Assembly: GCA_021296485.1 (NCBI GenBank)
Contig: JAGWAI010000028.1
Span: 8,142 to 43,467 of the forward strand
From: Acidobacteriota bacterium
GTDB taxonomy: Bacteria; Acidobacteriota; Vicinamibacteria; Vicinamibacterales; UBA8438
Reading direction: 5' to 3'
Length of the DNA stretch: 35,326 bases
Shown: in pieces, positions 1 to 35,326 of the stretch
Numbering within the stretch: the first letter of the stretch is position 1
Layout: every line of letters begins with the position of its first letter
Notes under the pieces: model-generated
The model's input: only the letters and a program-made list of their open reading frames with translations
What the model was told of the DNA's origin: nothing
Database searches by the model: none
Position numbers and translations under genes: made by a program

Positions 1-54
1 TTGCCATGCGGGTACGTATACAACCAGGCCCGCCGGATTGCCAGCACTCCGTCG

Positions 55-84
55 TTGACCGAAGTCAACTAACGCGAATATATT
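55..84 (+). promoter_or_regulatory. sigma70-like promoter of the first PQQ dehydrogenase gene
   Basis: TTGACC (55-60) and TATATT (79-84) are separated by 18 bases and resemble -35 and -10 boxes. The -35 box lies in a perfect small inverted repeat (TTGAC-CGAA-GTCAA, 55-68), and the -10 box lies in the palindrome GAATATATTC (76-85), so a regulator could bind here. The gene start follows about 36 bases downstream. Bases 1-72 are also open in frame 1 up to a TAA at 70-72, which could be the tail of an upstream gene, but nothing in that short peptide is recognisable. Confidence 0.5.
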
Positions 85-120
85 CACAGGAGATTGGCCC
101 GAACGGTAGGAGAACACGGC

Positions 121-2247
121 TTGCCACTCGGAATTCCCGCATCGTGGCGTAATGCCGCTGCGGCGGCGCTGGTTGTTGCAGTAGGCGGGTCTTCCGCCGC
201 GGCCCAGCCGGCTTCCTCTCCGTCGTATACTGCGGCCCAGGCTGCCGCCGGGCGCGACGCCTACGCCAACAACTGCGCGGAGTGCCACCTCGACAACCTG
301 CGCGGCGGCTTCGGGCCGGCGCTGGCAGGTTCGAATTTCACTTCGGTCTGGGGCGGGCAGCCAGTGCGGGCGCTGTTCGAGCAGACCCGCGGCACGATGC
401 CGCCGGGCGCCGAGGCTTCCCTCGGCGACCCCGTCTACCTGGACATCGTCGCCTACATCCTGCAGGCGAATGGCCACGCCGCCGGAGCCGAACCGCTACG
501 CACCGACTCGGCGCTGGCGATTGCCCCCGATGCCGCAGGTCCGGGCCACGGTAACGTAGCGGCGGCGGATCAGGGGCTCGCCCCTCCCAGCGGCGGCCCG
601 GTTGCGCTCGTGAACCGCGTGGTCGAATCGTACAGCCCGGTGACCGACGCGCTGCTGGAGAATCCGCCGGACGAGGAATGGCTTTCGTGGCGCCGCACAC
701 CCCTTGGCCACGGCTACAGTCCGCTCGATCAGATCACGCCCGAGAACGTCGGCGAGTTGCGCATCGCCTGGGTGTGGACCATGGAAGCCGGACGCGTGCA
801 AACGGCGCCGCTGGTGCACGACGGCGTGCTCTTCCTAGCGAACCCCGGCAATGTGCTGCAGGCGCTCGACGCGCGCACCGGCGACATCATCTGGCAGTAC
901 CGCCGCGAGTATCCGGACGGCCGCCGGTCCAACCTCATGCGGTCGATCGCGCTCTATCAGGACAAGGTCTACATGACCACGGCCGACCTGTCGGTCGTGG
1001 CCGTCGACGCGCGGACGGGCAAGCTTGTGTGGGAAACGAAGAAGGCCAACGAGGACGACGGCTTCTACCACACCGCCGGTCCCGTCATCGCGGACGGCGT
1101 GGTCATCAGCGGCATCACCGGCTGCGGGCAGTTCACCCAGGCCGGGTGCTTCATCACCGGCCACGACGCGGAAACGGGTGAGGAACTGTGGCGCACGTCG
1201 ACGATCGCCCAGCCGGGCGAGCCGGGCGGCGACACCTGGGGCGACCTGCCGCGCGGGGTGCGCGGGGGCGCCGAGACCTGGATTCCAGGCACCTACGATC
1301 CGGACCTGGACCTGTACTTCGTAGGCACAGCCCAAGCGAAACCGTGGGCGGCGGTAAGCCGCGGCCTCACGACCGCGGACGCCGTGCTGTATTCGAACTC
1401 CACGCTGGCGCTCGATCCGCGCACCGGCGAAATCGTCTGGTACTTCCAGCACGTGCCGGGCGAATCGCTCGATCTCGACACCGTCTTCGAGCGCGTGCTG
1501 ATCGACATCGACGGCGAGCGGCTACTGTTCACCGTGGGCAAGGACGGACTGCTGTGGAAGCTGGCGCGAGATTACGGCGCATTCCGCGGCGTCCGCGAAA
1601 CGGTGTTCCAGAACGTCTTCGAGTCGATCGACACCGCGACCGGCCGGGTCACCTACCGCCCCGACATCATCGAGATGCAGTTCGGCCAGCCGATACTGTC
1701 GTGCCCGGCATACTACGGGGGCCACAACTGGCCGGCCTCGGCGTACAGTCCGGCAACGTCGGCGCTGATCGTGCCGCTCAACCAGAACCACTGCTCCGAG
1801 ATGGCGGCGCGCAGCATCGAGCTGGAGGAAGGCTCGGGTTCGTCCACCGGATCGGACGTTCGCTTCTTCGAGCGGGAGGGCAGCAACGGCACGTTCGGTC
1901 GCCTGAGCGCTTACGACGTCAGGACGCTGGAAGAACTGTGGCGCCACGAGCAGCGGGCATCGATTTCCACCGGCGTCGTGGTCACCGGCTCGGGCCTGGC
2001 GTTCGCCGGCGACGTCGACCGCTACTTCAAGGCGTTCGACGTACGGACCGGCGACGTGCTCTGGCAGACGCGGCTGGGCAACTCCGCGTCCGGCTTCACG
2101 ATTACCTACGAGCTCGACGGCCGGCAATACGTTGCCGTGCCGACGGAGACCGGGCCGTTCACCAGCATCCGGCGCTACGTGAGCCCGGACGTCTATGCGC
2201 CGACCAGCGGCGGAGCGCTCTATGTCTTCGCGCTGCCCGAGCGCTAG
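121..2247 (+). CDS. Cytochrome c-fused PQQ-dependent alcohol dehydrogenase-like quinoprotein
   Basis: This is a secreted quinohaemoprotein of 708 residues. The TTG at 121 is chosen because AGGAGA lies 7 bases upstream and a signal peptide ending near SSAAAQ follows at once; the TTG at 94 in the same frame has its purine box directly against it. Domains are a signal peptide (about 1-29), a class I cytochrome c with CAECH at 52-56 and a likely methionine ligand in GTMPPG, then an eight-bladed PQQ propeller from about residue 185 to the end, with repeated A-x-D-x-x-T-G-x-x-x-W blade motifs. The family oxidises alcohols in the periplasm and passes electrons to the haem. The segment GESLDLDT matches the catalytic Asp loop and has a second Asp two residues on. 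The usual GTGN calcium-ligand motif reads GTAQ here, so the metal site is atypical. The substrate is unknown. The TAG stop lies inside the terminal repeat of the next element. Confidence 0.9.
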
Positions 2248-2389
2248 CAGCCTGTGGCAAAACCCCACTGCATTCGAGCGGCGATGCATCGCGCCTGGAC
2301 TGCGTTGCTCATCGTTCATCTTCGCGCCTGGCCAGCCACGCGCCTCACCGCTCTCGGTGCGACGCGGGGTTTTACCACAGGCTGCTAGC
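2243..2389. mobile_element. MITE-like element with 24-bp terminal inverted repeats
   Basis: Bases 2243-2266 and 2366-2389 are inverted repeats of each other with 23 of 24 positions matching (core CAGCCTGTGGYAAAACCCC). The sub-terminal bases also pair imperfectly, so the 147-bp unit could fold into a long hairpin. It has no transposase and no credible reading frame of its own. The outermost CTAG at each end could be a 4-bp palindromic target duplication or part of the repeat. The left CTAG supplies the TAG stop of the upstream dehydrogenase. It resembles a non-autonomous element derived from an insertion sequence, but I cannot name the parent family. It could also act as a transcription terminator. 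Confidence 0.75.
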
Positions 2390-2416
2390 ATTACACCGCA
2401 AACAGGGAGCACTGCC

Positions 2417-3469
2417 ATGAGCGCACGCCTGACGCGAACGTCTTGTCTCGCAGCCGCCGTCCTGCTCGTCCCGCTGGCCGCGCTCGGCCAGTCCGGATCC
2501 CCGGAGGCAGTACAGCGGACGGCGTGGGGAGCGCCGGACCTGAGCGGCGTCTGGGACTACAACTCGCTGATTCCGCTCGAACGCCCCGCCGAATACGAGG
2601 GACGCGAGTTCATGACCGAGGAGGAAGCCGCCAGCCTCGGCGAGCAGGCGCAGGCGACCGCGGGCCAGGACCAGCGGCACCCCGACGCCTCGATCGACAT
2701 CGAAAGCGCCTACAACGCCTTCTGGTCGGACGAAATCACCACGGTCCCGGCCGACCGGCGCACGTCGCTGATCGTCGATCCGCCGGACGGCCGGCTTCCA
2801 CCGCTCACGCCGGCCGCGCAGGCGCGGGAAGCCGCGTGGCGCGCGAACCGCACGCCGCCAATCCGGGCGCCGCTGCTGCTCGCCTTCCTGGCCGGGGACA
2901 ACCCGGCGCGCGGTCCGGAGGACTTCGGCCTTTCGGAACGCTGCATTCTCGGCTACAGCACGGGGCCGCCCCTCAACGGCGGCGCCTACAACAGCAACCT
3001 GCAAATCTTCCAGACGCCGGACCACGTCGTGCTCTTCACTGAAATGGTGCACGAGGCGCGCGTCGTGCCGCTCGACGGCCGGCAGCACGTCTCCGCCGCC
3101 ATCCGGCAGTGGCTGGGCGACTCCCGCGGTTACTGGGACGGTGAAACGCTGGTCGTCGAGAGCCGCAACTTCACGAACAAGCGCTCCAGCTTCATCACCA
3201 CCTCCACCGATGCGGTAGGCGAAGGCGGCGCGCTCCACCTGATCGAGCGTTTCACGCGTGTGGACGCGGACTGGCTGCGCTACGAGTACACGGTGAACGA
3301 CCCTGTCACCTGGGTCAGGCCGTTCACGGTGTCGCAGATGCTCCCGCGCACGGCGGGGCCGCTCTTCGAGTACGCGTGTCATGAGGGCAACTACGGCCTG
3401 CTCAACGCGCTGGCCGGCGCGCGCGCAGAGGAACGGGAAGTGGCGCAAGGAAACGAGCGTGGACACTAG
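2417..3469 (+). CDS. Secreted protein of unknown function (GVWD family, copy 1)
   Basis: The product has 350 residues with a Sec signal peptide (about 1-25, ending ALGQ). ATG 2417 is chosen because AGGGAG lies 8 bases upstream and the signal peptide starts there; the longer frame from 2195 runs through the inverted-repeat element and is rejected. Visible landmarks are APDLSGVWD near residue 40, an acidic segment, a C in ERCILGY, TEMVHEARVVPLDGR, GYWDGETLVVE and FEYACHEGN near the C terminus. The same landmarks recur in the gene at 29919, so the two are paralogues. I know of no assigned function. The two cysteines and the late CHE motif could bind a metal or form a disulphide, but this is a guess. 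It follows the quinoprotein gene on the same strand. Confidence 0.85.
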   Translation: MSARLTRTSCLAAAVLLVPLAALGQSGSPEAVQRTAWGAPDLSGVWDYNSLIPLERPAEYEGREFMTEEEAASLGEQAQATAGQDQRHPDASIDIESAYNAFWSDEITTVPADRRTSLIVDPPDGRLPPLTPAAQAREAAWRANRTPPIRAPLLLAFLAGDNPARGPEDFGLSERCILGYSTGPPLNGGAYNSNLQIFQTPDHVVLFTEMVHEARVVPLDGRQHVSAAIRQWLGDSRGYWDGETLVVESRNFTNKRSSFITTSTDAVGEGGALHLIERFTRVDADWLRYEYTVNDPVTWVRPFTVSQMLPRTAGPLFEYACHEGNYGLLNALAGARAEEREVAQGNERGH

Positions 3470-3573
3470 CCGCGCCACCTTCGCCGCAACCTACCGTGCG
3501 CGTTCCTGGCGATTGGCGCCAAAATGTGTCGTTCCGTTGTGCTTGGCGGCAACCTCTTGCGCCTTCCATTTGT

Positions 3574-3579
3574 TATCAT
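3574..3579 (+). promoter_or_regulatory. Probable -10 box of the PadR gene, near-leaderless transcript
   Basis: TATCAT at 3574-3579 ends 11 bases before the ATG of the PadR gene, and no Shine-Dalgarno sequence lies between them. Transcription would begin only a few bases before the start codon. The 9-mer TATCATTAC (3574-3582) recurs upstream of the gene at 29919. No convincing -35 box is seen at the usual spacing. Otherwise 3470-3590 holds nothing recognisable. Confidence 0.35.
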
Positions 3580-3590
3580 TACTGCAAGAT

Positions 3591-3926
3591 ATGACTCGAC
3601 GCGACTATCTCGGTAGCTTCGAATTGATGGTGCTGCTGGCCGTGATGCAACTGGAGGACGACGCCTACGGCGTCCCGATAGCGCGCACCATCGAAGACAC
3701 GACAGGCCGTCCCGTGGCCCTGGGCAGCGTGTATGCAGCCCTGGACCGGCTGCAGGCACGCGGTTTGCTGGAGTCGTCGCTCGGCGATCCGACGCCGGAG
3801 CGCGGCGGGCGCGCCAAGCGATTCTTTCAGGTCAGCGCCAGGGGTGCGCAGGCGGCGAGCGAGTCCCGCCGCACGTTCACCATGCTGTGGCAGGACCTGC
3901 CGGATCCGGGCGGCAATCCGGCATGA
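3591..3926 (+). CDS. PadR family transcriptional regulator
   Basis: The product is a 111-residue winged-helix regulator. It opens with the typical PadR start (MTRRDYLGSFELMVLLAV), followed by DAYGVPIARTIED, the recognition segment GSVYAALDRLQARGLLES and the wing GGRAKRFFQVSARG. This matches the short PadR subfamily made of the DNA-binding domain and one dimerisation helix. ATG 3591 is chosen because the conserved domain begins there; the frame stays open upstream to 3381 but that part looks non-coding. In Acidobacteria such regulators often sit beside FtsX-like permeases, and here the convergent neighbour is a small membrane protein. The target and inducer are unknown. Confidence 0.92.
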   Translation: MTRRDYLGSFELMVLLAVMQLEDDAYGVPIARTIEDTTGRPVALGSVYAALDRLQARGLLESSLGDPTPERGGRAKRFFQVSARGAQAASESRRTFTMLWQDLPDPGGNPA

Positions 3927-3956
3927 ACCAGGGAACGTTACCGTTGGCAGGATGAT

Positions 3957-4601
3957 TCAGGCGCGCGCCAGCCGTGCTCCGCAACGCCAACAACTCGCCA
4001 AGTAGCCGCCCAGCAGAATGCCCGCGCTGAACAACGGAAAGTAGAGCGCCACCTTCAGCATCAGGAAGCCCGACCACGTAACGCTCACCCAGGCCGGTCC
4101 CTGTCCAAGGATCATGTCGCCGGGGAACCAGCCAGTGGCGTGAACGAACATGCGGTAGGCGCCGAACAGCGAAAACGTCGCGCAGTACACCAAAATCGCC
4201 GATATCCCGAGCGGCCTGTACAGGGCCGCGACCAGCCAACCGCTCGCCACCGCGAGGAAGACCAGTGCTGTTGCGAATGTTGCGTCGAAGAATAGGCCTG
4301 CGTGCACGACGTCCGCAGGGACAAAACCCAAGACCAACCTGCTCAGGCGGATGCCCGGAAATTGAGAAATCAGAACCGAATCGGCCAGACCGGCAACCAG
4401 GACGAAGAACCACCCGGTCACCAACGCCGCTGCCGCCAGCAGGCCGTGCGCGCGGATGTCGCGCACGCACCTGAGCACCAGGGCGACCGATACCTGCCGC
4501 CACAGCCAGCCGCGGCTGCGCCCGCGGTGGCGCTCCTCCAGGAGATCGCCAACCAGAGGGCTGCACGCCGGACTCACGTGTTCAAGCAGCCAGAGCGCCA
4601 T
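3957..4601 (-). CDS. Small integral membrane protein of unknown function
   Basis: The product has 214 residues. The ATG at 4601 is preceded by GGTGGTGA, a good ribosome site, and begins the conserved part. The soluble N-terminal 35 residues contain SPLVGDLLEERHRGRSRGWL, a GDL-E-x(n)-GRS-x-x-W pattern that I associate with acidobacterial small membrane proteins and with the N-terminal prefix of duplicated orphan permeases. About four or five hydrophobic helices follow, roughly residues 50-72, 82-125, 132-155 and 180-205. It lacks the large extracellular domain of an FtsX-type permease. It is convergent with the PadR gene and could be its target or partner, which is inference from position. Confidence 0.75.
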   Translation of the reverse strand: MALWLLEHVSPACSPLVGDLLEERHRGRSRGWLWRQVSVALVLRCVRDIRAHGLLAAAALVTGWFFVLVAGLADSVLISQFPGIRLSRLVLGFVPADVVHAGLFFDATFATALVFLAVASGWLVAALYRPLGISAILVYCATFSLFGAYRMFVHATGWFPGDMILGQGPAWVSVTWSGFLMLKVALYFPLFSAGILLGGYLASCWRCGARLARA

Positions 4602-4651
4602 TTCAATCACCACCGGGGCGCGTCGCGTGCCAGCGCAGAGTACCAAGGCCG

Positions 4652-4657
4652 AGTATA
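4652..4657 (-). promoter_or_regulatory. Possible -10 box for the membrane protein gene
   Basis: On the minus strand TATACT (4657 to 4652) lies about 50 bases upstream of the start at 4601, in the 103-base gap after the quinoprotein gene. No clear -35 box is seen. The same gap carries a run of seven G (4693-4699) just past the quinoprotein stop codon. Confidence 0.25.
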
Positions 4658-4704
4658 CGCCAGCCCACGCGTCCCGGGACCACGTAATTTCTGGGGGGGT
4701 ATCG

Positions 4705-6732
4705 CTACGGCAGGCTGAGGGCAACGAGCTCCGCGTTGCCCGCGCCGCCCACCGCCACGGCAATATACTGCCGCCCGCCGTGCAGATAGGTCATCGGCTG
4801 GGCCGCCCCGTTGCCGTCCAGGCGAACGATATGCACGAGATCTCCCGTCGTCTTGTCCAGGACGAAGATCAGCTGCCGGAGCATGTCGGCGTCCGCCCAT
4901 TCGGCCCACGCGGGGATCTCGAGACCGCCGGGAGTTGTCATAAACGTCACGCTCACGAAGAGCAGCGTTCCGGTCACCAGCACGTGCGTGTGCTGGGGTC
5001 CGTTGCCCAACGGCGGGAGGTCCAGGTCGCGTAGCAGCGGGTGATTCAACGGTCCGTTGCCCAGCGCGCTCCCCCACCGCTGCTCGCCCTCATTCATATC
5101 GATTGCCGTCACGTGCGAGTAGGGCGGCCTAAATATGGACAGTCCGTCGACCCGCAGATCAGTGGCCCCGAGGCCGCCGCCCGAAACGTACCGAAAATCC
5201 GTTTGCGCCGGGTTCCCGCGCCGCAGCCGCGCGACCGACGGCATCATCACGGACGGCACGAACAGCCACCCGGCCTCCGGGTCAAAGGCGCCGCCGCCCC
5301 ACCGCGCCCCGCCCCACACGCCCGGCAGGAACGCCGTCCCCTCCAGTGACGGCGGCGTGAACAGCGGGCCGTGGCGGTAGGTGCGGAGCCGTTCCAATGC
5401 CCGGCGCCGCAGCTCCGGCGTGAAGTCGATGAGATTCTCTTCGACGGCCCCCTGGAGCGCGAACGCCGGCGGCCGCGTGGGAAACGGTTGCGTCTGCGCA
5501 TACCACTCACCCGGCACGTCGCCCTGCGGCACCGGCCGTTCCTCGATGGGCCATACCGGCTCGCCCGTCTCCCGGTCGAACGTATAGATGAAGCCCTGCT
5601 TGCTGACGACCATCACGGCCTTGATATCCCGGCCGCCAACGAGGATTTCGCCGAGCACCGGCTCGGCCGGCAGGTCGTAGTCCCACAGTCCGTGGTGCAC
5701 CGTCTGGAAATGCCACACCCGGATGCCCGATGCGGCGTCGAGACAGATCACGCTCTCGGCAAAGAGGTTGTTCCCGGGCCTGTGCCCACCGTAGTAGTCG
5801 CTGCTCGGCGTGGAGCTGGCGAGATAGACGTAGCCGAGATCGGGGTCGTAGGTCATGCCGGCCCACACGTTCGTGTTGCCGCCCTGCGCCGCGGAGCCGT
5901 TGTGCCAGGTGTCGTAGCCGAAATCGTCGCCCTCCGGGACCAGGTTGAACGTCCAGCGCCGCACGCCGGTGCGGACGTCGAAGGCCTGCACTGAACCGGG
6001 CGGCGCTGCGTCGGGCTGCCGTACGCCGTCGGCCTGTGCCGTGCCCACGATTACCACGTCGCCGGCGACGACGGGACGCCGGGCAACGTAGTTAGTGCCG
6101 CGCCGCGCCTGCCGTACGTCCACAGCCAGGTCCACCTTGCCGCGGTTGCCGAACGCCGGATCGGGCCGGCCGGTGTCGATATCGATCGACAGCAGGTAAG
6201 CATCAACGGTGCCGATCAGCAGCCTTCGGTCCACCCCATCGCTCCAGTACGCCATGCCGCGGTGCGAAAAGCTGCCGTTGGCGGGTCGCGTTGCGAAGCC
6301 CTTGTAGCTCTCGGGGTCATGCATCCAGAGGGTGCGCCCTGTTCCTGGATCGAGCGCAGCGACCAGCCCCAGCGTAGTGACCGTGTACAGCACGCCGTCG
6401 ATGACCAGCGGCGTGTCCTGGTACTTCGACGCCCGCCAGCGGGGGTCCAACTGCTCGATGTCCCGATCGGGAGACGGCCACCGCCACGCAATCCCAAGCT
6501 GATCGACGTTCTCCGGCGTGATCTGATCGAGCGGCGAGTACTTGGTGCCCAGCAGGTCGCCGCTGAACTGCCGCCAGTCGCCGCCTGCGGGCGCGCGATG
6601 ATCCTGCCCAATTGCAATCTGGGCCGCCAGCACGATGGCTCCCGTCGTGAGCGCCAGCCCGGCCGCTCGACGCACGCTGCCCCGCAGCCGTGCTTCCGGA
6701 CCCGATCCGTGCAGTCGGTAGCGCGCGCCCAT
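4705..6732 (-). CDS. PQQ-dependent dehydrogenase, glucose-dehydrogenase-like, secreted
   Basis: This quinoprotein has 675 residues from the ATG at 6732, which has GGGGGCAGG just upstream; an in-frame ATG at 6762 has no ribosome site. A signal peptide with a long basic n-region and a hydrophobic core (LALTTGAIVLAAQIAIGQ) is followed directly by the propeller (GDWRQFSGDLLGTKYSPLDQ). Several W-docking repeats follow. The motif VHHGLWDYDLP holds the Asp (about residue 351) that aligns with the proton-abstracting Asp466 of E. coli Gcd, and SKQGFIYTFDR, 27 residues later, holds the Lys equivalent to Lys493. The segments GEWYAQTQPFPTRPP and IDFTPELR are typical of this family. There is no N-terminal five-helix membrane domain as in Gcd and no fused haem, so a separate acceptor is expected. 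The substrate is a sugar or polyol by family, otherwise unknown. Confidence 0.88.
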   Translation of the reverse strand: MGARYRLHGSGPEARLRGSVRRAAGLALTTGAIVLAAQIAIGQDHRAPAGGDWRQFSGDLLGTKYSPLDQITPENVDQLGIAWRWPSPDRDIEQLDPRWRASKYQDTPLVIDGVLYTVTTLGLVAALDPGTGRTLWMHDPESYKGFATRPANGSFSHRGMAYWSDGVDRRLLIGTVDAYLLSIDIDTGRPDPAFGNRGKVDLAVDVRQARRGTNYVARRPVVAGDVVIVGTAQADGVRQPDAAPPGSVQAFDVRTGVRRWTFNLVPEGDDFGYDTWHNGSAAQGGNTNVWAGMTYDPDLGYVYLASSTPSSDYYGGHRPGNNLFAESVICLDAASGIRVWHFQTVHHGLWDYDLPAEPVLGEILVGGRDIKAVMVVSKQGFIYTFDRETGEPVWPIEERPVPQGDVPGEWYAQTQPFPTRPPAFALQGAVEENLIDFTPELRRRALERLRTYRHGPLFTPPSLEGTAFLPGVWGGARWGGGAFDPEAGWLFVPSVMMPSVARLRRGNPAQTDFRYVSGGGLGATDLRVDGLSIFRPPYSHVTAIDMNEGEQRWGSALGNGPLNHPLLRDLDLPPLGNGPQHTHVLVTGTLLFVSVTFMTTPGGLEIPAWAEWADADMLRQLIFVLDKTTGDLVHIVRLDGNGAAQPMTYLHGGRQYIAVAVGGAGNAELVALSLP

Positions 6733-6786
6733 TGCCTGCCCCCGCCGTCTCCTGCTTCGCATGTAGTTGACAAGCCGCCCGGTTGC

Positions 6787-6815
6787 GATATGATGCGGGG
6801 CAATCTATCACACAA
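6787..6815 (-). promoter_or_regulatory. Possible promoter of the GDH-like quinoprotein gene
   Basis: Reading the minus strand, TTGTGT (6815-6810) and CATATC (6792-6787) are 17 bases apart and could serve as -35 and -10 boxes, with the start about 55 bases downstream. The rest of the divergent gap 6733-6982 is moderately AT-rich near 6885-6915 (TGCATATTTTCGCG), a likely place for the receptor gene promoter, but no clear paired boxes are seen there. Confidence 0.3.
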
Positions 6816-6982
6816 GGTGAGGATATGGTGGACAGGCCGTGCGGGGCGCTTCCGTAAAGCGGAGTCCCGGCAGATGTTTTCGGTTCTGCATATTTTCGCG
6901 TTACGTTTGTAATGCGGCGAGCACGGGACATGAGCGGACCGGTGGCAACGGTTCAGCAGCCACCTTCCAGGAGGGCGTATTC

Positions 6983-9900
6983 GTGGCCAACCGATTACTG
7001 TTCGTAGCACTTACCGTCATGCTCGCATTCGCGGGCACCATCCTCCTGCCGTCCGTGGCGGCAGGCCAGGCGGCCAGCACAGCCTCGATTGCCGGTAGCG
7101 TGACCGACTCGACCGGCGCCGTGCTGCCGGGCGTCACCGTGGAAGCGGCAAGTCCGGCGCTCATCGAAGGCGTACGCACGGCGGTCACCGACGGCCAGGG
7201 CGCCTACCGGGTCGTAGCCTTGCCACCGGGGACCTACAGCGTCACGTTCACGCTGCCGGGATTCCGGACGCTCCGGCGCGAGGGGATCGAGCTGAGCACG
7301 GGATTCACCGCGCCGGCCAACGCCGAGTTGGCCGTAGGCGCCGTGGAGGAGACGGTCACCGTGACCGGCGCCAGCCCGGTGGTCGACGTGCAGAACACCC
7401 AGACCGACAACGTCATCCGGCGCGAAACGCTGCAGGCGCTGCCGACCAGTCAGAGCCTGCAGGGATTCGCCACGCTCACGCCCGGTGTAGTGACGGACAA
7501 TGTCGACATCGGCGGCAACCGCCACGAACGGGCCAACCTCCGCATGGCCGGACGCCCCTTCCAGAGGCTGTTGTTCGACGGCGTCATGATCAACAACCTG
7601 GGCGGCAACGGCGACGGCCAGTACGGCAGCTACTCGCCCAACGTCCAGGCCATGCAGGAGGTCGCGCTGGGGCTCGGCACCCAGAGCGCGGAACATTCGA
7701 ACGGCGGCGTCAACATCAACTACATCCCGCGCGAGGGCAGCAATGCGTTCTCCGGCCTGGTGGACGTGGCGTTCGGCAACGGCGACACGCAGTGGTCGAA
7801 CCTCAACGACGATTTCAGGGCCCGCGGGGTGAGCAGCGCTGCCGAGGCGCGCAAGCTCTGGGACTACGCGCTGAACGCGGGCGGTCCGCTGGCGCGCGAC
7901 CGGCTCTGGTTCTTCGCCGCGGCCCGCTGGTGGGGCGGACAGGAATATGCCCCGGGCAACTACTACAACAAGCTGGACGACATCTACATCGGCGATCCGA
8001 ACAGCGGCGTCGTGAACTACGAGCCCGATCTGGAGCGGCGCGCATTCACGGACAACCATTTCGCCGACGTCAGCGGCCGGCTGACCTGGCAGGTAGCCCG
8101 GGATCACAAGCTGTCGTGGGGCTACAGCTTTCAGAAAAGCTGCGTCTGCAACCTGTTTACCGTCTTCAACACCGCCCCGGAGGCCAACGCCAACGCCAAC
8201 TTCGATCCTGTTCACCTGACGAACGCCAACTGGACGTTCCCCGCCTCGAACCGGCTGCTGTTCGAGGCCGGCTTCAGCTATTTCCACGACCAGAACACCC
8301 ACAAGCCCGATGCCAACACCTCGAGCCGCGACGTCGGCGTTCGCGAGGCGTTGGGCACGGAGCACGTCCGGCCCGGCTACTTCTACAACGGACGGAGCTT
8401 CAGCGCCCTGCCCCCGGGGGTCGACTACTTCAGCCACTCGATCTTCAAGCAGGCGCAGGCGCGGGCGTCCGTGTCGCACGTCACCGGCACGAACTCGTTC
8501 AAGGCGGGCGTCCAGATGCTGTTCGTCCACGAAGATCGCCAGAGCAACTACGGCGACGCGGCCTCGCCCGTAATTGGAGACGCCCCCGTCTTCTACTTCT
8601 TTGCGGGAGGGCGGCCGGTGCTCATACGCCAGATCGCATCCCCGCACCTGAACCTCTCCGATTTTCGTGATGTCGGCCTGTACGTACAGGACCAGCTGAC
8701 CATCGACCGGCTGACGATCAATGGCGGCGTGCGCTACGACTCGTTCCGCGCCACCATTCCGCAGCAGACCCGGCCGGCGGGGCCCTATGTTCCGGCGATC
8801 CCGATTTCCGCCATCGGCTCGGATGCGCTGCCGAGCTACAACGCGCTGGTTCCGCGGGTCGGCGCGGCATACGACCTCTTCGGCGACGGGACGACCGCCA
8901 TCAAGGCCTCCTTCGGCAAGTACGTCAGCTCGGTCGGTTCCAACCTGCTCCTAAACTACCACCCGGCGCTGCGGATATCGACGATCGCGAACCGCACCTG
9001 GTCCGACGCGAACATGAATTTCGTCCCGGATTGCGACCTGACCAGCGCCGCGCAGAACGGCGAGTGCGGCGCGTTGGACAACAGTCTGTTCGGCCAGGCC
9101 CGCTCGGTGACCGCCACGGATCCGGCCCTGCTGAACGAGGGCCGGGGACACAACTGGCAGGCGACGGTCGCCCTCGAGCAGCAGATCATCGAGGGGTGGG
9201 GGATCGAGGTTGCCTTTGACCGCACGTGGTACGGCGATTTCCAGGCCACCGACAACCGCGCGGTGACGCCGGCCGACTACGACCCCTACTGCGTGACGGC
9301 GCCGACCCACTCGCAGCTCCCCAACGGCGGGGGCTACGAGATCTGCGGCCTGTACGACATCAATCCGTCGATGTTCGGCAGGGTGGACAACTACGTGACG
9401 CTGCAGGACAACTTCGGGGACCGGAGCCAGGTCTACAACGGCGTCCGCATCAACACGGAAGGCAGATTCCGGGACGGCACGCTGCTTGGCGGCGGGTTCA
9501 GCATCGGGCGCACCTGGGATACGAACTGCACCGTCATCGATTCGCCACAGCAGGAGCTGTACTGCGACAGCGGTCCGCCGCTAGGTCAGACGATTCAGTT
9601 CAAGCTGTTCGGCACCTACACGCTGCCGGGAGACATCCAGACGAGCGCCGCGTTCCGGGTGATCGAGGGCGCGCCAATCAACGCCGTGGTCTCGTACTCG
9701 AACGCCCAGATCGCGTCGTCCCTCGGCCGCGATCTCTCCGCCTGCGGCACGCGCACCGGCGCCGCGTGCACTGCGCGGGTGGACGTCCCGCTCTACGCGG
9801 AGGACGACACGCTGTTCGAGCCGCGCCTGGTCATGCTCGACTGGCGGTTCAGCAAGATATTCCGCATCGGCGGGGTCAGGGTTCAGGGACTCGTGGACTT

Positions 9901-10024
9901 CTTCAACCTGATGAACGTGAATGTGGCGCTGGCCGTATCCGACGCCTTCGGCGGGAGCTGGCCGCGACCGACGTCGACCGTGCCCGGCCGCACGGCCCGC
10001 CTCGGCGCCAAGGTGGATTGGTAA
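6983..10024 (+). CDS. TonB-dependent receptor with N-terminal carboxypeptidase-regulatory-like domain
   Basis: This outer-membrane transporter has 1013 residues. The GTG at 6983 is chosen because AGGAGGG (6969-6975) lies 7 bases upstream and a signal peptide (about 1-29, LLPSVAAGQ) begins there; about 48 open codons upstream look non-coding. An Ig-like carboxypeptidase-regulatory domain (about 33-118, IAGSVTDSTGAVLPGVTVE, GAYRVVALPPGTYSV) precedes a plug with EETVTVTGASPVVD and LLFDGVMINN. A large beta-barrel follows, ending in AKVDW with an aromatic C-terminal residue. This is the Oar-like/SusC-related architecture common in Acidobacteriota, used for energy-driven uptake of large or complex ligands. 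The ligand is unknown. It is divergent from a quinoprotein and convergent with the ankyrin-cytochrome gene, with only 6 bases between the stops. Confidence 0.93.
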   Translation: MANRLLFVALTVMLAFAGTILLPSVAAGQAASTASIAGSVTDSTGAVLPGVTVEAASPALIEGVRTAVTDGQGAYRVVALPPGTYSVTFTLPGFRTLRREGIELSTGFTAPANAELAVGAVEETVTVTGASPVVDVQNTQTDNVIRRETLQALPTSQSLQGFATLTPGVVTDNVDIGGNRHERANLRMAGRPFQRLLFDGVMINNLGGNGDGQYGSYSPNVQAMQEVALGLGTQSAEHSNGGVNINYIPREGSNAFSGLVDVAFGNGDTQWSNLNDDFRARGVSSAAEARKLWDYALNAGGPLARDRLWFFAAARWWGGQEYAPGNYYNKLDDIYIGDPNSGVVNYEPDLERRAFTDNHFADVSGRLTWQVARDHKLSWGYSFQKSCVCNLFTVFNTAPEANANANFDPVHLTNANWTFPASNRLLFEAGFSYFHDQNTHKPDANTSSRDVGVREALGTEHVRPGYFYNGRSFSALPPGVDYFSHSIFKQAQARASVSHVTGTNSFKAGVQMLFVHEDRQSNYGDAASPVIGDAPVFYFFAGGRPVLIRQIASPHLNLSDFRDVGLYVQDQLTIDRLTINGGVRYDSFRATIPQQTRPAGPYVPAIPISAIGSDALPSYNALVPRVGAAYDLFGDGTTAIKASFGKYVSSVGSNLLLNYHPALRISTIANRTWSDANMNFVPDCDLTSAAQNGECGALDNSLFGQARSVTATDPALLNEGRGHNWQATVALEQQIIEGWGIEVAFDRTWYGDFQATDNRAVTPADYDPYCVTAPTHSQLPNGGGYEICGLYDINPSMFGRVDNYVTLQDNFGDRSQVYNGVRINTEGRFRDGTLLGGGFSIGRTWDTNCTVIDSPQQELYCDSGPPLGQTIQFKLFGTYTLPGDIQTSAAFRVIEGAPINAVVSYSNAQIASSLGRDLSACGTRTGAACTARVDVPLYAEDDTLFEPRLVMLDWRFSKIFRIGGVRVQGLVDFFNLMNVNVALAVSDAFGGSWPRPTSTVPGRTARLGAKVDW

Positions 10025-10030
10025 GGTCCG

Positions 10031-11938
10031 CTAGCCGGGCGGTTGGGCCGTGATGCGAATCCGGTCCAGCCGCCTGGCCTCCGCCGGCAGTTCCGAGGCG
10101 CCGGGCGGCATGCCGTTCCTCTTCAGCAGATAGCTGACCACGTCGATGTTCTGTTGCGGGCTGACGCTGCCTGGCGCATCCCACGGCATCGCGCGTGACA
10201 CCGTGAGGAACAGGTCGGCCACGGTCGCGGCGTCCCAGCGCTGCTCGAAAGAGACGCCCACCAGGCTCGGGACGACCTCGCTGCCGTCGCCCTGCAACGC
10301 GCCGTCGCCGCTCAGGTCGCGGCGGTGGCACTTGCGGCACCGGCGCCGGTAGACCTGTTCCCCGCGGTCGGCCTGCTCCGCGTTGTAGACGCCTGACCAC
10401 ACCGTCAACGCGGCCGGCTGGTCTGCGGCGGCGGCGGTGCTCCGGGCCGCCAGGTCGTCGAGCGTTACCGGCAGGCCGCGCGCGCCCATCGCCTCCCGCA
10501 GCATCTCGGCGATCTGCGGCGATTCCTTGTAGGTCCCCTGCCGGAAGACGCCCGCCGCGATGTGCAGCGGCGTCCAGCCGGCCTGATTCACCAGGGTGAA
10601 CGTGTCCGCCCCGTGGTCGATAACGAGCTGCACGACCGACGGCGCCAGCCTGTAAACCGCGCCGTGCAACGCCGTCTCGCCGTTGGCGTCGACCGCGTTG
10701 ATGTCACCACCCAGATCGAGAACCACCTGCATGCACTCGAACGCTTCGGCCTCGGTGCCGCCGTCCTCGCCGGGAGATGCAATTCCGACGCCGGCGGCAA
10801 CCATGAGCAGCGTCGTGTCTTCTTCGGTCTTGAGCGCCGGATCGGCTCCCAGCTCCAGCAGCACGCGTACCAGCGGCGCATCGGCCACCTTGGCCGCCAT
10901 GAGCAGCGGCGTGGCGCCAATCCAGCTGTAGCCCTTCCGAAAGCGCGTGTTCGGATCCTCGATCATGCGCGCGTTGACGTCCGCGCCGCGCGCGACCATC
11001 TGCCTGACGAACTCCAGGTCTTCGACGTTGCCGCGGTTGACCGGGCCCGGCGGGTTGTAGCCGTACGGCGGCTTCCGCACCCAGGAGATGGCGTGCAGCG
11101 CCGTGTAGCCGATTTCGGTGTCGTCCGCCACGCCCTGGTTGGGATCGAGCCCCTGGTCGACGAGATACAGGGCGACCTCGTAGTGCGCGTTCGTCGCGGC
11201 CAGGATTACGGCGCCGGTGCCGTCCGGCAGCTCGTCGTGGATGTCGGCGCCGGACTCGAGCAGCGCCCGAACAACTTCGACGTGGCCGGCCCGCGCCGCG
11301 AATAGCAGCGCCGTGAATCCACCGATGGGCGAACGCCGGAACGACCGTGGAACCTCGGTCTCCGTGCGGGCTCCGACGTCCGCGCCGGCCTCGATCAACG
11401 TCCTTACGGCCGCGGCGTGCCCCTCCCCCGCCGCCCACATGAGCGCTGTCTGGCCGCCTCGCAGCGCCGCGTCGACATCCGCACCGTGGTCCAGCAGCAC
11501 GCGTATGGCGTCGACGCTCCCGCTGCGCGCGACCGTCATCAACGGCGTTTCGCCCTCTCCAATCGCCGCGTCGGGTTCCGCGCCGGCGTCCAGCAGCACC
11601 TCGAGCATCGCCGCACCGGCATTCGTGGCGGCCAGCCGCACAGGCGTGATGCCTAACGCGGTGGCGGCGCCCACATCCGCGCCGGCGCGCAGCAGCAGCC
11701 GGGCCGCGTCGGCATCATCGAGGTGGGCCGCCCAGTGCAGCGCCGTCATGCCGCCGGGCTCGGCGCCATTGACGTCGATATCCGGCTGCCGCAGGAGCGC
11801 GCTGACGGCATCGAGATCGGCGTTCCGAACTACATCTACCAGCGGCGGCGATTGCGCTGCCGCGCCGGCGCCGAAAATCACCAGCGCCACGGACAGGAGC
11901 AAAACGGTTCCAGGGTGATGCGAGTTGCGCTCGGTCAT
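10031..11938 (-). CDS. Secreted ankyrin-repeat protein fused to a C-terminal cytochrome c
   Basis: The product has 635 residues from the ATG at 11938; an in-frame ATG at 11962 adds eight residues, and neither has a strong ribosome site. A signal peptide (VLLLSVALVIFGAGAAAQ) is followed by about ten ankyrin repeats (roughly 30-480) with recurrent GxTALHWAA, LLLRAGADV and LLDHGADVDA patterns. The final 110 residues are a class I cytochrome c: CRKCH at 534-538, and a likely methionine ligand in SRAMPWDAPG. The context is a divergent DUF1592-DUF1552 pair, an arrangement repeated in the opposite orientation at 22253-27816. Ankyrin repeats bind other proteins. Pseudomonas AnkB, an ankyrin protein in the cell envelope, supports the catalase KatB, so a helper or electron-transfer role for the neighbouring haem proteins is a reasonable inference. 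Confidence 0.88.
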   Translation of the reverse strand: MTERNSHHPGTVLLLSVALVIFGAGAAAQSPPLVDVVRNADLDAVSALLRQPDIDVNGAEPGGMTALHWAAHLDDADAARLLLRAGADVGAATALGITPVRLAATNAGAAMLEVLLDAGAEPDAAIGEGETPLMTVARSGSVDAIRVLLDHGADVDAALRGGQTALMWAAGEGHAAAVRTLIEAGADVGARTETEVPRSFRRSPIGGFTALLFAARAGHVEVVRALLESGADIHDELPDGTGAVILAATNAHYEVALYLVDQGLDPNQGVADDTEIGYTALHAISWVRKPPYGYNPPGPVNRGNVEDLEFVRQMVARGADVNARMIEDPNTRFRKGYSWIGATPLLMAAKVADAPLVRVLLELGADPALKTEEDTTLLMVAAGVGIASPGEDGGTEAEAFECMQVVLDLGGDINAVDANGETALHGAVYRLAPSVVQLVIDHGADTFTLVNQAGWTPLHIAAGVFRQGTYKESPQIAEMLREAMGARGLPVTLDDLAARSTAAAADQPAALTVWSGVYNAEQADRGEQVYRRRCRKCHRRDLSGDGALQGDGSEVVPSLVGVSFEQRWDAATVADLFLTVSRAMPWDAPGSVSPQQNIDVVSYLLKRNGMPPGASELPAEARRLDRIRITAQPPG

Positions 11939-11961
11939 CTTCGTTGCGGCGCGCTGCCGCA

Positions 11962-11991
11962 TTGCGGCAAACCGCGATTATTGCATATAAT
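11962..11991 (+). promoter_or_regulatory. Probable promoter of the DUF1592-led operon
   Basis: TTGCGG (11962-11967) and a perfect TATAAT (11986-11991) are 18 bases apart, with the operon start 65 bases downstream. The divergent gap is only 118 bases, so the ankyrin-cytochrome promoter on the other strand must overlap this one (AATAAT-like boxes are visible there), which would let a single factor control both directions. Confidence 0.5.
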
Positions 11992-12056
11992 TTCGCATCT
12001 TACGAAGAACTGCGGCGCTGAATCACTGTAGCATCGGCTTCGGGTGGTTTGGGGAG

Positions 12057-14495
12057 ATGCGGACCAAGACCTCTCTGGCGGCGCTCGCCGGCATCCTCTC
12101 GATTGCCGGATATGCACCAGCAGCGGCCGGGCAACAGGCCGCCGCGGGCGACGATCCTGATCGCGGCGCACTGATCAGCCGCTACTGCGTAGGCTGTCAC
12201 AACGAACGGCTCCGGACCGCAGATCTCCTGCTCGACCGTGCCGACATCACCGATATCGGCGCCGACGCCCAGCTCTGGGAAAACGTCGTGCGCAAGCTGC
12301 GCGCCGGCATGATGCCGCCCGCCGGGCGGCCGCGGCCGGATCAAGCGCAGCGAGACGGCCTGGTGGCCTGGCTCGAGTCCGAGCTCGACCAGGCTGCAGT
12401 GCGCCATCCGAACCCGGGCAGGGTCGACGGCCTGCGCCGCCTGAGCCGCACCGAGTACCGCAACGCCGTCCGCGACCTGATTGCGCTCGAAGTCGACGTT
12501 GCCGAACTGCTGCCCGCGGACGACTCGAGCGGCGGGTTCGACAACGCAAGTCTCGGAGGACTCGATCCGGGACGCATGGAAGCGTATCTTCTGGCGGCGC
12601 GAAAGGTGAGCCGCCTGGCGGTCGGTGCAGCCGTAAGACCAACCTCTCATACGTTCGTCGTACCCTCGGATCTCACGCAGAACCGCCACATCGACGGCCT
12701 GCCGTTCGGCACCCGGGGCGGCGCCGTGGTGCCGTTCACGTTCCCCGGCAGCGGCGCATACGACATCGATATCATGCTTGGCCGGGATTTCCTGCAGTTG
12801 GGACTGGTGGGACCGGCCGGTATCTCCGAACCGCACGACCTGGTAGTGACCCTCGACGGTGAGATCGTGCACACGGAGAGCCTTGAGCCCCCAAAGATGC
12901 CTTCCAGGCAGCCGGCGGGTGACGACGCGCAGCCCGACCTCTACGCATCAAACGAGGACGACACGGGCGGCGGACCGGACGTCAGCGTCCGCCTGTCCGT
13001 GCGTGCGGGCAAGCGCGCGCTCGGCGTGGCGTTCGTCAACAAGGGCTACAGGCTGGTGGAGCAACACCAGCAGCCCTTCGAGCGGCCCCACGTTGCCCAG
13101 GGCGAGGACCAGCGGCCCGAGCCGGTGATAGAGACCATCGAGATCACCGGGCCGTTCGAGACGAGCGGGTCACGCGCCGAAACGGCGAGCCGGCGGCGCA
13201 TCTTCAGCTGCCGGCCCGCGAGCCGCCTCGAGGAAACGGACTGCGCCCAGGCCATTCTCATGACGCTGGCGCGGCGGGCGTACCGGCGACCGGTGACCGG
13301 GTCGGACCTGGAGGACCTGCTCGCCTTCTACAGGGAGGGATACGCGGAGGGCCAGTCTGCGCCCGAGGGCGGCTTCGAGGCGGGCATCCACCGGGCGCTC
13401 AGGCGGCTGCTTGCGCATCCGGAATTCCTGCTGCGCATCGAGCGCGATCCCGAGACCGCCACCGGCCCGTATCGCATCAGCGATATCGAGCTGGCGTCGC
13501 GGCTGTCGTTCTTCCTGTGGAGCAGCATCCCCGACGACGAACTGCTCGACGCCGCGAGCCGCGGGATTCTCAGCGAGCCGGAGGTGCTCGAACAGCAGGT
13601 GCGCCGCATGCTCGCCGACACGCGGTCGAGCGCACTCATCGAGAACTTCGCGGCGCAGTGGCTGTACCTGCGTAATCTGCCCGAGACCACCCCCGACGCC
13701 TGGCTGTTTCCAGACTTCGACGACAACCTGCGCCGCTCGATGCGGCGCGAGACCGAATTGTTCTTCGAAAGCATCATCCGTGAGGACCGCAGCGTGATCG
13801 ATCTCCTCGCGGCGGACTATACCTTCGTCGACGAGCGGCTCGCCCGGCACTACGGCATGCCCCACGTACGCGGCAGCCGCTTCCGGCGCGTGGCGTTGGA
13901 CCCCGACAGCGGGCGCGGCGGCCTGCTCGGGCACGCCAGCATTCTCACGGTAACGTCGTACGCGACCCGCACCTCACCGGTGCTGCGCGGCAAGTGGGTC
14001 CTGGAGAACATCCTGGGAACTCCGCCGCCTCCGCCACCCGCGAACGTGCCGCCGCTCGAAGACGCGGGCCGCGGACAGGCGCTTTCGATGCGCGAACGGG
14101 TGGCCCAGCATCGCGCGAATCCCGTGTGCGCCAGCTGCCACGCGCTCATGGATCCAATCGGCCTGTCGCTGGAGAACTTCGACGGGATCGGCCGCTGGAG
14201 GACACGCACCGAGGGCTTTGCCCCGCTTGACGTATCGGGTAATCTGCCCGACGGGTCGGCCTACGATGGTGTGGCCGGCCTCAAGACGACGCTGTTGAAC
14301 CGACCGGAGCTGTTCGTGACCACAGTCAGCGAGAAACTGCTTGCGTACGCCCTCGGCCGCGCCGTTGAATACTACGATGCGCCCGCGGTGCGCCGGACCG
14401 TGCGCGACGCCGAACAGCACGACTATCGGTTCTCGTCGCTCATTCTGGGGATCGTTCGCAGCACGCCGTTTCAGATGAGAGGCCAGCAGTCATGA
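12057..14495 (+). CDS. DUF1592-type dihaem cytochrome protein (PSD-domain protein), copy A
   Basis: The product is a secreted 812-residue protein with the full planctomycete/acidobacterial domain string: signal peptide (about 1-25), cytochrome c-like PSD1 domain with CVGCH at 44-48 and GMMPP, DUF1587 (LSRTEYRNAVRDL), DUF1595 (LARRAYRRPVT), DUF1592 (ASRLSFFLWSSIPDDELLD), DUF1588 (SYATRTSPVLRGKWVLEN and the polyproline stretch), a second haem site CASCH at 691-695 inside NPVCASCHALMDPIGL, and DUF1585 at the C terminus. The reaction is unknown for the whole family; two covalent haems imply an electron-transfer or redox role outside the cytoplasm. Its last four bases (ATGA) overlap the start of the DUF1552 gene, so translation is coupled. 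Confidence 0.93.
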   Translation: MRTKTSLAALAGILSIAGYAPAAAGQQAAAGDDPDRGALISRYCVGCHNERLRTADLLLDRADITDIGADAQLWENVVRKLRAGMMPPAGRPRPDQAQRDGLVAWLESELDQAAVRHPNPGRVDGLRRLSRTEYRNAVRDLIALEVDVAELLPADDSSGGFDNASLGGLDPGRMEAYLLAARKVSRLAVGAAVRPTSHTFVVPSDLTQNRHIDGLPFGTRGGAVVPFTFPGSGAYDIDIMLGRDFLQLGLVGPAGISEPHDLVVTLDGEIVHTESLEPPKMPSRQPAGDDAQPDLYASNEDDTGGGPDVSVRLSVRAGKRALGVAFVNKGYRLVEQHQQPFERPHVAQGEDQRPEPVIETIEITGPFETSGSRAETASRRRIFSCRPASRLEETDCAQAILMTLARRAYRRPVTGSDLEDLLAFYREGYAEGQSAPEGGFEAGIHRALRRLLAHPEFLLRIERDPETATGPYRISDIELASRLSFFLWSSIPDDELLDAASRGILSEPEVLEQQVRRMLADTRSSALIENFAAQWLYLRNLPETTPDAWLFPDFDDNLRRSMRRETELFFESIIREDRSVIDLLAADYTFVDERLARHYGMPHVRGSRFRRVALDPDSGRGGLLGHASILTVTSYATRTSPVLRGKWVLENILGTPPPPPPANVPPLEDAGRGQALSMRERVAQHRANPVCASCHALMDPIGLSLENFDGIGRWRTRTEGFAPLDVSGNLPDGSAYDGVAGLKTTLLNRPELFVTTVSEKLLAYALGRAVEYYDAPAVRRTVRDAEQHDYRFSSLILGIVRSTPFQMRGQQS

Positions 14496-15862
14496 TCATT
14501 CGCAAGATAGCGTTGCCGCGGCGGACGTTCCTGCGCGGAGCGGGCGCCGCATTGGCGTTGCCGCTGCTCGACGCGATGGTGCCGGCGCTCACCGCCGCTG
14601 CCAGGACCGCGGCCAACCCGGTTCGCCGGTTGGGCTTCGTTTACTTTCCGCACGGTTCGGTTACGTGGAGCAAGGAACAGAACCTGTGGACGCCGGCCCG
14701 CGAGGGCAAGATCGAGGAGCTGCCGCCCATATTGAGTTCACTCGGCCCATATCGCGATCAGGTGACCGTGGTCACGAACCTGGAGATGAAGAATGCCCAG
14801 GGCAACGGGCGGGACGGCAACGGCGAGCACACGCGCGCGAACGCGACGTTCCTGAGCGCGGCGCGCCCCAAGATGACCGTGCGCTCGGACGTGCGGCTGG
14901 CCACGACGGTCGATCAGATTGCGGCCCGCGAGCTGTGCAAGGACACGCGGTTGCCGTCGCTGGAACTGGCCCTGGATTCGAACTTCCTCGTGGGCAACTG
15001 CGACGACGGCTACAACTGCGTATATGTGAATACGATTGCGTGGTCATCGCCCACCACGCCGCTGCCGGCGGAGACGAATCCGCGGCGCGTGTTCGAGCGC
15101 CTGTTCGGTGAGGGCGGCAGCGAGGCGGAAATGCAGGCCGAAGCGCGAGCTGACCGCAGCATCCTCGATGCAATCACCGAGGATCTGGCGCAACTGCGCG
15201 CAACGCTCGGTCCCGAAGACCGCGGCCGCATGAGCGAGTACCTCGACACCGTGCGCGAGGTCGAGCGGCGGATCCGGTTGGCGGAGCGGCAAACGGACCA
15301 GCCCGGCCTGACGCTGCCCGAGCAACCAGTCGGCGTACCGGACAGCTATGACGAACATGCAAAGCTGATGCTCGACTTGCAGGTGCTGGCCTATCAGGCC
15401 GACATCACGCGGGTCTTCACGATGATGGTCGGCCGGGAACAAAACGCACGCCCCTTCCCCTGGATCGGTGTCAACGACGGACACCACGCCATCTCGCATC
15501 ACCAGGACAATCCGGAGAAAATAGCCGCGCTCTCCAAGATCAACGCCTATCAGGTTGAGCTGTTCGCCTATCTGCTGCAGAAACTGCACGCGACGCCGGA
15601 CGGTCCGGGCAACCTCCTTGACCATTCGATGCTGCTCTACGGCAGCGGCATATCCAACGGAAACCTCCACGACCACAAGAACCTGCCGATTCTGGTGGCG
15701 GGCGGCGGGGCGGGACGGCTCAAGGGCGGCCGCCACATAAAGTACGCAGAGCAGACGCCGATGGCGAATCTGCTCGTCGGGCTGCTGGACCGGGCGGGCG
15801 TCCACGTGGACCGCTTCGGCGACAGCACGGGTCGGATCGACCTCGAACCCCTTTCACTCTAG
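14492..15862 (+). CDS. DUF1552 protein with Tat signal, copy A
   Basis: The product has 456 residues and starts with a twin-arginine signal (PRRTFLRGAGAALALPLLDA), so it is exported folded. The body carries the DUF1552 landmarks: FVYFPHGSVTW, the pattern YVNTIAWSSPTTPLP, a His-rich segment GVNDGHHAISHHQDNPEK, and LLYGSGISNGNLHDHKNLPI near the C terminus. The domain is related in outline to DUF1501 and alkaline-phosphatase/sulfatase-like proteins, and the Asp/His clusters could bind metal, but no activity has been assigned as far as I know. It is encoded directly after a DUF1592 cytochrome with a 4-base overlap, the usual pairing, so the two probably act together. Confidence 0.93.
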   Translation: MIIRKIALPRRTFLRGAGAALALPLLDAMVPALTAAARTAANPVRRLGFVYFPHGSVTWSKEQNLWTPAREGKIEELPPILSSLGPYRDQVTVVTNLEMKNAQGNGRDGNGEHTRANATFLSAARPKMTVRSDVRLATTVDQIAARELCKDTRLPSLELALDSNFLVGNCDDGYNCVYVNTIAWSSPTTPLPAETNPRRVFERLFGEGGSEAEMQAEARADRSILDAITEDLAQLRATLGPEDRGRMSEYLDTVREVERRIRLAERQTDQPGLTLPEQPVGVPDSYDEHAKLMLDLQVLAYQADITRVFTMMVGREQNARPFPWIGVNDGHHAISHHQDNPEKIAALSKINAYQVELFAYLLQKLHATPDGPGNLLDHSMLLYGSGISNGNLHDHKNLPILVAGGGAGRLKGGRHIKYAEQTPMANLLVGLLDRAGVHVDRFGDSTGRIDLEPLSL

Positions 15863-15927
15863 GCGGCGCAACTGGCCGGGCGGGGCCGCTGGCTCCGCCA
15901 GCATTTTCCACGTGCCCGGAGGTGGCG

Positions 15928-16824
15928 ATGCGCAGACACCTTGTGGACCGGTTCCGCACCCTCCTGCCGGCTGCGGCACTGCTGCTGCCGGCGGCGGCGG
16001 CGGCGCAGACCGAAGGCGCCGGGTTCGAAGCGTTTCACGGTACGTGGACGGCCCAGTCGGGACGAGGCACGCCTGCGGTCACCATGACGTGGGAAGACCG
16101 AGGCGGCGGGATCGTCTACGTCTCCACCACAGATTCCTCGCCCGACGCCGGGCCGCTCGAAGTATTCGCGTTCCGCCTGGACGGCAAGGACTACCCGTAT
16201 GCGTTCCGCGGCGGGGACGTCACTTCGACCATCGCCTCTGCGGCCATCGATCGGAATGCGATTGACGTGACCTACAAGATGGGCGGCACGCGCACCGCGC
16301 GCAGCCGCTGGTCCGTCTCCGGCAACGGGTCGACACTGACGGTCGGACGGCCGGACGGAACGACGTGGTCGCTGGCTCGGCAGAACGCGTCGCCAGCCCA
16401 GGCGCCGCGCGAGTTCAGCAGCGGGTACAAGCGCTACATCGGCGTGTGGGAAGCGGTGCGGAATGAACGCGGCTCCAATACCGGGACCGTCGTCTGGGAG
16501 GACCGCGGCGAGAATTTCGTCATTGCCACCGTGCGCGACCGGGACGGCCGGGTAACAATGCGCTACACCCTGAAATACGACGGCAAGCACTACCCGTGCG
16601 TCAGCAACCGCGGCGGCGTCAACACGATTACCTCCGTGTTCGTGGACGACTACAAGACGGACTGGTCGATCTACCTGGCCGACGGGAGCCTGAGCGGATC
16701 GGGCAGCCGCATCGTGGATCCCGACGGCCAGCGCATCGTCGTACCCGGCAGCGGGGGCGGCGGTAACGACCTGATCTGGCACCGGGCTGGCGACGCACCG
16801 ACCGACGGTATCCTCGCGCCATGA
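15928..16824 (+). CDS. Secreted protein with two tandem lipocalin-like repeats, unknown function
   Basis: The product has 298 residues. ATG 15928 is chosen because GGAGG (15918-15922) lies 5 bases upstream; the in-frame GTG at 15922 overlaps that site. A signal peptide (LLPAAALLLPAAAAAQ) is followed by two copies of a module of about 120 residues. Both modules show a G-x-W opening (FHGTWTAQ and YIGVWEAV), then TMTWEDRGGG versus TVVWEDRGEN, LDGKDYPYAFRGGDV versus YDGKHYPCVSNRGGV, and a closing W (TWSLAR versus LIWHR). The pattern looks like small beta-barrels of lipocalin type, which would suggest binding of a small ligand; that is inference. The final ATGA overlaps the next gene, so translation is coupled. 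I do not recognise a named family. Confidence 0.82.
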   Translation: MRRHLVDRFRTLLPAAALLLPAAAAAQTEGAGFEAFHGTWTAQSGRGTPAVTMTWEDRGGGIVYVSTTDSSPDAGPLEVFAFRLDGKDYPYAFRGGDVTSTIASAAIDRNAIDVTYKMGGTRTARSRWSVSGNGSTLTVGRPDGTTWSLARQNASPAQAPREFSSGYKRYIGVWEAVRNERGSNTGTVVWEDRGENFVIATVRDRDGRVTMRYTLKYDGKHYPCVSNRGGVNTITSVFVDDYKTDWSIYLADGSLSGSGSRIVDPDGQRIVVPGSGGGGNDLIWHRAGDAPTDGILAP

Positions 16825-18554
16825 GGCCGGCCCGCCTGCTGCTCTGCCTCGCCTCCGCAATCCTGCTCGCTCACGCGGGGCCGCTCCTGGCGCAGGAGGC
16901 GCAATCGGTCGCCCTCAGCGGAGTGGTCCACTCACTGGAAGAAGGCTGGATGGAAGGCGTCGTGGTAACGGCGCGGCGCGAGGGGGCGCCCTTCACGGTA
17001 TCGGTGGTGAGCGACGACCAGGGGCGCTACCGCTTTCCGCGAACCCACGTGGAACCGGGCGCATACGACTTGTCGATTCGGGCCGCGGGTTACGACCTGG
17101 GCTCGCCCGGCAGGGTGGCGGTGACGGCGACTGCCCCGGTGACGCTGGATCTCGAGCTCCTGGAGACCGCCGACCTCGCCTCGCAGCTCTCCTCGCGCGA
17201 GTGGCTCATGAGCATGCCGGGCACGATTGCACAGAAGGACCAGCTGGCCTACCAGGTGGTCAGTTGCGCCTACTGCCACACGTACGAGCGCATCGTGAAG
17301 TCGCGGCACACGGCCGAGGCGTTCGTCCCGGTGATCACCCGCATGCAGACCTATTTCGGCGACGGCACGGCGGTGAGCCGCAGCGGGCGGGGCCGGGGCC
17401 AGCGCAACGAACACCCGGAACTGGCCGCCGAAAACCCGAATTGGGGCAGCGCCCCGAAGACCGAGCTCGCCGCCTACCTCGCGACGGTGAATCTGAGCGC
17501 GGGCGGGAGGGACTGGCCCTACGAACTGAAGACGCTGCCGCGCCCGACCGGCCGGGCGACCCGGGTCATCATCACGCAATACGACCTGCCCCGGCCGGGC
17601 ACCGTCCCGCACGACATGACGATCGATTCGACCGGCACCCCGTGGTTCCCGGACCAAAGCCGGATGTTCATCGGAAAGCTCGATCCGCGGACCGGAGTAT
17701 CGACGGAGTACCCGTTGCCGCCGCTGCCGACCGGCCGCGTGGGCGGCGTCGCGGACATGCAGGTCGACCTGGACGACAACGTGTGGTTCACGATGACGGT
17801 GCCCGAGCGCGCCTCGCACTTCGGGTTCCCGACGAAGTTCGACCCGGACACGGAGGAGATAACGGTCGTGCCAATCCCCTCGGACGGGTCCGGCCGGTTC
17901 GGCGACGGGTCCGCGCAGTTCCTCGATCTGGCGCCCGATGGCCGGTTGTGGATGAACTCCGGGGTCGACTTCTATCGGGTCGATCCCGGGACCATGACGG
18001 CCGACCTGCACCTCAACGCCACGCCCCCCGACCTGCCGGGACAGTCGAGTCAGGGATTGCGGCACTTCGTCTACCAGATGGTCGTCGATTCGCAGGGCGT
18101 GCCGTACGGCACCGACTTTCCCGTGTCAACCATCGTCCGCGCGGACCCCGAGACCGGTGAGGTGCGCTACTGGCCCACGCTGACGCCCAACGCGGTGCCG
18201 CGGCGCGGGCGCATGGACGCGCGGGACCGCTTCTGGTTCGCCGAGTACTTCGGCGATGCGATCGGGATGTTCGATACCCGCACCGAGGAGATGCACGAAT
18301 ACCCGATGCCCCGCAAGTGGACGACGCCGTACACGGCCTCGGCGCCGGACAAGGACGGCTACGTCTATTCGCCGAGCAACATGAGCGAGCGGCTGATGCG
18401 TCTCGATCCGGCGAGCGGCGAGGTGATCGAGTACCAGATGCCAACCGACTTCGACACCAAGAAGATCCTTCACGATCCGTCGACCGACCGCACCACGCTC
18501 TGGATGGCCAACACGCGGAACGCGAGGCTGGTACGGGTCGAGCCGCTCGATTAG
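16821..18554 (+). CDS. Carboxypeptidase-regulatory-like / cytochrome / Vgb-like beta-propeller protein, copy 1
   Basis: This secreted protein has 577 residues. Domains in order are a signal peptide (1-24), an Ig-like carboxypeptidase-regulatory domain (about 28-115, LSGVVHSLEEGWMEGVVVTA), a cytochrome-like helical segment with CAYCH at 149-153, and a propeller of virginiamycin B lyase (streptogramin lyase) type from about residue 240 to the end, with repeated W-F and G-x-I-x-x-x-D-x-x-T blade motifs (WFPDQSRMFIGKLDPRTG, WFAEYFGDAIGMFDTRT). Although the propeller resembles Vgb, the haem site and the Ig-like domain argue against a simple antibiotic lyase; a carbohydrate- or lactone-acting redox protein is possible. 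The start overlaps the previous gene by four bases. A paralogue follows 21 bases later. Confidence 0.87.
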   Translation: MRPARLLLCLASAILLAHAGPLLAQEAQSVALSGVVHSLEEGWMEGVVVTARREGAPFTVSVVSDDQGRYRFPRTHVEPGAYDLSIRAAGYDLGSPGRVAVTATAPVTLDLELLETADLASQLSSREWLMSMPGTIAQKDQLAYQVVSCAYCHTYERIVKSRHTAEAFVPVITRMQTYFGDGTAVSRSGRGRGQRNEHPELAAENPNWGSAPKTELAAYLATVNLSAGGRDWPYELKTLPRPTGRATRVIITQYDLPRPGTVPHDMTIDSTGTPWFPDQSRMFIGKLDPRTGVSTEYPLPPLPTGRVGGVADMQVDLDDNVWFTMTVPERASHFGFPTKFDPDTEEITVVPIPSDGSGRFGDGSAQFLDLAPDGRLWMNSGVDFYRVDPGTMTADLHLNATPPDLPGQSSQGLRHFVYQMVVDSQGVPYGTDFPVSTIVRADPETGEVRYWPTLTPNAVPRRGRMDARDRFWFAEYFGDAIGMFDTRTEEMHEYPMPRKWTTPYTASAPDKDGYVYSPSNMSERLMRLDPASGEVIEYQMPTDFDTKKILHDPSTDRTTLWMANTRNARLVRVEPLD

Positions 18555-18575
18555 TCCGCGTTGAGGACCTTGCCA

Positions 18576-19358
18576 ATGTCCGAAGCGGCAACTCGGCCAC
18601 TCGGTACCGTTGCCTGTGCGTGCGTTGCGCTCGGATTGCTGGTCTGGCCCACAAGCGCCACGCCACCGGGTGTGACTGCACGCGAGGCGCGCGCCGCGCA
18701 GACTGACGCGCGTCCGGCAGGCGTGCTCGTCGGCACCGTGCAGGAAACCGCCGGCCAGCCACTCGGCGGCGTCCAGGTTTCCGCGAAAGCCGCGGGCACG
18801 ACGATTACGACTACCGTGTTCACGGACGAGCAGGGCCGCTACTTCTTTCCGGCGATGCGGGGCGGACCGTACCGCGTGTGGGCGCAGGCGGTCGGGTTTG
18901 CGCGGGCGCCCGCCGAAGTGACGATAGTGGCCGGCGCGCGGATACATCAGGCTTTCACGCTGCACCGCCTGGGCACGCTCGACGAGATCGCGCCGCAACT
19001 GTCCGAGTCGGAATGGATCGCGGCGCTGCCGGAGGATACGCGGGAGAAGCGCCGGATGAAGGAGATCCTGCGCGTCAACTGCGGTATGTGCCACTCGATC
19101 GCCTCGGTGCTGCAACACAGGTTCGACGAGCGCGGCTGGCTGAACATGATTCAACCGGCCGAGCCGGCGCCCCACGGTCGAATATCACCGGGAGGAATTG
19201 GCCGCGTACCTGGCCGCGGTACGCGGCCCGGAATCGCCGCCCCTGGACGTCGCGCTGCATCCGCGCCCGACGGGCGAAGCGGCGCGGGTGGTGTTCACGC
19301 AGTACGACATTCCAATGAAGAACGCGCCGGACGGACTGCTTGTCCTGGACGGCAATGA
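18576..19358 (+). CDS. Vgb-like propeller/cytochrome protein, copy 2, N-terminal part (frameshifted)
   Basis: This is the front part of a paralogue of the preceding gene. The ATG at 18576 has GAGG 9 bases upstream. It encodes a signal peptide, a carboxypeptidase-regulatory domain (about 49-130, VLVGTVQETAGQPLGGVQVS) and the haem site CGMCH at 169-173. Similarity to copy 1 stops after LNMIQPAEPAP (base 19173); the remaining 60 or so codons to 19358 read as arginine/glycine/alanine-rich frameshift peptide. The missing sequence continues in the +1 frame in the next entry. Removing one C from the CCCC run at 19170-19173 would join the two parts into one protein of about 743 residues. Confidence 0.8.
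   Translation: MSEAATRPLGTVACACVALGLLVWPTSATPPGVTAREARAAQTDARPAGVLVGTVQETAGQPLGGVQVSAKAAGTTITTTVFTDEQGRYFFPAMRGGPYRVWAQAVGFARAPAEVTIVAGARIHQAFTLHRLGTLDEIAPQLSESEWIAALPEDTREKRRMKEILRVNCGMCHSIASVLQHRFDERGWLNMIQPAEPAPHGRISPGGIGRVPGRGTRPGIAAPGRRAASAPDGRSGAGGVHAVRHSNEERAGRTACPGRQ
19170..19173 (+). other. Frameshift site (CCCC run) splitting the second Vgb-like gene
   Basis: Upstream codons read N-M-I-Q-P-A-E-P-A-P in one frame. Skipping one base in this C run continues as P-T-V-E-Y-H-R-E-E-L-A-A-Y-L-A in the next frame, and E-L-A-A-Y-L-A matches the TELAAYLATV of copy 1. A single-base insertion, by mutation or by assembly error, is the simplest explanation. Confidence 0.75.
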
Positions 19359-20805
19359 CTGGTCCGCGGGCCGGGCCACGCATCACGGCTACCTGAATCA
19401 CGACGTCGTGATCGACCTGGACGGCTACGCCTGGCTGACGGCCTTCCCCCCGCCCGACCCGGCGCTCTACAAGCTCGACCCCGCCACCGGCCAGGTCTCG
19501 TGGTACGCGATACCGAACGAAGACGGCCAGGGCATGCGGTGGACCCACGGCATCGTGCCCCACCGGAACGGCAAGATCTACTTCACGGCGCTCACGGCGC
19601 TGGGCGAGGTGGATCCGGAAACGCATGCATTCGAGTTCTTTCACCCGCCGCCGAACACCGGCGGCGGGGTTGCGCAGGACCTGGACACCGACCCCCAGGG
19701 AGGCGTCTGGGCCACGACCCGCGGCGGCGCCTACCGCTTCGATCCGGCGACGCGGGAGTGGGGCTACTTCCCCAGCCCGACAACACCCGACGGCGGCACC
19801 TACGGCGTGGCGGCGGACATCGACGGCAACGGCTGGTGGGCGCAGTTCGCCGGGGATCGCGTAGGGAAAGGCGATCCCCGGACCGGCCGCACCTACGAGG
19901 TCGCCCTGCGACCGCCCTGGATGGCGGACACCGAACAGACCGCGACTCCGCAGGACCGGGAGTTCTACGAGTCGATCGGCGCGTTGACCTGGGGTGGGAT
20001 CAACATGGTCCCCGGAGCCCAGGCGCCCCGCCGGATGGGAACGGACAAGCACAGCGATACGCTGTGGGTCGCGAACTTCCAGGGGGAGAATCTCGCGCGC
20101 ATCAACATCCGCACACTCGACGCCACGTACTACCGGCTCCCGATTCGCAGCCACCCGTACCGGGTGACGGCGGACGAGTACCACAACGCATGGACGAGCA
20201 TCATGGGCGACGACTGGCTGCTCAGGCTGCATCCGGATACGGCGGAATGGACCATGTTCCAGCTACCCGTGCTCAACTGCGACAGCCGCTACCTTTGGAT
20301 TGATCACGGCCGGGACGAGCTGTGGGTGCCGTGCGCCCGGACCAGCCAGGCGATCCGCATGCAGTTCCGAACGGCCGGGCAACTGCAGGCGCTCGCGAAT
20401 GGCGCCCTGCCGGCGGCGCCTGTCGTACCCGCCCCCGCACCGGAGCCCCTGTCAACGCAGCCGGTCGCACAGCCGCCGACCGGTGAGGTGGCCGTGACGC
20501 GCGGTGTGTTCGACATGCGCACGGTCGCCCTGCCCGGCCCGCTGAACGAGCGCGAGTTGGACGGCCGGCGACTGTTCTACGGGCGCTGCTCCATGTGCCA
20601 CGTACGACCGAACGGGCCGTGGGTGGACCGGACGACGGTCCAGGCCCTGGGAGAGTCGCGCGTGCTCGAGTTGATCGCGGCGGGGTCCGAGCGCATGCCG
20701 GGCCAGCAGTACTCCCTGACGCCCGTCCGGATGCAGAATGTCGTCGACTATCTCAAGACGGTTACGCCGGACCAGAAGCCCGCCACCCTCCCCGGCTGGT
20801 GGTGA
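19198..20805 (+). CDS. Vgb-like propeller/cytochrome protein, copy 2, C-terminal part with terminal cytochrome c
   Basis: This is the continuation of the gene that begins at 18576, in the +1 frame; the coding sense really resumes at about 19171. A TTG at 19198 could act as a start, but its purine-rich stretch (GGGAGGAA) abuts it, so independent translation is doubtful. It encodes the Vgb-like propeller (about 400 residues; AWLTAFPPPDPALYKLDPATG, GNGWWAQFAGDRVGKGDPRTG, LWVANFQGENLARI), then a proline/alanine linker and an extra class I cytochrome c with CSMCH at bases 20587-20601 and a likely methionine ligand in SERMPGQQ. Copy 1 lacks this last domain. The TGA stop overlaps a GTG (20802) that opens the next frame, suggesting coupling to the amidohydrolase. 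Confidence 0.8.
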   Translation: MAAYLAAVRGPESPPLDVALHPRPTGEAARVVFTQYDIPMKNAPDGLLVLDGNDWSAGRATHHGYLNHDVVIDLDGYAWLTAFPPPDPALYKLDPATGQVSWYAIPNEDGQGMRWTHGIVPHRNGKIYFTALTALGEVDPETHAFEFFHPPPNTGGGVAQDLDTDPQGGVWATTRGGAYRFDPATREWGYFPSPTTPDGGTYGVAADIDGNGWWAQFAGDRVGKGDPRTGRTYEVALRPPWMADTEQTATPQDREFYESIGALTWGGINMVPGAQAPRRMGTDKHSDTLWVANFQGENLARINIRTLDATYYRLPIRSHPYRVTADEYHNAWTSIMGDDWLLRLHPDTAEWTMFQLPVLNCDSRYLWIDHGRDELWVPCARTSQAIRMQFRTAGQLQALANGALPAAPVVPAPAPEPLSTQPVAQPPTGEVAVTRGVFDMRTVALPGPLNERELDGRRLFYGRCSMCHVRPNGPWVDRTTVQALGESRVLELIAAGSERMPGQQYSLTPVRMQNVVDYLKTVTPDQKPATLPGWW

Positions 20806-20822
20806 CCGCGGTCCGCGGAGTC

Positions 20823-22256
20823 ATGCTGACGCGATTCCGATTCTTCCTGCATGCCGTACTCGCGCCGGCCGCGCTGTGTCTCGCCGCGTCCGCGTGCGGA
20901 CCGGCGCCGCCCGCCACGCAGACCGGCACTGCCGCACCGGACGCCGCCGAGACGAACACCGTGGTGTTCGAACAGGTCACTGTCGTTCCCATGGACCGCG
21001 AGCGGGTGCTGCCGAACCGGATGGTGGTCGTCCACAACGGACTGATCGCGGAGATCGACGCCGCCGGCATGCCGGCGCCGGCGGGCGCCGTCCGCGTCGA
21101 CGGGCGCGGCAAGTTTCTCATGCCGGCGCTCGCCGAGATGCACGCGCATCTGCTTCCTGAGGACGTTGCCCCCTATGTCGGCGGCCGCTTTGCGACGCCG
21201 GAGCAGGCCATCGAGCGCGTGCTGCTCATGTTCGTACTGAACGGCGTCGGCACCGTCCGGAACGCGCACGGCCACGCACCGCACATCGCCCTGCGGGAGC
21301 GCGTGGCCGGCGGGGAACTGACTGGACCGACGATTATCACGTCCGGACCGTCGTTCAGAAACGAACACGTGGCGTCGACTGCGGCGGCCGAGCGATTCGT
21401 TGCGGATCACGTTGCGCTCGGGTACGACTTCATCAAGGTCTATCCCACCATCGCCGGCGGCATCGACGACGACGCCGATGTGTGGGAGGCAATGACACGC
21501 GCCGCGAACGAGGCCGGCGTGCCGTTCGGCGGGCATGTGCCTACCGGGCTGGGGCTGCGCCGTGTGCTCGAGTCCGGGATGCGGACCATCGACCACATCG
21601 ACGGGTACCTGGAGGCCGCCGCGCGTCCGGGTGCGCCCGAACCGCAGATCTTCGGGACCAATCTCGCGGGGCACGTGGACGAGTCGCGGTTCGCGGCGCT
21701 GGCCGGGGAGACGCGGGCCGCGGGCGCGTGGATCGTGCCGACGCAGAGCCTGCTGGAGGTCCAGCGGGGTCCGGACGATCCGGATGTGATGGCAACCTGG
21801 CCCGGTATGGAATACGTCTCGCCCGAGGTGCTGCAACGGTGGATCGACGCGAAGCGGCGCACCATGGCCGCGCAGCCGCTCGAGACGCGCCAGGAGTATC
21901 TCGCCCTGCGGCGGCGGCTCCTGAAAGCCCTGTACGACGGCGGAGTGCGGTTCGTGCAGGGCTCCGACTCGCCCCAGACGTGGACCCCGCCCGGTTTTGC
22001 GGCGCACAGGGAGCTTGCGGCCCTGGTGGCGTCGGGGCTGACGCCGTTTCAGGCGCTGGAAACCGGCACCCGCAACGTGGCGGTGTTCCTGAACGCGGAG
22101 GACCGCACCGGCACCGTCGAAGTGGGCAAGCGCGCGGACCTGCTGCTGGTCGACGCCAATCCGCTGGAGGACGTGGCCAACGCGCATGAGATCACCGGCG
22201 TCATGCTCAACGGCCGCTGGCTGCTCCGCGAAGAAATCGAAGCCCTACTTCGTTAG
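20823..22256 (+). CDS. Amidohydrolase family lipoprotein
   Basis: The product has 477 residues from the ATG at 20823; a GTG at 20802 in the same frame overlaps the previous stop (GTGA) and is an alternative start. The N terminus is a lipoprotein signal with lipobox LAASAC (Cys25). The TIM-barrel hydrolase shows the metal set of the imidazolonepropionase/prolidase-like subfamily: H-x-H in EMHAHL (107 and 109), a Lys in DFIKVYP, His in GGHVP, His in IDHIDGY and the catalytic Asp in QGSDSPQ. The C-terminal small beta domain (GTVEVGKRADLLLVDANPLED) is complete. Such enzymes cleave amide, lactam or peptide-like bonds; the substrate is not predictable. It is the last gene of the plus-strand run, and its TAG overlaps the TAA of the convergent gene. 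Confidence 0.9.
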   Translation: MLTRFRFFLHAVLAPAALCLAASACGPAPPATQTGTAAPDAAETNTVVFEQVTVVPMDRERVLPNRMVVVHNGLIAEIDAAGMPAPAGAVRVDGRGKFLMPALAEMHAHLLPEDVAPYVGGRFATPEQAIERVLLMFVLNGVGTVRNAHGHAPHIALRERVAGGELTGPTIITSGPSFRNEHVASTAAAERFVADHVALGYDFIKVYPTIAGGIDDDADVWEAMTRAANEAGVPFGGHVPTGLGLRRVLESGMRTIDHIDGYLEAAARPGAPEPQIFGTNLAGHVDESRFAALAGETRAAGAWIVPTQSLLEVQRGPDDPDVMATWPGMEYVSPEVLQRWIDAKRRTMAAQPLETRQEYLALRRRLLKALYDGGVRFVQGSDSPQTWTPPGFAAHRELAALVASGLTPFQALETGTRNVAVFLNAEDRTGTVEVGKRADLLLVDANPLEDVANAHEITGVMLNGRWLLREEIEALLR

Positions 22257-23599
22257 ACGTCCAACACGCCGGCGATTCTACCCGTGCTGTCGCCGAGCTT
22301 CTCGAGCGGGAACCCGAGCTTCTCAAGAATGGTCAGGTGCAGGTTCGTAAGCGGCTGCTTCGGGTAGCGGACGTAGCGCCCGCCGCGGATCCCGGTCCCC
22401 TTGCCCCCGACCAGCATGATCGGCAAATCGTCGTGAAAATGGGTATTGCTGTCGCTGATGCCGGTTCCGTACAGGAACAGCGTGTGGTCGAGCAGCGTGC
22501 CGTCGCCCTCCGGGGTCTCCGCGAGCTTCGCGACCAGGTGGGCGAACTGCTGCATGTGGTACTCGTTGATCTTGCTCAATCGCTCGAGCTTCGCCGGCTC
22601 ATCCTGGTGGTGGGACACCGGATGGTGCGAATCGGAAACGCCAATCTCGGGATAGGGCCGGTTGCTGACCTCCCTGCCCATCATGAACGTGCAGATACGG
22701 GTCATGTCGGTCTGATACGCCAGCGCCAGCAGGTCCAGCAGCAGTCTGGCATGCTCCGCGTAGTCGCTAGGAATACCGACCGGCTGTTCGACCACGGGCA
22801 GCGCTTCGAGGCCCTGACGCTGGGCCAGTTGCAGGCGCCGCTCGATGTCCCGAATCGCGTCGAAATACTCTGCAAGCTTGACCTGGTCCTCCGGGCCAAC
22901 GGCCTTCCGCAGGCCTTCCGCATCACCACTGACGAAATCGAGGATGCTGCGGTCGATGCTCATGCGCGCCCGCCGCGCGTCCGCATCGGTGCTGCCGGCG
23001 GTGCCGAAGAGCCGCTCGAACACGGCCCGGGGGTCGTTTTCTACCGGCAGCGGCGTGGTGGGCGTGCGCCAGGCGATGGTGTTGGTGTACGCGCAACTCA
23101 GGCCGCCGTCGCACGATCCCAGCAATCCAGGGTCTTCCATGCCCAGCTCGAGCGATGCGAGCTGGGTGTCCCGCGCCAGTTCGGCGGCGGCAATCTGGTC
23201 CATCGACATCGCAGCGCGCACCTGCGCGCTGCGATCCTCGAACGGCGTGCCGGTGAGGAACGTGCCGGAGGACTTGATGTGATCACCGCCGCGCAGGAGC
23301 TTGGCCGATTCGGTCGCCAGCCCGCCGCACAGGACCGCCCTGTCCTTGAACGCTTCCAGCGGGCGCAGGATCGGCGGCGCCGTCGTGAGGGGTCCCTCGG
23401 CAAGGTCGCGCGGATACCAGTACGGCATGGACATGCCGTTGGGCACGTAAAACACGCCCAGCCGGCGTACCGGCGCCGCGGCGGTCCTGGCCATGGCCGT
23501 GAGCGCCGGCACCATGCCGTCGAGCAACGGCAGGGCCAGCGTGGCGCCGATCCCGCGCAAAACGGTCCGGCGAGGTATGTGTTTCCGGGTGACAATCAT
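22253..23599 (-). CDS. DUF1552 protein with Tat signal, copy B
   Basis: The product has 448 residues from the ATG at 23599, with GAGGGAGACGAG just upstream; the frame stays open to 23749, but that part overlaps the end of the preceding gene and shows no signal. A twin-arginine signal (PRRTVLRGIGATLALPLLD) is followed by the DUF1552 landmarks VFYVPNGMSMPYWYP, YTNTIAWRTPTTPLP, GVSDSHHPVSHHQDEPAK and LYGTGISDSNTHFHDDLPI. It is clearly paralogous to the gene at 14492 and keeps the same position behind a DUF1592 cytochrome, with a 38-base gap here instead of an overlap. Confidence 0.93.
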   Translation of the reverse strand: MIVTRKHIPRRTVLRGIGATLALPLLDGMVPALTAMARTAAAPVRRLGVFYVPNGMSMPYWYPRDLAEGPLTTAPPILRPLEAFKDRAVLCGGLATESAKLLRGGDHIKSSGTFLTGTPFEDRSAQVRAAMSMDQIAAAELARDTQLASLELGMEDPGLLGSCDGGLSCAYTNTIAWRTPTTPLPVENDPRAVFERLFGTAGSTDADARRARMSIDRSILDFVSGDAEGLRKAVGPEDQVKLAEYFDAIRDIERRLQLAQRQGLEALPVVEQPVGIPSDYAEHARLLLDLLALAYQTDMTRICTFMMGREVSNRPYPEIGVSDSHHPVSHHQDEPAKLERLSKINEYHMQQFAHLVAKLAETPEGDGTLLDHTLFLYGTGISDSNTHFHDDLPIMLVGGKGTGIRGGRYVRYPKQPLTNLHLTILEKLGFPLEKLGDSTGRIAGVLDV

Positions 23600-23637
23600 G
23601 CCGCTCGTCTCCCTCGGTTCATCCCGGCGGGTCTTCC

Positions 23638-26049
23638 CTATCCGCCCGCGGGCGCCGCATTCGAGTCCGGTCGGGCTGCACGGACCTGTGACGCCCGCCG
23701 CATCTGGAACGGCGCGCTCTCCACGATACCCAGCACTAGCGCCGACCACCGGTAGTCGTTGGCGGCGAGGTCACGGACCAGGTCTCGCACCGTCGGTGCA
23801 TCCGTGTAGCGCAGGCCGCGGCCCAGGCCATACGTAAGGAGCTTCTCGACCACCGTTCGCACGAACGCATCCTGGCCATGGCCGAGCAGCGCCTCCCGAA
23901 ACGCACGCGGGCCGTCGACCGGCCGGCCGGCGAGCGTGATGCTTGCGTCAATCGGCGCTCCGCCATCGGTCTCTCGCCAGCGGCCGACCGCATCGTAGTG
24001 CTCCAGCGCGAATCCGAGGACGTCCATCCGATTGTGACAGCTCGCGCACACCGGGTTGCTGCGATGCTGCTCCATCCGTTCCCGGAGCGATGCCGGCCTG
24101 GCGCCGGGCGCATTCTCCTCCAGCGGCGGCACGTTCGGCGGCGGCGGCGGCGGCGGTGAGCCGAGCAGGTTCTCCAGGATCCACTTGCCGCGCAGGACCA
24201 CCGACGTGCGGTCCGGGTACGACGTCACCGTCAGCACGCTGCCATGTCCCAGAAGCCCCATTCTCCTGTCGTCGGACAGCGCCACGCGCCGCAGGTGGCT
24301 GCCGTATACGCCGTCGATGCCGTAGTGCCGCGCCAGACGCTCGTTCAGATACGTATAGTCGGCCCGCAACAGCTCCGGAATCGGGCGATCTTCGCGCACC
24401 TGGCTGGCGAAGAAGAGCTGCGTCTCGCGCGCCATGGCGTCCCGCAGCGTAGTGTCGTAGCCGCGAAAGAGAGCGCTGTCCGGCTCGTGGGAGTGGATGT
24501 TGCGCACCTGCAGCCACTGCTCCACGAAGTCGTCCATGAACCGCGTGGCGCGACGGTCCGCCAGCATGCGGCTGACCTGCTCTGCCAGGATGGACGCGTC
24601 CGCCAGCCGGCCGCGCACCGCCAGATCCAGCAGCTCGTCATCCGGGATGCTCTTCCACAGAAAGAACGACAACCGCGACGCGAACTCCAGATCGCTCAAC
24701 CGATAGACGGCGCCCGTATCGACCCGCTCCTCTTCCATTCGAATGAGAAACTTCGGCGACGACAGCATCGCCTCCACCGCACGCTCGATGCCGGTATCGA
24801 ACGACCCCTCGCTGTGGCCCGCAGCATAGAGCTCGAGCAGCGGCTGCACATCGACGTCCGTCACGGGACGCCTGTAGGCGCGCCGTGCGAGGGTGCTGAT
24901 TATGGTGCGCGCGCAGGGCTCGTCGTCGGCGGCGCGGCTGGGATAGCACGTGAAGATCTGCCGGCGGCTGGGCGTGTGCTCCGGCACCCGGCCATCGTAG
25001 GGACCGGCGATCTGCAGCTTGTCGATGCCTATCCGCGTGCCGGTTGCCGCGGCCGAAGGCAAAGTGCGCGTGAACGCCGCGGCGACCGTGCGGGTGCCCG
25101 CTCCGACGGGCACACGGACTTCAAGGTGGTCGTCGGCCGTCAGGCGATAGGTATGGATCCGCTGGCCCTCCAGATCGTCCTCCTCGACGCCGATTATCGT
25201 GCCCGGGTCCAGCCCGCTGAACTTGCCGCCGATCGTGAAGCGCTTGATCAGCGCGTGATCCACGCGCAGCTCGATTGCATGCTCGTCTTCTTCAATCCCC
25301 TCGATGCCGTATGACACCGAGTTGCGCTGCAGGCGGATCTTGAAGAGATACTCGCCGTCGAGGGGGAAGGTGTGCCGGACGGCCAGACCGCCCTGCGTTG
25401 CGAACGGCATGCGGCTGCCCATCCGCGCGTCCTGCCGGGCCCGGGCGGGGACGGAATAGAAATGCGACGCGGGCCGATTGTCCGGACTCGCGAGAGCCAA
25501 CCGGCTGATCTTCGTGGCTGCCGACATGTACCGCGCCATCAGAGACGGCGTGATCGCCAGGACGTCGGCATTGTTGTCGAACCCGAAACCGGCGAGGTCG
25601 CTGGGCAGGTAGTCCGCGCCATCGATCTCGAGCGCCAGCAGGTCGCGCACGGCGTTGACGTATTCGGTGCGGTTCAGGCGGCGGGACGCCACCCGCCCGG
25701 GATCCGGCGGCGCCGCTTCGTCCAACCTCCGTTCCAGCGCGGTGACGAAGCTGTTAACTGCGGCCGCGTCGGGTCGGCGCCGGCCCTCCGGCGGCATCTC
25801 CCCGTCGCGCAGCTTGCGGACTACCTTTTCGAGAACTTCGACGTTCGCCGCAACGTCTCCAATGTCCAGGGACTGCAACGAGAGACCGCCCGTCCGCATG
25901 CGATCGCTATGGCAGGCGACGCAGTATTGGTCGAGCAGAACACGCTGCGGAGGAGGGGATTGATCCGGCTCCTGCGCGGCGACCGCGTCCAGTGCCGCCG
26001 CGCCGAGCACGCACCCGGCCGCAACGGCTGCGATGCAGCTCCGTATCAT
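23638..26049 (-). CDS. DUF1592-type dihaem cytochrome protein (PSD-domain protein), copy B
   Basis: The product is a secreted 803-residue protein from the ATG at 26049; the open frame extends to 26202, but the signal peptide (about 1-25, ALDAVAAQ) begins here. Haem sites are CVACH at 43-47 and CASCH at 668-672. In between are DUF1587 (LNRTEYVNAVRDLLALEID), DUF1595 (LARRAYRRPVTDVD), DUF1592 (ASRLSFFLWKSIPDDELLD), DUF1588 (SYPDRTSVVLRGKWILEN and a polyproline run) and DUF1585 at the end. It is a paralogue of the gene at 12057 with the same domain order. It is divergent from an ankyrin gene and is followed by DUF1552, so the three-gene layout of the first unit is repeated in the opposite orientation. 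Confidence 0.93.
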   Translation of the reverse strand: MIRSCIAAVAAGCVLGAAALDAVAAQEPDQSPPPQRVLLDQYCVACHSDRMRTGGLSLQSLDIGDVAANVEVLEKVVRKLRDGEMPPEGRRRPDAAAVNSFVTALERRLDEAAPPDPGRVASRRLNRTEYVNAVRDLLALEIDGADYLPSDLAGFGFDNNADVLAITPSLMARYMSAATKISRLALASPDNRPASHFYSVPARARQDARMGSRMPFATQGGLAVRHTFPLDGEYLFKIRLQRNSVSYGIEGIEEDEHAIELRVDHALIKRFTIGGKFSGLDPGTIIGVEEDDLEGQRIHTYRLTADDHLEVRVPVGAGTRTVAAAFTRTLPSAAATGTRIGIDKLQIAGPYDGRVPEHTPSRRQIFTCYPSRAADDEPCARTIISTLARRAYRRPVTDVDVQPLLELYAAGHSEGSFDTGIERAVEAMLSSPKFLIRMEEERVDTGAVYRLSDLEFASRLSFFLWKSIPDDELLDLAVRGRLADASILAEQVSRMLADRRATRFMDDFVEQWLQVRNIHSHEPDSALFRGYDTTLRDAMARETQLFFASQVREDRPIPELLRADYTYLNERLARHYGIDGVYGSHLRRVALSDDRRMGLLGHGSVLTVTSYPDRTSVVLRGKWILENLLGSPPPPPPPNVPPLEENAPGARPASLRERMEQHRSNPVCASCHNRMDVLGFALEHYDAVGRWRETDGGAPIDASITLAGRPVDGPRAFREALLGHGQDAFVRTVVEKLLTYGLGRGLRYTDAPTVRDLVRDLAANDYRWSALVLGIVESAPFQMRRASQVRAARPDSNAAPAGG

Positions 26050-26105
26050 TGGAAGAACCTGATCTACCTCACTGCGGCTGCCGATTCGAGGCGCAGCTAC
26101 GATGA

Positions 26106-26111
26106 TATACT
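26106..26111 (+). promoter_or_regulatory. Possible -10 box in the divergent gap between ankyrin and DUF1592 genes
   Basis: TATACT at 26106-26111 lies in the only AT-rich patch (26101-26132) of the 165-base divergent gap 26050-26214, about 100 bases before the ankyrin start. On the other strand the same patch reads GTATATCATCG, which could be the -10 region of the DUF1592 gene. No clear -35 boxes are seen. Confidence 0.3.
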
Positions 26112-26214
26112 CAAAATTCGCAAAGAATATCGTGCGAGCCATCCGCAAGATACTCCGAATGCCTGCGCTGCTGCGCTTGGCGATGATCGCTTGCTGCAGC
26201 AAGGAGACAATCCC

Positions 26215-27816
26215 GTGAATACGGCATTCGGCGGGCTGACGCTGGTGCTGGCCGTCGTCTCACTGAGCGCAGCGTCGCTCGCCGCGCGCGGCGAAGACGA
26301 TCTGCGGCTTGTCGACGCGGCAGCGGCACAGGACGCCGCATCCGTGCGGGCGCTGCTGCGCGCGGGCGCCGACGTAAACGCCGCCCGCGCGGACGGCGCG
26401 ACCGCGCTGCTATTCACGACCCACTGGAACGATCTGGCGCTGTCCGAGCTTCTGCTGCGCGCCGGCGCGGACCCCAACGCGGCCGACGATCACGGCGTCA
26501 CGCCGCTCGCGCGGGCCACCGAGAACGCCAGTCCCGAGATGGTCGAGTTGCTGCTGAACGCCGGTGCGAACCCGGATACAGCCGAGATCCTCAGCGGATT
26601 GACCCCCCTCATGACCGCTGTCAGAACAGGGCACCGCGGCGTCGTCAGCGCTCTGTTGCAGCACGGTGCGAATGTCAACGCGGCCACGGTCAAGACGCGC
26701 AACACTCCCCTGATGTGGGCCGTCTCCGGCGGTGATACGGGCCTGACGCGACTGCTCGTCGACGCGGGCGCCGACGTTCACGTTTCGACGGCCAGAGGAC
26801 TGACGCTCCTGATGCTCGCCGCCCGCAACGGCGATGTCGAGATGGCGCGGACGCTGCTGGCCGCGGGAATCGACGCGAACGATACCGGGTCGGCCGGCAT
26901 GCACGCTCTGCCCTTTACCGTTGTCGCGGGTCAGGCCGAATTCGCCTTGTTCCTGCTCGGCCAGGGCGCCGACCCGGACGGCGCCCTGGCCGGCATTCGG
27001 GCGATGCATGCGGCCGCGGGCAATGTTGGCCCCTGGCTGGCCGAATGGAACCAGCAGCACGCGCTGCTGCGGCTGCCCGGCGGCGTGCCGCCGGCTCAAC
27101 GGCCGGCACTGGTCGAAGCACTCGTCGCGAGCGGCGCCGATCCGAATGCGCGCATCGCGGCTACCGGTGTCGACCAGGACTATCTGGCAAGACCCCGGCG
27201 GGGTGCATTTCAGACCTACTCGTGCGGCACCGGCGATCTAAATGGCGCAACGCCGCTGTGGGTCGCGGCACGCGAGGCCAATGGAAACCCACGCGGCGGG
27301 GCTGCGCCGGTGGATAGCGACTCGGACCCGAGGTTGAAGGTGATACGTGCGCTCCTGGCCGCGGGGGCCAACCACGCCGTCGCCACCGAAGACGGGACGA
27401 CGCCGCTCATGGCCGCGGCCGGCCTCGGACAATGCACCAACGATTACACGCTGCGGCGCGGTATCCGGTCGCCCGGCGCAGAGGCGGCGGTAGCGGCGCT
27501 GCTCGATGCGGGCGCGGCTATCGATACTGTGAACGAGGCGGACTTCACGGCGCTGCACGGCGCCGCGTTCCGGGGCCTCAACGAAGTGATCCGGATTCTG
27601 GTCGACCGTGGCGCCGACATCGATGCGCGCGACTTCAGAGGCCGCACACCCTACCGGCTCGCGCAGGGGAGCAAGCAGTCCTTCTACTTTCAGGAGTACC
27701 CGGAGACAGCGGAATTCGTTGCCGGCCTCGGCGCCGACACCACAATCGGGCTGGCCGGCGGCGTGCAGGAACGCTTGCGAGACGTCGCCGTCGAGGACGC
27801 AATCTCCCCTCGCTGA
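26215..27816 (+). CDS. Secreted ankyrin-repeat protein without cytochrome domain
   Basis: The product has 533 residues from the GTG at 26215, which has AAGGAGA (26201-26207) 7 bases upstream; the frame is open far upstream but overlaps the DUF1592 gene. The signal peptide is LTLVLAVVSLSAASLAARG. Ankyrin repeats fill the rest, about eleven, with recurrent LLRAGADVNAARADGATALL, NTPLMWAVSGGDTGLTRLL and FTALHGAAFRGLNEVIRILV. The last repeat runs into a short tail (FYFQEYPETAEFVAGLGADT) and the protein stops where the 10031-11938 paralogue continues into its cytochrome c. It is divergent from DUF1592 copy B. A chaperone-like or docking role for that pair is inferred from the repeated gene order. 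Confidence 0.88.
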   Translation: MNTAFGGLTLVLAVVSLSAASLAARGEDDLRLVDAAAAQDAASVRALLRAGADVNAARADGATALLFTTHWNDLALSELLLRAGADPNAADDHGVTPLARATENASPEMVELLLNAGANPDTAEILSGLTPLMTAVRTGHRGVVSALLQHGANVNAATVKTRNTPLMWAVSGGDTGLTRLLVDAGADVHVSTARGLTLLMLAARNGDVEMARTLLAAGIDANDTGSAGMHALPFTVVAGQAEFALFLLGQGADPDGALAGIRAMHAAAGNVGPWLAEWNQQHALLRLPGGVPPAQRPALVEALVASGADPNARIAATGVDQDYLARPRRGAFQTYSCGTGDLNGATPLWVAAREANGNPRGGAAPVDSDSDPRLKVIRALLAAGANHAVATEDGTTPLMAAAGLGQCTNDYTLRRGIRSPGAEAAVAALLDAGAAIDTVNEADFTALHGAAFRGLNEVIRILVDRGADIDARDFRGRTPYRLAQGSKQSFYFQEYPETAEFVAGLGADTTIGLAGGVQERLRDVAVEDAISPR

Positions 27817-27830
27817 ACCGCGCGCGACGC

Positions 27831-29822
27831 TCAGGACGGCAACCTGAAGGTCAACAGTTCGGCCGCGTGGCCCGCGCCGCCGATGGCCAGCGTAATGTAC
27901 TGAATGCCGTCCATCGAATACGTCATCGGCAAGCCCGTCACGGCCGCGGGTAGCTGCACCGCACCGACCTCCATCCCCGTTGCCTTGTCGTAGGCGCGCA
28001 ACATGGCGGCGCGACCGCCGTCCGGCGTCGTGAACGTGGAATCATCACCGGCTATCAGCAGCGTCTTCGTGACCAGCGTACCGCCGCCGCTGCTGCCCGT
28101 GCGGGGAATGTCGAGGCCTTGCAGCGCCGGGTGGTTTCTGACAACGTCCGGCGTCTCGCCGTGCGGGACCTGCCAGACGATGTCGCCGCGATTCAGATCG
28201 ATGGCCGTAACGCGTCCGTAGGGGGGCTTGGCCAGCGGCAGGCCGTCAACCAGCAGTCCGGTGACCGGAATCGGCGTGGCTCCGTCCTCGCCGCGTCCCC
28301 GGGCGGCGGCCGCCGTCCCGACGACGTAGTTCATGTCCGAGGTAGTCGGATTCGGCTCGACCAGCGCCAGCGACATCATGGACGTCCGCGAGGCCAGGTA
28401 CACGATGCCGGTCTCCGGATCCAGCGACCCGCCGGGCCAGTTCGAGCCGCCGGCGATGTTCGGCAGGGTCAACGTGCCGAGCGGGCCTTCAACGCGGCTC
28501 ACCACGGGCGGCGTGAAGATCGGTCCCAGCCTGTATCTCGAGGCGATTTCCACCGCCGTCGCGCGCAGCTCGGGCGTGAAGTCAACCAGGTCGTCGATCG
28601 TGACCCCCTGGCGGTCGTAGGCGGGCGGCCTTGTCGGAAACGGCTGCGTGGGCGCATACCATTCGCCCGGTACATCGCCGGCCTCGACGGGGCGCTCCTC
28701 GATGGGCCACACCGGCTCGCCCGTCACCCTGTCGAACACATACAGCCAGCTCTGCTTCGTGGGCTGGGCAACCACCTTGACGGACCTGCCGTCCACCGTG
28801 ACGTCGGCCAGGATCGGTCCACACGGAAGGTCGTAGTCCCAGATGTCGTGGTGGACGAACTGGTAGTGCCAGACCCGCTCCCCGGTTTCAAGATCCACGG
28901 CCACCAACGAGTCGCTGAACAGGTTGTCGCCGGGCCGGTGTCCGCCGTAGTGATCGCCGGTCGGCGTCTCGATCGGGAGATACACCAGCCCCGACTCGAG
29001 ATCGACCGTTATCTGCGCCCAGACGCCCGTGTTTCCCGTATAGACGCGCGAGTCGTTCAACCAGGTGTCGGCGCCGAACTCACCGGCGGCCGGAATCGTG
29101 TGGAAGATCCAGAGCCGCTCGCCAGTCAGGACGTCGTACGCGCGCACGTGCCCCTTGGGAGCGGACCGGCTTCGCGGCACCTGGCCGGGCGCATGCGACG
29201 CGCCGACGATGATGGTGTTGCCGGCCACGACCGGCGGGGTTCTCAGCGACACGTCGCCGGTCACGGGGTCGAGCGGCTGGTCCATCTCCAGCCTCAGATC
29301 GACGATGCCGTCATTGCCGAACGACGGAATGCGCACGCCCGTCTGCGCGTCCAGCCCCACGAGTCGATAACCGGGCGTGATATAGAAGATGCGCTCCGCG
29401 TTACCGTCCGTCCAGTACGCGACGCCGCGCCCGGAGCCGCCCCGGGTCGCCAGCTCGCCGCGTCTCCCCTCGTCCATCCGGTGGATCCACTGCAGCTCGC
29501 CGGTAGCTGCGTCGAGCGCCACGACCGCGCGCCGGCTTCCGGCCGTCGTGTACATGACCCCGTTGGCCACGAGTGGTGTCGTCTGCCAGCGATAGTCGAG
29601 CCGCGGACCCAGGTTATCCGTCCCGAACCGCCATGCCAGCTCGAGGGTGTCGAAGTTTGCCGCGTTGATATGGTCGAGCGGCGAATAACGCGTGTTGGCG
29701 AGATCCCCGCCGCGCGTACGCCACTCCCGGTCCGGCGTTCCCGACTGTCCTTCGGCGCGCACCGCGGACATCAGGATCACGAGAACCAGGCCCACGCAGC
29801 GCCGATGACCAGATCGCGTCAT
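27831..29822 (-). CDS. PQQ-dependent dehydrogenase, glucose-dehydrogenase-like, secreted (second copy)
   Basis: The product has 663 residues. A short signal peptide (LVLVILMSAVRAEGQ) leads straight into the propeller (EWRTRGGDLANTRYSPLDHI). The active-site region reads VHHDIWDYDLP with the Gcd-type catalytic Asp at about residue 329, and 27 residues later the Lys in QPTKQSWLYVFDR. The family segments GEWYAPTQPFPTRPPAYD and VDFTPELR are present, and the C-terminal closing blade (MDGIQYITLAIGGAGHAAEL) is complete. There is no fused haem and no membrane domain. It is divergent from a GVWD-family gene, and it is convergent with the ankyrin gene with 14 bases between the stops. Family activity is oxidation of a sugar or alcohol in the periplasm; the actual substrate is unknown. 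Confidence 0.88.
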   Translation of the reverse strand: MTRSGHRRCVGLVLVILMSAVRAEGQSGTPDREWRTRGGDLANTRYSPLDHINAANFDTLELAWRFGTDNLGPRLDYRWQTTPLVANGVMYTTAGSRRAVVALDAATGELQWIHRMDEGRRGELATRGGSGRGVAYWTDGNAERIFYITPGYRLVGLDAQTGVRIPSFGNDGIVDLRLEMDQPLDPVTGDVSLRTPPVVAGNTIIVGASHAPGQVPRSRSAPKGHVRAYDVLTGERLWIFHTIPAAGEFGADTWLNDSRVYTGNTGVWAQITVDLESGLVYLPIETPTGDHYGGHRPGDNLFSDSLVAVDLETGERVWHYQFVHHDIWDYDLPCGPILADVTVDGRSVKVVAQPTKQSWLYVFDRVTGEPVWPIEERPVEAGDVPGEWYAPTQPFPTRPPAYDRQGVTIDDLVDFTPELRATAVEIASRYRLGPIFTPPVVSRVEGPLGTLTLPNIAGGSNWPGGSLDPETGIVYLASRTSMMSLALVEPNPTTSDMNYVVGTAAAARGRGEDGATPIPVTGLLVDGLPLAKPPYGRVTAIDLNRGDIVWQVPHGETPDVVRNHPALQGLDIPRTGSSGGGTLVTKTLLIAGDDSTFTTPDGGRAAMLRAYDKATGMEVGAVQLPAAVTGLPMTYSMDGIQYITLAIGGAGHAAELLTFRLPS

Positions 29823-29866
29823 GTGTCAAATCCCGTACCGAGCATAAGGCATTGGTCGCGGATTGC

Positions 29867-29875
29867 TATCATTAC
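29867..29875 (+). promoter_or_regulatory. TATCATTAC box upstream of the second GVWD gene
   Basis: TATCATTAC repeats exactly the 9-mer in front of the PadR gene (3574-3582) and may be a -10 region (TATCAT) about 47 bases before the GTG at 29919. No -35 box is clear. The gap 29823-29918 is otherwise featureless except for the ribosome site GGAGGT at 29908-29913. Confidence 0.3.
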
Positions 29876-29918
29876 CCGCACGAGCCGGCCCGTGCGCCCG
29901 TAACGCTGGAGGTCATCC

Positions 29919-30893
29919 GTGAGAATTCAACTCTCCGTCCCGACAGTGGTGCTCGCGACCGTCGCCGCGCTTGCCGTCCTCGCAGCCGCGCCTGCCGGCG
30001 CCCAGTCGCCGGATCGCGGCTGGGAACCGCCGCGAACCGCCGACGGCCAGCCCGACATTCAGGGCCTCTGGAACAACATCGACGCGTTCTTCGTACCGTT
30101 CGAACGCCCGCGCGAGCTGGACGGACGCGAGGAGGTCAGCGCCGACGAACTGCAGGAGGTTCTCGAGGCGCAAGCGGAACAAAAAGTGGCCGCCGCCGAC
30201 AGCGGGACCGGCGCCGGTCCGCTCCACTGGTATGAGTTCGGGGCCACCGAGCAGCCCGGGACGTCGCCGTCGCTGGTGGTCGACCCGGCCGAGGGACGCC
30301 TGCCGTCGTTGACGCCGTTCGGCAGCCAGCGCCGCGAGTACTACCAGGTGCACCGCCACGACGCGGCCGAAACCATCGCCCCCTCGGACCGCTGCGTCTC
30401 GCGCGGTCTGATGGGCAAGATGCTGCCGACGTTCTACAACAACGGCAAGATGATTCTCCAGGCGCCGGGATACGTCGTGATCTTCAGCGAGATGATCCAC
30501 AATGCGCGGATCATTCCTCTGGACGGACGCCCGCGCATCGACGACGACATTCGGCTTTGGGAAGGCGATGCGCGCGGCCGCTGGGAGGGCAACACCCTCG
30601 TGGTCGAGACGGCCAACTACCGGGACATGGGTGAGATGCGCGGCAGCGACCTCCATTCCGAGGAACTCCGCACCGTCGAGCGCTTCACGGTCGTCGACGC
30701 CGAAACGATCGCCTACGAGGCGCGCGTCGATGACTCGAAGACGTTCACCGACGCGTGGACGGTCGCGTTCCCGTTCAAGCGTGACCCGAGCTATCAGATC
30801 TTCGAGTACGCCTGCCACGAAGCGAACTACTCGGTCCCGCACATGCTTTCGGGGGCTCGGGCAGACGAGGCAAAGGCGGCGGCCGGCCGCTAG
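29919..30893 (+). CDS. Secreted protein of unknown function (GVWD family, copy 2)
   Basis: The product has 324 residues from the GTG at 29919, with GGAGGT 5 bases upstream. The signal peptide is LATVAALAVLAAAPAGAQ. It shares with the gene at 2417 the order GQPDIQGLWNN, FERPRELDGREE, SLVVDPAEGRLPSLTP, SDRCVSRG, FSEMIHNARIIPLDGR, GRWEGNTLVVE, VERFTVVDAET and FEYACHEANY, so both belong to one family. Function is unknown. Both copies lie next to a PQQ dehydrogenase gene: one follows it on the same strand, the other is divergent from it. That hints at a shared oxidation pathway. It heads a three-gene plus-strand group with the next gene 19 bases on. Confidence 0.85.
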   Translation: MRIQLSVPTVVLATVAALAVLAAAPAGAQSPDRGWEPPRTADGQPDIQGLWNNIDAFFVPFERPRELDGREEVSADELQEVLEAQAEQKVAAADSGTGAGPLHWYEFGATEQPGTSPSLVVDPAEGRLPSLTPFGSQRREYYQVHRHDAAETIAPSDRCVSRGLMGKMLPTFYNNGKMILQAPGYVVIFSEMIHNARIIPLDGRPRIDDDIRLWEGDARGRWEGNTLVVETANYRDMGEMRGSDLHSEELRTVERFTVVDAETIAYEARVDDSKTFTDAWTVAFPFKRDPSYQIFEYACHEANYSVPHMLSGARADEAKAAAGR

Positions 30894-30912
30894 CACAACT
30901 ACGGAGGATCAA

Positions 30913-31404
30913 ATGCAGATATCCCGCTTGCAACGCGTCGTGACCGTTCGATTCTCACTGGCGCTGGTCGTACTGGCCGTCTCGGGCGCGGGAGGCGCCG
31001 CTGAAGCGGCGCAGTCCTGCCACGACTTGCCCAGGCCTCAGGACATTGCGACGATTTCGTCCGCGGCGCAGATACCGGACGCCTACGTCGCGCGCCTGAA
31101 CGCGGGGGACGCCGAGCACGTGACCGACCTCTTCGCGGACGACGCCGTGCATCGCGGTCCCGACGCGGTGATCCGCATCGGGCGGGCCGCGCTGCTGGAG
31201 TTCTACGAAGACGTCCTCGCCAACGGGGCGCTCGACATGGCCGTGGGCACGAGCGCGGCGGAAGGCAATCGCGTGGCCTTCGAGCTGGTCAGCCGGCAGG
31301 CGTGCGACGATGCGGACCCGGCGACGGCGGTGGACGTCATCACCGTCAACGACGACGGCAAGATCCAGGACTTCACCGTCTTCTACCGGCCGGACGGCAG
31401 CTGA
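30913..31404 (+). CDS. Secreted SnoaL/NTF2-like protein
   Basis: The product has 163 residues from the ATG at 30913, with GGAGG 5 bases upstream. A signal peptide (about 1-33, ending EAAQS) is followed by a small cone-shaped alpha+beta fold typical of SnoaL-like/NTF2-like proteins: a helical start (IPDAYVARLNAGDAEHVTDL), then LFADDAVHRGPDAVIRIG, AALLEFYEDVLANG, and a beta-sheet end (IQDFTVFYRPDG). Two cysteines (SCHD and QACDD) could form a disulphide. Members of this fold are isomerases, hydratases or binding modules, and which applies here cannot be read from the sequence. It lies between a GVWD protein and a DUF3604 lipoprotein in one probable operon. Confidence 0.78.
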   Translation: MQISRLQRVVTVRFSLALVVLAVSGAGGAAEAAQSCHDLPRPQDIATISSAAQIPDAYVARLNAGDAEHVTDLFADDAVHRGPDAVIRIGRAALLEFYEDVLANGALDMAVGTSAAEGNRVAFELVSRQACDDADPATAVDVITVNDDGKIQDFTVFYRPDGS

Positions 31405-31420
31405 TTCGACGCGCGAAGTC

Positions 31421-33358
31421 ATGAATCGTCTGGCCGGCCGCGGCGGCGCGTTGGCTGTCGCGGCGCTGGCGGCGTCCTGTTCGAACGCGGGGAGCGGCCC
31501 GGAGGTCCCCGAGGCCTCCGGCGTTGCCGAGGAGCCCGCGGCCGCCGCCGTGGCGGCCGGCGCGGCGGCTAGTGAAGATGCTGTCGCGGCGCCTCACGAA
31601 CGCACGGCGTTCTTTGGTGATCTGCACGTCCACACGAGCTGGTCGCTCGACGCGTATTCCAACGGCAACCGGGACGATCCCGCGGCGGCGTACCGCTACG
31701 GCCGCGGCGACGCCCTGCTGAACGACGACGGCAGCGTGCGCGCGCAACTGCGCGTACCGCTGGACTTCATGGCCGTCACCGACCATGACGCGTGGCTCGG
31801 GGAGACGCAGATCTGTGACGACCCGCAGGAGACGGCCTACGACACACCGATCTGCCGCGAGCTACGCGCCGGGGTCAGCACGACGGCGTTCCTGGAGATC
31901 CACGGGCCGGGCACCTATGAGCTGCGGCGCTCCGCCGAAGTCTGCGCCGGTCCCGACTCTGCGGAGGACAGGTGCAATGAGCGGGTGCGGCATCTGTGGC
32001 CGCGGGTCCAGCAGCATGCGGACGCCTTCTACCAGCCGGGCCGCTTCACGACCTTCACGGCCTACGAGTTCTCGGCCCGGGATATTGCCACGCAGGGCAA
32101 CCTTCATCGCAACGTCATATTCGAGGGCAAGGACATTCCGCCCTGGGGAGGCTCGACGATCGAGATGCGGCACTCGGCAGAGCGCCTTTGGGAATGGCTG
32201 GAGGAGGCCTGCACCGGAGAGTGCCGGGTGCTGGCCATTCCGCACAACACCAACCAGGGCCGCGGCGTGGCGCTGGCGCCGCTGAACACCGACGGCACGC
32301 CCTTCACCGCAGCCACCCTGACGCGGCGTGAGCGCACCGAACCGCTCATCGAGATCCATCAGGTGAAGGGCAACTCGGAGTGCGCGACGGGCCTGTTGAC
32401 CAGCGACGAAGACTGCAACTTCGAGCTGACCAGCCAGGGTGGCCGGGGTCTCCCGCCGTGCGGCCCCGGAGAGCAGGAGAACTGCGCGTTTCCCTCCAAC
32501 TACGTCCGCAACGCGCTCAAGACGGGGCTGGCCCTCGAGTCGCAGCACGGCATCAACCCCTTCAAGTTCGGCTTCATCGCCAGCACCGACGACCACCGCA
32601 GCGCCGGCGGCTCGACGGACGAATCCGATTGGCCCGGAGCGTTCTTCGGCACGGTGGGGTCGAACGTTCGTCCCGTCGGTGACGCAGACGGCAACAATCC
32701 CGGCGGGCTGGCCGGGGTCTGGGCGGAAGAAAACACGCGCGAGTCGATCTTTGCGGCACTGCGACGGCGCGAGACGTTCGGGACGAGCGGCACCCGCATC
32801 CGCGTCCGGATGTTCGCCGGCTGGCACTTTCCGGACAACCTGCATTCCCGGCGCACCCTCGTGGAGGACGCATACCGGGCGGGCGTGCCGATGGGAGCCG
32901 ACCTGCCGCGGAGGCCGGACAGCGCGACGGCGCCGCGGCTGGTCGTTTGGGCCACCAAGGACCCCAACGACGCCAACCTGCAGCGCATCCAGATCGTCAA
33001 GGGCTGGACCGCCGGCGGCGAGACGCACGAACAGGTCTACGACGTCGTGTGCAGCGACGGCCGCACGCCCGATCCCGCGACACATCGCTGCACGGGCAAC
33101 GGCGCGTCCGTGAATCTGGCGACCTGCAGCTTCTCGACGGACCGCGGCGCCGCCGAGCTGAGCACGACGTGGACGGATCCTGCGTTCATGCCCGCAGAAC
33201 GTGCGTTCTACTACGCACGCGTGCTGCAGAATCCGACCTGCCGCTGGACCACCCACCTGGCGTTGAGAACCGCGTACGGCGTGTCGCCGAGCACTGCCCC
33301 GGTTGTTCGGGAGCGGGCGTGGACTTCGCCGATCTGGTACACCCCGCCGGCGCCGTAG
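31421..33358 (+). CDS. DUF3604 family lipoprotein, PHP-like metal-dependent hydrolase
   Basis: The product has 645 residues from the ATG at 31421, 16 bases after the previous stop, with only a weak ribosome site. It is a probable lipoprotein (lipobox LAASC, Cys20) with an Ala/Glu-rich linker. The catalytic-type motifs of DUF3604 are in order: FFGDLHVHTSWSLDAY, DFMAVTDHDAWLGE, TAYEFSA with GNLHRNVIF, RVLAIPHNTNQGRG, LIEIHQVKGNSEC and FGFIASTDDHRSAGG. The His/Asp clusters match PHP-type metal sites, which suggests a phosphoesterase or related hydrolase. The C-terminal region (about 480-645) is a beta-rich extension with a disulphide-rich patch. Most characterised relatives are few, so the substrate stays open. 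Its stop codon lies in a hairpin shared with the convergent quinoprotein gene. Confidence 0.9.
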   Translation: MNRLAGRGGALAVAALAASCSNAGSGPEVPEASGVAEEPAAAAVAAGAAASEDAVAAPHERTAFFGDLHVHTSWSLDAYSNGNRDDPAAAYRYGRGDALLNDDGSVRAQLRVPLDFMAVTDHDAWLGETQICDDPQETAYDTPICRELRAGVSTTAFLEIHGPGTYELRRSAEVCAGPDSAEDRCNERVRHLWPRVQQHADAFYQPGRFTTFTAYEFSARDIATQGNLHRNVIFEGKDIPPWGGSTIEMRHSAERLWEWLEEACTGECRVLAIPHNTNQGRGVALAPLNTDGTPFTAATLTRRERTEPLIEIHQVKGNSECATGLLTSDEDCNFELTSQGGRGLPPCGPGEQENCAFPSNYVRNALKTGLALESQHGINPFKFGFIASTDDHRSAGGSTDESDWPGAFFGTVGSNVRPVGDADGNNPGGLAGVWAEENTRESIFAALRRRETFGTSGTRIRVRMFAGWHFPDNLHSRRTLVEDAYRAGVPMGADLPRRPDSATAPRLVVWATKDPNDANLQRIQIVKGWTAGGETHEQVYDVVCSDGRTPDPATHRCTGNGASVNLATCSFSTDRGAAELSTTWTDPAFMPAERAFYYARVLQNPTCRWTTHLALRTAYGVSPSTAPVVRERAWTSPIWYTPPAP

Positions 33359-33371
33359 CGGCGGCTACGGC
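33352..33371. terminator. Hairpin between convergent genes, containing both stop codons
   Basis: GCCGTAGC (33352-33359) and GCTACGGC (33364-33371) form a perfect 8-bp stem with loop GGCG. The TAG of the DUF3604 gene lies in the left arm and the TAG of the minus-strand quinoprotein lies in the right arm. No T-run follows on either side, so it is at best a weak, two-way terminator or an RNA 3'-end stabiliser. Confidence 0.45.
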
Positions 33372-35326
33372 AGCCGCAGCGCGGCCAGCGAACCCGGCAG
33401 GTCGGGGCCGGCCACCTGCACCACGATGTACTGCCTGCCCTCGTGCAGGTAGCCCATCATGCCGTACTGCCCCGACGCGGGCAGGTCGACGGTCCCGAGT
33501 CGCTCACCGGTGCGCTTGTCGAGCGCGTGCAGCCGCGGCGTGCCGGCAATCCCCTCGGCGGCTATCACCAGCGTCTTCGTCACCATCGTGACGGGGTGGG
33601 CAAGGCGACCCGTGTTCGGGACGTCGACGCCCTGCAACGCGGGGTGGTCGCGGATATTGTCAGGCGTGTCGCCGTTGGGCGTCTCCCAGAGGTGCTCACC
33701 CGTGTTCATGTCGATGGCGACGATGCGGCTGTAGGGCGGCTTGAACATCGGCAGGCCCTGCGGCCCGCGGAAGTCGCCGCGGTTGAGCACCGCGAAGTCG
33801 GCAAAGGAACGGCCCGTCGTCTTGATGTCGTTCGGTTCGTCGATGATGCTCCCGGGCACGATGTTCTCGCCGCGGCAGTCGCGGCGCGTCGAGACGTACA
33901 GGATGCCGGTCTCCGGATCGGCGGAGGTCGGGCCGAAGATGTTCGACGCGCCGCTGGGGCAGTTCACGAACGAGCGCAGCCCGGACGGGTGCCCGCGCTG
34001 GATTGGCGGATTGAAGAGCGGCCCGATGCGGTAGTTCTTGACGATCTCCAGCGCCTCGGCCCGCAGCTCGGGCGTGAAGTCGATCAGGTCGTCCTCGGTC
34101 AGGCCCTGCATCTCGAACGCCGCCGGGCGGGTCGGCATCGGCTGGGTCGGCGACAACCGCTCGCCGGGCACCTCTGACTGCGGCACGGGCCGCTCCACGA
34201 TCGGCCAGATCGGCTCGCCGCTCACCCGGTCGAACGTGTACGCCCACCCCTGCTTGGTGGTCTGGACGACGATTTCGCGCGGCCGGCCGTCCACGGTGAC
34301 GTTCAGCGTCACCGGCGCCGTCGGGTTGTCGAAGTTCCAGATGTCGTGGTGCACGGTCTGGAAGTGCCAGGCGCGCTCGCCGGTCTGCACGTCCAGCGCG
34401 ATGACGCTGGTGCCGAACAACCCGTCGCCCGGGCGGAACCCGCCATAGAAGTCGATGGTCGGCGGATTGGTCGGCACGTATACGAGGCCGTGGGCCGGAT
34501 CCGCGGAGATCGGCGCCCATGAAGAAATGTCGCCGGTCCACTGCCAGGCGTCATTCTCCCAGGTTTCGTGCCCGAACTCGCCGGGCCGGGGGATGACATG
34601 GAACTTCCACATATGCTCGCCGGTGCGGGCGTCGTAGCCCATGATGTCGCCCGGCACGTTCTCTATACGAGTCTGGTAGTAGCCCTGCTCCGCCGAGTTG
34701 CCGACCACGACGACGCCGTTGACGACGATCGGCGGCGACGAGCTGGTGATGAATCCCAGCTCGCGCGGGATGCCGAAATCGGGGTCGTAGGCGCCGTCCC
34801 AGCTCAGCCAGGGGCCCCAGTCGGCAATCAGGTCGGGCACCAGGTCGACCACGCCGCTCCGCGGAAAACCGGTCAGCGGCACCGCCTCGCCCCAGTTCTC
34901 CAGCGGCCGGCCGGTTTCCGCGTCGAGCGCGTACAGGAAGAAGGCGGGGCTGATGATGTAGATCACCCCACGCCCGTCTATCTCCGCGTACGCCACCCCC
35001 TTGCCGTAGCCGTTGCGCATGCCGCGGTCGAAACGCGTGGTGTGCGGCTCGCGGTAGGTCCACAGCGTCTCGCCGGTGGCGGGATCGATGGCCACCACGG
35101 TGCGGCGCTCTCCAGCGACGGTGTACAGGACGCCGTCGACATAGATCGGCGTGGCGCGCGACACGCCGAGCACGCCCGGCCCGAAGTTGTCGCCGCGCCA
35201 GACCCAGGCCACTTCGAGATCATCGAAATTGTCGGCGGTGATCTGGTCGAGACCGGAGTAGCGGGTGTGCCCGGCGTCGCCTCCGATGTAACGCCACTCC
35301 CCCGCCGGCGCACCGCCCGTCTGAGC
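33365..35326 (-). CDS. PQQ-dependent dehydrogenase, glucose-dehydrogenase-like (third copy, start beyond window)
   Basis: The visible part is 653 codons. The frame runs open to the last base of the window, beginning A-Q-T-G-G-A-P-A-G-E-W-R-Y and then YSGLDQITADNFDDLEVAW, the normal N-terminal propeller sequence, so only the start codon and signal peptide lie outside; the GTG at 35212 is internal. The active-site segment reads VHHDIWNFDNP: the position of the Gcd catalytic Asp is Asn (codon 34334-34336), while the Lys 27 residues on (QTTKQGWAYTFDR) is kept. Other family marks are IDFTPELR and VNCPSGASNIFGPTSADP. It may belong to a PQQ subfamily with a different catalytic residue or substrate, or it may have lost activity. 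It is convergent with the DUF3604 gene, with 6 bases between stops. Confidence 0.87.
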   Translation of the reverse strand, partial: AQTGGAPAGEWRYIGGDAGHTRYSGLDQITADNFDDLEVAWVWRGDNFGPGVLGVSRATPIYVDGVLYTVAGERRTVVAIDPATGETLWTYREPHTTRFDRGMRNGYGKGVAYAEIDGRGVIYIISPAFFLYALDAETGRPLENWGEAVPLTGFPRSGVVDLVPDLIADWGPWLSWDGAYDPDFGIPRELGFITSSSPPIVVNGVVVVGNSAEQGYYQTRIENVPGDIMGYDARTGEHMWKFHVIPRPGEFGHETWENDAWQWTGDISSWAPISADPAHGLVYVPTNPPTIDFYGGFRPGDGLFGTSVIALDVQTGERAWHFQTVHHDIWNFDNPTAPVTLNVTVDGRPREIVVQTTKQGWAYTFDRVSGEPIWPIVERPVPQSEVPGERLSPTQPMPTRPAAFEMQGLTEDDLIDFTPELRAEALEIVKNYRIGPLFNPPIQRGHPSGLRSFVNCPSGASNIFGPTSADPETGILYVSTRRDCRGENIVPGSIIDEPNDIKTTGRSFADFAVLNRGDFRGPQGLPMFKPPYSRIVAIDMNTGEHLWETPNGDTPDNIRDHPALQGVDVPNTGRLAHPVTMVTKTLVIAAEGIAGTPRLHALDKRTGERLGTVDLPASGQYGMMGYLHEGRQYIVVQVAGPDLPGSLAALRLP

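Follow-up and report, generated by a model that had tools for sequence, protein, structure and literature searches.

A predicted exported ankyrin-repeat protein fused to a class I cytochrome c at a DUF1592–DUF1552 locus of Acidobacteriota

Why should a bacterial ankyrin-repeat protein end in a haem-binding domain, and what would the repeats be for? The question is raised by a 35,326-nucleotide stretch of an acidobacterial contig (JAGWAI010000028.1; referred to here as the window), in which a gene for such a protein is found divergent from a gene of the DUF1592 type, and a second ankyrin gene is found divergent from another one (Table 1). The earlier note on this DNA had described the gene as the fusion of a protein-binding solenoid to an electron carrier, a description that the domain architecture supports.

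Table 1. Features of the window discussed in the text (positions are those of the window)
Feature	Coordinates	Strand	Basis or remark
Quinoprotein whose N-terminal cytochrome c belongs to the broad family of the fused domain	94..2247	+	Pfam, alignment
PQQ-type quinoprotein dehydrogenase, no fused haem	4705..6762	-	two genes from the fusion gene
Ankyrin-cytochrome c fusion gene	10031..11938	-	635 aa + stop
Class I cytochrome c domain of the fusion, residues 519-635	10034..10384	-	dN/dS 0.19, Pfam, PDB profile and fold matches
Predicted distal axial Met584 (AMPW)	10187..10189	-	invariant in alignments
Haem attachment motif CRKCH, residues 534-538	10325..10339	-	near the N terminus of the cytochrome domain
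Linker of the fusion, residues 496-518	10385..10453	-	weak constraint, dN/dS 0.59
Ankyrin-repeat solenoid of the fusion, residues 34-495	10454..11839	-	Pfam, structure model, PDB matches
Predicted Sec signal peptide of the fusion protein, MTERN...GAGAAA/Q (slash: cleavage)	11855..11938	-	judged by eye
DUF1587/1592/1588/1585/1595 protein (DUF1592a), two CxxCH, PSCyt/PSD type	12057..14495	+	divergent from the fusion gene
DUF1552a (HXXSHH) protein, Tat-like signal RRTFLRG	14492..15862	+	Pfam, sequence
Second DUF1552 protein (DUF1552b), Tat-like signal RRTVLRG	22253..23599	-	Pfam, sequence
Second DUF1592 protein (DUF1592b), two CxxCH	23638..26049	-	divergent from ANKb
Second ankyrin protein (ANKb), 533 aa, no haem domain, different subfamily	26215..27816	+	Pfam, tree

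Domain architecture and conservation of the fusion protein

The longest open reading frame at the fusion locus extends from 10031 to 11962 on the minus strand (643 aa); 11938 is the better start, since the only upstream methionine of a relative that is 83% identical aligns there. Several ankyrin families are matched (Pfam; 186 bits for Ank_2), and the ankyrin part has ankyrin matches in PDB and is modelled by AlphaFold2 with a pLDDT above 90 in most blocks. The C-terminal domain matches Cytochrome_CBB3 (PF13442; 34.1 bits, cut-off 27) and Cytochrom_C (PF00034; 21.4 bits, cut-off 21.3), and its set of axial ligands is complete (His538 and Met584). In an alignment of six related cytochrome domains this methionine is invariant together with the CxxCH, so that the CRKCH of the fusion is more than a chance occurrence of the motif. 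A profile of these related domains matches the solved structures of QcrC, CcoP and cytochrome c6 (PDB).

Since the cytochrome part has a pLDDT below 50 in the AlphaFold2 model of the full-length protein, we modelled this domain alone from the six sequences (mean pLDDT 65). The helices of the resulting model follow the order found in class I cytochromes. Almost all fold matches of this model (cytochrome cL among them) are c-type cytochromes, with Z up to 9.0 on realignment; in Foldseek the probability is near 1, with an E-value of 0.03 at best and weaker values for the other matches. The motif, the methionine, the profile and the moderate-confidence fold all identify the C-terminus of the fusion as a class I cytochrome c. 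The earlier note had placed such a domain there, with CRKCH at residues 534-538, and had named the lack of a cytochrome c fold as what would speak against it; the exact position, the Pfam matches, the ligands and the domain model all agree with its assignment. Genes for cytochrome c assembly are found in the source genome, and the domain is presumably loaded with haem. The protein as a whole would thus be an exported (periplasmic) ankyrin solenoid, followed by a short flexible linker and a mono-haem class I cytochrome c, with secretion predicted from the signal peptide.

The fusion is not confined to one sequence, which was the other circumstance that the note had held against it. Beside the source genome (2.38 Mb, 88% complete), the genus has another genome (G003) with the full-length fusion, 83% identical; this is the state seen in the nearest public relative, a Vicinamibacteria MAG (contig JAJEEU010000071.1). 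In the comparison of the two fusions that are 83% identical, the ankyrin part has a dN/dS of 0.165 and the cytochrome one of 0.19, whereas the value is 0.59 in the linker and exceeds 1 in the signal peptide: both domains are under purifying selection, and the linker that joins them is loose. An assembly or frame artefact is ruled out by the single open frame, the conservation in the second genome and the codon constraint. In the genus's third genome, an assembly that is 71% complete, no close counterpart of the fusion locus was seen; incompleteness may account for this.

A carboxypeptidase-regulatory/Vgb-lyase-like gene elsewhere in the window (18561-20805, plus strand) consists of two overlapping frames, split near 19150; its counterpart at 1046-3331 of the nearest public relative is uninterrupted over 762 codons and includes two CxxCH. 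The split reflects either decay or a sequence error.

Ankyrin proteins as regular members of DUF1592–DUF1552 loci

An ankyrin gene of the same family adjoins 14 out of 17 DUF1592 genes in the source genome (the remaining three are two divergent members and one that is cut by the end of its contig), and nearly all ankyrin genes of this genome belong to the DUF1592-linked family. In G003, 19 out of 19 ankyrin genes have a DUF1592 gene no more than 3 kb away, and in a genome of another genus of the same family (G013) 22 out of 23 do, against a chance expectation of about 1.5. The same neighbourhood of ankyrin, DUF1592 and DUF1552 is also observed at loci that bear the labels Acidobacteriota and Verrucomicrobiota, and at some with a few other labels. 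The ankyrin is a conserved third member of DUF1592–DUF1552 loci, and the module has been duplicated many times in these genomes. Three contigs that bear this ankyrin family have public MAG titles that look doubtful (Akkermansia muciniphila for L126, Klebsiella pneumoniae for L141 and Acidimicrobiia for L146); L126 and L146 carry the whole triad.

The pairwise distances of the three proteins are correlated, with r of 0.83-0.91 over ten paralogous triads of the source genome (0.86 for ankyrin and DUF1592) and 0.81-0.89 over 46 triads. Ankyrin, DUF1592 and DUF1552 diversify as a unit, which fits cognate binding and is also expected from duplication en bloc. The link of the ankyrin to DUF1592/DUF1552 that had been suggested from the window is borne out by this co-diversification and by the regular adjacency. 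We know of no activity for either DUF family, and a search by sequence for relatives of DUF1592 or DUF1552 in PDB found none.

ANKb contains no CxxCH at all and, as the earlier note had observed, stops just before the position of the cytochrome. What had been described as a haem domain absent from the paralogue needs to be turned around: the absence is real, but it is the default state, and the haem domain was gained in the fusion. ANKb is only 37% identical to the fusion ankyrin and belongs to another subfamily; the nearest paralogue in the genome (57% identical) is encoded on contig C102 and is also without a haem domain, as are the other ankyrin genes of the source genome. As nearly all relatives are without this domain, its loss from the paralogue is ruled out, and the ankyrin without haem is the ancestral and usual state. 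Beside this nearest paralogue, the DUF1592 gene (9036-11406 of locus L069, on contig C102) is split over two frames, and its G003 ortholog is intact.

Separate cytochromes and the origin of the fusion

A small cytochrome c is encoded directly behind the ankyrin gene, and often convergent with it, at several further loci; its motif is mostly CGYCH. Small cytochromes were found within 3 kb of an ankyrin gene in nine out of 36 cases in five genomes (versus 1.4 expected), a count that includes the fused pair and the orthologous pair of G013. In the ankyrin tree as in the cytochrome tree, one group of six loci with an ankyrin and a small cytochrome forms a clade, and the two clades match. The majority of the module's ankyrins, on the other hand, have no adjoining cytochrome, so the haem is optional. 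We also observed an operon-like arrangement in G362 (locus L228, 5521-12565), where two cytochrome c genes in succession share one strand with the genes for DUF1592, DUF1552 and the ankyrin. The third genome of the genus encodes a tandem di-domain cytochrome with two CATCH motifs (locus L187, 5248-6300), which is related to a stand-alone cytochrome on contig C95 of the window's genome.

The orthologous locus of G013 has DUF1552 and DUF1592 on one strand, and the ankyrin followed by a cytochrome on the other. Here the cytochrome is a separate gene with its own signal peptide and a CRKCH motif, 144 nt downstream of the ankyrin gene and past its stop codon, and it is sister to the fused cytochromes in the cytochrome tree (support 96/95). 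The separate gene at this locus indicates that the fusion joined two neighbouring genes, as a gain in the window's genus. The G013 cytochrome gene (locus L186) is flanked by direct 24-base copies (5583-5606 and 6175-6198), a repeat with no other copy in the G013 genome; the arrangement resembles what the insertion or duplication of a cassette would leave.

Fused genes were found in at least three of 193 genomes of the class (the window's genome, G003 and G124), and no further fusion was found among the candidates scored in 396 genomes drawn from the phylum; these counts are lower bounds, with 10 or 5 candidates scored per genome. The fusion in G124, which belongs to a different family of the order, has the motif CAVCH, and its ankyrin and cytochrome are placed elsewhere in both trees; two fusion events are therefore counted, and by these trees the fusion appears to have arisen at least twice independently. 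As to whether fused forms always adjoin DUF1592 or PQQ genes, a check proposed in the note, both fusions with a readable neighbourhood do, and the G124 gene is at a contig end. Another candidate, L128 (match at 33-621), was rejected as a fusion: its ankyrin frame runs into a stop codon, beyond which another gene, presumably HtpG, can be read. No relatives were found in viral contigs.

Possible roles of the ankyrin part and comparison with known systems

We propose that the ankyrin part could be a module-specific docking scaffold in the periplasm, which would bind its cognate DUF1592 protein (with two CxxCH), the DUF1552 protein or both, and would hold the fused cytochrome beside the DUF1592 haems. 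Electrons released by the module could then pass to the fused cytochrome and on towards the respiratory chain; the reverse direction, in which the cytochrome would give electrons to the DUF1592 haems, seems less likely. At sister loci this role may fall to the separate small cytochrome whose gene closely follows that of the ankyrin, or to the general cytochrome pool. Docking, haem loading and electron transfer are all conjectural parts of this proposal, an ankyrin that tethers its own electron shuttle to a cognate DUF1592/DUF1552 pair, and we give it an even chance of being right.

The main rival is a helper role: the ankyrin would be a maturation or stabilising partner of the haem-bearing DUF1592 protein, and the fused cytochrome, instead of being a shuttle, would be either another client or a redox aid to haem ligation. 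Some bacterial ankyrins, including one that has been described as periplasmic, are known to raise either the activity of an adjacent haem enzyme or its haem content (PMC10294975, PMC11442138), and the ankyrin modules here adjoin a di-CxxCH DUF1592 protein mostly without any cytochrome. But c-type haems are attached by a dedicated assembly system, whose genes are present in the genome, and an intact fused His/Met cytochrome, together with the recurrent separate cytochromes beside ankyrin genes, fits an electron carrier better; we regard the helper role as rather unlikely. Less probable again is that the fusion serves the neighbouring PQQ-type dehydrogenase, with the ankyrin docking on the quinoprotein and the haem taking its electrons. 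Cytochrome cL, which is among the fold matches, is the electron acceptor of methanol dehydrogenase; a PQQ-type gene is the second gene from the fusion, beyond a gene of the TonB-dependent receptor-like kind, another adjoins ANKb, and contig C48 has ankyrins beside a PQQ gene without DUF1592. The linkage to DUF1592 (19/19 and 22/23) is far more regular than that to PQQ genes, however, and no PQQ gene adjoins the G013 locus or most of the triads.

It is also conceivable that two adjacent genes for secreted proteins were joined neutrally, leaving the cytochrome to act as a free shuttle whose tether is accidental. The unfused pair of G013 shows how a deletion could join such genes, and fused genes are few (at least three), but two species have retained the fusion, under constraint in both domains, and it arose at least twice; we consider the neutral reading unlikely, much on a level with the PQQ reading and if anything slightly below it. 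Lastly, the ankyrin might be a 'eukaryotic-like' host-interaction factor. Ankyrins of sponge-associated bacteria are often interpreted in this way, and a survey of sponge microbiomes read the high ankyrin content of Acidobacteriota of the class Luteitaleia as a symbiosis trait (PMC8163846). That class probably corresponds to the lineage of the window. But nearly all ankyrins of the genomes analysed here belong to the DUF1592-linked family and have signal peptides, relatives occur in records whose titles suggest free-living sources, and one of these ankyrins bears an electron-transfer domain, so a role in host interaction is very improbable.

The fusion and the module suggest that these ankyrins serve electron transfer and not host interaction. 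The surprise lies less in the single fusion than in the regular ankyrin–DUF1592–DUF1552 module, which the fusion marks as a likely redox system. The fusion serves as a 'Rosetta stone' that ties the exported ankyrin, DUF1592 and DUF1552 families to periplasmic electron transfer, and it makes the role of the many DUF1592/DUF1552 copies in Acidobacteriota testable. We suggest, a little more tentatively than the shuttle itself, that exported ankyrins are a regular third part of a massively duplicated DUF1592–DUF1552 redox system in Acidobacteriota and Verrucomicrobiota, as module-specific docking scaffolds for cytochromes c that were fused to them at least twice, and that much of the reported ankyrin enrichment in this lineage of sponge bacteria reflects this redox system instead of host manipulation. 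The ankyrins of this lineage should accordingly not be tallied as host-interaction factors without caution.

In freshwater Verrucomicrobia, DUF1592-type PSCyt/PSD proteins have been described beside a family of unknown genes, in expanded number and with unknown function, and these proteins and their neighbours were predicted to be periplasmic or cytoplasmic (PMC5615132). Those loci resemble the present ones in having DUF1592 with DUF1552 neighbours in many copies; they differ in that the main text of that paper has no ankyrin, whereas here an exported ankyrin is regular, with a cytochrome joined to one of its copies. Our literature search, with most subscription journals outside its coverage, returned no paper naming ankyrin with DUF1592 or DUF1552. 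Ankyrins functionally tied to a haem enzyme are found in AnkB-KatB of Pseudomonas, AnkB-CatB of Xanthomonas and Cj1386-KatA of Campylobacter, in which, for example, AnkB helps the catalase KatB and Cj1386 helps KatA (PMC10294975, PMC11442138). The fusion gene adjoins a di-CxxCH DUF1592 gene, whose product would be the candidate client. The ankyrin of AnkB-KatB is periplasmic, as predicted for the fusion ankyrin; in those systems, however, as they are described, the partner is a catalase and there is no cytochrome domain. Fusions or pairs of PQQ dehydrogenases and cytochromes c share with the present protein a mono-haem class I cytochrome, covalently attached or adjacent, which in them serves as acceptor. 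In such pairs the cytochrome is fused to the dehydrogenase or encoded directly beside its gene, and the cytochrome of the window's fusion is neither; its fusion partner is a binding scaffold and not a dehydrogenase.

Follow-up and report, generated by a model that had tools for sequence, protein, structure and literature searches.

The joining of a cytochrome to a beta-propeller is familiar from several enzymes. Quinohemoprotein amine dehydrogenase combines a cytochrome, a beta-sandwich and a propeller, and other propeller-cytochrome enzymes include cytochrome cd1, hydrazine synthase alpha, and thiocyanate dehydrogenase with its cytochrome. A propeller can also be an enzyme itself, as is reported for virginiamycin B lyase (Vgb, or streptogramin B lyase) and CylK (PMC8916777). 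The planctomycete-type cytochrome proteins (PSCyt/PSD, DUF1592) and the DUF1552 proteins are reported to have no known function (PMC5615132). No description of a haem-linked Vgb-like propeller was found in the open part of PMC.

Two tandem genes that encode such a protein type lie in the stretch of Acidobacteriota DNA analysed here (35,326 nucleotides of contig JAGWAI010000028.1, positions 8142-43467, hereafter the window), which comes from a genome of 2.38 Mb that is 88% complete. The parts of the encoded proteins are ordinary; their combination and spread are unusual. On balance, we consider it probable that the two genes encode exported haem c proteins of one uncharacterised family that serve in periplasmic electron transfer and carry a non-lyase propeller of the Vgb fold. 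The genes belong to a run in the order DUF1592, DUF1552, unknown family, gene 1, gene 2 and amidohydrolase, which are transcribed in one direction and separated by small gaps or joined by 4-bp overlaps. The gene order is identical in a locus from the same genus (L028, JAJEEU010000071.1). The features of the run, in window coordinates, are as follows.

12057..14495, + strand: DUF1592-type protein with planctomycete-type cytochrome c domains (PSCyt1, PSD2-5, PSCyt3; Pfam), at the head of the co-oriented run
14492..15862, + strand: DUF1552 (HXXSHH) protein (PF07586, E 1.5e-91)
15922..16824, + strand: secreted protein of unknown family, sharing 4 bp with gene 1 and in the same place in L028
16821..18554, + strand: gene 1, 577 aa, with CarboxypepD_reg, a mono-haem domain and a Vgb-like seven-bladed propeller
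16821..16895, + strand: gene 1, signal peptide-like N-terminus, aa 1-25 (by eye, a hydrophobic run ending LLAQ)
16914..17159, + strand: gene 1, CarboxypepD_reg, aa 32-113 (PF13620)
17178..17522, + strand: gene 1, aa 120-234, the haem domain, with kinship to that of quinohemoprotein amine dehydrogenase
17265..17279, + strand: gene 1, haem attachment motif CAYCH, aa 149-153, invariant in 43/43
17343..17345, + strand: gene 1, Met175, invariant in 43/43 and aligned with a Met of 1jju, the likely sixth haem ligand
17556..18551, + strand: gene 1, propeller, aa 246-577, with conserved H264/D265, Y418, R461/R462, Y504 and K547
18561..20805, + strand: gene 2, in two frames overall, with the layout of gene 1 plus a C-terminal cytochrome c
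18561..19151, + strand: gene 2 before the frameshift, with a signal-like start, CarboxypepD_reg (about 18726-18962) and CGMCH (19080-19094)
19140..19175, + strand: gene 2, site of a 17-bp deletion relative to L028, where the frame is lost and a conserved Met codon is gone
19198..20805, + strand: gene 2 after the frameshift, with the propeller (about 19279-20370) and the C-terminal cytochrome c
20560..20754, + strand: gene 2, C-terminal cytochrome c, Cytochrome_CBB3-like, with CSMCH (20587-20601) and MPG (20695)
20823..22256, + strand: amidohydrolase (PF01979, E 2.6e-17), closing the co-oriented run, start set at an internal Met

The DUF1592-type gene shares 4 bp with the DUF1552 gene. The protein encoded at 15922..16824 had no Pfam match at E 0.1, and a promoter and terminator scan of positions 11900-22400 gave no signals above those of shuffled sequences. 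That the two genes stand in a tight, co-oriented run with another cytochrome-bearing protein was counted in favour of electron transfer.

A sequence-only reading of this DNA had placed two tandem paralogues here, each with a carboxypeptidase-regulatory domain, a CXXCH site and a Vgb-like propeller, and had given the second a C-terminal cytochrome c. The Pfam matches and the located CXXCH motifs bear out both the placement and the list of parts. In gene 1, CarboxypepD_reg (PF13620) was matched with E 1.1e-10 (42.2 bits, cut-off 32.3), and Vgb_lyase (PF24684) with E 1e-15 (57.8 bits, over the curated cut-off of 50). In gene 2, CarboxypepD_reg was matched with E 4.2e-15, the propeller gave a PF24684 score of 35.5 bits, below the 50-bit cut-off (E 6.4e-9), and Cytochrome_CBB3 scored 22.6 bits in the window copy, below the cut-off of 27 (E 1.3e-4), and 34.4 bits in the L028 copy, above it (E 2.8e-8).

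The same reading had treated gene 2 as one protein, which does not hold for the window, where the gene consists of two ORFs in different frames, one at 18561-19358 (the Ig-like and first haem domains) and the other at 19198-20805 (the propeller and cytochrome). The orthologue in L028 is a single open frame of 748 aa, and a global DNA alignment with it has a single internal gap, a loss of 17 bp from the window at about 19150, inside the first haem domain. The break is possibly a real lesion and possibly an assembly fault. We give about even chances that gene 2 is a recent pseudogene in the source genome and that only gene 1 and a third copy of the family (contig C79) act there. The deletion takes away a conserved Met codon together with the frame, and the genus has an intact gene 2, as would be expected of a recent pseudogene. 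Set against this are dN/dS values relative to L028 (Nei-Gojobori) of 0.12 for gene 1 and of 0.40 before and 0.17 after the break in gene 2; the last value implies that constraint persisted until recently, so that the decay, if real, is recent. A fault of assembly or a mixture of strains is a further potential source of the frameshift.

Relatives of the two genes were assembled from 89 ORF matches representing 57 distinct ORFs, from which 14 duplicates or fragments were removed by hand to leave 43 rows. In a survey of the class with a profile of the haem domain at E<=1e-10, 45 of 193 genomes had matches, most of which lie in frames of about 550-800 aa. A profile of gene 2 found 14 of 297 genomes in a sample of the phylum at E<=1e-30, and a search with gene 1 among near relatives found 17 of 60 genomes, including the source genome, at 1e-20. 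The largest number of haem-domain matches in one genome of the class survey was at least 16 (G440), and the copy numbers per genome in the class survey and phylum sample are all lower bounds.

Are the CXXCH segments haem domains, as the sequence-only reading supposed? The residues C149, C152 and H153 and the methionine M175 are each present in 43 of 43 rows, conservation that is somewhat favoured by the way in which the rows were found (whole-protein similarity to seeds with the haem motif); the motif is spelled CXXCH in 42 of the 43 and CXXXCH in L079. A profile built on 36 of the 43 segments, excluding near-copies and L079, matched the alpha subunits of two quinohemoprotein amine dehydrogenase structures best among PDB entries (1jju, 1.2e-6; 1jmx, 1.3e-6), with the next entry at 0.0053. 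The match is a sum over the two haem sites of that enzyme, each weak by itself (i-Evalues 0.013 and 6.5); the first of them has its Met aligned with that of the family. When the 36 segments were compared with Pfam, PF09098 and PF13442 were each matched by 14 at E<=1, with a best E of 9.3e-4 for PF09098; for gene 2 of L028, the PF09098 score was below the cut-off. Cytochrome c assembly proteins (PF01578) are encoded in all three genomes of the genus, and a signal peptide was recognised by eye. The invariant haem motif and Met, the kinship with quinohemoprotein amine dehydrogenase and the presence of assembly proteins together make it very probable that real haem domains are encoded at the CXXCH segments, and the earlier supposition stands. 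The haem would be attached covalently in the periplasm and ligated by the Met, and electrons would flow through it.

Structure prediction of the CXXCH segment, which the sequence-only reading had proposed as a check, did not resolve it: AlphaFold models of gene 1 and of the L028 gene 2, made with five alignment rows, gave this part low confidence (blocks of pLDDT about 29-47 for gene 1). The gamma subunit of quinohemoprotein amine dehydrogenase, which carries the CTQ cofactor, was considered as a partner and dropped, since a search for it (PF08992) gave no match over the cut-off in any of nine genomes. The absence of the gamma subunit from these genomes argues that the family is not quinohemoprotein amine dehydrogenase as known.

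Fold searches effectively tested the propeller alone, the models of the haem segment being too poor. The best match of the gene 1 propeller was Vgb, with a Z of 32.5 and an rmsd of 2.1 over 292 of 295 residues, compared with 27-28 for unrelated propellers; the two are in register from the first blade to the last, and the propeller is seven-bladed. Vgb also came first for the model of gene 2 from L028 (Z 30.9; others 28.4 and below). A global profile alignment to 2qc5 places Vgb H270 at K547 and H228 at Y504. Of the 42 rows with a residue at position 547, 40 have Lys or Arg; the remaining two, L079 and L056, have His and have lost H264. Of the metal-site residues of Vgb, Glu268 aligns with D545, a position that most rows fill with E, N or D, and Glu284 was placed at T565 by hand, beyond the printed alignment. 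In no row do the equivalents of Glu268, His270 and Glu284 occur together. In Vgb, H270 is catalytic, and H270A is named as an inactive mutant in the title of PDB 2z2p. With Lys547 or Arg at the catalytic His270 position, simple Vgb lyase activity is unlikely for the family. The alignment with Vgb proposed earlier thus found that the catalytic His is not kept, and the proposal of a chemistry other than that of a simple Vgb lyase, with a redox-linked role preferred, has gained from it.

What, then, might the propeller do? The conserved positions of the 43-row alignment are Y418 (43 rows), Y504 (42), H264 (41), R461 (41), R462 (40) and D265 (39). One possibility, and the one that fits the reading we favour, is that the conserved His-Asp/Tyr/Arg-Arg/Tyr/Lys-Arg face of the propeller serves to bind a substrate or a partner dehydrogenase and that electrons would pass to the small haem, from there to a second cytochrome and on to the respiratory chain. 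The propeller shows no redox cofactor, which was counted against electron transfer.

The sequence-only reading had the propeller specially wired to haem, and here a control set of Vgb-like propellers gathered regardless of haem, together with plasmid matches, gave a different picture. Among the 34 rows of the haem group, R461 and R462 are both Arg in 34, Y504 is kept in 33 and H264 is His in 32. In the 20 rows without a match to the haem profile, Y418, R461 and Y504 are each kept in 17 and H264 in 11. Nine of these 20 do have a CXXCH that the profile missed; among the remaining 11, eight keep the Tyr, Arg-Arg and Tyr, and the three that differ are weak, distant rows. A propeller face specific to haem-linked proteins was therefore rejected, and the idea of special wiring is weakened. 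The presence of the same positions in relatives without CXXCH indicates a pocket that is independent of the haem domain; the haem has been added to a propeller family of wider occurrence, and the pocket is no proof of redox chemistry. The propellers without CXXCH include stand-alone proteins annotated as lyases on plasmids of Methylocystis and Paraburkholderia. A protein from a Microvirga plasmid has a haem domain, a propeller and a short N-terminus.

These stand-alone proteins bring in an alternative in which the propeller acts as an enzyme (lyase, isomerase or hydrolase) with a chemistry of its own, while the haem domain serves for sensing or as a structural addition. That the conserved positions recur in the stand-alone "lyase" propellers of the Methylocystis and Paraburkholderia plasmids is what such an enzyme would lead one to expect, and Vgb and CylK set a precedent for enzymatic propellers (PMC8916777). 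The alternative sits poorly with the Lys or Arg that replaces the catalytic His of Vgb in 40 of 42 rows, and a second cytochrome that recurs as a neighbour or a fusion suits electron transfer better than sensing. We regard this alternative as quite improbable.

Among the 24 rows of the gene 2 clade, the second cytochrome is encoded by an adjacent upstream gene in 16, fused to the N-terminus in five, fused to the C-terminus in one and uncalled in two. The N-terminal fusions include the third family copy of the source genome, on contig C79, and the C-terminal fusion is L028, the orthologue of gene 2 in the window. Across both clades, 17 of 17 adjacent genes lie upstream on the same strand, and on the tree five changes suffice to account for the arrangements. 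Around family genes (20 stretches, 228,616 bases), a profile of the cytochrome found eight ORFs, at least one of them inside a family gene, and it found none in 19 control stretches from the same genomes (235,619 bases). A partner that is now a neighbour and now fused at either end is a classical sign of joint function, here electron transfer, which points to the gene 2 clade and its second cytochrome, in the same chain or encoded next door, as an electron-transfer unit.

In the gene 1 clade (19 rows), the second cytochrome was absent in 17, adjacent in one and uncalled in one, absence being valid within the flank covered, often 1.5 kb; the uncalled rows of the two clades are L059, L065 and L020. 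That rows of the gene 1 type mostly lack a second cytochrome was counted against electron transfer.

A bolder extension of electron transfer is that the family is a new class of periplasmic oxidoreductase. The Vgb-type pocket, rebuilt with His-Asp, Tyr, Arg-Arg and Tyr, would bind an organic substrate, and the covalent haem alongside would receive electrons directly, with no quinone, flavin or copper involved, and pass them to the modular second cytochrome. Some Vicinamibacteria-type genomes would then have multiplied the family, to 16 or more copies at the most extreme, and so widened the range of substrates. We offer this as speculation, and improbable as it stands.

The neighbourhoods of the family genes raise another alternative, namely that the propeller serves for docking and has no catalytic role, and that the proteins carry electrons for neighbouring periplasmic enzymes, such as the DUF1552/DUF1592 proteins, PQQ-type dehydrogenases or the amidohydrolase. 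The gene order of the window, co-oriented, tightly spaced and kept in the same genus, is in line with such a role. DUF1552 genes lie near the family gene in the window, L028, L030, L037, L038, L042 and L044, and in the last five of these DUF1592 is near as well. However, the partner is not constant, as one genome (G028) has many family genes and no DUF1552. Moreover, a search of 12 genomes from this bacterial family gave 18-47 copies of DUF1552 per genome, so many that its presence nearby is weak evidence, and the strictly conserved face of the propeller resembles a binding or active site. A role confined to docking is possible but doubtful. An obligatory system with DUF1552 was rejected on account of G028.

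Pfam matches around 20 further family genes included Cytochrome_CBB3 in seven and outer-membrane barrels (PF25183) in five of the 126 neighbour proteins, compared with at most two of 129 control proteins for each. Genes in these neighbourhoods were called by a simple method, and the controls were thinned from 154 to 129 while all 126 neighbours were used; the enrichment is at most suggestive, and its modest size was counted against electron transfer. NCBIfam names of the neighbours were mixed, and no common pathway was found among them.

Family matching is liable to label these proteins as virginiamycin B lyases, and tallies of antibiotic resistance genes in environmental genomes could be inflated as a result. 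If the proteins do transfer electrons, they would form a part of periplasmic electron transfer that has gone unstudied, present in 45 of the 193 class genomes of a largely uncultured group of bacteria, and the modular second cytochrome would make the function directly testable.

Several known systems can be compared with the family. The planctomycete-type cytochrome proteins (PSCyt/PSD, DUF1592) and their DUF1552 neighbours are likewise secreted and cytochrome-bearing and share the gene run of the window, yet their domains are unrelated to those of genes 1 and 2 and the co-occurrence is not obligatory. The stand-alone Vgb-like "lyase" proteins of Proteobacteria (e.g., WP_124740286.1) have the same conserved propeller positions as the family, but no haem motif, and no CarboxypepD_reg was seen in them by eye. 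Vgb itself (2z2n, 2z2o, 2z2p and 2qc5) has the fold in common with the family and a weak kinship in sequence; the family differs in having Lys or Arg for His270, Tyr for His228 and a different conserved face, and it adds a signal-like start and the Ig-like and haem domains. The idea of a cytochrome with a propeller is common to the family and to cytochrome cd1, hydrazine synthase alpha and thiocyanate dehydrogenase with its cytochrome. Quinohemoprotein amine dehydrogenase (1jju, 1jmx) has, in its alpha subunit, the closest counterpart of the small CXXCH/Met haem domain. Compared with that enzyme, whose gamma (CTQ) subunit was not found above the cut-off in any of nine genomes, the family has a propeller that is Vgb-like, a haem domain with one haem instead of two, and everything in one chain.

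A third copy of the family that joins a haem domain to a Vgb-like propeller is encoded elsewhere in the window's genome (contig C79, locus L030, 833-3160, minus strand), and it carries its second cytochrome at the N-terminus rather than the C-terminus. The neighbours of this copy are DUF1552 and DUF1592 genes. In the 12 genomes searched from the window's bacterial family, DUF1552 is present in 18-47 copies per genome.

Family members were also seen in other settings. A relative of gene 1 with ~55% identity lies on a contig labelled Acidimicrobiia (L029, 5775-7481), which may reflect misbinning or transfer. In the member at L079, CXXXCH replaces CXXCH and the propeller lacks the conserved residue His264. 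A plasmid of the alphaproteobacterium Microvirga ossetica encodes a haem domain and propeller (L149, 2222-3526) with a short N-terminus, in which no CarboxypepD_reg domain was seen by eye.

Several other genes of the window deserve mention:

94-2247, PQQ-type dehydrogenase propeller
2195-3469, secreted-looking protein without meaningful Pfam match
4705-6762, PQQ-type dehydrogenase propeller
10031-11962, minus strand, protein with ankyrin repeats and, at its C-terminus, a cytochrome c domain
15922-16824, secreted-looking protein that matches no Pfam family, overlapping gene 1 by 4 bp
27831-29822, PQQ-type dehydrogenase propeller
29919-30893, secreted-looking protein without meaningful Pfam match
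33365-35212, PQQ-type dehydrogenase propeller

The window's 35 kb holds four PQQ-type dehydrogenase propellers. A search for pqqE at E 1e-5 gave no match in the window's genome, which is incomplete, and one over the cut-off in G002, another genome of the genus. By eye, the two halves of the protein that overlaps gene 1 appear alike. Relatives of the ankyrin-repeat protein are found close to family genes in further genomes, and relatives of the other two secreted-looking proteins, present in several copies on other contigs, recur adjoining family genes.
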